From Hyphomicrobiales bacterium (GTDB lineage Bacteria > Pseudomonadota > Alphaproteobacteria > Rhizobiales > Aestuariivirgaceae), in contig JANYHE010000124.1 of the NCBI GenBank assembly GCA_025359215.1, forward strand, positions 1 to 54,773: a stretch of DNA of 54,773 nt. The letters run 5' to 3'. The notes beneath the pieces were generated by a model. The model was not told the DNA's origin and ran no database searches. It was given only the letters and a program-made list of their open reading frames with translations. Below, piece after piece: positions 1 to 54,773 of the stretch (position 1 is the first letter of the stretch; the number at the start of each line of letters is the position of its first letter). A program made the position numbers and the translations under genes.

Positions 1-206
1 AGAATGGCATGTTCCACACAATGGCTCACATGGTCTCGCAAAATTTCTTCCTCAGCGCGCCGCAGTGCAGCCCGAACAGCCGAAATTTGAGTAACAATAT
101 CAATACAATAGCGTCCATCCTCAACCATGCGCAAGAGGCCACCAACCTGGCCTTCAATGCGTTTGAACCGCTTGAGAACGGAACTCTTTGCTTCCTTTTG
201 CATCAT
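1..206 (-). CDS. csoR: CsoR/FrmR-family metal-sensing repressor, truncated by the window edge
   Basis: The minus strand from position 206 encodes 68 residues of a CsoR/RcnR/FrmR-family (DUF156) repressor before the window ends. Visible family signatures are RFKRIEGQVGGLLRMVEDG, YCIDIVTQISAVRAALRRA and the tail DHVSHCVEHAI. The Cys in YCID plus the His and Cys of HVSHC match the Cys-His-Cys copper(I) site of CsoR proteins. Such proteins are all-helical cytosolic repressors that leave DNA when they bind metal. Two adjacent ATG codons (206 and 203) could start it. It lies divergent from a copper ATPase with a shared operator, so copper sensing is the natural job; FrmR- or RcnR-like specificity cannot be fully excluded. 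About 20 C-terminal residues lie outside the window. Confidence 0.85.
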   Translation of the reverse strand, partial: MMQKEAKSSVLKRFKRIEGQVGGLLRMVEDGRYCIDIVTQISAVRAALRRAEEEILRDHVSHCVEHAI

Positions 207-238
207 TGACACATACCTATAGGGGGTATAGGCGTCAA
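206..238. promoter_or_regulatory. Facing csoR and copA promoters around a CsoR-like operator
   Basis: The dyad ATACC-N7-GGTAT (213-229) with a run of five G is typical of CsoR-family operators. On the minus strand, TTGACG (238-233) and TATGTG (215-210) are spaced 17 bp and would start transcription at or beside the csoR ATG, implying a very short or absent leader. On the plus strand, TTGACA (206-211) and TATAGG (227-232) are spaced 15 bp and point to copA. The operator therefore sits inside both candidate promoters, so one repressor could shut both genes. The dyad is directly visible; promoter assignment is inference. Confidence 0.6.
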
Positions 239-290
239 CGCTCAAATCTTAGTTTTGGAATCTCGATTAATTTGAGAATGAATAGCTGCC

Positions 291-2636
291 ATGGAACAAG
301 CCTTTGAATTGGTGTCGCATGGCGACAATGCGTCGTCACCCGACAAAGTAATTGATATGGTTTGCGGCATGGTGGTCGATCCTAAAACCGCAATGCACAC
401 AGCCGAGCACAACGGGCACACCTATTATTTTTGTGGCGCAAGTTGCAAAGCCAAGTTCATTGCAAATCCTACAAAGTATTTGACGGATGAAAAGCCAATA
501 GCGCCGGTGATTGCTGGTGCGATTTATACCTGTCCCATGCATCCCCAAATCCAACAAGTAGGCCCGGGGTCGTGCCCCATTTGCGGCATGGCGCTTGAAC
601 CTCAAACGGTCACGGCGGAGAGTGGCCCCAATCACGAGCTCATTGATATGACGCGCCGATTTTGGATTGGCCTCGCGCTGACTGTTCCTGTTTTTATTTT
701 AGAAATGGGCGGGCATGTCACAGGGCTCACCATGCTTTTGGGAGAACAACTTGCCAATGGGATTCAACTGGTGTTGGCAACACCTGTGGTTCTGTGGGCT
801 GGTTGGCCATTCTTAGTGCGGGGATGGCAATCTCTTCAAACTCGTAATCTAAACATGTTCACACTCATCGCCATGGGAACAGGCGTGTCATGGATTTATA
901 GCATCATTGCAACACTGATGCCTCAGATTTTTCCATCTGCATTTCGCACATCGGGTGGGTCGGTGGCGGTTTATTTTGAAGCTGCAGCCGTGATCACCGT
1001 GTTGGTGCTTTTGGGCCAAGTGCTCGAATTGCGCGCGCGTGACCAAACATCGGGAGCCATCAAAGCGCTGTTGGGGCTAGCGCCCAAAACGGCTCGCCGT
1101 GTGAATGCGAATGGCGCTGATGAAGAAGTAGCACTTGATTCAATTGCAATCGGTGATTTCCTTCGTGTCAGGCCCGGTGACAAAGTGCCCGTCGATGGTG
1201 AGATCACCGAGGGACGCTCATCACTGGATGAATCTTTAGTCACGGGCGAGTCGATGCCTCTCACCAAAGATAAAGGTGCAAAGGTGATCGGCGGCACATT
1301 GAATGCCAGCGGCAGTTTTGTGATGCGCGCCGAAAAAATTGGCAGTGAAACCATGCTGGCGCGCATTGTGCAAATGGTGGCCAACGCTCAGCGCAGCCGC
1401 GCACCCATTCAGCGCATGGCAGACCGTGTCTCCGGCTGGTTTGTGCCTGCCGTTATCGCCGCAGCACTTTTAGCTTTTGCGGCATGGTCAATCTGGGGGC
1501 CAGAACCCCGCTATGCCTATGGTTTGGTTGCAGCCGTTGCAGTTCTGATAATCGCCTGTCCCTGTGCCTTGGGGTTAGCCACGCCCATGTCTATCATGGT
1601 GGGTGTGGGGCGGGGTGCCCAAGCTGGAGTTCTCATCCGCGATGCCGAAGCTTTGGAGCGCATGGAAAGTGTCGACACAATTGTTATCGATAAAACTGGA
1701 ACGCTGACAGAAGGCAAGCCGTCTGTAGTTTCGATAGCAACAGTTGAAGGATACGCTGAAGACGAGGTTCTGCGCCTTGTTGCTTCAGTGGAGCAGGCCA
1801 GCGAGCATCCCTTAGCAGCGGCAATTGTGAAAGCAGCGGAGAATCGCAATCTGGAACTCGCCAAAGTCATGGGCTTTGATTCACCTTCTGGCAAAGGGGC
1901 AATTGGCATGGTTGAACGCAAACGTTTGGCCATCGGCAACGCAATGTTTATGGCCGAGCTCAACATAAAAATTGAGGAACTTTCAGCAAAGGCCGAAACC
2001 ATGCGCGCGGATGGTGCAACCGCCGTTTACGCCGCCATCAACGGCAAAATTGCTGGTGTGATTGCAATCGCTGATCCAGTGAAGATCACGACACCGCAGG
2101 CACTCAACCAACTCAAAAATGCAGGCTTGCGCATTGTCATGCTCACCGGCGACAATCGCACCACGGCCAATGCCATTGCAAATCGTTTGGGAATTACCGA
2201 AGTGGAAGCTGATGTTTTGCCTGATATGAAAGCGGCAGTCATAGCGAAATTGAAGTCAGAAGGCCGCGTAGTTGCTATGGCTGGCGATGGTGTGAACGAT
2301 GCGCCCGCGTTGGCCGCCGCCGATGTCGGCATTGCCATGGGCACCGGCACGGACGTGGCAATGGAAAGCGCTGGCATAACGCTGCTGCGCGGCGATCTGA
2401 TGGGAATTGTAATTGCCAGAAACCTGTCAAAAGCCGTGATGGGAAACATTCGCCAGAATCTGTTCTTTGCATTCTTCTATAACGCAGTCGGTGTGCCCAT
2501 TGCTGCAGGCGCATTATACCCAATGTTTGGCCTTCTACTCTCGCCCATGATCGCCGCCGCCGCAATGGCACTGTCATCGGTCAGCGTAATCGGCAATGCG
2601 CTCAGATTGCGAAACATTGCTCTGAGCGGTGATTAA
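291..2636 (+). CDS. copA: Copper-translocating P1B-type ATPase with YHS and HMBD N-terminus
   Basis: This 781-residue inner-membrane pump exports Cu+ at the cost of ATP. The N-terminus lacks a classical CXXC ferredoxin-like domain. Instead it has a YHS domain (about residues 20-63, with CGMVV and [11 protein letters not shown]) and a heavy-metal-binding motif (about 80-105, CPMHP and CPICGMAL). Then come membrane helices, the TGES actuator loop, the CPC metal-transport motif ([13 protein letters not shown]), the DKTGTLTEG phosphorylation site, the HP motif (SEHPLAAAI) and the [10 protein letters not shown] hinge. The last helices contain YN and MALSS motifs, characteristic of the Cu+ (P1B-1) subgroup. 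Its promoter region is shared with csoR, which supports copper-induced expression. Length is normal for YHS/HMBD-type copper ATPases. Confidence 0.93.
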
Positions 2637-2645
2637 ATGGGGAAA

Positions 2646-2721
2646 TGGTGCTGCTTAGGTGACTCGAACACCTGACCCCCGCATTACGAATGCGGTGCTC
2701 TACCAACTGAGCTAAAGCAGC
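2646..2721 (-). tRNA. tRNA-Thr (anticodon CGT)
   Basis: The minus strand folds as a full tRNA: acceptor stem GCTGCTT/AAGCAGC, D-arm with AGCTCAGTTGGTAGAGC, an anticodon stem CCGCA/TGCGG enclosing loop TTCGTAA, and T-arm with GTTCGAGTC. The anticodon is CGT, reading threonine codon ACG. The CCA end is encoded (TGG at 2646-2648 on the plus strand). It stands alone between copA and the hemY operon. Confidence 0.95.
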
Positions 2722-2767
2722 AACTTGTGCGTGAATTAAACGGTTTCTAGATCGATTTCAACTGGGG

Positions 2768-4171
2768 TCACTCAATACCTGGATCGTCGGGTGCGCGAAA
2801 TTGTTGGAGGGGCTGTGCTTCAGCAGGTTTTGTTTGAAGCAATGGTGTTTCTGCGGGTGGCGAAATCTGCCATTGGCCTTGTGATGTGTATTCAAAAGGT
2901 GGTTTCCATTCGCACGGCACAATATCGCCCGTCACGGGTGAAACTGGGGTCCAGCGCGTGGAAGCGACACCGTCTGAAACCCACACAGGATCACGCGGCG
3001 CATGAAGTGCGCGGGCCAGCCACTCGCGCGCGCGGCCTTTGTCATCTGCCGCTTCTTCGATTTCCGCCATAAGCCCGCACAAGCGCGCCTGCGGTTTGTC
3101 CTCGACAAAACTTTCTAATGATGACCGCGCTACATCCCAGCGCCGTGCGTTAATGGCAGCGCGGGCCAATGAATAGGCGGCTTCAATATTTTCGCCGGGC
3201 TTCCCCACCAAATCGCGCACGCGCTCAAATCGCTGTTCGGCATCATCATCTGTTTTGCTGTTGGCCATCACATCCGCAAGCTGCGCATGCGGGTTCAAAG
3301 CCCAAGTGCTGCGCAAAATTTTGTTGGCCTTGCGCAGATTGTTATCAGCAAGATAACACCGTGCTGCCACCAGAGCCGCCGGAACCAGTTTCGCATCTAA
3401 ACCGTGGGCCTGCACCGCCAAATTCAAAGCGCGTGAACGATCAGTTTCTTCTTCTGCCAAAGCTTGCGCTGTGAGAAGTGCTGCTTGTTTTTTGAGTGCT
3501 TCATCACGGGGCATCAAACTGAATTTTGCTTGATTGGCCACAGTGGCCGCCGCTGCCGCCCAATCTTTGGCAGCGGTTTGAACTTGTAACACTGCTGCGG
3601 AGGCCCAAGGCAGCCTTGGATTTTTTGCTAGTGCCCGGTCGGCAATGCTGCGTGCAGCTGGCCAATCGCCAGCTTGTTTTGCTTCAGCAAAAAGCCCGCG
3701 CAAGCCCAGCAATTCTGTTTCCGGAGATTTGGTCATATCTTCAAAGGCGCGCTTCACGCCAGCCCGGTCGCCTTTAAGCTGTGCGGCCTGCGCGGTGAGC
3801 AGCGTGATCAGTGGTTCATGCTTCAGAGTTTCTCCGGCAATGCCAGCATGGCGGGCAGCCGCCTGTGCATCGCCAGCGCCAGCCGCAATAATCCCGCGTG
3901 ACAATGAATCGTAGGCTTTGCGATGTTTGCGAAAACGCAAGCTTTCCCGCATGGCCGTGGGGCTGCGCCAAATGCGCTGCGTAATGCGCCACATAAAATA
4001 AAGCACCGTGAGAACCACAGCGAGTGACACCACACCGACCAAAACCGACATATGAATATCACGTCCCAACCACTGGATGGTAATGCTGCCCGGTCTATCG
4101 GCGAGCCATGCAAAGCCTATAGCCGCTAAAACCAAGAGCCCAAACCGCCATAAGAGTTTTACCATATGCAT
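2768..4171 (-). CDS. hemY: HemY-family membrane protein of the heme gene cluster
   Basis: This 467-residue protein begins with two membrane segments (about residues 5-22 and 41-64) followed by a long helical, TPR-like region and a proline-rich tail. This is the layout of proteobacterial HemY (HemY_N domain), an inner-membrane protein found at the end of hemCDX-type operons. Its exact role in heme synthesis is unclear, and it is unrelated to the protoporphyrinogen oxidase also called HemY in Bacillus. The start overlaps the stop of the upstream mitofilin-like gene (ATGA-type overlap), indicating translational coupling. MHM at the N-terminus gives two possible starts two codons apart; I use the first. 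Confidence 0.85.
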   Translation of the reverse strand: MHMVKLLWRFGLLVLAAIGFAWLADRPGSITIQWLGRDIHMSVLVGVVSLAVVLTVLYFMWRITQRIWRSPTAMRESLRFRKHRKAYDSLSRGIIAAGAGDAQAAARHAGIAGETLKHEPLITLLTAQAAQLKGDRAGVKRAFEDMTKSPETELLGLRGLFAEAKQAGDWPAARSIADRALAKNPRLPWASAAVLQVQTAAKDWAAAAATVANQAKFSLMPRDEALKKQAALLTAQALAEEETDRSRALNLAVQAHGLDAKLVPAALVAARCYLADNNLRKANKILRSTWALNPHAQLADVMANSKTDDDAEQRFERVRDLVGKPGENIEAAYSLARAAINARRWDVARSSLESFVEDKPQARLCGLMAEIEEAADDKGRAREWLARALHAPRDPVWVSDGVASTRWTPVSPVTGDIVPCEWKPPFEYTSQGQWQISPPAETPLLQTKPAEAQPLQQFRAPDDPGIE

Positions 4172-5262
4172 CAGCCCTTCGCCGCAATTTCACGAAGCAC
4201 AGCGGCTGATGCTTTTTCCATCGCCTGTTCTAAAGCTAATCTGGCAACAGCTTTGTCATGCCATTTTTGCAGCTCAACTGGCAAAGCACCCTCAGCTTGT
4301 TCGAGCGTGAGAACAGCTTTTTTCAAATCGCCTTGTTCGGCAAGTACTGCACATTGCGTGGCAATGTCTCGCCAATCAGCAACACCCGAATCTTTGATCG
4401 TAATAAGTCCGGACATCATAGAAACAGCCGAACCCCACCAACTGTTATCAGGTGCAGCTGGTGTGGGTTCAGATTTTGGCAGGGTTGCAATAATATTTTT
4501 CAACTCAGCACTCAAGCCTTGTGCATTGGGCAAGCCTTGGGTGGCTTGTGCGCTCAGCACTTCAAGGCCTTCTGCTGCAGGCACCATGCGGGCAATGCGC
4601 CCAATCTCATCGGCATAGGGCGCACCTTGCGCCACATTTGCTTTCAGATCAGCCAATGATTGCGATAGCACCGCTGTGTCAGCCTTGGCAGTTCCGGTGG
4701 AAGTTTTCAGGCTGGCCACGTCTTTTTCCAAACTATCAACGCGTGATGCAAGCGCCGAAGAATCTGCACCAGCTGGTGCTTGCGCAGTGCCGTCTGAACG
4801 CATTGCTGATTTCAATTCGTCGATTGTCGCAGTGGCGGCCGCAAGAGATTTCTCCAAAGCTGCGATGTTTTTCTTTGTGCCAACCGCGTCTTGGTTCAAG
4901 GTTCCCGTCTGCTTTTTAGCTTCTTCCGCAGCGCTAAGCGCGGCACCCAGTTGAGATTTAATTTCATCGCTAAAACCAACCACAGCATCAAGCTTTCCGC
5001 TCAGTGTTTTAGTTGTGGCCTCAAGCGCATCAACGCGCACAGCCATGGCTTGAGTTTGATCCGATGGCAAATAGCTGGAAAGAAGATCACGGTAGAGCCA
5101 ACCACCGCCCACGGCACTGGCCACGGCCACAAGGCCGACGATACCCAGCGAGGTTCGACTGCGCTTAGGTTGAGGCGAGGATGCTTTTTCTTCCGACGTG
5201 CTGTCAACAATGTTATCCGGAGAAATGTCAATAATTTCGCTTTGGTTTTCATGGTCACTCAT
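4171..5262 (-). CDS. Mitofilin/COG4223-type membrane protein
   Basis: The 363-residue product has a short acidic cytoplasmic N-terminus, one membrane helix (about 41-60, SLGIVGLVAVASAVGGGWLY), a long coiled-coil/alanine-rich section (about 75-200), and a C-terminal helical domain that contains LEQAEGALPVELQKWHDKA. This matches the alphaproteobacterial relatives of mitochondrial mitofilin (Mic60), which are encoded next to heme genes and are linked to intracytoplasmic membrane or crista-like organisation. It sits between hemD (29 bp upstream) and hemY (overlapping). Family membership is inferred from architecture and synteny; no catalytic motif is expected. Confidence 0.82.
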   Translation of the reverse strand: MSDHENQSEIIDISPDNIVDSTSEEKASSPQPKRSRTSLGIVGLVAVASAVGGGWLYRDLLSSYLPSDQTQAMAVRVDALEATTKTLSGKLDAVVGFSDEIKSQLGAALSAAEEAKKQTGTLNQDAVGTKKNIAALEKSLAAATATIDELKSAMRSDGTAQAPAGADSSALASRVDSLEKDVASLKTSTGTAKADTAVLSQSLADLKANVAQGAPYADEIGRIARMVPAAEGLEVLSAQATQGLPNAQGLSAELKNIIATLPKSEPTPAAPDNSWWGSAVSMMSGLITIKDSGVADWRDIATQCAVLAEQGDLKKAVLTLEQAEGALPVELQKWHDKAVARLALEQAMEKASAAVLREIAAKG

Positions 5263-5290
5263 GACATCTCACCTATTCCGCTTTAGAGTT

Positions 5291-5977
5291 TTATTCAAGC
5301 GCCGCCAAAATGGAAGCTTCGGTCGGCGTATTCGCCATGACTATGGGCCAGCTCTGTGGCAGGCTAGCGGCCACATTGGCGGAAAGGCAATAATGCACCA
5401 TGTTTTCTGCCAAGTTTTCAAGTTTCAGCCTTAAAATTTCCGCCCGCCAAATCGTGGCACTTCGCGGTGAATAAAGCATAACTGCATTTGCCTGCTCAAT
5501 TTCAGCTTCATGGCCCGACAGACGCGCAGGCACGGCATCATAAGTCACCACACGATCAACCCGAAACCCTGCTGCCGTTAATTTGCCTTCAAGATCACCG
5601 GATGTTTCCGAGCCGGAAATATAAAGGATGGGTCCAGCCTGAGGATCATATTTTTGCATCATATAAGCTGCCAGACCGTCAACATCGCCGCCTTGTGCTG
5701 AAACGTTGGCAAAGCCAGCATTCATAGCAGCCTGCAAGGAATGCGGCCCAACGGCTATAACCGGGCAAGCTTTGAGCGCAGCAGTGATGCTGACGGAGCG
5801 CACCCCATTGGCACTGGTGAGGCAGATTGCTTGATAGCTTTTCGCAGGAACGGTGACATCTGCGCGCGGCACAATTGTAATCATTGGCAGCACCGAAACA
5901 CTATGCCCCATGGCCCTCAACTTTGCCGCGAGAACCGCTGAATCTTCTTCAGGCCTCGTGATGATAATGTTCATCAA
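5291..5977 (-). CDS. hemD: Uroporphyrinogen-III synthase
   Basis: This 228-residue protein matches HemD in size, position and key segments: N-terminal IITRPEEDSAVLAAKL, CLTSANGVRSV near residue 54, and the C-terminal VMLYSPRSATIW and ANTPTEASILAAL. HemD closes and inverts ring D of hydroxymethylbilane to make uroporphyrinogen III, in the cytosol. Its ATG overlaps the hemC stop by four bases, so the two consecutive heme enzymes are translationally coupled. HemD sequences diverge strongly, so the identification leans partly on the hemC neighbour. Confidence 0.9.
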   Translation of the reverse strand: MMNIIITRPEEDSAVLAAKLRAMGHSVSVLPMITIVPRADVTVPAKSYQAICLTSANGVRSVSITAALKACPVIAVGPHSLQAAMNAGFANVSAQGGDVDGLAAYMMQKYDPQAGPILYISGSETSGDLEGKLTAAGFRVDRVVTYDAVPARLSGHEAEIEQANAVMLYSPRSATIWRAEILRLKLENLAENMVHYCLSANVAASLPQSWPIVMANTPTEASILAALE

Positions 5978-6888
5978 TATGCAATCAAACTGCCGCCTTT
6001 GGCTTTCACATCTTCGCCCGCATCACGGCCCATGGCTGCTGCATCGGCAAGACCACCCGATCGTGAGACTTTGAAGACATGTTTGCCATCAAGAGTTAAC
6101 GCTTCGCCGCGGAATTGAATGTTGCCATTTTCAATTATAGCATGCCCCGCAATGGGGGTGCGGCAGGAACCATCAAGGGCTGCCATAAACCCGCGCTCGC
6201 ACATCACCGCAATAAAAGTGTGTTCATGGTTGAGCGGCGCAAGAATTTTTCGCGTGGCTTCGTCGTGTGTTTGAATTTGAATGCCAATTGCACCTTGAGC
6301 AACCGCTGGCAACATCTCATCAATTGAAATGGCTTGTGTGATTTTATCAGCAAGCCCCAAGCGGTTCAAACCCGCACAGGCCAAGAATGTGGCATGGGCC
6401 ACACCATCTTGCAATTTCTGCAAACGCGTTTGCACATTGCCGCGGAATTGGATTGTTTTCAGGTCAGGCCTCAGCCGCAAGGCTTGTGCCGTGCGCCGCA
6501 CCGAAGAGGACCCTAACAAAGCCCCCTGAGGCAATTCCATCAGAGAATTTGCAGCAAAGCTCAGCAACGCATCGCGGGCATCTTCGCGGGGCAACAAGGC
6601 CGCAAGGTCTAAGCCTTGGGGCATGTGGGCTGGCACATCCTTCATTGAATGCACGGCAAGATCGATTGCACCAGCAAACAAAGCTTCTTCCAATTCCTTG
6701 GTAAAGAGCCCTTTGCCGCCAATCTCACTCAGTGGGCGATCACGGATCTGGTCACCCGTCGTCGTGAAGGTAACGATCTCAATTTCATCCTGCGCCCAAC
6801 CATGAGCCGCCATCAAACGGTCGCGTGTTTCATGGGCCTGTGCTAAAGCGAGGGGCGATCCTCGCGTTCCAATTCTAATTTTACTCAT
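5974..6888 (-). CDS. hemC: Porphobilinogen deaminase (hydroxymethylbilane synthase)
   Basis: The 304-residue product is a standard-length HemC. It starts with RIGTRGSPLALAQAHETRD and contains the substrate-binding HSMKDVP segment (near 80), LGSSSVRRTAQALRLRPDL (near 123) and RFMAALDGSCRTPIAGHA-like sequence carrying the cysteine that holds the dipyrromethane cofactor (near 238). It polymerises four porphobilinogens to hydroxymethylbilane in the cytosol. It is first in the minus-strand hemC-hemD-mitofilin-hemY operon and diverges from tsaD across 62 bp, a gene order common in alphaproteobacteria. Confidence 0.96.
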   Translation of the reverse strand: MSKIRIGTRGSPLALAQAHETRDRLMAAHGWAQDEIEIVTFTTTGDQIRDRPLSEIGGKGLFTKELEEALFAGAIDLAVHSMKDVPAHMPQGLDLAALLPREDARDALLSFAANSLMELPQGALLGSSSVRRTAQALRLRPDLKTIQFRGNVQTRLQKLQDGVAHATFLACAGLNRLGLADKITQAISIDEMLPAVAQGAIGIQIQTHDEATRKILAPLNHEHTFIAVMCERGFMAALDGSCRTPIAGHAIIENGNIQFRGEALTLDGKHVFKVSRSGGLADAAAMGRDAGEDVKAKGGSLIAY

Positions 6889-6950
6889 TTGCCAAGTTTA
6901 GGCGGTCGATGCTAGAGCGGCAACCCCAACCTGAGTTATAAACACCCCAC

Positions 6951-8036
6951 ATGAAAACTTTAATCCTTGGCATCGAAACCTCGTGTGATGAAACTGCGGC
7001 CGCCGTTGTTTCGCGCAGCGCCGATGGCCATGGGGAATTGCTCAGCAATGTCGTTTTGTCGCAACTCAAAGAACATGCCCCCTTTGGTGGCGTGGTGCCA
7101 GAAATTGCCGCCCGCGCCCATGTCACCCATTTGGATCGCTTGATTGCGCAAGCGATGCGCGAGGCCCAAGTGCCGTTTGACCAACTCAGCGCCGTTGCGG
7201 CAACAGCAGGGCCCGGCCTGCTGGGTGGCTTGATTGTGGGGCTAATGGCAGGCAAGGCCATAGCGATGGCCCATGACATTCCATTTCTAGCCATCAACCA
7301 TCTGGAAGGACATGCTTTAACACCGCGCCTTTTGGGTGACTGTGAGTTTCCTTATTTGCTGCTGCTCATTTCTGGTGGCCACACCCAGTTTCAAATGGTC
7401 TCTGGCGTGGGCCACTATAAGCGTCTCGGCACGACCATCGATGATGCACTCGGGGAAGCCTTCGACAAAACGGCCAAGCTCTTAGGCTTGGGCTATCCTG
7501 GTGGGCCGCGCGTTGAAGCCTATGCCAAGCGCGGCAATGCCAAACGCTTCAATTTTCCGCGCCCTTTGAAGGGAAGGGATGATTGCAATTTTTCATTCTC
7601 CGGCCTGAAAACAGCCGTGCGTGAAACCGTGTATTCTATGGGCGAATTGACTGATGCGGATGTAGCCGATGTGTGTGCCAGTTTTGAGCTGGCCGTAGCG
7701 GAAACCTTGGAAGATCGTTTGAAGCGCGCCTTTGCTGCATTTCGATTGGCGCACCCTGATGCAATTAGTCCGGCTCTTGTTGTTGCAGGCGGGGTGGCCG
7801 CCAATGCCCGGTTGCGCCAGGTTTTTGAAACAAGTGCTGCGCATCATGGCTTTGTTTTAGCTGTTCCGCCATTTCATCTGTGCACGGACAATGCGGCCAT
7901 GATTGCTTGGGCAGGGGCTGAAAGACTAGCACTGGGCCACAGCGACGACATTAGCTTTGCGGCCCGCCCGCGCTGGCCCCTCGATACTGTATCAGCCACA
8001 GTTTATGGCTCCGGCCGACTTGGAGCAAAGGCATGA
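6951..8036 (+). CDS. tsaD: tRNA N6-adenosine threonylcarbamoyltransferase
   Basis: TsaD (361 residues) transfers the threonylcarbamoyl group to A37 of tRNAs that read ANN codons, working with TsaB and TsaE. The start [15 protein letters not shown] is the family's ATP-binding signature. The iron site HLEGH lies near residue 115, followed by [51 protein letters not shown] and the second iron ligand region [12 protein letters not shown]. All expected catalytic segments are present. The gene ends in a four-base overlap with gpsA. Confidence 0.97.
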
Positions 8037-8914
8037 AAATCACGGTGATGGGTGATGGGGCCTGGGGCAAAACCCTGGCCTTCGTGGCAACCAAAGCAGG
8101 CCATGAAGTTGCCATCTGGTCGCGCCGCAATCCCATCCATTGGGCGTGTGATGCAACCATTCTTGCAGTTCCTGCCCAAGCGGCACGCAGTGTACTGCCC
8201 AATGTCAATTCGCCCGTCATAATTTCCGCCGCTAAAGGCATTGAACGGGGTACCGGTTTTACAATGGCAGAGCTTGCCAAGCAGCTAAAACCCAGTGCAG
8301 AATTCTATGCTTTGTCCGGCCCTAGTTTTGCCGCAGATGTTATGGCAGGCTTGCCGACTGCTGTAACTTTGGCAGGGCCAACGCTTCATTCTGCTACACA
8401 GTGGGCAGCCGCACTCTCTTTGCCTACGTTTCGCATCTATGCATCAGACGATGTGACAGGCGTTGAAATTGGCGGTGCGTTAAAAAATGTGCTGGCCATC
8501 GCTTGCGGCATATCGGATGGCAAAGGGCTGGGCGAAAGTGCGCGCGCCAGTCTCATCACCCGCGGCTTTGCCGAGCTCTCCCGCTATGCCCGAAAAATGG
8601 GTGCAAAATCTGAAACGCTCATTGGCCTTTCAGGCCTTGGTGACTTGCTTCTCACCAGTTCCAGCACCAAATCCCGAAATTATGCGTTTGGTCTGGCCAT
8701 CGGGCAGGGGGCCTCTTCAGCTGAAGCATTGGCCAAAGCCCCCGGTGTCGTCGAAGGTGCACACACCGCAGCCATTGCGGTTAAACTCGCTCGTCAACAT
8801 GAAGTCGATATGCCCATTATCAACGCTGTTCATGCCATCATTGACGGCGGCTCAAATCCAGCAGAAGAGATTGCCAAATTACTGGCACGCCCTGTCAGTG
8901 TTGAATTTAAATAG
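8033..8914 (+). CDS. gpsA: NAD(P)-dependent glycerol-3-phosphate dehydrogenase, shortened N-terminal domain
   Basis: GpsA makes sn-glycerol 3-phosphate from dihydroxyacetone phosphate for phospholipids. The nucleotide-binding loop ([12 protein letters not shown]), the SGPSFA segment, the catalytic-lysine region [34 protein letters not shown] and VVEGAHTA are all present. The protein is only 293 residues, against roughly 325-340 in the family. About 30-35 residues are missing between IWSRR (residue 31) and [10 protein letters not shown], normally the rest of the Rossmann beta-alpha segment with the conserved ..LP.. stretch. The reading frame is continuous, so this is a shortened protein rather than a frameshift. 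The start overlaps tsaD by four bases. Confidence 0.9.
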
Positions 8915-8923
8915 GAGATAGAA

Positions 8924-9214
8924 ATGCTTTTTGTAGTATTGTGCACCGATAAACCAAACAGTTTGGATATGCGCCTGAAAGTGCGGCCCGATCATGTGGC
9001 TTTTCTCAACAGTTTAAACGGCGCGATGAAAGCTGCGGGCCCGTTTCTTGATGAAGCCGGAAATCCATGTGGCAGTCTGGTCATCATCGAAGCTGAAAAT
9101 CACAAAGAGGCTGAAGCCATTGCCGCAAAAGATCCCTATGCCATTGCGGGTCTTTTTTCGTCTGTTGAAATAAAACCATGGAAATGGACAATGAAAAATC
9201 CGGAGACTGTCTAA
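8924..9214 (+). CDS. YciI-like protein
   Basis: A 96-residue ferredoxin-like (dimeric alpha-beta barrel) protein of the YciI family (PF03795). It begins MLFVVLCTDKPNSLDMRLKVRPDHVAFL, with the conserved R-x-H (here RPDH) near residue 23. The end has the family pattern DPYAIAGLFSSVEIKPWKW. YciI proteins have a His-Asp pair and are suspected hydrolases or lyases, but most have no known substrate. A good ribosome site (AGGAGATAG) precedes the ATG. It sits in the tsaD-gpsA operon 9 bp after gpsA, and its TAA overlaps the ATG of the EVE gene (TAATG). Confidence 0.88.
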   Translation: MLFVVLCTDKPNSLDMRLKVRPDHVAFLNSLNGAMKAAGPFLDEAGNPCGSLVIIEAENHKEAEAIAAKDPYAIAGLFSSVEIKPWKWTMKNPETV

Positions 9215-9648
9215 TGGCCTATTGGCTTTTTAAATCTGAGCCTGATGTGTTTTCCTTTGCGCAGCTCATGAAAAAAGGTGCGAGCGGTGATGAATGGACT
9301 GGCATTCGTAACTATCAAGCACGCAACAACATGCGGGTGATGAAATTGGGCGATAAAGGTTTTTTCTATCATTCCAACATCGGTAAGGCCGTGGTTGGAA
9401 TTGTTGAAGTTTGCAAGCTCATCCACCCAGATTCAACCGCCGATAGACCCGCATGGGAATGCGTTGATGTTCGCGCCTTAGTGGCCATGCCGCGCGATGT
9501 TACACTTGACGAAATTAAAACAGACGCACGCCTCAGCGAAATGGTGTTGGTCAAAAATTCGCGTCTCTCAGTGCAACCAGTTTTGCCAGAAGAATGGAAA
9601 ATTATCTGTGATTTAGGCGGTTTAAAACTGCCGCCAAAGCTTTCGTGA
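9214..9648 (+). CDS. EVE domain protein (YTH/PUA-like fold)
   Basis: The 144-residue protein is a single EVE domain (PF01878): MAYWLFKSEPDVFSF, the WTGIRNYQARNNMR segment near residue 27, MKLGDKGFFYHSN, VGIVEVCK and the final VLPEEWKIICDLGGL. EVE domains share the PUA/YTH fold that binds modified bases in RNA or DNA. The name thymocyte nuclear protein 1 family refers to the same group. The start is set by the TAATG overlap with the YciI gene, and the stop overlaps the following GTG. Placement beside tsaD is compatible with an RNA-related role, but the ligand cannot be told from sequence. Confidence 0.92.
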   Translation: MAYWLFKSEPDVFSFAQLMKKGASGDEWTGIRNYQARNNMRVMKLGDKGFFYHSNIGKAVVGIVEVCKLIHPDSTADRPAWECVDVRALVAMPRDVTLDEIKTDARLSEMVLVKNSRLSVQPVLPEEWKIICDLGGLKLPPKLS

Positions 9649-10280
9649 ATCACAAGAAATTCATTATTGAAAACACAACTATTCTTGCGCCCCCCTTGGT
9701 GCCGGAAATCAAACTTCATCTTGCTCATGAGGCTTTGCCAATCTGGCAAAAGACTGAGGACGAACTGGGCGAAATTGGCCTGCCGCCGCCCTTCTGGGCC
9801 TTTGCTTGGGCGGGCGGGCAGGCGCTAGCGCGATATATTTTGGACAATCCAGAAATCGTCGAAGGCAAGCACGTAATAGATATGGCTTCAGGTTCAGGCC
9901 TTGTTGCAATCGCCGCCATGTTGGCGGGTGCTAAATCTGTGTTGGCGGCAGATATTGATCATTTTGCCTTGGCGGCAATGGCAATCAATGCGGAACTCAA
10001 CAAGGTTCAATTGAAAATCACTGCGGATGATTTGCTGGCCATACCGCCACCGCAAACAGATGTTCTGTTGGTCGGCGATATGTTCTATGAAAAAACCACC
10101 GCAGATCGCTGCCTTGCTTGGTTGCGACAAGCCCATGGCACTGCTATTTTCATTGGCGATCCTGGGCGAAGTTATTTGCCACAATCGGCGCTGACAAAAA
10201 TTATCGAATATTCAGTACCCGTATCACGAGATTTGGAAGATGCAGAAATTAAAAAATCTGCCGTTTGGAAGCTGAACTAA
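9645..10280 (+). CDS. SAM-dependent methyltransferase, ETF-beta lysine methyltransferase-like
   Basis: The 211-residue protein is a class I methyltransferase with the SAM-binding segment VIDMASGSGLVAIAAMLAGA (near 75-94) and the acidic end of strand 2 (LAADID). PPPFWAFAWAGGQALARY before it is typical of the METTL20/ETFBKMT group, which also includes nicotinamide N-methyltransferase-like annotations. That group methylates lysines of electron-transfer flavoprotein beta; alphaproteobacterial homologues have been shown to do this. Translation starts at GTG, overlapping the EVE stop (GTGA). Its 3' end overlaps the convergent EamA gene by four bases. Confidence 0.82.
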   Translation: MNHKKFIIENTTILAPPLVPEIKLHLAHEALPIWQKTEDELGEIGLPPPFWAFAWAGGQALARYILDNPEIVEGKHVIDMASGSGLVAIAAMLAGAKSVLAADIDHFALAAMAINAELNKVQLKITADDLLAIPPPQTDVLLVGDMFYEKTTADRCLAWLRQAHGTAIFIGDPGRSYLPQSALTKIIEYSVPVSRDLEDAEIKKSAVWKLN

Positions 10281-11191
10281 ATCGGGTGTGACTCAGGGTT
10301 CACAGCCGCAATCGCCTCATCACTGTGGCCAGTGTTGTTGAAATAAAGCGCCACCATCAAAACCGCGAGCGATAGCCATAACCACACATCGGTTCCACCA
10401 CCGAAAAACAATGCACCAATGATCACCGCTGCGGGCGTTGAAACATAAGTTGCCTGCACTGTGTAAACAGCACCTTTCTGGGTGATCAAAGTAAAATACA
10501 CCACACGCTCCACAACCCACATCAAGGTCACAGCCACTAATATCCAATGGTCGAACGCGCTAGGGCTGGTCGAGCCAATTGGTTCATAAAAATATATAAA
10601 CGGCAAAACTGTAAGTCCAGACCACAAGCTTTCAAATGCTCCGGCTTGAATGGTGTCGGCCCCCTTAGGCCAAGCCCGCGCTGCAAAAGTGTTGTAAGCA
10701 CAATAGAGCAGAGGAATTGAAATCGACCCAATCAACGGCCATGAAAGAGAGCCCGACAGTGTGCCTTGTCGTGACAAAATCAAAATCAGAGTTGATAGAA
10801 ATCCAAAGGCAATGGCCAGCAATTTGCGCGGCGATGAACTTTCATGACGTGTGACCAAGGCGATCAGATAATTGAAAAACGGTGACATGGTGATGATGAT
10901 GGCAAGCTCCGTGGGCGGAACAAAGCCTGCCAGATAAAGATTGAGGCCGAATGGAATGTTCATCAACAGCGCGCAGCCCAAGCCATAATAGACCAGTCGC
11001 TTGTCAAAATTGCCAAAACCCGTGCGGTAAAGCGCCATGCAAAACATAATCAGCCCCACGCCAAGGCCTGTATAAAATATTGTATGGGTAACAGGCATGT
11101 TGATGCTGCTGAGGTGTTTGTAAACACTGGGAGACACCCCCCAGAACAGCCCGAGCAACATAAAATATAGAAAATGATTGGGAGATTTCAT
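10277..11191 (-). CDS. EamA/DMT-superfamily transporter
   Basis: A 304-residue inner-membrane protein with about ten predicted hydrophobic helices in two repeated halves, as in drug/metabolite transporters (EamA, PF00892). Recognisable features are [16 protein letters not shown] at the start, [17 protein letters not shown] near helix 4, and [20 protein letters not shown] in the second half. The substrate is unknown; relatives export amino acids, nucleobases or other metabolites. It is convergent with the methyltransferase gene and divergent from acs across 72 bp. Confidence 0.85.
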
Positions 11192-11263
11192 AAGTGGGGC
11201 TTTTTAAAAACTAGTTTTGCAAGCTATACTACAATTCAAAACACCTTGGGAGATGAATGCGCC

Positions 11264-13207
11264 ATGTCAGATAAAATCTACGCCGTGCCCGCCGCTTGGA
11301 AGAAAAAGGCGTATTTCGACGAGGCATCGTATAAAAAGTCTTATAACGACTCTGTGAAAAACCCTGAGAAATTCTGGGGCAAAGAGGCCAAGCGTTTAGA
11401 CTGGATCAAAGCGCCCAAGAAAATCAAGAACACCAGTTTTGCTTATCCGAATGTTTCGATCAAATGGTATGAAGATGGTGTTCTGAACGTTTCAGCTAAT
11501 TGCATTGATCGCCACTTGAAAAAACGCGGGAATCAAACGGCCATCATCTGGGAAGGCGATAATCCTTATGATGATAAGAAAATAACCTACCGCGAACTTT
11601 ATGAGCATGTTTGCCGTCTTGCCAATGTGATGAAAAAGCACGGCGTCAAAAAAGGTGATCGCGTCACGATTTATATGCCGATGATTCCAGAAGCAGGCTA
11701 TGCCATGTTGGCTTGCGCGCGCATTGGTGCTGTGCATTCTGTGGTGTTTGGTGGCTTCTCACCAGAGTCACTGGCCGGCCGGATCAACGACTGCAATTCC
11801 AAATTTGTCATCACCGCAGACGAAGGCTTACGCGGTGGTAAAAAAATTCCACTCAAGGCCAACACGGATGATGCGTTAAAACGCTGCAGTGGCGACGAAA
11901 AAGTTTTGGTGGTTCGCCGCACAGGTGCCCCTATCGCCTTCGATCCTGCACGTGATCTTTGGTATCATGATGAAGTGCAAAAAGTTTCGGCAGAGTGCAA
12001 GCCGGAGAAAATGAAAGCAGAAGACCCGCTGTTTATTTTGTACACCTCAGGTTCCACCGGAAAACCCAAAGGTGTGTTGCACACCACGGGCGGTTATCTT
12101 GTCTATGCTTCGATGACGCATCAATATGTGTTCGATTATCATGATGGTGATGTTTATTGGTGCACGGCAGATGTGGGCTGGGTGACGGGCCACAGCTATA
12201 TTCTCTATGGCCCACTGGCCAATGGTGCCACCACCTTGATGTTTGAAGGGGTGCCGAATTATCCCAACACCTCGCGCTTCTGGGAAGTGATCGACAAGCA
12301 CCAAGTGAATATATTTTACACCGCGCCAACAGCCCTTCGTGCCTTGATGCAGCAGGGTGATGAGCCTGTGACCAGAACTTCGCGTAAAACTTTGCGGCTT
12401 CTGGGTTCCGTTGGAGAACCGATCAATCCTGAGGCTTGGGAATGGTATCACCGCGTGGTAGGCGAAGGCCGCTGCCCGATTGTGGATACGTGGTGGCAAA
12501 CCGAAACGGGCGGCATTCTGATTACGCCATTGCCCGGTGCCACCAAACTTAAACCGGGCTCTGCCTCAAAACCCTTCTTCGGCTGCCAACCTGCTTTGGT
12601 CGATGACAAGGGCGCTTTCCTTGAAGGTGCCGCTTCTGGCAATCTGGTTATTCTGGATTCTTGGCCGGGCCAGATGCGCACCCTCTATGGCGATCATAAG
12701 CGCTTCGTTGAGGCTTACTTCTCAACCTATAAAGGCATGTATTTCACCGGCGATGGCTGTCGCCGTGATGAGGATGGCTATTACTGGATCACTGGCCGTG
12801 TCGATGATGTGATCAACGTATCCGGCCACCGTTTGGGAACTGCCGAAGTTGAGAGCGCTTTAGTCTCACACAGCAAAGTGTCCGAAGCCGCCGTGGTGGG
12901 TTACCCGCATGACATCAAAGGGCAGGGTATCTATTGCTATGTCACCTTGATGGCAGGCGAGCAAGGAGACGATACCTTGCGCAAATCATTGGTTGATCAT
13001 GTGCGCAAAGAAATTGGCCCGCTGGCAACACCGGACAAAATTCAATTTGCACCGGGCCTGCCCAAAACCCGGTCCGGCAAAATCATGCGGCGCATCTTAC
13101 GCAAAATTGCCGAGGACGATTTCGGAGCGCTGGGCGATACGTCAACGCTGGCTGATCCGGCTGTGGTCGATGATTTAGTGGTAAATCGTCAAAATAAAAG
13201 ATCTTGA
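11264..13207 (+). CDS. acs: Acetyl-CoA synthetase (AMP-forming)
   Basis: Acs activates acetate to acetyl-CoA via acetyl-AMP. From [12 protein letters not shown] the protein is 647 residues, the usual Acs length. Upstream in-frame codons (from 11174) lack family similarity, and a GGGAGA site precedes 11264. The P-loop [11 protein letters not shown] (near 265), the WWQTETGG motif (near 413), [20 protein letters not shown] and the acetylation-site region [17 protein letters not shown] (lysine near 608) are intact. It follows the divergent EamA gene. Confidence 0.97.
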
Positions 13208-13264
13208 AATGTAGGAATTTATAACTATATTGGATGATAGCCGGTCTTTGATAGGAGTTTCTAA

Positions 13265-13864
13265 ATGCGGATTTTAAATTTTGTTATTCTCGTTGTGGTG
13301 GCCAGCTTTCTCTCCGGCTGCGGCATTAACAATGTGCCGACCTATCAAGAAGCGATGAAGGCGAAATGGAGTGACGTGCAGAACAATTATCAGCGCCGCG
13401 CTGATCTTATTCCAAATCTGGTTGAGACGGTGAAGGGCTATGCCGCACAAGAAAAAGATGTGCTCACTGCTGTTGTCGAAGCGCGCGCCAAAGCCACGCA
13501 AATGGTTTTGCCAGCAGACATTATCAACAACCCCGAAGAGTTCAAAAAATATCAGGATGCACAAGGCCAGCTTTCTCAAGCTTTGGGCAAGCTCCTTTCA
13601 ATTCAAGAAGCTTATCCTGATTTGAAATCCAACCAAAATTTCTTGGCGCTGCAATCGCAATTGGAAGGCACTGAAAATCGCATCACGGTGGCCCGCAAGG
13701 ATTATATTGATGCAGTTCAAACTTATAACACTGAACTCGTCACTATTCCTGGCCGTTGGTGGGCGGCCTGGTTCTATCCGACAGCAAAACCAGCTGAAAC
13801 CTTTGCTGCTGATCCCGGCGCTGCAACGGCACCTAAAGTGGATTTTAACAAGCCGAAAGCTTGA
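13265..13864 (+). CDS. lemA: LemA family lipoprotein
   Basis: A 199-residue LemA-family protein (PF04011). The N-terminus is a lipoprotein signal (VVVASFLSGCGIN, lipobox Cys at residue 19). The LemA core follows: VQNNYQRRADLIPNLVETVKGYA and EKDVLTAVVEARAKA, then a coiled-coil-rich region ending NTELVTIPGRWWAAWFY. LemA function is not established; it is nearly always encoded with TPM-domain proteins, as here. AGGAGT precedes the ATG. The stop overlaps the start of the next gene (TGATG). Confidence 0.93.
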   Translation: MRILNFVILVVVASFLSGCGINNVPTYQEAMKAKWSDVQNNYQRRADLIPNLVETVKGYAAQEKDVLTAVVEARAKATQMVLPADIINNPEEFKKYQDAQGQLSQALGKLLSIQEAYPDLKSNQNFLALQSQLEGTENRITVARKDYIDAVQTYNTELVTIPGRWWAAWFYPTAKPAETFAADPGAATAPKVDFNKPKA

Positions 13865-14604
13865 TGCAAAAACTAAGAGTCATCCTGCTCTTTGTCGCGG
13901 CACTTTTTGCCGCGACTTCAGCTTGGGCAGATCCCAGTTTTCCACCTTTGACAGCTCCCATTGTCGATGCCGCCAACGTTTTAGATGCAACGGCCAGAAC
14001 CGTGATCGAAAATCGACTTCGGGACTATGAAACATCCAGTCATCACCAGGTGGCGGTGGCAACTGTGCCATCGCTTGAAGGCTATGACATTCGCGATTAT
14101 GGCAACCGCCTGTTTCGCTTCTGGGCCTTGGGCGACAAACAGCGCAATGATGGGGTGCTGGTTTTGGTGGCCCCAACTGAGCACAAAGTATCTATCGAAG
14201 TAGGCTATGGTTTAGAAGGCGACCTGACGGATGCGATGTCACGCCTGATTATTGAAAACGCCATGGTGCCGCGTTTTAAAGCAGGCGATTACGTGGGTGG
14301 AATTCACGCGGGCCTCGATGACATTGAAAAAGTTGTGGGCGGGCAGGGCAGCCAAGTGGTGGAGCGTGTGCAAAACCAATCAGTCACTAATAATAGCATT
14401 AGCGATAATCTCCCCTTCATCATCATTTTTCTTGTCGTTGGCTTCATATTGATCAGAGCTTCGGGGGGGCGAGCCATCATCATACCGGGCGGCGGCTTCA
14501 GCAGTGGCGGTTTTGGCGGCGGCGGCGGTGGCTTTTCCGGCGGCGGCGGCTGGTCAGGTGGCGGTGGCAGCTCTGGTGGCGGCGGTGCTTCCGGTGGATG
14601 GTAA
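13864..14604 (+). CDS. TPM-domain protein with glycine-rich tail (YgcG-like)
   Basis: A 246-residue protein with a signal peptide (MQKLRVILLFVAALFAATSA), a TPM domain (about 25-150; PF04536, with RLRDYETSSHHQVAVATV and GDKQRNDGVLVLVAP, and EVGYGLEGDLTDA), one membrane helix near 180-197 (PFIIIFLVVGFILI) and a tail of almost only glycine and serine. The TPM domain faces the periplasm. Plant TPM proteins act in photosystem II repair; the bacterial role is unknown. The start at 13864 is the ATG overlapping the lemA stop; a TTG one codon earlier is less likely. Confidence 0.9.
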   Translation: MQKLRVILLFVAALFAATSAWADPSFPPLTAPIVDAANVLDATARTVIENRLRDYETSSHHQVAVATVPSLEGYDIRDYGNRLFRFWALGDKQRNDGVLVLVAPTEHKVSIEVGYGLEGDLTDAMSRLIIENAMVPRFKAGDYVGGIHAGLDDIEKVVGGQGSQVVERVQNQSVTNNSISDNLPFIIIFLVVGFILIRASGGRAIIIPGGGFSSGGFGGGGGGFSGGGGWSGGGGSSGGGGASGGW

Positions 14605-14605
14605 A

Positions 14606-15244
14606 ATGAGACACGACATTGCCGCAACTGATCGTCAGAAAGTCACTCTCGCAATCAAAAAGGCAGAGCTTCTCACCAGCGGCGAAATCGTCGTGATCGC
14701 AGCCCGCCAAAGTGATGATTATGTGCACGTGCCAATTCACATCGCTGCAGGTGCGGCCCTCGCGGTGCCGTTTTTACTGCCCCTTCTTTCACGGTTTTTT
14801 CCGTGGGCGGCAGTCTCGCTGTTCTGGGTCTTCATGGCGCAACTGTTGGTGTTCATCATCGTTGCAATCGTGCTGAGCTATCATCCTTTGCGGTATTGGG
14901 TGACACCTAAAAAACTTATGCAAAAATATGCGCACCGCTATGCCGCTACACAATTTCTGGCGGTTAATACCCATGGCACGGGTGGGCGCACTGGCGTGTT
15001 GATTTTTGTGTCGCTGCTTGAGCGCTATTGCGAAATTATTGGCGACACCGCCATCGCCAGCAAGGTGAGCCAGCAAACTTGGCAGAGTATTATTGATGAT
15101 ATGCTGCCCCATTTGCGCAGCGGCAATTTAACTGAAGGGCTCGTTCACGCTGTTGAACGCTGCGGGCATGAGTTGGCCAAACACTTTCCACCAGGCACCG
15201 CCAATCCCAATGAATTGCCTGATCATTTCATCGTTCTCAACTAA
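14606..15244 (+). CDS. TPM-domain membrane protein
   Basis: A 212-residue second TPM-domain protein, beginning MRHDIAATDRQKVTLAIKKAE one base after the previous stop. It starts with ELLTSGEIVVIAARQSDDY (TPM strand 1) and has two or three hydrophobic helices (about 48-100). The second part of the TPM fold follows: THGTGGRTGVLIFVSLLERYCEII and LPHLRSGNLTEGLVHAVERCG. The membrane segments are inserted into the domain rather than after it, as in the TPM membrane proteins that usually accompany LemA. Function unknown. The glycine codons of the preceding gene are read in another frame upstream, so longer starts are rejected. Confidence 0.87.
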   Translation: MRHDIAATDRQKVTLAIKKAELLTSGEIVVIAARQSDDYVHVPIHIAAGAALAVPFLLPLLSRFFPWAAVSLFWVFMAQLLVFIIVAIVLSYHPLRYWVTPKKLMQKYAHRYAATQFLAVNTHGTGGRTGVLIFVSLLERYCEIIGDTAIASKVSQQTWQSIIDDMLPHLRSGNLTEGLVHAVERCGHELAKHFPPGTANPNELPDHFIVLN

Positions 15245-15249
15245 CAAGT

Positions 15250-15286
15250 CGGGCGTCACCTTGTATTTTGCCGCCCGTTGTGTTTT
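15250..15286 (+). terminator. Possible terminator after the LemA/TPM cluster
   Basis: CGGGCG (15250-15255) pairs with CGCCCG (15272-15277) around a 16-base loop, followed by TTGTGTTTTT. The long loop and short stem make it a weak candidate. Confidence 0.4.
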
Positions 15287-15325
15287 TAAGTGCCAAATTA
15301 TAAACATGAGACTAGGAAAATCCGA

Positions 15326-15967
15326 ATGATTGCGCGCCGTTCTTTCTTACGAATTTTAGCTGCTAGTTTTATTGCCGTTCCATTACAGGCTAACGCGACT
15401 TCAATTTTCGATAGTTTCACACCGCAGTCTAAATTGAAAAAGCGCCTTAAAATTGCAGGCAATATCAAGTTTCACGCCAAGCCAGTAAAGTTCAAAAAGC
15501 CCACCTACGAAGGCTATAAAACCATTGATTTTTCTACGCCCGAAAAGCCTGGCACCCTAATCATCAAAACCGACGAGCGCGCACTCTATCAAATATTAAG
15601 CAATGGCAAGGCCAACCGTTATTCGGTGGCCGTGGGCAAGGAAGGCTTTTCGTGGGCGGGTGTTGCCAAAGTGGGCATGAAGCGTGAAAATCCTGTGTGG
15701 ACACCGCCACCAGAAATGATCACCCGCAAGCCAGAATATGCCAAGTGGGCCAACGGGATGCCGGGTGGCTTGCCCATTAATCCCTTGGGGCCGCGTGCCA
15801 TGTATTTATTCAACAAGGAAGGCGACACTGGCTTTAGAATTCACGGCACAATCCATCCAGAATCGATTGGCACTGCCGCATCTTCAGGCTGCATTCGCAT
15901 GTTGAACAAAGAGGTTATAGAATTGTTCGATCAAACTAAAATTGGCACGAAGGTTATAGTGATCTGA
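15326..15967 (+). CDS. L,D-transpeptidase (YkuD family)
   Basis: A 213-residue exported enzyme that cross-links peptidoglycan stem peptides (3-3 links) or attaches proteins to the wall. It has an N-terminal signal with twin arginines (MIARRSFLRILAASFIAVPL). The YkuD domain runs from about residue 70: LIIKTDERALYQIL, YSVAVGKEGFSWAG, and the catalytic region FRIHGTIHPESIG with SSGCIRM carrying the nucleophilic cysteine. I chose the ATG at 15326 because the signal begins there and AGGAAAATCC lies just upstream; an in-frame start 12 codons earlier (15290) adds only polar residues. Confidence 0.92.
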   Translation: MIARRSFLRILAASFIAVPLQANATSIFDSFTPQSKLKKRLKIAGNIKFHAKPVKFKKPTYEGYKTIDFSTPEKPGTLIIKTDERALYQILSNGKANRYSVAVGKEGFSWAGVAKVGMKRENPVWTPPPEMITRKPEYAKWANGMPGGLPINPLGPRAMYLFNKEGDTGFRIHGTIHPESIGTAASSGCIRMLNKEVIELFDQTKIGTKVIVI

Positions 15968-16037
15968 TGTGACATGTAGCCCGTTTGCTTTGTTGCAGCG
16001 CAGCAGCTAAAACGGAACTTCGTTTGAAGGTCAATTT

Positions 16038-16436
16038 ATGTCGCAAAATAGAATCTCCTCCCGGCCCTTGTCGCCGCATCTCCAAGTCTATCACCCCATG
16101 TTATCGACAGCCATGTCGATTTTCCATCGCATCACCGGCATTGCCTTAAGTGCAGGGATGGTTTTGTTGGTGTGGTGGTTTAGTGCTGCTTCCACATCGG
16201 ATGATTATTTTATTTTTGTGAACGGCTTATTTGCCCATTGGCTGGGTCGCCTTGTGCTGTTCGGTTTCACTTGGGCTTTGATGCACCACTTGCTAGGCGG
16301 CTTGCGCCATTTCATCTGGGACACAGGGCGGGGCTTTGACCTGAACAAAGTAGAATGGCTGGTCCGCGCCAATGTGATTGGCTCAATTCTTCTCACGGTT
16401 TTAATCTGGATCATTGGCTATGGAGTGCGCGCATGA
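16038..16436 (+). CDS. sdhC: Succinate dehydrogenase cytochrome b556 subunit
   Basis: A 132-residue membrane anchor subunit of complex II. It carries the SdhC signature RPLSPHLQVYHPMLSTAMSI followed by FHRITGIALSAG, then three membrane helices. The heme-ligand histidine region LMHHLLGGLRHFIWD is near residue 83. The ATG overlaps nothing upstream; a 70-bp gap separates it from the transpeptidase gene. The stop overlaps the sdhD start (ATGA). Confidence 0.96.
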   Translation: MSQNRISSRPLSPHLQVYHPMLSTAMSIFHRITGIALSAGMVLLVWWFSAASTSDDYFIFVNGLFAHWLGRLVLFGFTWALMHHLLGGLRHFIWDTGRGFDLNKVEWLVRANVIGSILLTVLIWIIGYGVRA

Positions 16437-16807
16437 CCACTGATCTGGGCAAAGTGCGGGGCTTAGGCTCAGCCAAATCGGGCACTGAACATTTCTGGAT
16501 GCAGCGAGTTACTGCAATCGCGAATCTGCCTTTGGTGATTTACCTCGTTTATTTCATTTTTGCGCACCTCGGCGCACCGCGCGCGGCGATTATCGCGTCA
16601 ATCAAAAATCCATTTTGCGCCGTAGCGCTTTCTCTGGCGATGATCTCCATCCTCTGGCACATGCGCCTTGGCTTGCAGGTGGTGATTGAGGATTATGTGC
16701 ACAGCGAAGGCCGCAAATTGGCAACGTTGCTCATCATCAATTTCGCCACGTTCTTTTTAGGTGCCGTAGCACTTTACTCTATTTTGAAAATGAGCTTTGG
16801 ACTTTAA
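16433..16807 (+). CDS. sdhD: Succinate dehydrogenase hydrophobic membrane anchor subunit
   Basis: A 124-residue protein with three membrane helices, starting [20 protein letters not shown] and continuing [19 protein letters not shown], the usual SdhD beginning. The heme/quinone region [18 protein letters not shown] is near residue 75. With SdhC it anchors the SdhAB dimer and forms the ubiquinone site. The start is fixed by the four-base overlap with sdhC, and the stop overlaps the sdhA ATG (TAATG). Confidence 0.95.
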
Positions 16808-18597
16808 TGACCTCCTATCCCATTACTGATCACACATTTGACGTCATCGTCGTTGGCGCTGGCGGCTCGGGCCTTCGTGCTGCCCTCGGCGCATCGCAGG
16901 CTGGATTAAAAACCGCGTGCATCAGCAAAGTGTTCCCAACACGCTCGCACACAGTGGCAGCACAAGGCGGCATTGCCGCATCACTGGCAAATATGGGTGC
17001 CGATGATTGGCGCTGGCACATGTATGACACAGTAAAGGGTGCTGATTGGTTGGGCGACCAAGACGCCATTGAATATCTGGTGCGCAATGCGCCCACAGCA
17101 GTTTATGAACTTGAACACTTCGGCATGCCATTCAGCCGCACTGAAGAAGGCAAAATTTATCAGCGCCCCTTCGGTGGCCACATGATGAACATGGGTGAGG
17201 GCCCCCCAGTGCAGCGCACCTGTGCCGCAGCGGACCGCACCGGCCATGCCATGTTGCACACGCTTTATGGGCAATCCTTGCGTTACGACACAGCCTTCTT
17301 CATTGAATATTTCGCCCTTGATTTGATCATGGAAGATGGTGTGTGCCGTGGCATCATGGCCATGTGCATGGAAGATGGTTCACTTCATCGTTTTCGCGCC
17401 CACCAAACCATTCTGGCCACAGGCGGATATGGCCGTGCTTATTTCTCAGCAACCTCGGCCCACACCTGCACGGGCGATGGCAATGCCATGGTGCTTCGCG
17501 CCGAGCTGCCGCTGCAAGATATGGAATTTGTGCAGTTTCACCCCACAGGCATTTATGGTGCTGGTTGCCTGATCACTGAAGGTGCACGCGGCGAAGGTGG
17601 ATATCTCACCAACTCAGCAGGAGAGCGCTTTATGGAGCGTTATGCACCGTCAGCCAAAGACTTGGCCTCGCGTGATGTAGTGTCGCGTTCCATGACCATC
17701 GAAATTAGAGAAGGGCGCGGTGTGGGCCCGCTGAAAGATCACATTCATCTCCATCTCGAACACTTGGATCCTGCCGTGCTGCACGAGCGCCTGCCCGGCA
17801 TTTCGGAGAGCGCGAAAATCTTCGCAGGTGTGGATGTCACCAAAGAGCCAATCCCAATTTTGCCAACCGTACACTATAATATGGGCGGCATTCCCACGAA
17901 TTATCATGGTGAGGCTTTGGCTGGTGATAAGCGCGATCCTTCGAAAACAGTGCCGGGCCTTATGGCTGTGGGTGAAGCCGCTTGTGTTTCAGTGCACGGT
18001 GCCAACCGCTTGGGTTCAAATTCATTAATTGATCTTGTCGTGTTTGGCCGCGCTGCCGCTTTGCGCTGTGTTGAATTGGTAAAGGCAGGTTCCGCTCATG
18101 CTGAATTGCAAGCGGGCGCTGGCGATGAGGCCATTGCGCGGCTTGATCATTATCGCAATGCCAATGGGGGAACTTCTACAGCTCAGCTGCGCGCCCGGAT
18201 GCAACGCGTGATGCAGGATGATGCCGCCGTGTTCCGCACAGGCGAAACTTTGGCGCAAGGTGTGAAAAAAATCGGCGAGATTTGGAACGACACATCTGAC
18301 ATAAAGGTCACTGATCGCTCACTGGTCTGGAACAGTGATCTGATCGAAACGCTGGAATATGAAAATCTGATCTTGCAGGCCGCAGCCACAGTCACCAGCG
18401 CCGAAGCCAGAAAAGAGAGCCGTGGCGCACACGCAAGGGAAGACTTCCCCAAGCGCGATGACAAGAACTGGATGAAGCATTCTTTGAGCTGGGTCGACAA
18501 CGCTAAGCGCAAGGTGACACTGGGCACGCGCCCCGTGCACGACTTCACCATGAGCAAAGACATAGACTACATCAAGCCAAAGGCGCGGGTTTACTAA
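16807..18597 (+). CDS. sdhA: Succinate dehydrogenase flavoprotein subunit
   Basis: The 596-residue SdhA oxidises succinate to fumarate with covalently bound FAD. The FAD-binding start [20 protein letters not shown] is followed by [16 protein letters not shown], where SHT holds the histidine that carries the flavin. Also visible are RPFGGHMMN, the active-site region [28 protein letters not shown] and [18 protein letters not shown]. Length and motifs are normal. It is third in the sdhCDAB operon, one base before sdhB. Confidence 0.98.
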
Positions 18598-18598
18598 G

Positions 18599-19375
18599 AT
18601 GGTTGAATTTGCACTCCCCCAAAACTCTAAGCTCACCCCCGGAAAAATCTGGCCGATTCCAATGGCCAAAAATCTCCGTGAGTTTAAAATCTATCGCTGG
18701 AACCCCGATGATGGCCAGAACCCGCATGTGGATACTTACACGCTGGATATGGACACCTGCGGCCCCATGGTGCTGGATGCGCTGGTTAAAATCAAAAATG
18801 AGCAAGACCCAACCCTCACATTCCGCCGCTCGTGCCGCGAAGGCATTTGCGGCTCCTGCGCCATGAATATTGATGGCACCAACACGCTGGCCTGTTTGAA
18901 ATCTTGCGATGATGTGAAGGGTGCCGTGAAAATTTATCCGCTGCCGCATATGGCAGTGGTGAAAGACTTGGTGCCGGATATGACGCATTTTTATGCGCAG
19001 CACCGCTCCATCGAACCATGGCTCAAAACCACCACGCCAACGCCACAGGCCGAATGGAAACAGTCTGAGTCCGAACGCGCATTGCTGGATGGCCTCTATG
19101 AATGCATTCTCTGCGCTTGCTGCTCCACATCGTGCCCAAGCTATTGGTGGAATGGCGACCGTTACTTGGGCCCCGCCGTGTTGCTGCAAGCTTACCGGTG
19201 GCTGATTGACTCACGCGATGAAGCAACGGGTGATCGCCTCGATAATCTTGAAGACCCGTTCCGCCTTTATCGCTGTCACACCATTATGAACTGCGCCAAA
19301 GCCTGCCCCAAGGGCCTCAGCCCCGCGAAAGCCATCGCTGAAATTAAAAAAATGATGGTGGAACGCCGCGTATGA
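18599..19375 (+). CDS. sdhB: Succinate dehydrogenase iron-sulfur subunit
   Basis: The 258-residue SdhB passes electrons from flavin to quinone. The [2Fe-2S] ligands are in [16 protein letters not shown] and LACLKSC. The [4Fe-4S] and [3Fe-4S] ligands are in [17 protein letters not shown] and [17 protein letters not shown]. All three clusters are intact. The stop overlaps the chorismate mutase start (TATGATT, four bases shared), so the next gene is probably cotranscribed and coupled. Confidence 0.98.
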
Positions 19376-19674
19376 TTTTGCATCAAACGGAGCTGCTCAA
19401 GCTTCGTGATGAAATTGATGCGGTGGACAGAGAGCTCTTTGCACTCATCCAAAAGCGCTTTGAAATTGTGGATCGGGTTATTGCCGCAAAAAATAGGGCG
19501 GGCATCCCGGCCATGCTGCCAGACCGCATTGAGCAAGTGGTGCGGAATGTGGTGGGCAAAACTAAAGGCACAAATGTGCCAGTTCAAAGTGTTGAAAATC
19601 TTTGGCGCACTTTGATTGCTGAAACAATTTCCTACGAAGAGCTTACCTTGAGCACCAAACACCCAAAACTGTAA
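19372..19674 (+). CDS. Chorismate mutase, AroQ class
   Basis: A 100-residue all-helical monofunctional chorismate mutase. It begins [25 protein letters not shown] in the manner of AroQ helix 1 (active-site Arg in LRDEID), followed by DRVIAAK with the catalytic lysine, PDRIEQVV, and the last helix [16 protein letters not shown]. It converts chorismate to prephenate for phenylalanine and tyrosine. No prephenate dehydratase or dehydrogenase domain is attached. Its four-base overlap with sdhB places it in the sdh operon, an unusual partner for an aromatic amino acid enzyme. Confidence 0.88.
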
Positions 19675-19748
19675 TCAACAGCTTGTTATGGCTGCGATAT
19701 TGCAACTTCTTAAACAAAGGTTAATCTTTTGTTTCAAGGAGAGACACA

Positions 19749-20057
19749 GTGGCTCGGCTAATAGGGTTTTTATGCGCAATGATGAGCCTTTTTCCGTCAA
19801 ACTTGATGGCACAAAGTGCTTCGGCCAGCTTTAAGGTGGGCCTCACCGTTGGTTCAGTGGCGCGTGCCGCCGCTCGCGAGGTAACATATACTTGGGGCGC
19901 TGCTGCGATTTCTGTGACCGCCGCGGGTTATGGAAATGTTCAACGCGTTGAAAAAACCACTACAGTTTATTGGTTTAAAGCGAGGCGCGATGGCGGCAAT
20001 TATAGAATTGCAGTTTCAATTGTATCTGGCGCAGTCGTATCGATCGTCGCTGTCTAA
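19749..20057 (+). CDS. Small exported protein of unknown function
   Basis: A 102-residue product starting at GTG, with a strong ribosome site (AAGGAGAGA) just before it. The N-terminus is a signal peptide (ARLIGFLCAMMSLFPSNLMA, likely cleaved after AQSASA). The mature part is small and predicted beta-rich (TVYWFKARRDGGNYRIAVSI). I do not recognise a family. It stands alone between the sdh operon and acnA on the same strand. Confidence 0.6.
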   Translation: MARLIGFLCAMMSLFPSNLMAQSASASFKVGLTVGSVARAAAREVTYTWGAAAISVTAAGYGNVQRVEKTTTVYWFKARRDGGNYRIAVSIVSGAVVSIVAV

Positions 20058-20136
20058 GATTTTCTCTTCAAGTTGGACTAGTGTTGCACCGCAATAAAGT
20101 TTATAGCACTTGCAAATTCAGCACACGAGGATTCTC

Positions 20137-22866
20137 ATGTCACTTGATAGCTTCAAATCCCGCAAGACACTCAAGGTGGGGTCCAAGACTTACACTTACT
20201 TCAGTTTGAAAGCGGCCGAAAAGAACGGCCTCAAAGGCATTTCAACTTTGCCTGCTTCAATGAAAGTGCTGCTTGAAAACCTTCTTCGAAATGAAGATAA
20301 CCGCACTGTAACCAAAGCGGACATTCAAGGCTTCGTGGCTTGGCTTTCCAACAAGGGCAAGGAAGACAAGGAAGTGGGTTTCCGTCCGGCGCGCGTGTTG
20401 ATGCAGGATTTCACCGGCGTTCCTGCCGTAGTCGATTTGGCCGCAATGCGCGATGGCATGAAGCAACTCAAAGGCGATGCGCAAAAAATCAATCCATTGG
20501 TGCCGGTTGATTTGGTGATCGACCATTCGGTTGTGGTTGATAGTTTTGGCAGCAGCAAATCTCTGGCCGCCAACGTGCAGCGCGAATATGAGCAGAATAT
20601 GGAACGCTATAAGTTCCTGAAATGGGGTTAAGGCGCGTTTGAAAACTTCCGCGTGGTGCCCCCCGGCACGGGCATATGCCACCAAGTGAATTTGGAATAT
20701 CTTAGCCAAACTGTGTGGACGCGTGACGAAAAAGTGAAGGGCAAAATGGTCACCATGGCCTATCCGGATTCACTTGTGGGCACTGACAGCCACACCACCA
20801 TGGTGAACGGGCTTGGCGTTCTGGGTTGGGGTGTGGGCGGCATTGAAGCCGAAGCGGCCATGCTGGGCCAGCCACAATCCATGCTGCTGCCCGAAGTCAT
20901 CGGCTTCAAGCTCACCGGCAAACTCAAAGAAGGCGTGACTGCCACCGATTTGGTTTTGCTTGTCACCCAAATGCTGCGCAAAAAAGGCGTGGTTGGAAAG
21001 TTTGTTGAATTTTTCGGTCCCGGCTTATCAGCCCTCACCTTGGCCGATCGCGCCACCATCGCCAACATGGCGCCTGAATATGGCGCAACCTGTGGCTTCT
21101 TCCCCGTGGATAGCGTGACGTTGAGCTATCTCAAATTCTCCGGCCGCAAAAATGATCGCATTGCGCTCGTCGAAAAATATGCCAAGGCGCAAGGTATGTT
21201 CCTCACCGCCAAGAGCGCAGACCCAGTGTTCACCGACACGGTGGAGCTTGATCTGGCTTCCGTTGTGCCCGCGATGGCTGGGCCCAATCGCCCTGAAAAA
21301 TTCGTGCCCTTGCAAGATATCAAAGCGGGCTTTTGCTCCGCCTTGGATGCGCCAAAGGATAAGGCCGGCTTTGCCAAAACGGGCGAGCAAGACAAGCGCG
21401 TGAAAGTGGAAGGCAAGAACTTTGAGATCAGCCATGGCGATGTGGTGATTGCCGCCATCACCAGCTGCACCAACACGTCGAATCCCTCAGTGCTCATAGG
21501 CGCGGGCTTGCTGGCCAAAAAAGCTGCAGCACTGGGCCTGCAATCCAAACCGTGGGTGAAAACGTCATTCGCACCCGGCAGCCAAGTGGTGAGCGAGTAT
21601 ATGAATAAATCTGGCTTGCAAAAGGAGCTGAATAAAATCGGTTTCTATCTTGTGGGTTATGGCTGCACCACCTGCATTGGAAATTCCGGGCCGCTGGACC
21701 CGGCCATTTCCAAAGCCATCAGCGATAATGGCATTGTTGCTTCCGCTGTGATCTCGGGCAACCGCAATTTTGAAGGCCGCGTGTCGCCAGATGTACAAGC
21801 GGCTTACCTGGCATCGCCGCCACTCGTGGTAGCTTATGCGCTCGCAGGTTCAACGCAAATTGACCTCACCACTGAACCTCTGGGCAATGACAAAAAAGGA
21901 AGGCCAGTGTTCCTCAAAGACATCTGGCCTACCAACAAAGAAATCGAAACTTTCGTGAGGAAAAATATCACCGCGAAAATGTTCAAAACCCGCTATGCGG
22001 ATGTGTTCCAAGGTGACAAAAATTGGCGCGGTGTCACCACCAGCAAGGGCGAAACTTATGCTTGGGACAACACTTCAACCTATGTGCAAAATCCACCCTA
22101 TTTTGACGGCATGCAGAAGTCACCAAAACCCATCACCGATATTAAGGGTGCGCGCATCCTTGGCTTGTTCGGCGATAAGATCACCACCGATCACATTTCG
22201 CCTGCGGGCTCCATTAAAGCGGCATCGCCTGCTGGAAAGTATCTCACCGACAACGGTGTGCGCCCGATTGATTTCAACCAATATGGTACGCGCCGTGGCA
22301 ACCATGAAGTGATGATGCGTGGCACCTTTGCCAACATCCGCATCAAAAATTTCATGGTCAAAGGTCCTGATGGCAATGTGAAAGAGGGCGGCTTCACGAT
22401 TCATCAGCCCTCAGGTGTTGAAATGGCCATCTATGATGCGGCCATGCTTTATGGCACTGAAAAAGTGCCACTGGTTGTCTTCGCCGGAATTGAATATGGT
22501 AACGGATCGTCACGCGATTGGGCGGCCAAAGGTACGAATCTCTTGGGCGTGCGCGCTGTCATCGCCCAAAGCTTTGAACGCATTCACCGCTCAAATCTGG
22601 TGGGCATGGGTGTGGTTCCACTGCAATTCATGGAAGGCCAAAGTTGGCAGTCATTAGGCTTGAAGGGCGATGAAAAAATCGCCATCAAAGGCTTGGCCGA
22701 CGGTCTAAAGCCGCGCGAAACCATGAAAGTGGAAGTCACCAGGGCTGATGGCACCACGTCGTCGTTCACGGCGCTCTGCCGTATCGATACCTTGGATGAG
22801 ATTGATTACTATAACAACGGTGGCATTTTGCACTACGTGCTGCGAAACTTGGCCAAGGCTGGGTAA
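20137..22866 (+). pseudogene. acnA: Aconitate hydratase A gene interrupted by an in-frame TAA
   Basis: AcnA interconverts citrate and isocitrate. From ATG 20137 (GAGG site upstream) the frame encodes 909 codons, the full family length, but codon 165 (20629-20631) is TAA. The surrounding residues read RYKFLKWG[16 protein letters not shown], where AcnA proteins have WGQ. A single C-to-T change of CAA explains it. Everything after is intact and in the same frame: [16 protein letters not shown], the cluster cysteines in [11 protein letters not shown] and [14 protein letters not shown], and [10 protein letters not shown]. No frameshift or decay is visible. Either this is a very recent nonsense mutation, a base error, or (least likely) readthrough. 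A restart at GTG 20653 has no ribosome site and would lack the first 172 residues. Confidence 0.9.
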
Positions 22867-22948
22867 TTATACAACTTGTTCAACATCATCATTCAGGCAA
22901 AAGCATAAATCTGCTAAACTGGTGTTTTACCAATAGGAGTCGCATAAA

Positions 22949-23302
22949 ATGTATTTTGATTTCATGGTCATTCCAGTTCCCACTGCAAACATCAAAGCCT
23001 ACAAAGCCCTAGTCAAAAAATCAGCCGCGGCTTGGAAACGCGCGGGTGCATTGGCCTATGTGGAAGCCATTGCAGATGATGTGAAAGAGGGGAAAGTCAC
23101 CTCATTTCAGAAATCTGTTAAGCTCAAGCCTGATGAAACCGTGGGCTGTGCTTATCTGGTTTTCAAATCTAAGGCGCATCGCAATGCATGTTGGAAGAAG
23201 ATCATGCAAGACCCGTTCATGAAAGAGTTTGACCCAAAAACCATGCCTTTCGATGGCAAGCGCATGTTCTTTGGCGGCTTCAAGCCACTGGTACAATTTT
23301 AA
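22949..23302 (+). CDS. DUF1428 family protein (YbaA-like)
   Basis: A 117-residue small cytosolic protein of the DUF1428 family (PF07237), which has a dimeric alpha-beta barrel-like fold. Typical segments are MYFDFMVIPVPTANIKAYKA, the acidic middle AYVEAIADDVKEGKVTSF, VFKSKAHRNACWKKIMQDP and the ending FDGKRMFFGGFKPLVQ. No catalytic function is established for the family. TAGGAGT precedes the ATG. It is downstream of acnA on the same strand, separated by 82 bp. Confidence 0.88.
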   Translation: MYFDFMVIPVPTANIKAYKALVKKSAAAWKRAGALAYVEAIADDVKEGKVTSFQKSVKLKPDETVGCAYLVFKSKAHRNACWKKIMQDPFMKEFDPKTMPFDGKRMFFGGFKPLVQF

Positions 23303-23371
23303 CTAAATTAAAGTCCACAATTTACCCACGTGAAATTAATCGGCGTTAGGCTCTTCGCAAGGAGAACAGCC

Positions 23372-23623
23372 ATGGCCGTTTCAAATTTATTCGCCAGCAA
23401 ATCAGTGCTGGAACATTTTGTGCGCGGAACGATTGGCATTGTCGCTTACTACGGTGCTGGAAAACTGTTGGCGCTGCCTTCACTAACAGCACTGGGTGCA
23501 GCCGTTATTCTCGGCGTGGCGTCATTTGTCATTATGCGGGGTTGCCCCGTGTGTTGGACAATTGGTTTGATGAACACAACGCGCAATCAACTGTGCCCAA
23601 TTCCCATCAAATCTAAAAAATAG
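23372..23623 (+). CDS. Small two-helix membrane protein
   Basis: An 83-residue protein with two hydrophobic helices (about 18-33 and 37-55), the motif RGCPVCWTIGLMNT after the second helix, and a basic tail. The pattern resembles DUF2892-like inner-membrane proteins, but I would not assign the family firmly. The start at 23372 is preceded by a near-perfect AAGGAG site, so I prefer it over an in-frame GTG at 23330. The Cys-x-x-Cys pair could bind metal or form a disulfide (inference). Confidence 0.65.
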   Translation: MAVSNLFASKSVLEHFVRGTIGIVAYYGAGKLLALPSLTALGAAVILGVASFVIMRGCPVCWTIGLMNTTRNQLCPIPIKSKK

Positions 23624-23688
23624 TTTCCCGCATCGCTATCACCCAAGTGTGATTTGTGGGTGTTTTTGTATTTCACCATATTCGTAAC

Positions 23689-24420
23689 ATGGAAAATTCA
23701 TCATCGTTCTCACGTCGAAAAGTGCTTGGCCTCGCTGCTTGTAGTTTGGCAGTGCCGTTCGTTTCATCGCCAGCATCGGCAGCTGCTGCTCCTGTGCTGG
23801 TGGAACTCTTCACCAGCCAAGGCTGCTCATCTTGCCCTGCCGCAGATAGGCTTGCAGGCGCTCTGGTCAAACAATCCGGCGTGATCGTGGTTTCTCTCAA
23901 TGTTGATTACTGGGATTATTTGGGCTGGCGCGACACACTGGCAAGCCCCGCCCACACCAAACGCCAGATGGATTATGCCCATGCCCGCGGCGACAATGAT
24001 GTCTACACGCCGCAAATGGTGATCAACGGCCACGACCATGTGGTTGGCAGCAATTCAGGGTCAGTGGCAAACGCCATTTCAAACGCCAAAAATGCAATGG
24101 CATTGACCATGAGTGCCACCGAAAATGAAATCAAAATTGAATTGCCAAAGGGTGATGCCGACCATGGCACACTGTGGGTCATGTCAGTTGCGCCAGAAGT
24201 GAGCGTCAAAATCGAACGTGGCGAAAACACAGGCTCGACCATCACTTACCACAATGTGGTTCGCAAATTATCGAACGTCGCAACGTGGAACGGGGCTTCA
24301 GCTTCCATCACGCTGCCACGCAAGGAATTTCTGACGGGAGCCAATACAAGCCTCATCGCTGTTTTGCAAAAAGACAAAGCTGGTCCTGTGATTGGCGTCG
24401 GAAAATTCGGCGCAATTTAA
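23689..24420 (+). CDS. Exported DUF1223 thioredoxin-like protein
   Basis: A 243-residue protein of the DUF1223 family (PF06764). An N-terminal signal with twin arginine (SRRKVLGLAACSLAVPF) is followed by LVELFTSQGCSSCPAADRLA, which holds a CSSC motif in a thioredoxin-like fold, then LNVDYWDYLGWRDTLASP and VYTPQMVINGHDHVVGSN. The family is periplasmic and probably redox-active, but its substrate is unknown. The ATG at 23689 gives a sensible signal peptide; an upstream in-frame GTG (23656) would add a non-signal-like extension. A rho-independent terminator candidate lies about 100 bp downstream. Confidence 0.86.
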   Translation: MENSSSFSRRKVLGLAACSLAVPFVSSPASAAAAPVLVELFTSQGCSSCPAADRLAGALVKQSGVIVVSLNVDYWDYLGWRDTLASPAHTKRQMDYAHARGDNDVYTPQMVINGHDHVVGSNSGSVANAISNAKNAMALTMSATENEIKIELPKGDADHGTLWVMSVAPEVSVKIERGENTGSTITYHNVVRKLSNVATWNGASASITLPRKEFLTGANTSLIAVLQKDKAGPVIGVGKFGAI

Positions 24421-24516
24421 AGTGGGGTCGCCGCTCACGCTTTCGTGAAAAGCTCTGCGCGCACGTGTTGCGGCACGCAAAGCACGCGGATTGGTCAATA
24501 CACCAACAAGTCCAGA

Positions 24517-24544
24517 GTCGCGCATAATCATGCGCGGCTTTTTT
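24517..24544 (+). terminator. Rho-independent terminator after the DUF1223 gene
   Basis: CGCGCA (24519-24524) pairs with TGCGCG (24531-24536), extended by two pairs including a U-G, with a six-base loop and TTTTTT at 24539-24544. Confidence 0.65.
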
Positions 24545-24603
24545 AGTAACGTTTTACTCACACTCTCGTGAAGAATTTGCCTGTGTTCGTGACCAATCCG
24601 ACT

Positions 24604-24629
24604 TGAACCACGGCCGTGAACCTCTCGTT
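24604..24629 (+). promoter_or_regulatory. Possible EcfG-type (general stress) promoter for the fasciclin genes
   Basis: TGAAC (24604-24608), 17 bp, then CGTT (24626-24629) resembles the alphaproteobacterial EcfG promoter pattern GGAAC-N16/17-CGTT with one mismatch. It lies 55 bp before the first fasciclin ATG. Short patterns like this occur by chance, so it is a weak call. Confidence 0.3.
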
Positions 24630-24683
24630 ACATGTTTAGATCGCGCAATTGAGCAAGATCTTAAATCCAATCGGGAGACGACT

Positions 24684-25229
24684 ATGCGCAAGACAATTAT
24701 CGCATCTGTATTACTGGGCCTCATCTCAACAGCATCATTTGCTGGCAACCCCATGGTGGGTGGATCGGAAATGTTCCCAACCAAGAACATTGTCGAAAAC
24801 GCAATGAACTCTAAGGACCACACAACACTGGTAGCCGCCGTGGCTGCTGCTGGCTTGGTGGATACATTGAAGGGCGCAGGCCCATTCACAGTGTTCGCGC
24901 CAACCAATGAAGCCTTTGCTGCATTGCCAGCAGGCACAGTGGACACATTGTTGAAGCCAGAAAACAAAGACAAGCTTGTTAAAATTCTCACCTGCCATGT
25001 TGTGGGTGCCAAGGCGATGGCAGCAGATGTAGCAGCCATGGTGAAGGCTGATGGCGGCATGCACAAGGTGAAGACCGTGGGTGGTTGTGAGCTCACATTA
25101 AAGGTCGATGGCGACAAGGTCACTGTAACCGACGAAGCCGGTGGCGTTGCCAACGTAACAATCGCCGATGTGGCCCAGTCAAACGGCGTGATCCACGTGA
25201 TCGACAAGGTTCTCTTGCCGAAAATGTAA
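24684..25229 (+). CDS. Secreted fasciclin-domain protein, copy 1
   Basis: A 181-residue exported protein with signal peptide [20 protein letters not shown] and one fasciclin (FAS1, PF02469) domain. FAS1 signatures are [19 protein letters not shown] (H1 region), [31 protein letters not shown] and the last segment [14 protein letters not shown] (H2 region). FAS1 proteins act in adhesion or surface interaction; bacterial single-domain forms are periplasmic or secreted and often stress-induced. GGGAGA precedes the ATG at 24684; a longer in-frame start at 24603 lacks signal features. It is a tandem paralogue of the next gene. The N-terminal [19 protein letters not shown] is nearly the same in both. 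Confidence 0.92.
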
Positions 25230-25236
25230 TTAATCA

Positions 25237-25264
25237 GACGGTGCTTCGTTTCTGAAGCACCGTC
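25237..25264 (+). other. Perfect 11-bp hairpin between the two fasciclin genes
   Basis: GACGGTGCTTC (25237-25247) and GAAGCACCGTC (25254-25264) form a perfect stem around a six-base loop, with no T-run afterwards. In mRNA it could stabilise the upstream message or attenuate readthrough into copy 2. Confidence 0.6.
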
Positions 25265-25304
25265 ACCCCAATCCCAAATTTAAATCAATTCAAGGAGATA
25301 AATC

Positions 25305-25853
25305 ATGTCAAAGAAACTCATCGTAACTGCCCTTGTATCGCTCGCACTGGCTTCAGGCGCGGCATTTGCAAAAAACCCAACAGTGGGTGGCGCTGCCATG
25401 TTCCCAAATAAGAACATCATTCAGAACGCAGTAAAATCGCCAATCAACAAAACCTTGGTTGCCGCAGTTAAGGCTGCTGGTTTGGTCGACACGTTATCAG
25501 GCCCTGGTCCATTTACAGTTCTTGCTCCAACGGATGCCGCCTTTGCTGCGTTGCCAGCGGGCACCGTTGAAACTTTGTTGAAGCCAGAAAACAAAGCAAC
25601 ACTGGTAAAGATCCTCACCTGCCACGTAATCGCAGGTAACGTGATGGCCAAGGACGTAATGTCCATGGTGAAAGCCGATGGCGGCGCGCACACAGTAACA
25701 ACTGTAGGCGGCTGCAAAGTGACCTTCACAACATCAGGCGGCAAAGTTTATGTCACCGATGAAAAGGGTGGCAAAGCTCAAGTGACCACAGCAAACGTTC
25801 GCCAATCAAACGGCGTGATCCATGTGATCAACGCAGTGCTGTTGCCGAAGTAA
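25305..25853 (+). CDS. Secreted fasciclin-domain protein, copy 2
   Basis: A 182-residue exported protein with signal [20 protein letters not shown] and one FAS1 domain, closely similar to copy 1 across its whole length: [70 protein letters not shown] and [25 protein letters not shown] precedes the ATG. Copies 1 and 2 differ mainly in the signal peptides and in conservative changes, indicating a local duplication followed by divergence. A strong terminator follows. Confidence 0.93.
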
Positions 25854-25874
25854 TTCTTTTTTGATCAATTAACC

Positions 25875-25906
25875 AAGGCCAGGTGCGCAAGCTCCTGGCC
25901 TTTTTT
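25875..25906 (+). terminator. Rho-independent terminator of the fasciclin genes
   Basis: AAGGCCAGG (25875-25883) pairs with CCTGGCCTT (25894-25902) around a ten-base loop, and T residues run from 25901 to 25906. Confidence 0.88.
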
Positions 25907-26024
25907 GTTTCGGGTTCATTCCAAAAGCTCACGTCTACAATGCACCGAATGCATAGATGTGATGTTTAAAAAAGGCGCATACCACCCGCCCATGCTGCAA
26001 TGCAGCATAAACAGGAGAATTCAC

Positions 26025-27953
26025 ATGACCACCACTCAAACTGCCAGCGGGGATGAAGATGCCGCTGCAATTCACCGACACGGCCTCGCAAGGCCGAGTA
26101 GTTTCTTAGTTCTGGCTTTAGGCTCCATCGGCGTTGTCTACGGCGATATCGGCACCAGCCCCATCTATGCGTTTCGCGAAGCCATTAAAGCCGCAATGGG
26201 CGAAAATGGTACCGTTAGCCAGCCTATTGTTTTCGGCATTCTGTCATTGATGATCTGGGCTCTCATTCTCGTTGTCACCGTTAAATATGTTTTGATCATG
26301 CTCAATGCCGATAATCGAGGCGAAGGCGGCATTCTTTCGCTCATGGCTGTGGCCCAGCGCGGGCGCGGCAAGTTTTTTATTGTCATCCCCATTCTCGGCA
26401 TGATCGGTGCAGCGCTGTTTTATGGCGACGCGATGATCACGCCTGCTATTTCCGTTCTCTCGGCGGTCGAAGGCCTCAGCCTCGTCACCAAGACGTTCGA
26501 CCCCTATATCTTGCCCATTACATTGCTGATTATTGTTGTTCTGTTTGCAGCACAATCTTATGGCACAGCAAAAGTGGCACAGCTTTTTGGGCCTATCACG
26601 CTTATTTGGTTCGGCGTTTTGGCCGTGTCGGGTTTCACGCACATTCTGCAATATCCGGCGATTTTGCAATCTGCCAATCCAATTCATGGTTTCAATTTTA
26701 TGATGTCCAACGGCAAGTTGGGCTTGCTCACCGCGGGTGCAGTGTTCTTGGTTGTGACTGGCGGTGAAGCGCTTTATGCCGACCTTGGCCACTTTGGCAA
26801 AAACCCAATTCGTTATGCGTGGTTTGTTGTGGTGCTGCCATCTTTGCTGCTCAACTATTTAGGACAGGGCGCACTGCTGCTAAATAATCCTGCGGCTTTA
26901 GAAAATCCATTTTTTATTATGATGCCACAATGGGCTTTGCTTCCAGTGGTTATTTTAGCAACAGCGGCAACCATCATTGCCAGTCAAGCTGTCATCACTG
27001 GCGCCTTCTCGCTCACGCGCCAAGCGATACAGTTAGGGCTTTTGCCACGCATGCAGGTGTTGTTCACCAGCGCTTCAACCTCAGGCCAAATCTATCTGCC
27101 GCAAGTCAACTGGATGGTGATGGTGGGCGTTATTTTGCTTGTTCTGGCGTTTAAGTCATCATCAAGTTTGGCCGCTGCCTATGGAATTGCGGTTTCCGGC
27201 ACCATGGTTGTCACCACTATTCTTGCCATGTTTGTGGTGCGCAACAGATGGAAATGGTCATACCCCGCAACTTATGCCGTGTTGTTACCGTTGCTCGCAA
27301 TTGACGTTTCATTCCTCGGTGCCAACAGCTTGAAAGTGGCCGAAGGAGGCTGGGTTCCACTGACCATTGGTGGGGCGATATTTGCAGCCATGTGGGTGTG
27401 GCGCAAAGGCGTATTGCAAATCAGAAACTCGATTAAGAAATCGGCATTGCCACTCAAGACCTTGGTGGAATCTTTAAAAAAGTCTGCCTCTGTTCAACGC
27501 GTTAAAGGTACGGCTGTATATTTCACATCGCAGCGCGACAATGCTCCGACAGCATTGTTACATAGCCTAAAGCATTTCAAGGTGCTGCATGAAAACAACT
27601 TTATATTGAATTTGGAATTGGCTGATGTGCCCTATGTTGAGGAGGGAAAACAAATCCAGCTCACCAAATTGGCTGATGGTTTTTGGACGGTGAACGCAAA
27701 GTTCGGCTATCTCGATTCAACCGATATTCCCAAAGCTTTGCGGCGTTCAAAATGTGGCGGCCTCGCTTTTGAGGATATGCAAACAACTTACTTCTTGTCG
27801 CGCCGCTCGCTGCAACGCGCCAAAACCAGCGAACTTTCGGCGTGGCAGAGCTTGTTGTTCGTAACGCTCTCCCGAAATGCAGACGATGCCAGTCGCTACT
27901 TCCAATTGCCCGCTGACCGCGTGGTCGAGATTGGAAGCAGGCAAGAATTGTAA
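26025..27953 (+). CDS. kup: Low-affinity potassium transporter Kup
   Basis: A 642-residue K+/H+ symporter of the KUP/HAK/KT family. The start LALGSIGVVYGDIGTSPIYAF is the family signature. About twelve membrane helices follow, including GGEALYADLGHFGKNPIRYAW, LNYLGQGALLL and SQAVITGAFSLTRQAIQLG. The C-terminal part (about 500-642) is cytoplasmic. I start at ATG 26025 because ACAGGAGAATTCAC precedes it and the protein then has normal length; the 40 in-frame codons before it are not family-like. Strong terminators lie on both sides. Confidence 0.96.
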   Translation: MTTTQTASGDEDAAAIHRHGLARPSSFLVLALGSIGVVYGDIGTSPIYAFREAIKAAMGENGTVSQPIVFGILSLMIWALILVVTVKYVLIMLNADNRGEGGILSLMAVAQRGRGKFFIVIPILGMIGAALFYGDAMITPAISVLSAVEGLSLVTKTFDPYILPITLLIIVVLFAAQSYGTAKVAQLFGPITLIWFGVLAVSGFTHILQYPAILQSANPIHGFNFMMSNGKLGLLTAGAVFLVVTGGEALYADLGHFGKNPIRYAWFVVVLPSLLLNYLGQGALLLNNPAALENPFFIMMPQWALLPVVILATAATIIASQAVITGAFSLTRQAIQLGLLPRMQVLFTSASTSGQIYLPQVNWMVMVGVILLVLAFKSSSSLAAAYGIAVSGTMVVTTILAMFVVRNRWKWSYPATYAVLLPLLAIDVSFLGANSLKVAEGGWVPLTIGGAIFAAMWVWRKGVLQIRNSIKKSALPLKTLVESLKKSASVQRVKGTAVYFTSQRDNAPTALLHSLKHFKVLHENNFILNLELADVPYVEEGKQIQLTKLADGFWTVNAKFGYLDSTDIPKALRRSKCGGLAFEDMQTTYFLSRRSLQRAKTSELSAWQSLLFVTLSRNADDASRYFQLPADRVVEIGSRQEL

Positions 27954-27956
27954 AAA

Positions 27957-27990
27957 AAGGGCGGGGTTAAAATCCCCGCCCTTATTTTTT
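27957..27990. terminator. Bidirectional terminator between kup and asd
   Basis: AAGGGCGGGG (27957-27966) pairs with CCCCGCCCTT (27974-27983) around a seven-base loop. A-rich bases precede it and T residues follow, so it can end transcription from both convergent genes. Confidence 0.9.
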
Positions 27991-29029
27991 AGGCGACCTT
28001 CTTGAGCAACCCGCGATTGATGATGCATTCAGCAATCTGCACGGTGTTGAGCGCTGCCCCCTTGCGAAGATTGTCTGAAACCACCCACAAGTTCAAACCA
28101 TTCTCGATGGTTGAATCTTCGCGGATGCGGCTGATGAATGTTGCGTAGTCGCCAGCGCATTCCACTGGCGTAATGTATCCACCTTCTTCACGCTTATCGA
28201 TCACCATGCAGCCTGGTGCTTCACGCAAAATATCGCGCGCTTCATCGGCAGTGATGGGCGATTCAAATTCGATGTTCACTGCTTCTGAATGGCCCACAAA
28301 TACGGGCACACGCACGCAAGTGGCTGTGACTTTGATTTTGGGATCAAGAATTTTCTTGGTCTCAACCACCATTTTCCATTCTTCTTTGGTGTCGCCAGAA
28401 TCTAAGAACACATCAATTTGTGGAATCACATTAAAGGCAATCTGCTTGGTGAATTTCTTCGGCGTGGGATGGTCATTCACAAAAATGCCTTTGGTTTGAA
28501 TCCAAAGTTCGTCCATGCCTTCTTTGCCTGCGCCTGATACAGATTGGTAAGTGGCAACTACCACACGTTTAATTTTGGCCACATCATGCAATGGCTTCAA
28601 CGCCACCACCAATTGAGCAGTGGAGCAATTGGGATTAGCGATAATGTTGCGCTTGGTGTTGCGCTTCATATATTCTTCCAACGCGTGAGCATTTACTTCT
28701 GGAACAATGAGCGGCACTTCCTGGTCGTAACGCCAGCATGAGGAATTATCGATCACGATTGGACCCATGGCACCAATCTTAGGCGACCAGACTTTTGAAA
28801 TTTCAGAACCGGCCGACATCAAAACGAAATCGACTTGGCTGAAGTCAAAAGTTTCTAAGTCTTTGCATTTTAAGATCTTGTCGCCAAAGCTCACTTCCAA
28901 GCCAATTGAACGGCGCGAGGCAATCGCGAAACATTCATCAACCGGGAATTCCCGCTCCGACAGAATGTTCAACATTTCGCGGCCCACATTTCCGGTGGCA
29001 CCAACGACTGCAACTTTATAACCCATCAT
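27989..29029 (-). CDS. asd: Aspartate-semialdehyde dehydrogenase
   Basis: Asd (346 residues) reduces aspartyl phosphate to aspartate semialdehyde for lysine, threonine, methionine and diaminopimelate. Visible are the NADP loop VVGATGNVGREMLNIL, SAGSEISKVWSPK, DNSSCWRYDQEVPLIVPEVN, NPNCSTAQLVVALKPLHD with the catalytic cysteine (near 135), and the catalytic-histidine region RVPVFVGHSEAVNIEFE. The first of two adjacent ATG codons is used; AAGGATGAAGT is upstream. It is convergent with kup. Confidence 0.97.
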   Translation of the reverse strand: MMGYKVAVVGATGNVGREMLNILSEREFPVDECFAIASRRSIGLEVSFGDKILKCKDLETFDFSQVDFVLMSAGSEISKVWSPKIGAMGPIVIDNSSCWRYDQEVPLIVPEVNAHALEEYMKRNTKRNIIANPNCSTAQLVVALKPLHDVAKIKRVVVATYQSVSGAGKEGMDELWIQTKGIFVNDHPTPKKFTKQIAFNVIPQIDVFLDSGDTKEEWKMVVETKKILDPKIKVTATCVRVPVFVGHSEAVNIEFESPITADEARDILREAPGCMVIDKREEGGYITPVECAGDYATFISRIREDSTIENGLNLWVVSDNLRKGAALNTVQIAECIINRGLLKKVA

Positions 29030-29346
29030 ACTTCATCCTTTTCGTTTAGGCCCGCCCCCAAGAGCCAAAGCTCCATCATCGGTCCAATCTATCGACCATC
29101 CACCCCCGCGGGGGTGAGTGGCCGGGGGAGGGGCCTTAGGCCGTTTTCTTGGTATGTTTGGCAGTGGTCGAGCAGAAACGCGCCGCGCTGGCTGCGGTGG
29201 GTTTGCTTTTTATGGTCAAAGTCCTGCTCATAAGGCGGGCTTCTAGCATTTTCGGCCCTCAAGTCAATCAGCCACTCAACAAAGGGGTTGGCAGTGGTCA
29301 CCAGCTTCGCTAATGAGACGCCCACGACCAAAACTTGAAGCTTCGC
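29030..29346. other. Intergenic stretch between asd and tRNA-Ser
   Basis: About 317 bp without a supportable gene. It holds the asd promoter side, a perfect 16-bp palindrome of C and G runs (29101-29116), and a short hairpin GGCC-TTA-GGCC near 29133-29143 followed by GTTTTC. A minus-strand reading frame crosses it and runs into the tRNA, which argues against it being a gene. No protein family is recognisable. Confidence 0.5.
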
Positions 29347-29436
29347 GGAGAGGTGGCAGAGTGGTCGATCGCACCGCACTCGAAATGCGGCATACATGCA
29401 AGTGTATCGGGGGTTCGAATCCCCCCCTCTCCGCCA
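29347..29436 (+). tRNA. tRNA-Ser (anticodon CGA)
   Basis: The acceptor stem GGAGAGG (from 29347) pairs with CCTCTCC (29426-29432). Anticodon stem CCGCA/TGCGG encloses loop CTCGAAA, giving anticodon CGA (codon TCG). A long variable arm (CATACATGCAAGTGTATC) and T-arm GTTCGAATC complete a class II tRNA; CCA is encoded at 29434-29436. The accessory sugar region begins 17 bp after it. Confidence 0.96.
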
Positions 29437-29452
29437 ATATTTCTTTTTATGA

Positions 29453-30379
29453 CTATGTGAAGTTCAATTTCAGGTTTGAAAAAACCCCCGCCGGAACCAA
29501 CGCGCCGTGGTGGCCAACCACCAAACCGGCAACGCGATGCCCCAGCCTTGTGGCTGCTATTGTATCCAACTTCGCCATTCGGCCCACCAAATAACCAGCG
29601 TTGAAACTGTCGCCCGCACCAGTCGTGTCGATCACAGTGTTCATAGGCTCTGGTTTCACATTAAAAAGATCGCCGTTCACCAAACCCCAACTTGTGTTGG
29701 CACCGTCTTTGATAACAACTTCGTTGACTCCGTAGCCAGCAATTCTTTTGGCAGTGTCGGCGGGTGTGTTGTCCCCAAACATCATCTGTTCGTCCGCAAA
29801 GGTTGGCAGCGCAAATGTTGCCACCTTATAGCCCTGAATTGTGGCTTCTCTCATCTGCGCTGCTGATGACCACAATTTTGGACGGGCGTTTGAGTCAAAT
29901 GCAATGGTTGCTCCCGCAGCTTTTAATTGCGTTAGTTCATCCAGCAGAACGTGGCGGTGCTCAGATGATAAAATGGCGAGTGTAATTGCTGAAAAATAGA
30001 TGACGTTTGCGTTGGCAAGTGCGAGTGAGAAGGCACTTTCGTCTTCCGTCAAAAGTTTTGCAGCCGAATTGTTTCGCCAATAAGTGAAGCTGCGCTCTGC
30101 GCCAGTGAGGCTAATGAGATAAAGCCCCAAATTGCGATCTGTAATCCTGCTAACATATTTCGTGCCGATCGAATTCTTGTTGAGGAAATCAACGAGCCTA
30201 TCTGATAAAGGATCACCGCCCACAGCGGTCACATATTCAACTTCGAGAGCGTGCGCGTCAGCCAGAGCTCGCACATACCATGTGGTGTTCAGCGTATCTC
30301 CCCCAAAGGCCAAGCTGTAGAGTCCGTCTCTGGCCAATTGAAGTTCTGCCATGCATTCGCCAACACTTCTAAACTTCAT
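29453..30379 (-). CDS. kdgK: 2-keto-3-deoxygluconate kinase, PfkB family
   Basis: A 308-residue sugar kinase of the ribokinase/PfkB fold. It begins FRSVGECMAELQL and has LAFGGDTLNTTWYVRAL, the pattern of bacterial KdgK. The substrate lid follows, and the PfkB signature DTTGAGDSFNAGYLVGR (near 250, with the catalytic Asp) is intact. KdgK phosphorylates KDG to KDPG, which enters the Entner-Doudoroff pathway. It overlaps the upstream gntR gene by four bases, and the divergent genes encode two dehydrogenases that fit a hexonate or hexuronate route to KDG. A different PfkB substrate is possible but less likely in this context. Confidence 0.85.
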   Translation of the reverse strand: MKFRSVGECMAELQLARDGLYSLAFGGDTLNTTWYVRALADAHALEVEYVTAVGGDPLSDRLVDFLNKNSIGTKYVSRITDRNLGLYLISLTGAERSFTYWRNNSAAKLLTEDESAFSLALANANVIYFSAITLAILSSEHRHVLLDELTQLKAAGATIAFDSNARPKLWSSAAQMREATIQGYKVATFALPTFADEQMMFGDNTPADTAKRIAGYGVNEVVIKDGANTSWGLVNGDLFNVKPEPMNTVIDTTGAGDSFNAGYLVGRMAKLDTIAATRLGHRVAGLVVGHHGALVPAGVFSNLKLNFT

Positions 30380-31293
30380 AATCGGCCTGCTAAATTTAAT
30401 GCAGGCGATGTTCTGATCGACGCCAACAAAGTTTTTCTAGCCGAACTGAGATGAATTTTGCACGCCTGCTCAATTCGAAAGGGGTCTCGGCTAAGCAGTG
30501 CGCCAATATAATCCAAATGCTCTCCAACCGCTGCCTTATTGCGTTGCTTTTCGTCAACTTTGCTCCACAAATAATGGTAATGAAAGATCAATGAGATAAT
30601 ATCGTAGAAGTCCATAAAGAATCGATTTTTTGATGTGCTGTTCACGAGGCGATGAAAGCGCTCATCGAGGCTAGGGAAATCCCGAAACCGGGTGGGAATA
30701 TTTCTAAGCAAATCTCTATGTTCCCGTTCCAATGCTTTAAGTGCGGGCCAAACATGCGAAGTTTCTGGCAGGGTTTCGAAGGCAAGGGCAGAGCGCATTT
30801 CAAAAAGTTCTCGAACCTCAAAAAGCTCCAATGCAAACTCCTGTGTAAACCCTCTGATGATCCAACTGGAGTTCGGTTTCCTTTCGATAAGTCCAAACCG
30901 GCCAAACCGATTTAAATATTCTCGCACCGCACCCGTGGATACACCGAATTGCCTTGCCAGTTCGAGGCCATTGACAATATCGCCAGCCTTGCGATCACTT
31001 CGCATCATCCATTCCAAGAATTTTTTTTCAACTTGAATAGATGTTGCCACCGTTTCACTTTCCGGAAAAAAATCGCGGGGTTTTGGTAACCGTGAAATGG
31101 TCCAATTGCTGGCTGTCGCCTTAATAAAGCGCTTGCTTTTGAGTTCACTTAAAATTTTTCGCACTGTAGTTCTGCTGGTTCCGAGCTGGCCTGCCAGCAC
31201 ATTTTCGGAAGGCACATCAGTCTTCACACCCTGTGAAATGATATATTCAAGGGCTAAATTATAAGTTTTTTTGAAAACCGTTTCGCCCCGCAT
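30376..31293 (-). CDS. GntR-type regulator with two winged-helix segments and an FCD domain
   Basis: A 305-residue regulator longer than the usual 220-250. Residues 5-66 look like one GntR winged helix (SENVLAGQLGTSRTTVRKIL, ending FIKAT). Residues 88-148 look like a second (GLELARQFGVSTGAVREYL, ending SWIIRG). The rest (about 152-290) is an FCD ligand-binding domain with FEVRELFEMRSALAFE and histidines in DERFHRLV and EHLDYIGAL. FCD regulators respond to organic or sugar acids. GAGGGA precedes the ATG. It heads the minus-strand operon with kdgK and diverges from the dehydrogenase and transporter genes, which it most likely controls. Confidence 0.82.
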   Translation of the reverse strand: MRGETVFKKTYNLALEYIISQGVKTDVPSENVLAGQLGTSRTTVRKILSELKSKRFIKATASNWTISRLPKPRDFFPESETVATSIQVEKKFLEWMMRSDRKAGDIVNGLELARQFGVSTGAVREYLNRFGRFGLIERKPNSSWIIRGFTQEFALELFEVRELFEMRSALAFETLPETSHVWPALKALEREHRDLLRNIPTRFRDFPSLDERFHRLVNSTSKNRFFMDFYDIISLIFHYHYLWSKVDEKQRNKAAVGEHLDYIGALLSRDPFRIEQACKIHLSSARKTLLASIRTSPALNLAGRL

Positions 31294-31374
31294 TCAATTT
31301 CCCTCAAAAATCGATGTGTATTTTAATCTGCTTCTTTGTTGATAAAAAACAATTTGACACAACTATGTTCTACT

Positions 31375-31396
31375 TGTCTCTTATGCACAAGAGACA
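31375..31396. promoter_or_regulatory. 22-bp near-perfect palindrome, candidate operator
   Basis: Arms TGTCTCTT (31375-31382) and AAGAGACA (31389-31396) are perfect inverted repeats. The centre is TGCA, so only one central pair (31383/31388) is mismatched. It lies in the 215-bp gap between the divergent gntR and dehydrogenase genes, where an operator for the GntR protein would be expected. Confidence 0.55.
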
Positions 31397-31508
31397 GCAA
31401 GTCTCAACAGGCGGTAAAAACAGGAAGAATGATTGTTGTGGATGGGAACCTCAAAATAGCCTTCCGAGATCATGTTCGAATGAAGCAGACTGTCATGGCG
31501 TCAACACC

Positions 31509-32534
31509 ATGAGTTTCACAATGAAAGCTGTTGTTTGCGATAGTCCTCATCGCATAAGGCTTCAGGACCAACCACGCCCACAGCGTGGTCAGGGTGAAGT
31601 GTTGGTGAAAATTTCTCGTGTCGGCATTTGCGGCACGGACTATCATATCTATGAAGGGCTTCATCCGTTTCTTGAATATCCGCGTGTTATGGGACACGAA
31701 CTTTCTGCAATCATTGTAGACAGCGATTCATCATCAAACTTCAAGGTTGGGCAATTGGTTGTAATAAATCCCTATCTTGCTTGCGGCACCTGCCATGCCT
31801 GCAGTCTTGGCAAGCCGAACTGTTGTATGAAAATTCAGGTCTTGGGTGTCCACCGTGATGGTGGCATGTGCGAGTATCTGGTTTTGCCGGAATCAAACGT
31901 TTTAACCGCAGATGGCTTGTCTGCGGATGCCGCTGCTTGCGTTGAGTTTTTGGCGATCGGTGCCCATGCCGTTCGCCGCAGCGGCATGAAATTAGGTGCG
32001 CAGGTTTTGGTCGTGGGTGCTGGTCCCATCGGCCTCGGTGCCGCACTTTTTGCGCTGATTGCGGGCGGAAATGTGACGATCATGGACCGTGACGACTTGC
32101 GCCTTGAGTTGGCGGGGGCCACGGCAGGCATTGAAAACACAATTGTTGCGAATGAGGATGCCGACGATCAGGTTTTACGCGCAACCAACGACAATGGCTT
32201 CGACATCGTTTTCGACGCGACCGGCAACAGAACTTCGATGGAAAGAAATTTCAAATATGTTGCCCATGGCGGAAGTTATGTCTTGGTTGGTTTGGTGAAA
32301 GAAGCAATCTCTTTTTTTGATCCAGATTTCCACAAACGAGAAATGACATTATTGGCCAGCCGAAATGCGACAGCGCAAGATTTCGAACATGTGATCTCTT
32401 CTATCAAGTTGGGAAAAATACCAATTTCAAAATTGATTACCCACCGCACAAGTTTGGACAATGCCTCTGCGATGTTACCAATTTGGGCGCATGACAAGAA
32501 TGGCCTGATCAAAGCGATGATTGAGATCGAATAA
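31509..32534 (+). CDS. Zinc-dependent alcohol dehydrogenase, hexonate 5-dehydrogenase-like
   Basis: A 341-residue medium-chain dehydrogenase. Catalytic zinc ligands are in GICGTDYH and MGHELS; structural zinc cysteines are in CGTCHACSLGKPNCC. The NAD-binding loop is VVGAGPIGLGAALFALIAGG. It most resembles the L-idonate/L-galactonate/L-gulonate 5-dehydrogenase and sorbitol dehydrogenase group. The start is chosen at 31509 for normal length; an open frame continues back to 31314 but crosses the palindromic operator and has no family similarity. No clear ribosome site is seen before either start (31509 or the ATG at 31521). It is first in a plus-strand operon with a mannonate/tagaturonate reductase-like gene and an ABC importer. 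Confidence 0.83.
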   Translation: MSFTMKAVVCDSPHRIRLQDQPRPQRGQGEVLVKISRVGICGTDYHIYEGLHPFLEYPRVMGHELSAIIVDSDSSSNFKVGQLVVINPYLACGTCHACSLGKPNCCMKIQVLGVHRDGGMCEYLVLPESNVLTADGLSADAAACVEFLAIGAHAVRRSGMKLGAQVLVVGAGPIGLGAALFALIAGGNVTIMDRDDLRLELAGATAGIENTIVANEDADDQVLRATNDNGFDIVFDATGNRTSMERNFKYVAHGGSYVLVGLVKEAISFFDPDFHKREMTLLASRNATAQDFEHVISSIKLGKIPISKLITHRTSLDNASAMLPIWAHDKNGLIKAMIEIE

Positions 32535-32535
32535 T

Positions 32536-33669
32536 ATGACCAATCGCATTCTTCAATTTGGCACCAGCAGGTTTTTACAAGCCCATGCTGATTTATTTGT
32601 GCATGAAGCCCGCTGTGAGGGCCAAGATATTGGACCAATTACGGTTGTAAAAACCACACTTGGAAATGCGCGAGGGGGCCGAATAGCGGCATTCGGCTCG
32701 CCAGCCGGATTTCCTGTTCGCTTGAAGGGTTATAAATCTGGTCAGTTGATTGATGAAACAACGCAAGTCACCAGCGTCTGTCGCGCCATTGATGCCAATG
32801 TTGAGTGGAGCACTCTTCAATCGATTTTTGCGGAAGAAACAGAAATCGTCATATCGAATGTGGGTGAGACGGGCTATGATCTGGTGGGAACAGAACAGGC
32901 CGTTTGGGGCTCATCAAACACAGCGCCTCAAAGCTTCCCATTAAAACTGCTCTCATTGCTTTTCTATCGGTATGAAAAAGGTGGCAAGCCGCTTTTAATT
33001 CTTCCCTGTGAACTTGTAAGCAATAATGGCCGCGTGTTGCGCGCACTTTTTTTGAAAATTTCACATGACTCCCAAGCAAGCAAAGGTTTCACGCAATGGC
33101 TGGAAGAGGCAGTAATTTTTTGTGACACCCTCGTGGACCGCATTGTTTCCGAAGCGATTGATCCGGTTGGCGCAATTGGTGAACCCTATGGCTTGTGGGC
33201 GATCAAACGGGAACCCAAACTTGTTGAACCTTTGCAACATCCCTGCATTGTCTACACAGATGACTTAGAACCTTATTTGCGTCTCAAATTGCACATTCTC
33301 AATCTTGGGCACACATTTCTTGCAGAAATTTGGAAGACTGAAAATAGGCCCGAGCCGGAAACCGTTCGCGAGATTCTGCAGGATGCAACGGTAAAGCGAC
33401 GCTTGATGACACTTTATCATGATGAAGTTATTCCAGGTTTTGTAGCCCGCCATTTGGGTGAGCAGGCTGTTGCTTATGTAAAAATTACTATGGAACGCTT
33501 TGAGAATCCGTTTCTGAACCATCGGATGAGTGATATCGCGCAAAATCATCGTTACAAAATCGAGCGCCGCATGATTGATTTCATGCGCTGGGTGCGAAAT
33601 GTGAATTCCAATTTGAACTTTACGTCGCTCGAAGCCATCGTGGCTGCGGTTGGTGATGGAGTTGAATAA
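32536..33669 (+). CDS. Mannitol dehydrogenase-family oxidoreductase (mannonate/tagaturonate reductase-like)
   Basis: A 377-residue long-chain polyol dehydrogenase. It begins RILQFGTSRFLQAHADLF, with the NAD-binding start typical of UxaB/UxuB-like proteins. The catalytic signature K-x4-N-x2-H appears as KLHILNLGH (near 256). UxaB reduces D-tagaturonate to D-altronate and UxuB reduces D-fructuronate to D-mannonate; sequence alone does not decide between them. It starts one base after the dehydrogenase stop, so the two are coupled: oxidation of a hexonate at C5 by the first enzyme and reduction by this one would epimerise the acid. No mannonate or altronate dehydratase is present in the window. 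Confidence 0.85.
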   Translation: MTNRILQFGTSRFLQAHADLFVHEARCEGQDIGPITVVKTTLGNARGGRIAAFGSPAGFPVRLKGYKSGQLIDETTQVTSVCRAIDANVEWSTLQSIFAEETEIVISNVGETGYDLVGTEQAVWGSSNTAPQSFPLKLLSLLFYRYEKGGKPLLILPCELVSNNGRVLRALFLKISHDSQASKGFTQWLEEAVIFCDTLVDRIVSEAIDPVGAIGEPYGLWAIKREPKLVEPLQHPCIVYTDDLEPYLRLKLHILNLGHTFLAEIWKTENRPEPETVREILQDATVKRRLMTLYHDEVIPGFVARHLGEQAVAYVKITMERFENPFLNHRMSDIAQNHRYKIERRMIDFMRWVRNVNSNLNFTSLEAIVAAVGDGVE

Positions 33670-33841
33670 ATAAAGTTGTCGAAAAATAAGTTTTGTGCAA
33701 GTTTGTTTTTTGAGAACCACTGGCTCGAAGAAGCCGGGAACGTCGTGAACGAAAAGACGGTGCAAAAAATTGCGCTGGTAGATCGGGAACAACAGGCAAG
33801 GCAGCCCCTGTGAGTGCTGCTACATTTGGGAGGATACAATT

Positions 33842-35317
33842 ATGTCTTTACGGAAAATTGTGACCGGATTGGCTCTTGCAGGAGTCGCAACATGCGGACT
33901 TGCTGCTTCGGCCTTTGCTGGAGAATTTGATGGTGTAACCGTCAACATCCTAACACGTCCAGGCCCTGTTATTGCTGGCCCGCTCAAATCACGTGGTGTT
34001 GATTTTGAAAAAGCAACAGGCGCCAAAATTGTCGTTACTGAAGTTCCATTCGCGGAAATTTTCCCGAAGGTGCAGAATGACTGGTCCACAGGCACAAACT
34101 CAATCGACGCAGCGGTTTTCGCTGCTGGTTGGGGTGTTGAATTAGACTCCGCCGGCCTTCTCGAAGATCTCGATCCTTATGTAGCCAAAGACACCAAGAT
34201 CGATACTGCCGATATCGCTCCCTATTTCCGCGATTTCGGAATGAAGATTGGCGGCAAATTCAAGCTTATACAGCTCGATGGCGACTTCCAAATGGTTTAC
34301 TATCGCAAGGACGTGCTTGAAAAAGCTGGCCTGCAACCACCTAAGACTTGGGAAGACTATATTGCTGTCGCCAAAGCCATAAATGGCCAAGACATGAACG
34401 GAGACGGCAAACCAGACTATGGTTCTTGCATTTTCAAGAAACGCAATGCCCAGTCTTATTTTGCCATCCAAACAATCGCAGCACCCATCGTGCAAACTCA
34501 AGGCACTGCGCAAGGCTTCCACTTTGATAACGCTACAATGAAGCCCATCATCAACAATGATGGTTGGAAGAAAGCCTTTGAACTCTACAAGGAAACCACA
34601 AAATATGGTCCGCCTGAAGAGTTGAACATGGACATCGGCGACACCCGTGGCCTGTTCAAGGATGGTCGCTGTGGCCTGCTTATCGAATGGGGCGATCCTG
34701 GCACATTGCAGCTCGATCCTGATGCAGCCAAAGTCAAAAACTTGATTTTTGCTGTTGGCGCAGTGGGCTCCAAAGAAGTGTTGGACCGCAAAACTGGCAA
34801 GCTGGTTCCCGTGTCTAAGGAAAGCGCTCCTTTCGCAGTTGATGGCATAAATTATGCGCCATTCTCGGCCTTCGGTGGCTGGGCTGGTGCGATTAATGCG
34901 AAGGCTGACCAAAAGAAGAAGGATGCAGCTTATGCATTCCTGTCTTACATGAATCAGTCTGCGCAATCGAGCGTCGATGTCACCATCGGTGCAACGGGCT
35001 ATAACCCTTACCGTCTGTCGCAGCTCAAGAGCACAGACTTCTGGGTGAAGGCGGGCATGTCGGAAGACCTGGCCAAAAACTATATGGGTGCCATTAACGG
35101 AGCCATCAATAATCCAAACATGGCTTCGGATATGAAAATCCCGGGCGCTCAGAAGTATACATCAGTGGTCCTGGATACAGAACTCGCTCGCTATATGGCT
35201 GGCGAAATCACTGTTGATGAAGCGTTGAAGAATATTGAAGCGGGCTGGGAAAAAGTTACCGATGATTTCGGCCGTGACAGCCAAATTGCCGCTCAAGCTT
35301 TGGCACTTGGAAAATAG
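33842..35317 (+). CDS. ABC transporter sugar-binding protein, CUT1 (system 1)
   Basis: A 491-residue periplasmic binding protein of family 1. It has a signal peptide (LALAGVATCGLAASAFA), then a mature region with TGAKIVVTEVPFAEIFPKVQ, YYRKDVLEKAGLQPPKTWED, NMDIGDTRGLFKDGRCGLLI and the C-terminal FSAFGGWAGAINAKAD and DAAYAFLSYMNQS. GGGAGGATACAATT precedes the ATG. A 172-bp gap after the reductase gene may contain its own promoter. It is followed by two permeases and an ATPase, a complete importer. The neighbouring enzymes point to a sugar acid or its oligomer as substrate (inference). Confidence 0.92.
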   Translation: MSLRKIVTGLALAGVATCGLAASAFAGEFDGVTVNILTRPGPVIAGPLKSRGVDFEKATGAKIVVTEVPFAEIFPKVQNDWSTGTNSIDAAVFAAGWGVELDSAGLLEDLDPYVAKDTKIDTADIAPYFRDFGMKIGGKFKLIQLDGDFQMVYYRKDVLEKAGLQPPKTWEDYIAVAKAINGQDMNGDGKPDYGSCIFKKRNAQSYFAIQTIAAPIVQTQGTAQGFHFDNATMKPIINNDGWKKAFELYKETTKYGPPEELNMDIGDTRGLFKDGRCGLLIEWGDPGTLQLDPDAAKVKNLIFAVGAVGSKEVLDRKTGKLVPVSKESAPFAVDGINYAPFSAFGGWAGAINAKADQKKKDAAYAFLSYMNQSAQSSVDVTIGATGYNPYRLSQLKSTDFWVKAGMSEDLAKNYMGAINGAINNPNMASDMKIPGAQKYTSVVLDTELARYMAGEITVDEALKNIEAGWEKVTDDFGRDSQIAAQALALGK

Positions 35318-35328
35318 GCTCCAAAGCA

Positions 35329-36486
35329 ATGTCTCACGTTCGTGATGCAAACCAGCCGGGGGAAACCCCGGCTGGACTTACACCTCAGCAAAGTTGGGCA
35401 GAATGGATTGATCGTCATTCGCGCACATTTTTTATTGCGCCGGCCGTATCTCTGATTCTGATATTTGCTATATTCCCAACATTTTATTCCATTGTTTTCG
35501 CATTGAGCAGGGTGAAATTCTCGCCCACAGGTTTGAAATTCCGCTTCGTGTGGTTTGATAATTTTACGTCCGAATTCACCGGCAGCGAACAAGATCATTT
35601 TCTCGGCCGCCTTGAGGGTATGAGTATTTTTGGTTGGCTGTTTTTTGTTGCAATGATTGGTGCAGTGCTGTGGTGGCTTTATCGTTCTAAACAAAATGGG
35701 TCGTCATGGATCGGTATGATCGGGCGATTGATTTCTGCTTCCATGGCCCTGTTTGTGGCTTATTTGCTCAGCAACACTTTGTTTTCCGGCCATCAATGGG
35801 GCACACTGCTGACCACGCTTTTTTATGTGATTGTGGGCTGCACTTTGCAGTTCATAATCGGAACGGGTTTGGCGTTTCTCTGTTCGCAACCGATTTCTGG
35901 CAAGAACTTTTTCCGTGTTCTGTTTTTCATTCCTTTGATGATCACCCCACTGGGCGTTGGTTATGCCTTCAAAATGGTGCTCGACATCACTAAAGGTCCA
36001 CTGCAGCCTTTGTGGGATGCTATTGGATGGCAAAATTGGGCATGGTCCACCGATGCTTGGGCGGCGCGCTGGTTTGTCATCGTTGGCGATTCTTGGCAGT
36101 GGATTCCATTCATCTTCATCATCATGCTGGCAGCCCTTGAAAACGTTCCGCGCGATCATGTTGAAGCCGCACAAGTCGATGGGGCTTCCAGCATCCAGAT
36201 TTTCCGTGAAATCACGTGGCCACAAATTGTGCCAGTCGCTGTGACGGTGATTTTAATCCGCATGATTGAAGCTTTCAAGATCGTCGATCTCCCAAACATC
36301 ATGACATCGGGCGGCCCCGGCATTGCCACTGAATCGATGACCTTGCATTCCTATTTCGTTTGGCGTGCTAACGACATGGGATCATCAGCAGCAGTGGCTT
36401 ATCTGCTGCTCATCTTGTCGGTAGTCGTGTGTTCGTCATTTTTCAACTACGTGGTTCTCGGTCAATTGCGGAAGGCCCACAAATGA
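35329..36486 (+). CDS. ABC transporter permease, MalF-type (system 1)
   Basis: A 385-residue inner-membrane permease with a proline-rich cytoplasmic start and about seven or eight helices. The EAA loop that docks on the ATPase is VEAAQVDGASSIQIFREITWP (first 20 residues canonical EAA..DGA pattern), near residue 285. An additional helical segment near 100-140 (FGWLFFVAMIGAVLWWLY and SMALFVAYLLSN) precedes the conserved core, as in larger MalF-like proteins. It starts 11 bases after the binding-protein gene and overlaps the next permease by four bases. Confidence 0.92.
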   Translation: MSHVRDANQPGETPAGLTPQQSWAEWIDRHSRTFFIAPAVSLILIFAIFPTFYSIVFALSRVKFSPTGLKFRFVWFDNFTSEFTGSEQDHFLGRLEGMSIFGWLFFVAMIGAVLWWLYRSKQNGSSWIGMIGRLISASMALFVAYLLSNTLFSGHQWGTLLTTLFYVIVGCTLQFIIGTGLAFLCSQPISGKNFFRVLFFIPLMITPLGVGYAFKMVLDITKGPLQPLWDAIGWQNWAWSTDAWAARWFVIVGDSWQWIPFIFIIMLAALENVPRDHVEAAQVDGASSIQIFREITWPQIVPVAVTVILIRMIEAFKIVDLPNIMTSGGPGIATESMTLHSYFVWRANDMGSSAAVAYLLLILSVVVCSSFFNYVVLGQLRKAHK

Positions 36487-37667
36487 GCGACACGTCCTTT
36501 AAATTTGAGAAATCAAACCGCGGCCTGATGGAACGGCTGTTTGAGGCACCTGCGATTGGCAAGATGTCTCCAGTTGCAAAAATTGTTGCTTATAGCATTT
36601 TGATATTCTGGTCGGTCTATGTGATTTTCCCAATCTATTGGGTGGTGATCACCGCATTCAAAGATGCAACAACCGTAAACGGCGGACCATTTTATATTCC
36701 CTTTGTCGATTTTCAGCCCAATCTAGATGCATGGCGCACCATGCTCTCGGCTGATCCATTTTGCGATGGCTATGCCATTTTCAGGCAATTTGGCTTGCTT
36801 GCGTATAATGCCTTCGCATTTGTAGTCTCGCCCGTGGTGAGATTAGCGCCCATGGAGCCACAGATTTGCAAAGTCTATCTGGCCTTTACCAACTCTGTTG
36901 TCATCGGGCTCGTTTCAACACTTCTCTGCGTCACCATTGGCAGCATGGCCGCTTATGCATTAGCGCGCATCGAATACAAACCAAAGTTTGGCAACATTGT
37001 TATGTTCGTAATTTTAACGCTGATGGTGATCTTGGTCACAAGCTATGTCGGCATCCGGTGGTATGTAACGTCCGCCATTGCGTTGGCGTTGTTCTTTCTT
37101 CTGGCGCGCAGTTTTGGCAAACGCTTCACCGCAAAGCTCGGCAATAACGATATTCTGTTTTGGATTATTTCCCAGCGCATCTTACCGCCAATCGTGGTGA
37201 TCATTCCGGTTTATATGATGTTCCAAGCCGTCAGCTTGCTGGACACGCATTTGGGCCTGATCATCATTTATGCGGTTGCCAACTTGCCCATTGTGGTGTG
37301 GTTGATGCATGATTTCTTTGCGGGGCTTCCCATTGAACTGGAAGAATCCGCCCAGCTGGATGGTGCCACCCGCTTTGGAATTTTTTGGGATATTGTTCTG
37401 CCACTCACACGGCCTGGTCTTGCAGCGGTGACGTTGCTTACTTTGATTTTGAACTGGAACGAATATCTTTTCGCCGTCTTTCTCACCACATCAAAGGCCA
37501 TCACCATGCCGATTATGGTTGCCGCAAAAAATGCCGGCGAACGTGGCACGCTGTGGTGGGAGATGTGTGCGGTCATCGTGGTGATGATTATTCCGGTGAT
37601 TTTAGCTGCAATTGTCCTGCAAAGATTTATAGCCAAGGGCGTGCTCCTTGGCGCTGTCAAAGGTTAA
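36483..37667 (+). CDS. ABC transporter permease, MalG-type (system 1)
   Basis: A 394-residue permease, long for MalG types (about 280). It has the conserved VIFPIYWVVITAFKDATT start and an EAA loop EESAQLDGATRFGIFWDIVL near residue 285. Extra sequence between the first helix and the core adds hydrophobic stretches (NIVMFVILTLMVILVTSYV and SAIALALFFLLARSF), so the core is split by an insertion. The ATG overlaps the stop of the previous gene (ATGA). Confidence 0.9.
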   Translation: MSDTSFKFEKSNRGLMERLFEAPAIGKMSPVAKIVAYSILIFWSVYVIFPIYWVVITAFKDATTVNGGPFYIPFVDFQPNLDAWRTMLSADPFCDGYAIFRQFGLLAYNAFAFVVSPVVRLAPMEPQICKVYLAFTNSVVIGLVSTLLCVTIGSMAAYALARIEYKPKFGNIVMFVILTLMVILVTSYVGIRWYVTSAIALALFFLLARSFGKRFTAKLGNNDILFWIISQRILPPIVVIIPVYMMFQAVSLLDTHLGLIIIYAVANLPIVVWLMHDFFAGLPIELEESAQLDGATRFGIFWDIVLPLTRPGLAAVTLLTLILNWNEYLFAVFLTTSKAITMPIMVAAKNAGERGTLWWEMCAVIVVMIIPVILAAIVLQRFIAKGVLLGAVKG

Positions 37668-37672
37668 AGCTC

Positions 37673-38743
37673 ATGTTGAATCAAAAGCCCGGTGTTCCTG
37701 TCTCCTTTGACAAAGTGCAAAAGTCATATGGCGCAGTGCGCGTGCTTGAAGAATTAAATCTTCAAGTGGAGCCCGGTGAGTTCTTGGTTTTGCTTGGTGC
37801 TTCCGGCTCTGGCAAAACCACAGCTTTACGAATTTTATCGGGTTTGGAAACGGCAACAGAAGGCAGGGTGCGCATCGGCGACCGCGATGTGACAGATGTT
37901 TTGCCAAAATATCGTGATATCTCCATGGTGTTTCAATCCTATGCGCTTTACCCGCACAAAACAGTGGGTGAAAACATTGGCTTCCCGCTTAAAGTGCGCA
38001 AAGTTAACCCCGTCGAACGCGAAGTGGCCGTGCGGGAAGCAGCGGCACAGGTGCAGCTCGATCAATTGCTGCATCGTTATCCCCGCGAACTATCTGGCGG
38101 GCAACGCCAACGCGTGGCCTTGGCGCGAGCCATTATTCGCAGGCCATCAGTGTTTTTGATGGATGAGCCATTGTCCAATCTCGATGCCAAGTTGCGCGGC
38201 CACATGCGCGCTGAGCTCAAACACATGCAGCAATCATTGGGCATAACAACCATCTATGTGACCCACGATCAGATTGAAGCCATGACACTGGCACACCGCG
38301 TTGCCATTCTTGAGAAGGGCGTGTTGCAGCAGCTTGATGCCCCTGCCAAAATTTATAATGATCCGGCAAACTTGTTTGTGGCCCAGTTCATCGGGTCCCC
38401 ACCCATGAATATTGTGAAGGGTTCACTTGAGGGTTCAAACTTTCTCGTTCAAGATACGAAGCTGGCTGTGCCCATGAAAGGCAAAGTGGAAAAAGCTGTG
38501 CTGGGTGTGAGGCCAGAAGATTGCACCATCACCACTGCTGCTAAGGGCTCTCTCAAAGGTACAGTCTATACAACTGAACTTATTGGTGATCACACACTAG
38601 TCACCATGAAAATCGCAAATGATTTTCTCACTGTCAAAGCCTCGAAAGATTATGTGGCGCATTCAGGTGAAGTGGTTGGCGTGACCTTTGCCAAAGGCCA
38701 GCTTTTCGTGTTTGATTCGAGCGATGGCAAGCGCATTCGCTAA
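37673..38743 (+). CDS. ABC transporter ATPase, UgpC/MsmK-like (system 1)
   Basis: A 356-residue CUT1 ATPase with every catalytic element intact: Walker A GASGSGKTT, Q-loop MVFQSYALYP, signature LSGGQRQRVALARA, Walker B VFLMDEPLSNLD and switch VTHDQIEAMT. A C-terminal TOBE domain follows (LGVRPEDCTI near 282). It should work as a homodimer with the two preceding permeases. I start at ATG 37673, five bases after the permease stop; in-frame codons further upstream belong to the permease's other frame. Its 3' end overlaps the convergent permease gene by four bases. Confidence 0.95.
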   Translation: MLNQKPGVPVSFDKVQKSYGAVRVLEELNLQVEPGEFLVLLGASGSGKTTALRILSGLETATEGRVRIGDRDVTDVLPKYRDISMVFQSYALYPHKTVGENIGFPLKVRKVNPVEREVAVREAAAQVQLDQLLHRYPRELSGGQRQRVALARAIIRRPSVFLMDEPLSNLDAKLRGHMRAELKHMQQSLGITTIYVTHDQIEAMTLAHRVAILEKGVLQQLDAPAKIYNDPANLFVAQFIGSPPMNIVKGSLEGSNFLVQDTKLAVPMKGKVEKAVLGVRPEDCTITTAAKGSLKGTVYTTELIGDHTLVTMKIANDFLTVKASKDYVAHSGEVVGVTFAKGQLFVFDSSDGKRIR

Positions 38744-39636
38744 AAATTTTTTCTGCCAAACTGTTTTGAAAATACACCAGCTAAAACACGGCGTGCAAAA
38801 ATTGTGAACACCAAAACCGGCAATGCCATCAAAACAGTTGCCGCTGCCAAATGTGCCACTTCCTCTGCGCCGCCGCCCGTTTGTGCTTCCTTCATAGAAA
38901 GTTGACCCACCATCCAAGGTGGCAGCGTTAAGGCGTGATCAGACGTGAGATATGATGCAAACAGGTACTCATTCCAACATTGCAAAAAAACCAAAATCCC
39001 CACTGTGATCAAAGCGGTTTTTATTGCGGGCAATAAGATGAAAAAGAAGATGTGGAAATGGGAAGCACCATCAAGCATTGCGGCCTCTTCTTGATCGGTG
39101 GCGCGAGGGCCAAAAACGGGCGCCAACATCCAAACAACAAGTGGCAGATTTATAGCTGCGTAGATAAAAATCAAAATGCCTAACGTGTCAAACGTGCCGG
39201 TTTTTTGCGCCAAAAAATAGAGAGGCAAGGCCATAACAGCGGGTGGTAAAATGCGGGTGCTCAGAATTGCAGCCATGATGTTTGGTTCGCGGGATTGAGC
39301 GGTAAATCGGGTTAATCCATAAACCAGCATTCCGCCAATCAACAGAGTTACCAATGTTGAGCTGAGCCCAATTATGATTGAATTGAAAGCCCGTGAAACC
39401 AAATTTTCAGAAATATCAGAGAGAATAAATCGCCACGCATCAAGCGAGGGCATGAAATCTAAAAATGGCAAATAGGTTGGGGCCTTATCGATGATGCTCA
39501 CATCTTTGAACGATGTGATAGCAATCCAGTAAATTGGCAAAAAGCAAATGAAAGACCAAACCCCCAAGATGATATAAACAATCGCCCGGTTCGCTCGATC
39601 GAATGCAGGGCGTCCTCTTTGAGTATCCATGTTCAT
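38740..39636 (-). CDS. Orphan MalG-type ABC permease
   Basis: A 298-residue six-helix permease with PIYWIAITSFKDVSIIDKAP at the start and EAAMLDGASHFHIFFFILLP as the EAA loop (near 197). Its size and core are those of a normal MalG protein and it looks functional. No binding protein, MalF-type partner or ATPase is encoded beside it on this strand. It overlaps the hydrolase gene upstream by four bases, so the two form an operon. It may serve as an alternative permease with one of the flanking transporters, or be the remainder of a third importer. Confidence 0.9.
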   Translation of the reverse strand: MNMDTQRGRPAFDRANRAIVYIILGVWSFICFLPIYWIAITSFKDVSIIDKAPTYLPFLDFMPSLDAWRFILSDISENLVSRAFNSIIIGLSSTLVTLLIGGMLVYGLTRFTAQSREPNIMAAILSTRILPPAVMALPLYFLAQKTGTFDTLGILIFIYAAINLPLVVWMLAPVFGPRATDQEEAAMLDGASHFHIFFFILLPAIKTALITVGILVFLQCWNEYLFASYLTSDHALTLPPWMVGQLSMKEAQTGGGAEEVAHLAAATVLMALPVLVFTIFARRVLAGVFSKQFGRKNF

Positions 39637-40469
39637 CGCACACTAGCTTGTTGTATCGTTAGCTGCAGCAATTGGCCCGCAAACGTATCATTAATCCCCA
39701 AGTCCTTAACCACGCTCATGTGATTGCACGATGCAAGGGAAACAAGGGAGCTTTTAATGCCGTCAATCTTCAGGTGCTCAGAAAATTGCTCTGCCTGTTT
39801 CAAGAATGGTTGAGTTTCATTTTCACCATAAGCGATGGTGACATATGGCATGGCAGAATGCTGCTGCCGAAGAGGTGAGTAGAGCAGAACTTCCTCATCC
39901 GTCAGTGCAATGAGGGGTTTCAAGAAAGAATTTTGCAGTGGCTTGAGATCATAAACGCCACTCAGGAGCAGTGCAGAACGCGGTACGACATTGCTTTGAG
40001 GAGCAAAAGTAAACGTTGCCAAATGCGCGCCCGCCGAGTGCCCACTGACAGATAACTGCTGCGGATCGCCGCCAAATTTTTGAGCATTGTCGTGAAGCCA
40101 ATGGAAGGCTTTCTGCACCTGATAGACGATTGTCTCCATCCGCACAGTCGGCATCAAGTCATAATCCATGACGGCAGCTATGGCACCGCACGCTGTCACG
40201 GTGTCGGCGATAAAAGAAAAATCCTCTTTCGAAAACATTCGCCAATATCCGCCATGAATGAATAGATGAACCGGGCAGTTTTCAGCAAGCGAGGGTGGAA
40301 AGAACAGATCAAGTTTTTCGTTCGCGCCAGCGCCATAAGCAACGTTGGCCAACATCTCAAGCGACTTGCGTGTTGCTGCACTGCGCGCCTGATAATCACT
40401 GACATAAGCGTCAAAATCAGAAACGTGATCCCGCGTTTTGAAAGGATCCAACTCCATTGTCACGGTCAT
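39633..40469 (-). CDS. Alpha/beta hydrolase, kynurenine formamidase/carboxylesterase-like
   Basis: A 278-residue esterase-fold protein. The oxyanion-hole motif HGGYWRMF (near 94) and nucleophile elbow SGHSAGAHLA (near 145) are those of the BNA7/kynurenine formamidase and related carboxylesterases. The candidate acid (near 240) and histidine (NHMSVV, near 252) complete a triad. GAGGATGA precedes the ATG. Its coupling to a sugar permease gene suggests it hydrolyses an imported ester or lactone rather than formylkynurenine; no tryptophan-degradation gene is nearby (inference). Confidence 0.78.
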   Translation of the reverse strand: MTVTMELDPFKTRDHVSDFDAYVSDYQARSAATRKSLEMLANVAYGAGANEKLDLFFPPSLAENCPVHLFIHGGYWRMFSKEDFSFIADTVTACGAIAAVMDYDLMPTVRMETIVYQVQKAFHWLHDNAQKFGGDPQQLSVSGHSAGAHLATFTFAPQSNVVPRSALLLSGVYDLKPLQNSFLKPLIALTDEEVLLYSPLRQQHSAMPYVTIAYGENETQPFLKQAEQFSEHLKIDGIKSSLVSLASCNHMSVVKDLGINDTFAGQLLQLTIQQASVR

Positions 40470-40536
40470 TCATCCTCGAATTGAAGCCGCAATATACTCT
40501 GCTTTAAGAAATTCTTTTATTGATAAATTATTAAGC

Positions 40537-40559
40537 ATATCGTATAGGATATAGGATAT
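40537..40559. promoter_or_regulatory. Candidate operator upstream of the system 2 regulator
   Basis: The dyad ATATC-N6-GATAT (40537-40552) overlaps two tandem copies of ATAGGAT (40544-40550 and 40551-40557). It lies in the 192-bp gap between the divergent hydrolase and FCD-regulator genes, a position suited to a GntR-family site. Confidence 0.45.
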
Positions 40560-40661
40560 GGAGAATTGATCTCAGTGTCATCTTTAAGTGTCAATTTAAA
40601 AGGCTTGCGAAAGCCAAACGCGCTGCCAGAAACAGTGCGCGCTCCAACAGACGGAGATGCA

Positions 40662-41339
40662 ATGGCAAACGAACGAGCCAAAGGTGTGGCGCTGAGAGCC
40701 AAGGGGCTGGCCGACGAAGTTTACGACATCCTCTTCAAGAAGCTTTTGCTGCTAGAAATCCAACCGGGCTCGCGCATAACTGTGGATAATTTAGTCAAAG
40801 AATTGGGTGTCTCGCAAACGCCAATTAGAGAAGCTCTTGGCCGTCTTGAAGGTGAGGGTTTAGTGGTTAAAGCCCATTTCGTTGGCTACAGTGCTTCGCC
40901 ACAAATATCGCGTCAGAAATTTGAAGAGCTCTATGAGTTGCGCATATTGCTTGAACCATTTGCCGCAAAGCATGCGGCGCTCAATATGAAGTCTGAAGCA
41001 TTGAGTTCCCTCCACCGCATCGCGCGGGAGATGGCTGAGCTTGGAACCAATAAGCGGCGCAATCATTATTCAACTTTTGCAAAGTTGGACGCGGCTTTTC
41101 ACAATGAAATGCTGGCCGCCGCCGGCAATGAACTTATTCGCGAAACCTTGGCGCATCTCCACACGCATTTCCATATATTCAGGCTCATTTTCCGATCCAA
41201 TCTAACGGAAGAAGCGCTGAATGAACATGAGGCTATCCTCGCGGCGTTTGACACCAAAAATGGACACGCAGCTGAGTTTGCAATGCGAGATCACATTGGG
41301 CGCTCACGTGAAAGACTATTGCAGGCTTTTGCAGAATGA
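40662..41339 (+). CDS. GntR-family regulator with FCD domain (system 2)
   Basis: A 225-residue regulator with one N-terminal winged helix (ITVDNLVKELGVSQTPIREAL near 39-59) and a C-terminal FCD domain starting ELYELRILLEPFAAKHAAL. FCD metal-site residues are visible in KLDAAFHNE, NEHEAILAAF and MRDHIGRSRE. The ATG at 40662 follows ACGGAGATGCA. Longer in-frame starts (TTG 40566, GTG 40575) would read through sequence without similarity. It heads the plus-strand system 2 locus, so it is the probable regulator of that importer and its enzymes. Confidence 0.88.
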   Translation: MANERAKGVALRAKGLADEVYDILFKKLLLLEIQPGSRITVDNLVKELGVSQTPIREALGRLEGEGLVVKAHFVGYSASPQISRQKFEELYELRILLEPFAAKHAALNMKSEALSSLHRIAREMAELGTNKRRNHYSTFAKLDAAFHNEMLAAAGNELIRETLAHLHTHFHIFRLIFRSNLTEEALNEHEAILAAFDTKNGHAAEFAMRDHIGRSRERLLQAFAE

Positions 41340-41427
41340 GACACAGTAGCTTTCACTTGCACTTTCAGTTTTTTGCCGCCCGCCTTTTCTTGACGTTAAG
41401 TCTTGTTAGCTGGAGATGTTTTGAATA

Positions 41428-42519
41428 GTGACAACGCAAAATAAAATCGCATTGTCTATTTCTGGTGTATCAAAATCCTATGGCCGCGTGCGCGCGCTCG
41501 AAAATCTTTCCTTCGATGTTGCTGAAGGTCGTTTCTTTGTTCTTTTCGGGCCAAGCTCAGTTGGCAAAACGACAACGCTGCGCACGATTGCAGGCCTTGT
41601 AAAACCGGATTCAGGCCGGATTGAAATTGGCGGCCGTGATTTCACCAGCGAGCCGATCCTTGGCCGTGGCGTGTCGATGGTGTTTCAATCTTTTGCACTC
41701 TATCCGCACCTCACAGTTTTCGAAAATTTAGCCTATCCCTTGCGTGAAGAAAAATTGCCTTCGGCTGAAATAAAGAAGCGCGTTGAAGAAACCGCTGCCA
41801 TGTTGAAACTGTCCCACCGGTTAGAACGTAAACCCAGCACGCTTTCCGGCGGTGAGCAACAGCGGGTTGCTCTTGGCCGCTCACTCATCAGGCACCCAAA
41901 AATTCTATTGTTGGATGAGCCATTGACCAATCTTGATGCCAAGCTGCGGCACGATATGCGGGCAGAATTAAAGCGCCTGCATCGCCAATTTGGCATGACG
42001 ATTGTTTATGCAACGCCCGATGAACTTGAGGCCCTTTCAATGGGCGAAGAAATTGCGGTGATGCGCGATGGCACCGTGGTGCAACGCGGCACACCAGACG
42101 AACTTTATGGGCAACCCAAAAACACTTATGTGGCCGGTAAGATTGGTTCGCCGCACATGAACATGGTTCCGGCAACTGTTACTGTTGACGCTAAATCTTT
42201 CGACACATCATTGGGCATGATTTCCCCCAAGGTTAAGCGCAAAACAGCCACAGCCGGCGAAGCAGCCATAATCGGCATCAGGCCAAGTGATATTCGCTTG
42301 GCGGCCAAGGGCGAGAAATCTATTTCTTCGAAAGTTCATTTAATCGAGCCCTTGGGCGACATCACTATAGTTTCGGTTGCTGCTGGCAACGAGATGCTGC
42401 GCATGGTGCTGCCTGAGTCCAAGGCCACATCCATCAAGGTTGGCGATGCCGCCGCCATTGTTATCAATCAAGACGATATTCACATCTTCCGCGCTGCCAG
42501 TGGGCAGGCCATGGCCTAA
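41428..42519 (+). CDS. ABC ATPase with degenerate switch histidine (system 2, NBD1)
   Basis: A 363-residue CUT1-type ATPase. Walker A is GPSSVGKTT (41-49), Q-loop Gln 87, signature LSGGEQQRVALGRS (139-152) and Walker B ILLLDEPLTNLD with Asp163-Glu164. The switch region is YATPDELEAL, so the catalytic switch histidine of the usual VTHDQ is replaced by Pro197. A TOBE domain follows (IIGIRPSDIRL near 287). It starts at GTG with GGAG upstream. A second ATPase lies in the same operon (46089-47177) with the opposite defect, so the pair probably forms a heterodimer. Two-ATPase CUT1 systems include rhizobial GlpST. Confidence 0.88.
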   Translation: MTTQNKIALSISGVSKSYGRVRALENLSFDVAEGRFFVLFGPSSVGKTTTLRTIAGLVKPDSGRIEIGGRDFTSEPILGRGVSMVFQSFALYPHLTVFENLAYPLREEKLPSAEIKKRVEETAAMLKLSHRLERKPSTLSGGEQQRVALGRSLIRHPKILLLDEPLTNLDAKLRHDMRAELKRLHRQFGMTIVYATPDELEALSMGEEIAVMRDGTVVQRGTPDELYGQPKNTYVAGKIGSPHMNMVPATVTVDAKSFDTSLGMISPKVKRKTATAGEAAIIGIRPSDIRLAAKGEKSISSKVHLIEPLGDITIVSVAAGNEMLRMVLPESKATSIKVGDAAAIVINQDDIHIFRAASGQAMA

Positions 42520-42566
42520 CACCGACAGCGAGAAGCAAGCCGTTAAACATTGGGAGTGAACCGAAA

Positions 42567-44000
42567 ATGAAGTACAAGACCAGACTGAAAAGTTTTGCGA
42601 CTGCCCTTAGCTTCGTAAGCTTGATGACCGTTGGTGGTGCCATAAAGGCATCTGCCGAAGATGTGGTTCTCCACATGGCTGTGCCAGATTGGCCGCCGAC
42701 ACGCATCATGAAAGATATGTTCGATAGAGAATATAAGCCAGCTTCGGGCAATAAAGTGACGCTCGACGTTGATTTCATTCCTTGGCCAGATTTCTACACG
42801 CGTGTGAACGCGTCGCTGACCTCGGGCGAAAAAAAATACAACATGGCCGTCTCGGATTCGCAGTGGCTTGGCGCTTTTATTGAAGGCGGCTACTTCCGCA
42901 AGATCAACGATTTGATCGATGCTGATCCGGATTTGAAGAAGGCCATGGATGGCATGCATCCTAAAATTCTTAACGCCTATTCAACCTATCCAAACAGCAC
43001 AGCCAATTATTATGGATTTCCGCAATTTCCAGACATTCTTGTGAGCTATGCCCGCAAAGATATTTTCTGCAATGATGAAGAGCAGAAGAACTTCAAAGCG
43101 AAATACAATAAAAAGCTTCCCTGCACCGGCGAAGAATTCGATGATGTAGACTGGGAACTCTTCGGCAATATCGGTGAATTCTTCATGCGCAAAAAAGGTG
43201 ATATGCTCGCCGGTAAACCTGCGGATGATGATTTTTATGGCGTCGGCTTCCAAGTTGGCAAGGGCTATGATTTTTCGACCTCTTCGGTCAATAGCTTCAT
43301 CTGGCAAGCCGGTGGTGACATCTGGGATGAAACTAAAGCACCCGATGGGCATGCTGAAGGCCAAGTCAACTCTGACGTCGCCGTCAAAGCCCTCGACCAT
43401 ATGCTGAGCTTCATCAAGTATATGCCACCCGTGGCCAAAACGGGCACAATGGACATCTTCAAAACTGATGAATTGTTCCGTGCGGGCAAGATCGCCTTAA
43501 ATGTGGACTGGGTTGGTTTGGGTGAAGCATCGCTTGATCCTAAAACTTCTCAGGTTGCAGATAAGTTGGTCTTCGGCATGGCGCCTGGAACGCGGGGCGC
43601 TGATGGCAAGCTCAACCGCACCAGCCAGATCGGCGGACAACCCTTTGTTCTCACCACGTGGAACACAGACATCATCAACAAGGAAGCAGTTGGCTTCGTA
43701 AAGTGGTGGTTGTCAAAGGATGTTCAAACTGAATATGCCTCTAAAGGCGGTCAGTCTGCCATCAAAGATGTCTACAGCGATCCAAAATATAGCACCTATC
43801 GTCCTTGGAACCGGACGTGGGCTTCAAGCCTCGATTACCAAAAAGATATGTGGCACGTGCCTCAGTTCTATGACCTCCTCACCCAGCAGCAAGATCAATA
43901 TGATCTCGCAATCACGGGCAAGCAGGATGCCAAAACGACTTTGGACAACGTGGCCAAATATCAAGAAAATCTGCTGAAGGAAGCTGGCCTAATTAAGTAA
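42567..44000 (+). CDS. ABC transporter substrate-binding protein (system 2)
   Basis: A 477-residue periplasmic binding protein with signal peptide ending GGAIKASAED. The mature part has DWPPTRIMKDMFDREYKP, VSDSQWLGAFIEGGYFRKI, VNSFIWQAGGDIWDETKA and VGFVKWWLSKDVQTEYASKG, a family 1 layout, larger than typical maltose-binding types. The paired cysteines in FCNDEEQ and LPCTGEE could form a disulfide. GGGAGTGAACC precedes the ATG. A strong hairpin follows the stop. Substrate unknown. Family 1 membership is clear, but it is divergent from the system 1 binding protein. Confidence 0.88.
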   Translation: MKYKTRLKSFATALSFVSLMTVGGAIKASAEDVVLHMAVPDWPPTRIMKDMFDREYKPASGNKVTLDVDFIPWPDFYTRVNASLTSGEKKYNMAVSDSQWLGAFIEGGYFRKINDLIDADPDLKKAMDGMHPKILNAYSTYPNSTANYYGFPQFPDILVSYARKDIFCNDEEQKNFKAKYNKKLPCTGEEFDDVDWELFGNIGEFFMRKKGDMLAGKPADDDFYGVGFQVGKGYDFSTSSVNSFIWQAGGDIWDETKAPDGHAEGQVNSDVAVKALDHMLSFIKYMPPVAKTGTMDIFKTDELFRAGKIALNVDWVGLGEASLDPKTSQVADKLVFGMAPGTRGADGKLNRTSQIGGQPFVLTTWNTDIINKEAVGFVKWWLSKDVQTEYASKGGQSAIKDVYSDPKYSTYRPWNRTWASSLDYQKDMWHVPQFYDLLTQQQDQYDLAITGKQDAKTTLDNVAKYQENLLKEAGLIK

Positions 44001-44016
44001 CCAGTTATTGTAACGT

Positions 44017-44050
44017 GAGGCGTGTGAGCCAAGGCTTGCGCGCCTCTTTT
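44017..44050 (+). terminator. Attenuating hairpin after the system 2 binding protein
   Basis: GAGGCG (44017-44022) pairs with CGCCTC (44041-44046); the stem continues through four wobble or GC pairs to AGCC/GGCT (44027-44030, 44033-44036), and TTTT follows. It lies between the binding-protein gene and its permeases, a place where partial termination gives the binding protein higher expression. Confidence 0.7.
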
Positions 44051-44077
44051 GGCAGCTCAAAAAGCAGAATATATCAA

Positions 44078-45139
44078 ATGACCACGACCGCGATACAAAC
44101 CCCACCAACAGCCTTCACGACTTTGGCACTCGACAATTGGAAGCTCGCAATTGCGGGAGGTCTTGGTGTTTCGATTTCGGCGTGTTTGGCCATGCCAGCA
44201 ACCAGCTCTTTCTGGGTGGTTGCCGTGATGATGGCGTTGGTCGCGGTGACGTTTGTGGTCAACGCCTTTCGTCGCCATTATTATGGCGGACTTTTGGTTT
44301 CGCCAGCCATCGCTGTTCTGTTCGTGATGAACATTTTCCCCCTCTTATGGTCGCTTGGCCTTTCATTCTTTTCTTATCAGAGCAACCAGCAGGCTATCCG
44401 CTTTGTGGGCCTCGCCAATTACAGCAAACTTCTAACTGACGATCTCAAGGCCCCCGAACTTTGGGCCAATCTCACCAACACCGCCATGTTTACGGTGTTG
44501 ACAGTTTCGGTGCAAATGGTGATCGGCTTCCTGTTGGCTGTTTTGTTCGCCAAGCAATTTCCGCTACGGCGCTACTTGCTCATTCTTGTGCTCACACCTA
44601 TGATGCTTTCGGTTGTGGCCGTTGGTGTGTTCTTTTCTTACTACTATGACCCCACATTTGGCGTGATCAGTCAGATCATCAAGGCTTGGACGGGAGAACA
44701 ATTCATTCTGTTCTCCAGCAAGGCAGGCGCAGTGGCAGGCATTGTGTTCGCGGACGCTTGGATGTGGTCCCCCTTTGTGATGTTGTTGGTGCTGGCCGGG
44801 CTCGTATCCGTTCCGACTTATCTTTACGAGGCCGCAGCCATTGACCGCGTGGGCTCTTGGCGGCGCTTTTGGACCATCACATTTCCTTATATTCGCGGAC
44901 TATTGATGTTAGCCCTTTTGTTCCGAACCATTGAAGCTTTCAAAATGGCAGATCTCATCATTCTTCTCACCAAAGGTGGCAATGACACCATGACGATTTC
45001 TTATCATGTGATCCGCATTGCCAATGAGCAAAACAAAACCAGTGAAGGTGCGGCACTGTCATACTTGCTGTTGTTTGTGGTTATCGTGCTCACAAATCTC
45101 TATCTTTATATTGCCAACCGTCGCAGCCAAGGAAACTGA
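44078..45139 (+). CDS. ABC transporter permease, MalF-type (system 2)
   Basis: A 353-residue permease with two extra N-terminal helices (about 25-70) before the conserved core: MNIFPLLWSLGLSFFSYQ, TVSVQMVIGFLLAVLFAKQF and MMLSVVAVGVFFSYYYDPTF. The ATPase-docking loop is EAAAIDRVGSWRRFWTITFP (near 255), where the usual DGA is DRVG, a departure in this conserved loop. That may match the unusual ATPase pair. I use ATG 44078; an in-frame start at 44015 would lie within the hairpin. Confidence 0.9.
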   Translation: MTTTAIQTPPTAFTTLALDNWKLAIAGGLGVSISACLAMPATSSFWVVAVMMALVAVTFVVNAFRRHYYGGLLVSPAIAVLFVMNIFPLLWSLGLSFFSYQSNQQAIRFVGLANYSKLLTDDLKAPELWANLTNTAMFTVLTVSVQMVIGFLLAVLFAKQFPLRRYLLILVLTPMMLSVVAVGVFFSYYYDPTFGVISQIIKAWTGEQFILFSSKAGAVAGIVFADAWMWSPFVMLLVLAGLVSVPTYLYEAAAIDRVGSWRRFWTITFPYIRGLLMLALLFRTIEAFKMADLIILLTKGGNDTMTISYHVIRIANEQNKTSEGAALSYLLLFVVIVLTNLYLYIANRRSQGN

Positions 45140-45142
45140 ACA

Positions 45143-46087
45143 ATGGCCACTTCAATGACCATCTGGGAAAAACTGGGCTTCCGCAAAGCATCGCGGGTGG
45201 GTGAGGCTGGCTGGGGGCACACGCTGTGGGCAGCACTCGTAAGTTTCATTTATTTTCTGCCGGTGTTGATCATCGTGATCACATCATTCAAAGTGCAAAA
45301 TGAAGCTCTTTCAGTGCCGGCGAAATTCTTCCCAACATCGTTTTTTGGATTGATACCGGAGCAATATGTTTTCACGCCAACGCTGGAAAACTTCACATCG
45401 GTTTTTTCCCGCGCCTTCACCACAGGCGGAGCAGTGGAGAACACGGGGTTTGATCGATATTTCTTCAACTCAATGTTCATTGCTGGAACATCAGTATTAT
45501 TGGCCTTAGTGATTGGAACTTTGGCGGCCTATGGCTTTTCGCGCTATCCCCTAAAAGGCAATGACACTTATCTATTCATAATTCTCACAACCCGCATGTT
45601 ACCGGCCATTGTGGTGATCATTCCCATCATCCTTATGTTCCGCATTGTTGGCCTCTCAGGGTCTTATCCCGGCATCATATTTCTCTACACGGCCTTCAAT
45701 CTCCCCTTCACAATATGGATGATGAAGAGCTTCTTCGATGAACTATCTCTAGATGTTGAAGATGCCGCCCGCATTGATGGGTCATCCGAGCTGCGGGTGT
45801 TTTTCAAAGTGTGCTTGCCGCAAGTGGTGGCAGGGCTTGCTGCAACTTTTGTATTCGGGCTTATCCTCACCTGGAATGAGTTTCTTTTCGCACTTTTGTT
45901 GACTGGATCCGACACACGCACAGTGCCTGTTGCCATGAACCAAGCCGTTGCAGGCGGCGGCATTGGCGTGCTCTGGGGACTGTTGGCCGCAATTGAAACT
46001 CTTTTTCTCATCCCCGTTTTTCTCGTCACGTTTTTCTTGCAAAATCATTTGCTGCGGGGTGTCACTTTTGGAACGGTAAAGCGCTGA
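45143..46087 (+). CDS. ABC transporter permease, MalG-type (system 2)
   Basis: A 314-residue six-helix permease. It has the start FLPVLIIVITSFKVQNEALS, LTTRMLPAIVVIIPIILMF in the middle, and a normal EAA loop (EDAARIDGSSELRVFFKVCL near 200), followed by LTWNEFLFALLLTGSDTRTV. It lies three bases after the MalF-type gene and one base before the second ATPase gene. Confidence 0.93.
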   Translation: MATSMTIWEKLGFRKASRVGEAGWGHTLWAALVSFIYFLPVLIIVITSFKVQNEALSVPAKFFPTSFFGLIPEQYVFTPTLENFTSVFSRAFTTGGAVENTGFDRYFFNSMFIAGTSVLLALVIGTLAAYGFSRYPLKGNDTYLFIILTTRMLPAIVVIIPIILMFRIVGLSGSYPGIIFLYTAFNLPFTIWMMKSFFDELSLDVEDAARIDGSSELRVFFKVCLPQVVAGLAATFVFGLILTWNEFLFALLLTGSDTRTVPVAMNQAVAGGGIGVLWGLLAAIETLFLIPVFLVTFFLQNHLLRGVTFGTVKR

Positions 46088-46088
46088 C

Positions 46089-47177
46089 ATGTCAACAATC
46101 GAAGTCAAAAAAATTACCAAGAAATTTGGCGAGTTTGTTGCAGTGAGAGATGCTGATCTTTCGGTGAAAGCAGGCGAAGTGGTTTGCCTGCTCGGCCCGT
46201 CAGGGTGTGGCAAGACCACAACATTACGCATGATTGCAGGCCTAGAGCGCGCCTCTGAAGGCGACATTGTGATAGCGGGAAAGCGCATGAATGAACTGCC
46301 ACCAGAAAAGCGCGACATTGCTATGGTGTTCCAGTTTTATGCACTCTACCCAGCACTGAATGTTGGCGAAAACATTGCCATGCCTCTGCACTTCGAAAAA
46401 CTGTCCACGGAGGAGAGAAACAAACGCATTAATAGTGTTGCAAAGATCCTCCATTTGACGGAAGTTTTAGACCGTATGCCGGGGCAAGTTTCTGAAGGTG
46501 AAAAGCAGCGAATTGCTGTGGCTCGGGCTATCGTGCGTGATCCCAACTGTTTCCTATTTGATGAACCCCTGTCACGTTTGGATGTGGAACTGCGCCATTC
46601 CATGCGCGGTCAAATTAAGGAAGTCCTCTCCAACCTTTCAAAAGCAACAGTGATCGTCACGCATGATCAGCTTGAAGCGCTCACCATGGCCGATCGCATC
46701 GCAATCATGAAAGATGGAATGATCGAACAAGTTGGCACCCCCCATGAGGTGTTTGCAAAGCCTGCCAACGTTTTTGTAGCGAGCTTCATCGGAACGCCGC
46801 AAATGAATTTGGTTGAAGCTGATCTCAAGTCGTTTGGCAAAGGAGTGGCCTCAATAATTTTGGGTGGCAGTGCTGTTGAAATGGCAGCAGACCCTGCTGT
46901 TTCAAAACTGAGGCCATCAAAAGTTATGATCGGCATCAGGCCGCGTGCCTTCACGGTGCAAGACAAGGCATCAAAAGATACCATTCACGCCCAATCTGAA
47001 TTGATCGAACCAATGGGGGCTGAAACCTTGGTTCACGCCCGCACCAAAACGGGTGCTGATATTCGTGTTGTTGTGCCGCGGGAAAAGCGCGTGAAAATTG
47101 GCGAAATTCTACACTTGAAACCTGATGCCAAACAGACACATTTTTTTGGTGAAGATGGAATGGCGGTGCGCACATGA
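46089..47177 (+). CDS. ABC ATPase with altered signature motif (system 2, NBD2)
   Basis: A 362-residue CUT1-type ATPase. Walker A GPSGCGKTT (36-44), Q-loop Gln82, Walker B CFLFDEPLSRLD with Asp158-Glu159, and the switch VTHDQLEAL with His192 are all normal. The ABC signature reads VSEGEKQRIAVARA (134-147): Glu136 replaces the first glycine of LSGGQ. So this protein keeps the catalytic histidine that its partner (41428-42519) lacks, and lacks the signature its partner keeps. A TOBE domain follows (MIGIRPRAFTV near 280). It overlaps the next gene by four bases. Confidence 0.9.
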   Translation: MSTIEVKKITKKFGEFVAVRDADLSVKAGEVVCLLGPSGCGKTTTLRMIAGLERASEGDIVIAGKRMNELPPEKRDIAMVFQFYALYPALNVGENIAMPLHFEKLSTEERNKRINSVAKILHLTEVLDRMPGQVSEGEKQRIAVARAIVRDPNCFLFDEPLSRLDVELRHSMRGQIKEVLSNLSKATVIVTHDQLEALTMADRIAIMKDGMIEQVGTPHEVFAKPANVFVASFIGTPQMNLVEADLKSFGKGVASIILGGSAVEMAADPAVSKLRPSKVMIGIRPRAFTVQDKASKDTIHAQSELIEPMGAETLVHARTKTGADIRVVVPREKRVKIGEILHLKPDAKQTHFFGEDGMAVRT

Positions 47178-47614
47178 GTGAACCCACAACCGGCATGTCT
47201 GCGAAGACGGCTCTGCGCCTTGAAATGTTCATCATAGGGCTTGGGCTTTTGGCCTTGGTTCTTATTTTCCAACCTTTCAGCATCACATTGTTTGCCATTG
47301 GCAGCGGTGTCGTGGTGCTTGCAGGTCTTGTGAATAATTTATTGCCTTTGGCCCAGCCCGGTGTGGCCCCGCGCTCGGTCTTCGTTGTGCTTCTGGTTGT
47401 TGCTATGATTTTTTGCATCGTCTTGTTGGTTTCGATTAGTGCGGCCCATCTTTATGGCGTGTTTTTTTTGAAGCCACCTGATCCCAATACAGTTGTTGGC
47501 AAAGCGGCTTTGGCGGCATTGCCTTTTTATATGCATCCCTTCGTGTGGTCGCTCGCCGTTGCGGCTGCAGGTTTGGCTGCAGTTATCACTTACATGAATA
47601 GGTCCAGCACCTAA
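47174..47614 (+). CDS. Four-helix membrane protein of unknown function (system 2)
   Basis: A 146-residue protein with four hydrophobic helices (about 18-36, 38-58, 68-92, 118-140) and no motif I recognise. Its start overlaps the ATPase stop by four bases, so it is coupled to the transporter. Rhizobial two-ATPase importers of the glycerol (Glp) type also include a small membrane protein (DUF2160), which gives a positional parallel, but I see no clear sequence match. It could be an accessory importer subunit. Confidence 0.65.
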   Translation: MSEPTTGMSAKTALRLEMFIIGLGLLALVLIFQPFSITLFAIGSGVVVLAGLVNNLLPLAQPGVAPRSVFVVLLVVAMIFCIVLLVSISAAHLYGVFFLKPPDPNTVVGKAALAALPFYMHPFVWSLAVAAAGLAAVITYMNRSST

Positions 47615-47667
47615 ACAAAACGACAGATTTGAACCGACCGGGACTTATTCCCAATGGAGAAATTGAA

Positions 47668-48405
47668 ATGAACAATACCGAGCAAACCGCATCTTTCAAT
47701 CGCATGCAGCAAATGATGTCGCCATCAGCGGTTCCTTCAATTTCAACCGAGCTGCTGGTCACCGCCGATGGCGAACTGAACCGTGAATTAAATGCATTCC
47801 TGTTTGACCCAACAGAAAATCCTAGCTTGTTAAAAGGCAAGAGCATTGCGATTTGCTGCACCAATGGCGTTGAAGAAGTTGAAATTCTCGGTGCCCACGG
47901 TTGGCTCACGGAACACGGTGCCACTGTACATATTGTTTCCCCCAGAATTGGCGAATTTCATCCCACATTGGGTTTGCGCTTTCCACCCATGACCAAGACG
48001 CACGTGTTGGCCATCAGGCTGATGGAGAACGCGGGTTGGCTGAAGATTGATCGTTACACTGATGAAGCCGACGCGAAAGATTATGATGCCGTTATACTTC
48101 CGGGCGGCTGCTGGAACCCTGATGCCCTGCGCATGGACAAAGATGCCATCGCGTTTGTCACAGCGATGTACAAAACCGGAAAAGCCACATGCGCCATTTG
48201 CCATGGTCAATGGGTTCTGGTGAGTGCGGGCCTATTGCCCGGAAAAAAAGCCACGGCCGTCTGGAATATCCAAATTGATCTCAAAAATGCAGGCGCAACA
48301 GTTTTGGACGAACCTTGTGTGGTTGATGGGAATCTCATCACCGCTCGTTTTCCCTATGACTTGCCGCGCATGGTAAAGGCATTGACAGACCACCTCTTGA
48401 AGTAA
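47668..48405 (+). CDS. DJ-1/PfpI superfamily protein
   Basis: A 245-residue protein with an extra N-terminal region (about 1-50) and one DJ-1/PfpI domain: GKSIAICCTNGVEEVEILGA, YDAVILPGGCWNPDALRMDK and the nucleophile elbow ATCAICHGQWVL with the reactive cysteine. EE in GVEEVE supplies the partner glutamate. Family members include proteases, glyoxalases, hydratases and amidases, so activity is unspecified. GGAGAAATTGA precedes the ATG; I start at 47668 rather than an in-frame TTG 39 bases earlier. Placement between an importer and sugar epimerase genes suggests a catabolic role on an aldehyde or keto sugar (inference). Confidence 0.87.
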   Translation: MNNTEQTASFNRMQQMMSPSAVPSISTELLVTADGELNRELNAFLFDPTENPSLLKGKSIAICCTNGVEEVEILGAHGWLTEHGATVHIVSPRIGEFHPTLGLRFPPMTKTHVLAIRLMENAGWLKIDRYTDEADAKDYDAVILPGGCWNPDALRMDKDAIAFVTAMYKTGKATCAICHGQWVLVSAGLLPGKKATAVWNIQIDLKNAGATVLDEPCVVDGNLITARFPYDLPRMVKALTDHLLK

Positions 48406-48464
48406 GCTTTCGTTTGGGTTTCTGCGGAGAGCCGCGATCAACTTATAGGGTGACGAGGTATATC

Positions 48465-49313
48465 ATGAAGTTCGGTTTTAACCTCTTACTTTGGACGGGT
48501 CACGTCACTCTTGAGCACACTAGCTTGATCCGCAAGATCAAAGCCGCTGGCTATGATGCTGTTGAAATTCCCATATTCGAAGGCACTCCAGACCATTATG
48601 CGCGGCTGGGCGATCTGTTGGACAAAGTGGGTTTAGAACGAACGGTTGTGAGCGTGATGGGTGCTGGCAAAAATCCTCTCGCAGCAGATATCGCAGAACA
48701 AAAAGCAGCATTGGACTACGCGAAATGGTTTGTTGATTGCTCCGCAGCGCTGGGTGCGCCAATTCTGGCAGGCCCCATGCATTCCCAATTGGGCTACTTC
48801 ACTGGCGTTGGCGCCACCAAGAAAGAAATCAAGCGAGGCGTGAGCTTTCATCGCCGCATCGGTGACTATGCTGCCAAGAAAAATGTGAGATTTGCTTTGG
48901 AGGCATTGAACCGCTTCGAATGCTATTTCCTCAACACCATGGAACAGCTGGCTGATTATTTGGATGAGGTGAATCATCCGGCCATCAAAGGCATGTATGA
49001 CTCCTTTCACAGCAACATCGAAGAGAAGGATCCTGTGGGTGCCATAAAGGCCATTAAGCGCCATCTCATCCATGTTCACATTTCTGAAAATGATCGAGGC
49101 ACGCCAGGCAAAGGCCATGTGCCATGGGATGCCACTTACGCGGCCTTGAGAAAGGTACGTTATGATGGATATTGCACCATTGAGGCGTTTGGCCGTTCCC
49201 TTCCAGCACTTGCTGCTGCCACCCGCGTGTGGCGCGATTTTGCTCCCAGTCCTGACGAAGTCTATCTTGAGGGCCTGAAGCACATGAAGCGGGGTTGGGC
49301 CAAATCTAAATGA
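48465..49313 (+). CDS. TIM-barrel sugar epimerase/isomerase, D-tagatose 3-epimerase-like
   Basis: A 282-residue TIM barrel of the xylose-isomerase-like/AP endonuclease 2 superfamily. Segments match the D-tagatose/D-psicose 3-epimerase branch: FALEALNRFECYFLNT (catalytic Glu and metal ligand), MYDSFHSNIEEKDP (metal Asp), HVHISENDRGTPGKGHVPW (metal His) and the last glutamate in CTIEAFGR. These enzymes interconvert keto sugars at C3 through a divalent metal. I start at ATG 48465 with GACGAGG before it. The stop overlaps the Tm-1-like gene by four bases, linking them closely. Confidence 0.86.
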   Translation: MKFGFNLLLWTGHVTLEHTSLIRKIKAAGYDAVEIPIFEGTPDHYARLGDLLDKVGLERTVVSVMGAGKNPLAADIAEQKAALDYAKWFVDCSAALGAPILAGPMHSQLGYFTGVGATKKEIKRGVSFHRRIGDYAAKKNVRFALEALNRFECYFLNTMEQLADYLDEVNHPAIKGMYDSFHSNIEEKDPVGAIKAIKRHLIHVHISENDRGTPGKGHVPWDATYAALRKVRYDGYCTIEAFGRSLPALAAATRVWRDFAPSPDEVYLEGLKHMKRGWAKSK

Positions 49314-50518
49314 GCCACTCGGGCGGTAGAGTCTACGTCATTGGAACTTGCGATACCAAAGGCGAAGAACTGAGATTTGCCTGTGAATGCTTGGCCGCAA
49401 CGGGTGTGGCGGTGGCCCTCGTCGATGTTTCCACGGCCTTGCCGGTTACCTATGCTGATATTTCAGCACCCGAAGTTGCAGCTTTTCATCCCGAAGGTGC
49501 AAACGCTGTGCTGGGCCTCAAAGATCGTGGCCAAGCTGTTTCGGCCATGAGTGTTGCACTCAGGCACTTTTTGCTGGCGCAGCACGATGTGGCAGGGGTG
49601 CTTGGCATGGGTGGATCAGGAAACACTACCCTTGTAACCACGGCCATGAAAGCCTTGCCTATTGGTGTTCCCAAAGTGATGCTCTCCACATTGGCATCAG
49701 GCAATGTGGCTGGCTTTGTGGGACCATCAGATATCATTATGATGCCAGCCATTGTCGATGTGGCTGGACTAAATGCCATCAGCCGAAAAATTATCAGCAA
49801 TGCCGCTCATGCCGTGGCAGGCATGGTGCGCTACAAGCGTGACGTGTCATCTGCAAGTGGCACTGCCATAGGCATGACCATGTTTGGTGTTACCACGTCT
49901 TGCATTACCGAAATTCGCAAAGGCTTGGAACCAGGCCATGAATGTTTTGTTTTTCATGCCACGGGCACAGGCGGGCAAAGCTTTGAAAAACTGGCCGAGT
50001 CGGGATTCTTTAAAGGCGTTTTTGATATCACCACAACAGAAGTGGCGGACTATCTGTTTGGCGGCATATTGCCGTGCACCGAAGATCGGTTTGGCGCATT
50101 CATTCGAAACGCCATTCCCTATGTCGGTTCCGTCGGTGCTGTTGATATGATCAATTTTGGCGCTGCAGCGACAGTGCCCACAAAATTTTCTGGACGGAAA
50201 AGTTTGGCGCACAACGAGCACGTAACACTGGTTCGAACAACTTCAGATGAAAATCGAATGATTGGCGAATTCATTGTGGCCCGCTTGAATCAGATGAAGG
50301 GACCCGTTCGTTTCTTGCTGCCCTTGAAAGGTGTTTCAGCACTTGATGCGCAAGGCCAACCGTTTCATGATCATGCAGCAGACACAGCTTTGTTTGATGC
50401 TATTCGTCGAGGCTGGAAAACGCAGGTAAACCATAAACTTCTAGAAATTGATTGCCACATCAATGATGTTTTATGTGCCAAGGCGGCACTAAAAGCATTC
50501 AACGAAATCATAGAGTGA
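49310..50518 (+). CDS. Tm-1-like ATP-binding domain protein (UPF0261)
   Basis: A 402-residue member of UPF0261 (PF06792), homologous to the N-terminal half of tomato Tm-1, a protein that blocks tobamovirus replication. Visible motifs are VYVIGTCDTKGEELRFACEC, GVLGMGGSGNTTLVTTAM, KVMLSTLASGNVAGFVGPSD, FGVTTSCITEIRKGLEPGHE and FHATGTGGQSFEKLAESGF. The bacterial reaction is unknown. It overlaps the epimerase gene and is six bases before the gene for the Tm-1 C-terminal half, so the two probably act together. Confidence 0.9.
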   Translation: MSHSGGRVYVIGTCDTKGEELRFACECLAATGVAVALVDVSTALPVTYADISAPEVAAFHPEGANAVLGLKDRGQAVSAMSVALRHFLLAQHDVAGVLGMGGSGNTTLVTTAMKALPIGVPKVMLSTLASGNVAGFVGPSDIIMMPAIVDVAGLNAISRKIISNAAHAVAGMVRYKRDVSSASGTAIGMTMFGVTTSCITEIRKGLEPGHECFVFHATGTGGQSFEKLAESGFFKGVFDITTTEVADYLFGGILPCTEDRFGAFIRNAIPYVGSVGAVDMINFGAAATVPTKFSGRKSLAHNEHVTLVRTTSDENRMIGEFIVARLNQMKGPVRFLLPLKGVSALDAQGQPFHDHAADTALFDAIRRGWKTQVNHKLLEIDCHINDVLCAKAALKAFNEIIE

Positions 50519-50524
50519 GAACAG

Positions 50525-51355
50525 ATGCCTCGCATTGAACGCAGTATTTTACTCAAAAAATTCCGCAGCATGGTTGCAGCAAAGGAACCGATTATCGGTG
50601 GTGGTGCGGGCACTGGCCTTTCGGCCAAATGTGAAGAGCAGGGCGGCATAGACTTGATCGTCATTTATAATTCGGGGCGATATCGCATGGCGGGTAGGGG
50701 CTCGCTGGCTGGAATATTGGCCTATGGCAATGCCAATGACATTGTGAAGGAAATGGGCCGAGAGGTTTTGCCTGTCGTCAAAAACGTTCCCGTTCTTGCC
50801 GGTGTCAATGGCACAGATCCCTTCATGATCGCAGATTTGTTGTTAGATGAACTCATCGCCATGGGCTTTTCCGGTGTACAGAATTTCCCTACTGTTGGAT
50901 TGATTGACGGCAACTTTCGAAAAAATCTCGAAGAAACGGGCATGGGCTATGGCCTTGAGGTTGAACTAATCAAGAAGGCCAATGCCAAAGACTTGTTGAC
51001 TACGCCCTATGTATTTAACGCCAATGAGGCGCATGAAATGACCAAGGCCGGGGCCGATATTATCGTGGCTCACATGGGGCTGACCACTGGCGGCACCATT
51101 GGTGCCGACACAGCCATGCAGCTAGCCGACTGCCCCAAAGTAATTTCAGAAATTGCTGAAGCCGCGCGCGCCGTCCGCGAAGATATAATTGTGCTCTGCC
51201 ATGGTGGGCCGATTTCTTCACCTGTAGATGCAGAATTTATTTTGAAAAACACGCCCGGTATTCATGGGTTTTATGGCGCAAGCTCGATGGAACGATTACC
51301 GGTGGAAAGTGCCCTCACTGAGCAGACGCGAAAGTTCAAACACATAAAATTCTAG
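50525..51355 (+). CDS. PF09370 TIM-barrel protein (phosphoenolpyruvate hydrolase family; Tm-1 C-terminal-like)
   Basis: A 276-residue TIM barrel corresponding to the C-terminal half of Tm-1 (PF09370, annotated as PEP hydrolase family). Family segments are [80 protein letters not shown] and [13 protein letters not shown]. No enzymatic assignment is certain despite the family name. It is adjacent to the Tm-1 N-terminal-like gene and in the same order as in the plant fusion protein, and precedes the SRPBCC gene by ten bases. Confidence 0.9.
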
Positions 51356-51365
51356 GGAGAATGAA

Positions 51366-52289
51366 ATGGCGAAGGCCTATGCCAGTACGATATTGAAAGC
51401 GCCTGTAGAGGCGATTTGGCCTCTCATCCGTGATTTCAATGGCCTGCCGTCTTGGGCAACGAACATTGCCAAGTCAAAAATTGAAGCAGGGCTCGATTCC
51501 GATGTCGTGGGTTGCGTGCGCTCTTTCTACACCGATAGTGGCGATCATATCCGGGAACGTCTTCTGGCCCTTGATGACGCCAATTATATGTTCACTTATA
51601 ATTTTGAAAAACCCGCATTCCCGGTGAGAAATTATGTCGCCACCGTCAAGCTCTATCCCGTCACCCACAGCAATGAAACTTTTGCAGAATGGTCCGCAAC
51701 GTTTGATGAGGCACCGGGCGATGAAGGAAAGTTTGAAAAGCTGATTTCAAAAAATGTATTTGCAGCCAATTGGAAAAACCTTGCCGCAATCATCAAGGCA
51801 AAAAAACCAGAGGTGGCAACTGGTTCAACGCGGTGGAAAGCCGGACAGCCTAACAAGGTTTGGACATCACGCGCCATCAATGCGCCAGTCGATAAAATTT
51901 GGAAAGTAATGCGCGATTTCGCAAGCATGGCTGCATGGCACGATGAAATCACCAAGATGCACATGGTAAACCGCACAAGGTCTGACAAAGTTTCAGGCGT
52001 GCGTGATTTCTATTTTGGCGGCGGACACTTGCAAGAGGAGTTATTGCACCTGAACGATATTGAAAGATCATTTTCATATCGCATCAACAAAAGTGAAATT
52101 CCGTGGATCAATTATGTTTCGGGGCCAAGGCTGTGGCCAGTCACATCCAACAACACAACATTTGGCTCTTGGTTTGGCGATTGGGATGCAAGCCCGCAAG
52201 ATGATCTCGTTCTCATTCCGCGAACCGAAACCAATGTTTATCAGAAAGCCTTTGCCATGCTGGAAAAACTGCACCGATCAAAAAAATGA
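51366..52289 (+). CDS. Tandem SRPBCC (START-like) two-domain protein
   Basis: A 307-residue protein made of two SRPBCC domains. Domain 1 (about 1-145) begins ASTILKAPVEAIWPLIRDFN and has RERLLALDDANYMFTYNFEK. Domain 2 (about 163-305) begins SRAINAPVDKIWKVMRDFAS and has QEELLHLNDIERSFSYRINK, a clear internal repeat. Such domains bind hydrophobic or aromatic ligands in polyketide cyclase/dehydratase-like proteins. GGGAGAATGAA precedes the ATG. It is the last plus-strand gene of system 2. The role in a sugar importer locus is unknown; a hydrophobic or aromatic-linked substrate is one possibility. Confidence 0.85.
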   Translation: MAKAYASTILKAPVEAIWPLIRDFNGLPSWATNIAKSKIEAGLDSDVVGCVRSFYTDSGDHIRERLLALDDANYMFTYNFEKPAFPVRNYVATVKLYPVTHSNETFAEWSATFDEAPGDEGKFEKLISKNVFAANWKNLAAIIKAKKPEVATGSTRWKAGQPNKVWTSRAINAPVDKIWKVMRDFASMAAWHDEITKMHMVNRTRSDKVSGVRDFYFGGGHLQEELLHLNDIERSFSYRINKSEIPWINYVSGPRLWPVTSNNTTFGSWFGDWDASPQDDLVLIPRTETNVYQKAFAMLEKLHRSKK

Positions 52290-52292
52290 GTC

Positions 52293-52622
52293 TCATGCGG
52301 TGAAAAAAACCTGCTCCGTGCTGGCCCACCATTCACCGGGTTTTCGCGTGTCGAAAGGAGTTTGCATTGGGTCAGTAATGTCCCACCATTCTTGCATGCG
52401 CGGTGCATTTTTAATCTTGTCCATGTCAGCCTGATAATCAGTTCCGATATATTCCCAATAGGCGATCAACCAATTCTCCGGTTCTTTGAGAAAAATTGAA
52501 TAATTACGAATATTGGAATCGTGGATGGCCTGCAGAATTTCAGGCCAAACGGCTTCGTGAATTTTACGGTATTCAACAAGAACCTCGGGCTTCACCTTTA
52601 TAATGTGGCTCATCCGTTGCAT
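52293..52622 (-). CDS. rhaM: L-rhamnose mutarotase-like protein (RhaM family)
   Basis: A 109-residue dimeric alpha-beta barrel protein (DUF718/PF05336). Motifs VKPEVLVEYRKIHEAVWPEI with the catalytic histidine, IRNYSIFL, and the C-terminal EWWDITDPMQTPF are those of RhaM, which interconverts alpha and beta anomers of L-rhamnose. No rhamnose isomerase or kinase is in the window, so another deoxysugar such as L-fucose is possible. ACGGAGACCCTG precedes the ATG at 52622. It is in a minus-strand group with SDR and Gfo/Idh/MocA genes, convergent with the SRPBCC gene at three bases. Confidence 0.85.
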   Translation of the reverse strand: MQRMSHIIKVKPEVLVEYRKIHEAVWPEILQAIHDSNIRNYSIFLKEPENWLIAYWEYIGTDYQADMDKIKNAPRMQEWWDITDPMQTPFDTRKPGEWWASTEQVFFTA

Positions 52623-52646
52623 CAGGGTCTCCGTGATCGTTGTGAA

Positions 52647-53339
52647 TTAGTAGGTGGCCCGCCCGCCCGAAACATCGAAAACAGCGCCGGTTGAAAATGA
52701 ACATTCCTCAGAGGCCAACCAGCACACCAGACTGGCCACTTCGTCAACCGTACCAAACCGCCCCTTCGGAATTTTGGACAGCATGAAATCAATATGAGAT
52801 TGCGGCATCTGATCAAAGATGGGTGTCCGCACGGCAGCGGGTGTCACAGAATTGGCACAGATGTTATATTGCGCCACTTCCTTGGCGAGCGATTTGGTAA
52901 AGCCAATGACAGCGGCTTTGGAGGCGGAATAAGCTGAGGTGTTGGGGTTCCCTTCTTTGCCAGCGATTGAAGCGATGTTCACAATGCGCCCATAGTTTTG
53001 CTTAATCATGTGAGGGAGAACGGCGCGCGTGGTCAAGAACGTGCCATTGAGATTTATGGCCATGGTTTGCAACCATCCATCGATTGGAAAACCATTTACA
53101 GGGGCCGTTGGGCCCGTGATGCCAGCACAGTTGACCAGAATGTCTATGTCCCCCATCAGTTTCAGTGTTTCGGCCAAGGCCCGTTCGACCGACCCATAAT
53201 CTGAAATGTCGGTCTTGATGCCCCCATTGATATCCCAGCTTACCACTTGGCCACCTTCAGCTTCAATGCGCTGAACAATGGCCGCGCCAATGCCTGAAAG
53301 TCCGCCGGTGACTACTGCCTTTCGATTTTCAAATCTCAT
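52647..53339 (-). CDS. Short-chain dehydrogenase/reductase (SDR)
   Basis: A 230-residue classical SDR: cofactor loop VTGGLSGIGAAI, acidic position in VVSWDIN (strand 2, suggests NAD), LVNCAGITG, catalytic Ser in NIASIAGKEG and YSASK with Tyr and Lys, then VTPAAVRTPI and STGAVFDVSGG. The 53339 start follows AAAGATGTGAAC and gives near-normal length; a longer start at 53372 would overlap the upstream gene. Beside RhaM it may oxidise a sugar or its lactone (inference). Exact substrate unknown. Confidence 0.87.
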   Translation of the reverse strand: MRFENRKAVVTGGLSGIGAAIVQRIEAEGGQVVSWDINGGIKTDISDYGSVERALAETLKLMGDIDILVNCAGITGPTAPVNGFPIDGWLQTMAINLNGTFLTTRAVLPHMIKQNYGRIVNIASIAGKEGNPNTSAYSASKAAVIGFTKSLAKEVAQYNICANSVTPAAVRTPIFDQMPQSHIDFMLSKIPKGRFGTVDEVASLVCWLASEECSFSTGAVFDVSGGRATY

Positions 53340-53350
53340 GTTCACATCTT

Positions 53351-54493
53351 TCAGCTTTTTGCGCTTTCCCATTGTCCATTGCGGGCAGATTTCAGCACGG
53401 CGTCCGTCACCAAATCCGTGGCCATCGCTTCACGGAATGTGGGAGCAGCTGAAATTCCACTGCCAAGGCCCTCGATAAAGTCAGCGGCTTGGTGAACAAA
53501 TGAATGTTCATAACCAATTTGCAAGCCAGGAACCCACCACTTGCTCATATAGGGGTGATCACCATCGGTCACATGGATAGACCGCCAACCCCGGCTACGA
53601 CCTTCATCTCGGTGGTCAAAATATTGCAGGCGATGCAGATCGTGCAAATCCCAAAAGATCGACGCATTCTCACCATTGATTTCGAGTGTGTAGAGGGCCT
53701 TGTGGCCGCGCGCATAACGCGTGGCCTCGAAATTGCCCAGCGACCCATTATCATAACGCGCCAGAAACAAGCTGGCGTCATCGATTTCAACTTTTTCAGT
53801 TTTGCCTGTTAGGTTGTGGTGGCGTTCTTTGATGAAGGTCTCTGTCATACCGACCACTTTATCGATGCCGCCATTCAGCCACAGCGATGTGTCGATGCAA
53901 TGCGCCAGCAAATCACCAGTCACGCCAGAACCAGCCATGCCAGCATCAAGCCGCCACAGGCCTTGGCCGCCTTGTGGTAGGTCTGCTGAAATTGTCCAAT
54001 CCTGTAAAAACTTCGCACGGTAGTGAAAGATTTTCCCGAGTTTGCCCTCGTCGATGAATTGTTTGGCGAGCGTGACGGCGGGGATCCGACGATAATTATA
54101 CCAGACCATATTGGCCACCTTGGCCGTTTCGACGGCCTCCACCATTTTGCGGCTTTCAGTGGAATTTCTGCCCAACGGCTTTTCGCACATAATCATTTTG
54201 CCAGCTGCGGCTGCGGCAATGGCTATCTCCATGTGCATGTCGTTTGATGCTGCAATATCAATCAAATCAATATCTTTGCGCTCAATCAGTTTGCGCCAGT
54301 CTGTCTCGGTCGACTGATAGCCCCATTGATCGGCAAAGGCCTTCAGCTTTTCTGCGTTACGGGCGCAAGCGGCCTTGAGCACTGGTTGAAAAGGCAGATC
54401 GAAAAAATGGGGGGCTTGAGAAAAGGCGTTAGAGTGAGCACGCCCCATAAAACCGTAACCCACCATGCCAATGTTTAAAGGTTTCTTGGCCAT
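53351..54493 (-). CDS. Gfo/Idh/MocA family oxidoreductase
   Basis: A 380-residue NAD(P)-dependent sugar oxidoreductase. The cofactor loop is [19 protein letters not shown]; the conserved CEKPLGRN motif lies near residue 95. The C-terminal domain ([14 protein letters not shown] near 235) is typical of the inositol dehydrogenase/glucose-fructose oxidoreductase group. I use ATG 54493, which starts one base after the upstream stop; an in-frame start 18 bases earlier has no support. It belongs to the minus-strand group with the SDR and RhaM genes and a partial gene at the window edge. Confidence 0.88.
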
Positions 54494-54494
54494 A

Positions 54495-54773
54495 TCACGC
54501 CACCCAACCATGCTTGTCGCGCACTTTTATCATGGTGGCGAGAATGTCGTTCCACGTTTTTTGCTGCACCATAACGTCGTTGGGGAACATGCAACCATCC
54601 CAACAAATGTGGTGAAAAGCCTTTGTCAGCCCGCCGTCTTTTCCGCGCATCCACAGGCCTGCATGTTTGGGGATATCAAGTTTGCCGTTTTTATCAGTCA
54701 CCATGCAGTGGCGGCCCGTCTTTTCATGATAACCGAGACCTTTAACGGTGCCATCATTCTGCGCCACATGAAA
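54495..54773 (-). CDS. Unrecognised protein, C-terminal part, cut by the window edge
   Basis: The frame is open from the window end (54773) to the TGA at 54497-54495, giving about 92 residues of a C-terminus ([17 protein letters not shown]; ending RDKHGWVA). No family is certain. The end spans the Gfo gene start by a single base, so it is the upstream member of the same operon. It is rich in Trp, Cys and His ([18 protein letters not shown]), and could be an enzyme with a metal site, but this is only suggestive. Confidence 0.55.

Follow-up and report, generated by a model that had tools for sequence, protein, structure and literature searches.

A type I (CUT1) importer operon in the window, the whole 54,773-nucleotide stretch of Hyphomicrobiales DNA that was analysed, encodes two ATPases, NBD1 and NBD2, that very probably form an obligate heterodimer in which one ATP site is canonical and the other degenerate. 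Conservation, gene order and site-specific constraint make this reading of the sequence a well supported one. The asymmetric heterodimer had already been proposed in a sequence-only reading of the same DNA, where it came with novelty relative to GlpST, a link to a permease EAA loop and likeness to TM287/288, all of which are withdrawn or qualified below. As far as sequence can tell, the importer is a real, conserved new example of CUT1 importers with a degenerate ATP site.

Operon layout and ATPase motifs

By its profile matches, the operon (Table 1) is a binding-protein-dependent importer of the CUT1 type, composed of a solute-binding protein (SBP), the permeases TMD1 and TMD2, and NBD1 and NBD2. 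The CUT1 components are all found by Pfam: SBP_bac_1, BPD_transp_1 twice, and ABC_tran, OB_MalK and TOBE_2, the last three matched by NBD1 and NBD2 alike, with the OB_MalK match of NBD2 at 25.4 bits, below the 27-bit cut-off. UgpC is the top NCBIfam profile for NBD1 and NBD2 (347.8 and 389.3 bits, both below the cut-off of 432). Identity between the two is 37-38%, making them two different ATPases and not one ATPase used twice, which is the usual, though not universal, arrangement in CUT1 importers.

Table 1. Genes and motifs of the two-ATPase importer, in window positions
Feature	Position	Strand	Remarks
NBD1, MalK/UgpC-type ATPase, 363 aa	41428..42519	+	LSGGE signature intact; switch His absent (Pro197)
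NBD1 signature LSGGE, intact	41842..41856	+	predicted canonical site
NBD1 Pro197 codon CCC	42016..42018	+	H-loop His position of MalK
Solute-binding protein	42567..44000	+	Pfam SBP_bac_1
TMD1, MalF-type permease	44015..45139	+	BPD_transp_1; EAA loop LYEAAAIDRVGSWRRF
TMD2, MalG-type permease	45143..46087	+	BPD_transp_1; EAA loop VEDAARIDGSSELRVF
NBD2, MalK/UgpC-type ATPase, 362 aa	46089..47177	+	switch His192; signature VSEGE
NBD2 signature VSEGE, altered	46488..46502	+	predicted degenerate site
NBD2 His192 codon	starts at 46662
Small hydrophobic ORF	47174..47614	+	overlaps NBD2 stop

Walker A, Walker B and the D-loop read GPSSVGKTT, LLLDEP and TNLD in NBD1, and GPSGCGKTT, FLFDEP and SRLD in NBD2. 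The sequence-only reading described NBD1 as having LSGGE with Pro197 for the switch His, and NBD2 as having the His with a broken VSEGE signature. Both descriptions are borne out by the sequence and by its orthologues. Pro occupies the H-loop His position in 80/80 NBD1 orthologues fetched (47-90% NBD1 identity), and [SA]EGE or SDGE is found together with THDQ in all 66 loci reaching NBD2 (the other 14 of the 80 end before it), where the first signature Gly is replaced by Glu in 65 and by Asp in one. Match coordinates place the genes in the order NBD1-SBP-TMD1-TMD2-NBD2 in 66/66 loci, and a coarser gene-order script gave exactly this order for 62. When family membership was assigned by best BLAST reference, ignoring the His and signature motifs, we found Pro with SGG in 84/84 distinct NBD1 cores and His with SEG, AEG or SDG in 68/68 distinct NBD2 cores.

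Within the same genome, 18/18 MalK-type ATPases other than NBD1, NBD2, GlpS and GlpT have His and an SGG signature (22 of 23 MalK-type matches read). In a phylum sample, the nearest ATPases outside the family are 43-45% identical; 10 of the 11 were read, and these also have both motifs. Local decay as the source of the motif losses is ruled out, since the losses are fixed across orthologues. Plasmid matches H1 and H10 were considered as further examples and set aside, as each has one ATPase with both motifs present.

The small ORF lies directly after NBD2 in 64/64 loci with at least 500 bases past NBD2, has no Pfam or NCBIfam match, and is possibly an accessory subunit of the importer. At the other end of the operon, a gene with levoglucosan dehydrogenase as its best NCBIfam match immediately precedes NBD1 in 30 of the 75 testable loci; the score is 330 bits where the cut-off is 650, and we therefore claim no substrate.

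Related two-ATPase importers and the origin of the asymmetry

The matching degeneracy of the two ATPases had been put forward as new relative to GlpST, described as importing glycerol into R. leguminosarum at the expense of ATP (PMC7912956, in excerpt). That novelty is lost, as complementary degeneracy is present in 26/26 GlpS/GlpT pairs tabulated (15 and 11 in two sets), one of them (L092) in the same genome as NBD1/NBD2 and another (L138) on Rhizobium johnstonii 3841 pRL9. In the tabulated pairs, GlpS always combines an intact LSGGQ with loss of the switch His (ATTEP, ATSEP or STTEP), and GlpT always combines THDQ with a disrupted signature (L[TSG][AP]D). Like the NBD1/NBD2 importer, GlpSTPQUV has two different MalK-type ATPases, one SBP and two permeases; its His-less subunit keeps the signature, its signature-less subunit keeps the His, and both ATPases retain the Walker A Lys and the Walker B Glu. 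The systems differ in that GlpS has Thr or Ser for His where the NBD1 family has Pro, the GlpT signature is not the [SA]EGE of the NBD2 family, and the GlpS/GlpT genes are adjacent whereas those of NBD1 and NBD2 flank the permeases. A clade of the GlpP/GlpQ permeases with TMD1/TMD2 is rejected (p-AU 1.7e-57 for the MalF type, 4e-5 for the MalG type), and hhalign found no homology between the small ORF and GlpU/DUF2160, the small protein of the Glp system (probability 0.3%). Because GlpST has the same design, the asymmetric two-ATPase importer is a recurring variant, not a one-off.

A second comparison is provided by class X, a label coined here for the two-ATPase CUT1 system of G000:C106 and its relatives, whose permeases are related to TMD1/TMD2 more closely than any others sampled. 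Class X resembles our importer in its two different ATPases and related permeases, however, both ATPases keep the switch His (30/30 Xa and 28/28 Xb where readable). Signatures are SGG or AGG in 27/30 Xa (SSG in two, SAG in one) and SGG in 29/29 Xb. A two-ATPase CUT1 importer thus need not be asymmetric. Class X also bears on the EAA loop of the MalF-type permease, where DRVG for DGA had been read correctly but called atypical. DR is the family norm, found in 72/73 TMD1 rows with one gapped, and it recurs in the one class X permease read (L091). Since class X has His in both ATPases, the EAA-loop variant does not go with the asymmetry, and we rejected the link. In class Y, one ATPase is without the catalytic Glu and His (Gln takes the place of His in Ya), and the partner has Glu in the Q-loop and in the D-loop with SGG intact. 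As a third case of the same polarity class Y does not quite fit, because the subunit lacking Glu and His also has an odd signature, LSNGQ.

We tentatively propose that asymmetric pairs may have arisen independently two or more times in CUT1 importers of proteobacteria (the NBD1/NBD2 family, GlpST and perhaps class Y), each in a two-ATPase operon. NBD1/NBD2 and GlpST would share the same polarity, with an idle site keeping the Walker A Lys and Walker B Glu. Also possible, if rather doubtful, is one ancient asymmetry common to GlpST and the NBD1/NBD2 family, with class X having regained a symmetric pair; this concerns origin and does not conflict with the heterodimer mechanism. Consistent with a single origin, GlpS, Ya, NBD1 and Xb lie on one side of a branch (99/95), with NBD2, GlpT, Yb, Xa and the single-ATPase proteins on the other. 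Constraining GlpS with NBD1, or GlpT with NBD2, to one clade is not rejected (86 rows, p-AU 0.32 and 0.28; 66 rows, p-AU 0.12 and 0.28), and neither is a clade of all two-ATPase MalF-type permeases (p-AU 0.28). The corresponding clade of MalG-type permeases is rejected, however (p-AU 0.019), and the permease trees group TMD1 and TMD2 with symmetric class X (MalF type 100/98, starred; MalG type 91/95, not starred), setting the family apart from Glp with the rejections given above. A tree constrained to NBD1+Xb does no worse than the unconstrained one, and the residue in place of His differs between NBD1, GlpS and Ya; these observations speak against a single origin. An NBD2+Xa clade, at p-AU 0.09, is neither recovered nor rejected.

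Composite ATP sites and proposed mechanism

We hypothesize that NBD1 and NBD2 heterodimerise, with each NBD paired to a fixed permease. The canonical site would then be formed by Walker A/B, the Q-loop and His192 of NBD2 opposite the NBD1 LSGGE, and the degenerate site by Walker A/B of NBD1, with Pro197 for His, opposite the NBD2 [SA]EGE. Given such a heterodimer, the NBD1 and NBD2 changes meet at a single composite site and the other site is consensus. With the Walker A Lys and the Walker B Glu both retained, the predicted degenerate site would probably hold ATP but hardly hydrolyse it, with a single ATP hydrolysed per cycle. Because the catalytic Glu is kept and Pro197 is invariant, this site may have a retained function or residual activity.

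Mean column entropy was computed over the 84 NBD1 and 68 NBD2 distinct cores. At the predicted canonical site it is 0.00 for Walker A, Walker B and His and 0.09 bits for the signature, and at the predicted degenerate site 0.27 for Walker A, 0.17 for Walker B and 0.51 bits for the signature. The D-loop, at 0.00 in both, does not tell the sites apart. Values were nearly the same before near-duplicate loci were removed, when the NBD background was 0.70-0.74. In these alignments, variability tracks the predicted heterodimeric composite sites, not the individual proteins. For GlpS/GlpT, Walker A and signature entropies follow the same direction, D-loop entropy is 0.10 at the canonical site and 0.00 at the degenerate one, and Walker B scarcely distinguishes the two (0.38 vs 0.40). 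Signature entropy also differs between the subunits of class X (0.30 vs 0.10), where both ATPases are intact, which means that some of this contrast does not require degeneracy.

It is very improbable that both sites are functional, with Pro197 and SEGE tolerated and the asymmetry lying in sequence, not catalysis. The Walker B Glu and the Walker A Lys are retained, and so is EGEKQR, the stretch that follows the changed Gly, as such a reading would have it. However, a simulation study of MalFGK2 takes H192 and E159 to be the catalytic residues (PMC8134467, in excerpt), and every degenerate human site carries signature changes (PMC7756269, in excerpt). The coincidence of the NBD1 and NBD2 changes on one composite site likewise speaks against it. 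Very improbable, finally, is that NBD1 and NBD2 are homodimers of separate transporters, or that one is regulatory or a relic, with unrelated defects: the customary double use of one ATPase in CUT1 importers and the many further MalK-type ATPases in the genome would allow this, but the two genes flank the same SBP-TMD1-TMD2 in 66/66 testable loci, either homodimer would be without a key motif at both sites, and conservation follows the heterodimeric sites.

Degenerate sites in other transporters

TM287/288, TAP, CFTR and MRP1, transporters that are heterodimeric or full-length, are mostly exporters of another fold, whereas NBD1/NBD2 belong to an importer; like NBD1/NBD2 they have one canonical and one degenerate site, with deviations spread over both NBDs (PMC7756269, in excerpt). 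The same excerpt ranks the Walker B Glu second among the residues most often altered in human transporters, frequently alongside changes in the H-loop, a pattern unlike that of NBD1/NBD2, where the predicted degenerate site keeps the Walker B Glu and loses the His. The earlier comparison with TM287/288 therefore stands for the pairing of one canonical with one degenerate site and is otherwise loose. Among importers, one degenerate ATP site is likewise predicted for RbsA/NupO of Bacillus subtilis; these, however, are ATPases of type II importers, with two ATPase domains fused in one chain and with defects in the signature and Walker A Lys (PMC11466899, in excerpt). The literature matches listed contain no description of degenerate GlpS/GlpT or MalK-type pairs; an earlier remark is possible in the 2012 R. 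leguminosarum glycerol transport paper.

The annotations "UgpC" or "ABC transporter ATP-binding protein" would hide a mechanistic split. If asymmetric pairs did arise repeatedly, one hydrolytic site can suffice for maltose-type importers, and bound, uncleaved ATP would be a trait under selection in a subclass of importers that is absent from the papers found. The degenerate-site literature found is almost wholly on exporters and CFTR-type proteins. Conserved one-site importers beside class X, with its related permeases and intact ATPases, would give a natural comparison, within the MalFGK2 fold, for the role of a non-hydrolysing site.

The two ATPases and their operon

NBD1 and NBD2 were found at the positions that the sequence-only reading had assigned to them. 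According to Pfam and NCBIfam, both are MalK/UgpC-type ATPases that carry an OB/TOBE domain at the C-terminus. The three intervening genes encode an SBP and two CUT1-type permeases. NBD1 combines Walker A GPSSVGKTT, Walker B LLLDEP and signature LSGGE with Pro197 at the switch-His position, and NBD2 combines Walker A GPSGCGKTT, Walker B FLFDEP and His192 with the signature VSEGE.

Features discussed in the text, with positions in the window unless another locus is named
Feature	Position	Strand	Remarks
Separate CUT1 operon	about 33842-38743		ATPase with full motifs
MalG-type permease gene	38740-39636	-	after the separate CUT1 operon
NBD1	41428-42519
NBD2	46089-47177
Small hydrophobic ORF	47174-47614		overlaps NBD2 stop; directly after NBD2 in 64/64 testable loci
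UPF0261 gene, then PF09370 (PEP-hydrolase-like) gene	49310-51355
Gfo/Idh-type dehydrogenase gene	53351-54511	-	top-scoring NCBIfam family: levoglucosan dehydrogenase (330 bits; cut-off 650)
Second GlpP/GlpQ-like permease pair	L092 (own-genome glp cluster), 8321-9978
Hybrid two-ATPase operon	L122 (G017:C34:4000-13000)

The small ORF following NBD2 had no match in Pfam or NCBIfam. A small DUF2160 protein is present in five plasmid glp operons that we fetched, and profile comparison of the ORF family with DUF2160 gave no match; the ORF product is a possible accessory subunit. A dehydrogenase gene like that in the window, where it lies apart from NBD1, is directly upstream of NBD1 in 30/75 testable loci (e.g. 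L011-L017), a neighbor that may hint at the substrate of the importer. Several loci also have the UPF0261 and/or PF09370 gene close to the importer; these two families correspond to the halves of Tm-1, a resistance protein of tomato. The MalG-type permease gene on the other side of the operon lies beside a hydrolase gene, on the opposite strand, with no adjoining MalF-type partner.

Conservation and frequency of the paired changes

Orthologues were collected by scanning one genome per species, which gave 487 related loci, and the 80 best-scoring ones were retained. Across these best 80, NBD1 is 47-90% identical to that of the window, and Pro within TPD[EQ]LEAL occurs with an intact SGGE in every case (80/80). 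In 66 loci the sequence extends as far as NBD2, and all of these have the gene order NBD1-SBP-TMD1-TMD2-NBD2 by match coordinates and THDQ in NBD2, with a signature of [SA]EGE in 65 and SDGE in one. When families were assigned without the two motifs, Pro was present in 84/84 distinct NBD1 cores and an altered signature in 68/68 distinct NBD2 cores, and therefore both changes are fixed and old. Pro197 and VSEGE are thus neither a recent mutation nor a sequencing error.

Record titles of the best 80 loci are mostly alphaproteobacterial, with three from gammaproteobacteria (L064, L083, L087) and others naming an Actinobacteria MAG (L010), Mycobacterium sp. KBS0706 (L035) and a Blastopirellula MAG (L053), whose NBD1 proteins are 90%, 69% and 64% identical to that of the window. 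The assignment of these last three to other phyla probably reflects binning or naming errors, or else transfer.

The system is uncommon. In the class sample, 5 of 289 genomes, own genome included, match NBD1 at E <= 1e-100, with Pro in the matches of all four others. Of 299 genomes in the phylum sample, 12 have a match at E <= 1e-85. The Pro form occurs in two of the 12 (G683 and own genome), and the remaining ten (one match each read) have ordinary His-bearing MalK types. Class frequencies here derive from samples and best-match lists and are no census. Within own genome, 18 of the 22 MalK-type ATPases read have His and an SGG signature, and the four exceptions are NBD1, NBD2, GlpS and GlpT, forming two complementary pairs in two operons.

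Constraint on the composite ATP sites

Each ATP site of an ABC dimer is formed by the Walker A and B motifs and the A-, Q- and H-loops of one subunit and the signature of the other (PMC7756269). If NBD1 pairs with NBD2, constraint is expected to track the site, not the protein. Mean column entropy at the canonical site was 0.00 bits for NBD2 Walker A, Walker B and His and 0.09 bits for the NBD1 signature, and at the degenerate site 0.27 and 0.17 bits for NBD1 Walker A and Walker B and 0.51 bits for the NBD2 signature, with a background of 0.70-0.74 bits. The Pro at the NBD1 switch-His position showed no variation, and the D-loop, at 0.00 bits in both sites, did not discriminate. Constraint thus tracks the composite site, as the pairing predicts.

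GlpS and GlpT, the ATPases of the rhizobial glycerol importer, point in the same direction for Walker A (canonical 0.14 versus degenerate 0.55) and the signature (0.00 versus 0.82); Walker B hardly differs (0.38 versus 0.40) and the D-loop runs the opposite way (0.10 versus 0.00). In class X, a symmetric two-ATPase CUT1 system, signature entropies of 0.30 and 0.10 indicate that a moderate signature difference is possible without degeneracy. Class X Walker A values are 0.02 and 0.00, so the Walker A difference between NBD1 and NBD2 is not attributable to such variation.

Related two-ATPase importers, descent and a proposed mechanism

Own genome also has a glpR-V-S-T-P-Q-like cluster, in which the GlpP/GlpQ-like permease pair is followed, after an intervening ORF, by another such pair at 45-46% identity. 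We tabulated 26 GlpS/GlpT pairs in two sets (15 and 11), including R. johnstonii 3841 pRL9. In all 26, GlpS has LSGGQ with Thr or Ser for His, whereas NBD1 has Pro, and in GlpT the signature is broken and THDQ is retained. The suggestion that matching degeneracy separates the window system from GlpST is contradicted by these pairs, and therefore this feature does not distinguish the window family. No description of complementary GlpS/GlpT degeneracy was found in the literature accessible to the search.

For class X we read 30 of 39 matching genomes and two further loci (L109, L110). His is present in every ATPase with its H-loop inside the stretch (Xa 30/30; Xb 28/28, leaving out one truncated Xb and one lost at a contig end). 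The signature reads SGG in 15 Xa, AGG in 12, SSG in two and SAG in one, and SGG in 29/29 Xb. Class Y, also a two-ATPase CUT1 system (seven loci, L107 and L174-L179), is asymmetric like the window family, but its pattern is less neat: one ATPase has a Walker B Asp, Gln for the switch His and its own signature LSNGQ, and its partner has Glu in the Q-loop and in the D-loop (QLE) together with THDQ and SGG. In L107 the system is followed by an ORF resembling a sugar kinase by eye. Judged by their motifs, three of the four two-ATPase classes encountered are asymmetric.

In the permease trees, the window family adjoins symmetric class X, with starred support of 100/98 for the MalF type and unstarred support of 91/95 for the MalG type. 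A clade of window-family and Glp permeases is rejected, and the permease evidence favors separate losses in the window family and GlpST. One ancient loss followed by reversal in class X is a live alternative. In the ATPase trees a branch (99/95) separates GlpS, Ya, NBD1 and Xb from their partners, which fall with the ordinary ATPases; neither an NBD1+GlpS nor an NBD1+Xb grouping is rejected. L122 has GlpS/GlpT-like ATPases beside permeases whose highest scores are with class X and not with GlpP/GlpQ. ATPases and permeases may therefore have been swapped, and the permease argument for separate losses is the weaker for it.

In human transporters, every degenerate site has a changed signature, and the Walker B Glu comes second in frequency of change (PMC7756269). 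The window family keeps this Glu and has lost the His, and therefore its idle site would be built differently from human degenerate sites. In MalFGK2, catalysis is assigned to the pair H192 and E159 (PMC8134467). Both the formation of the heterodimer and the activity of its individual sites are predictions from sequence. Most likely, an NBD1-NBD2 heterodimer would bind two ATP, hydrolyzing one where the NBD2 Walker motifs face the NBD1 signature, while the other ATP would serve as a persistent clamp.
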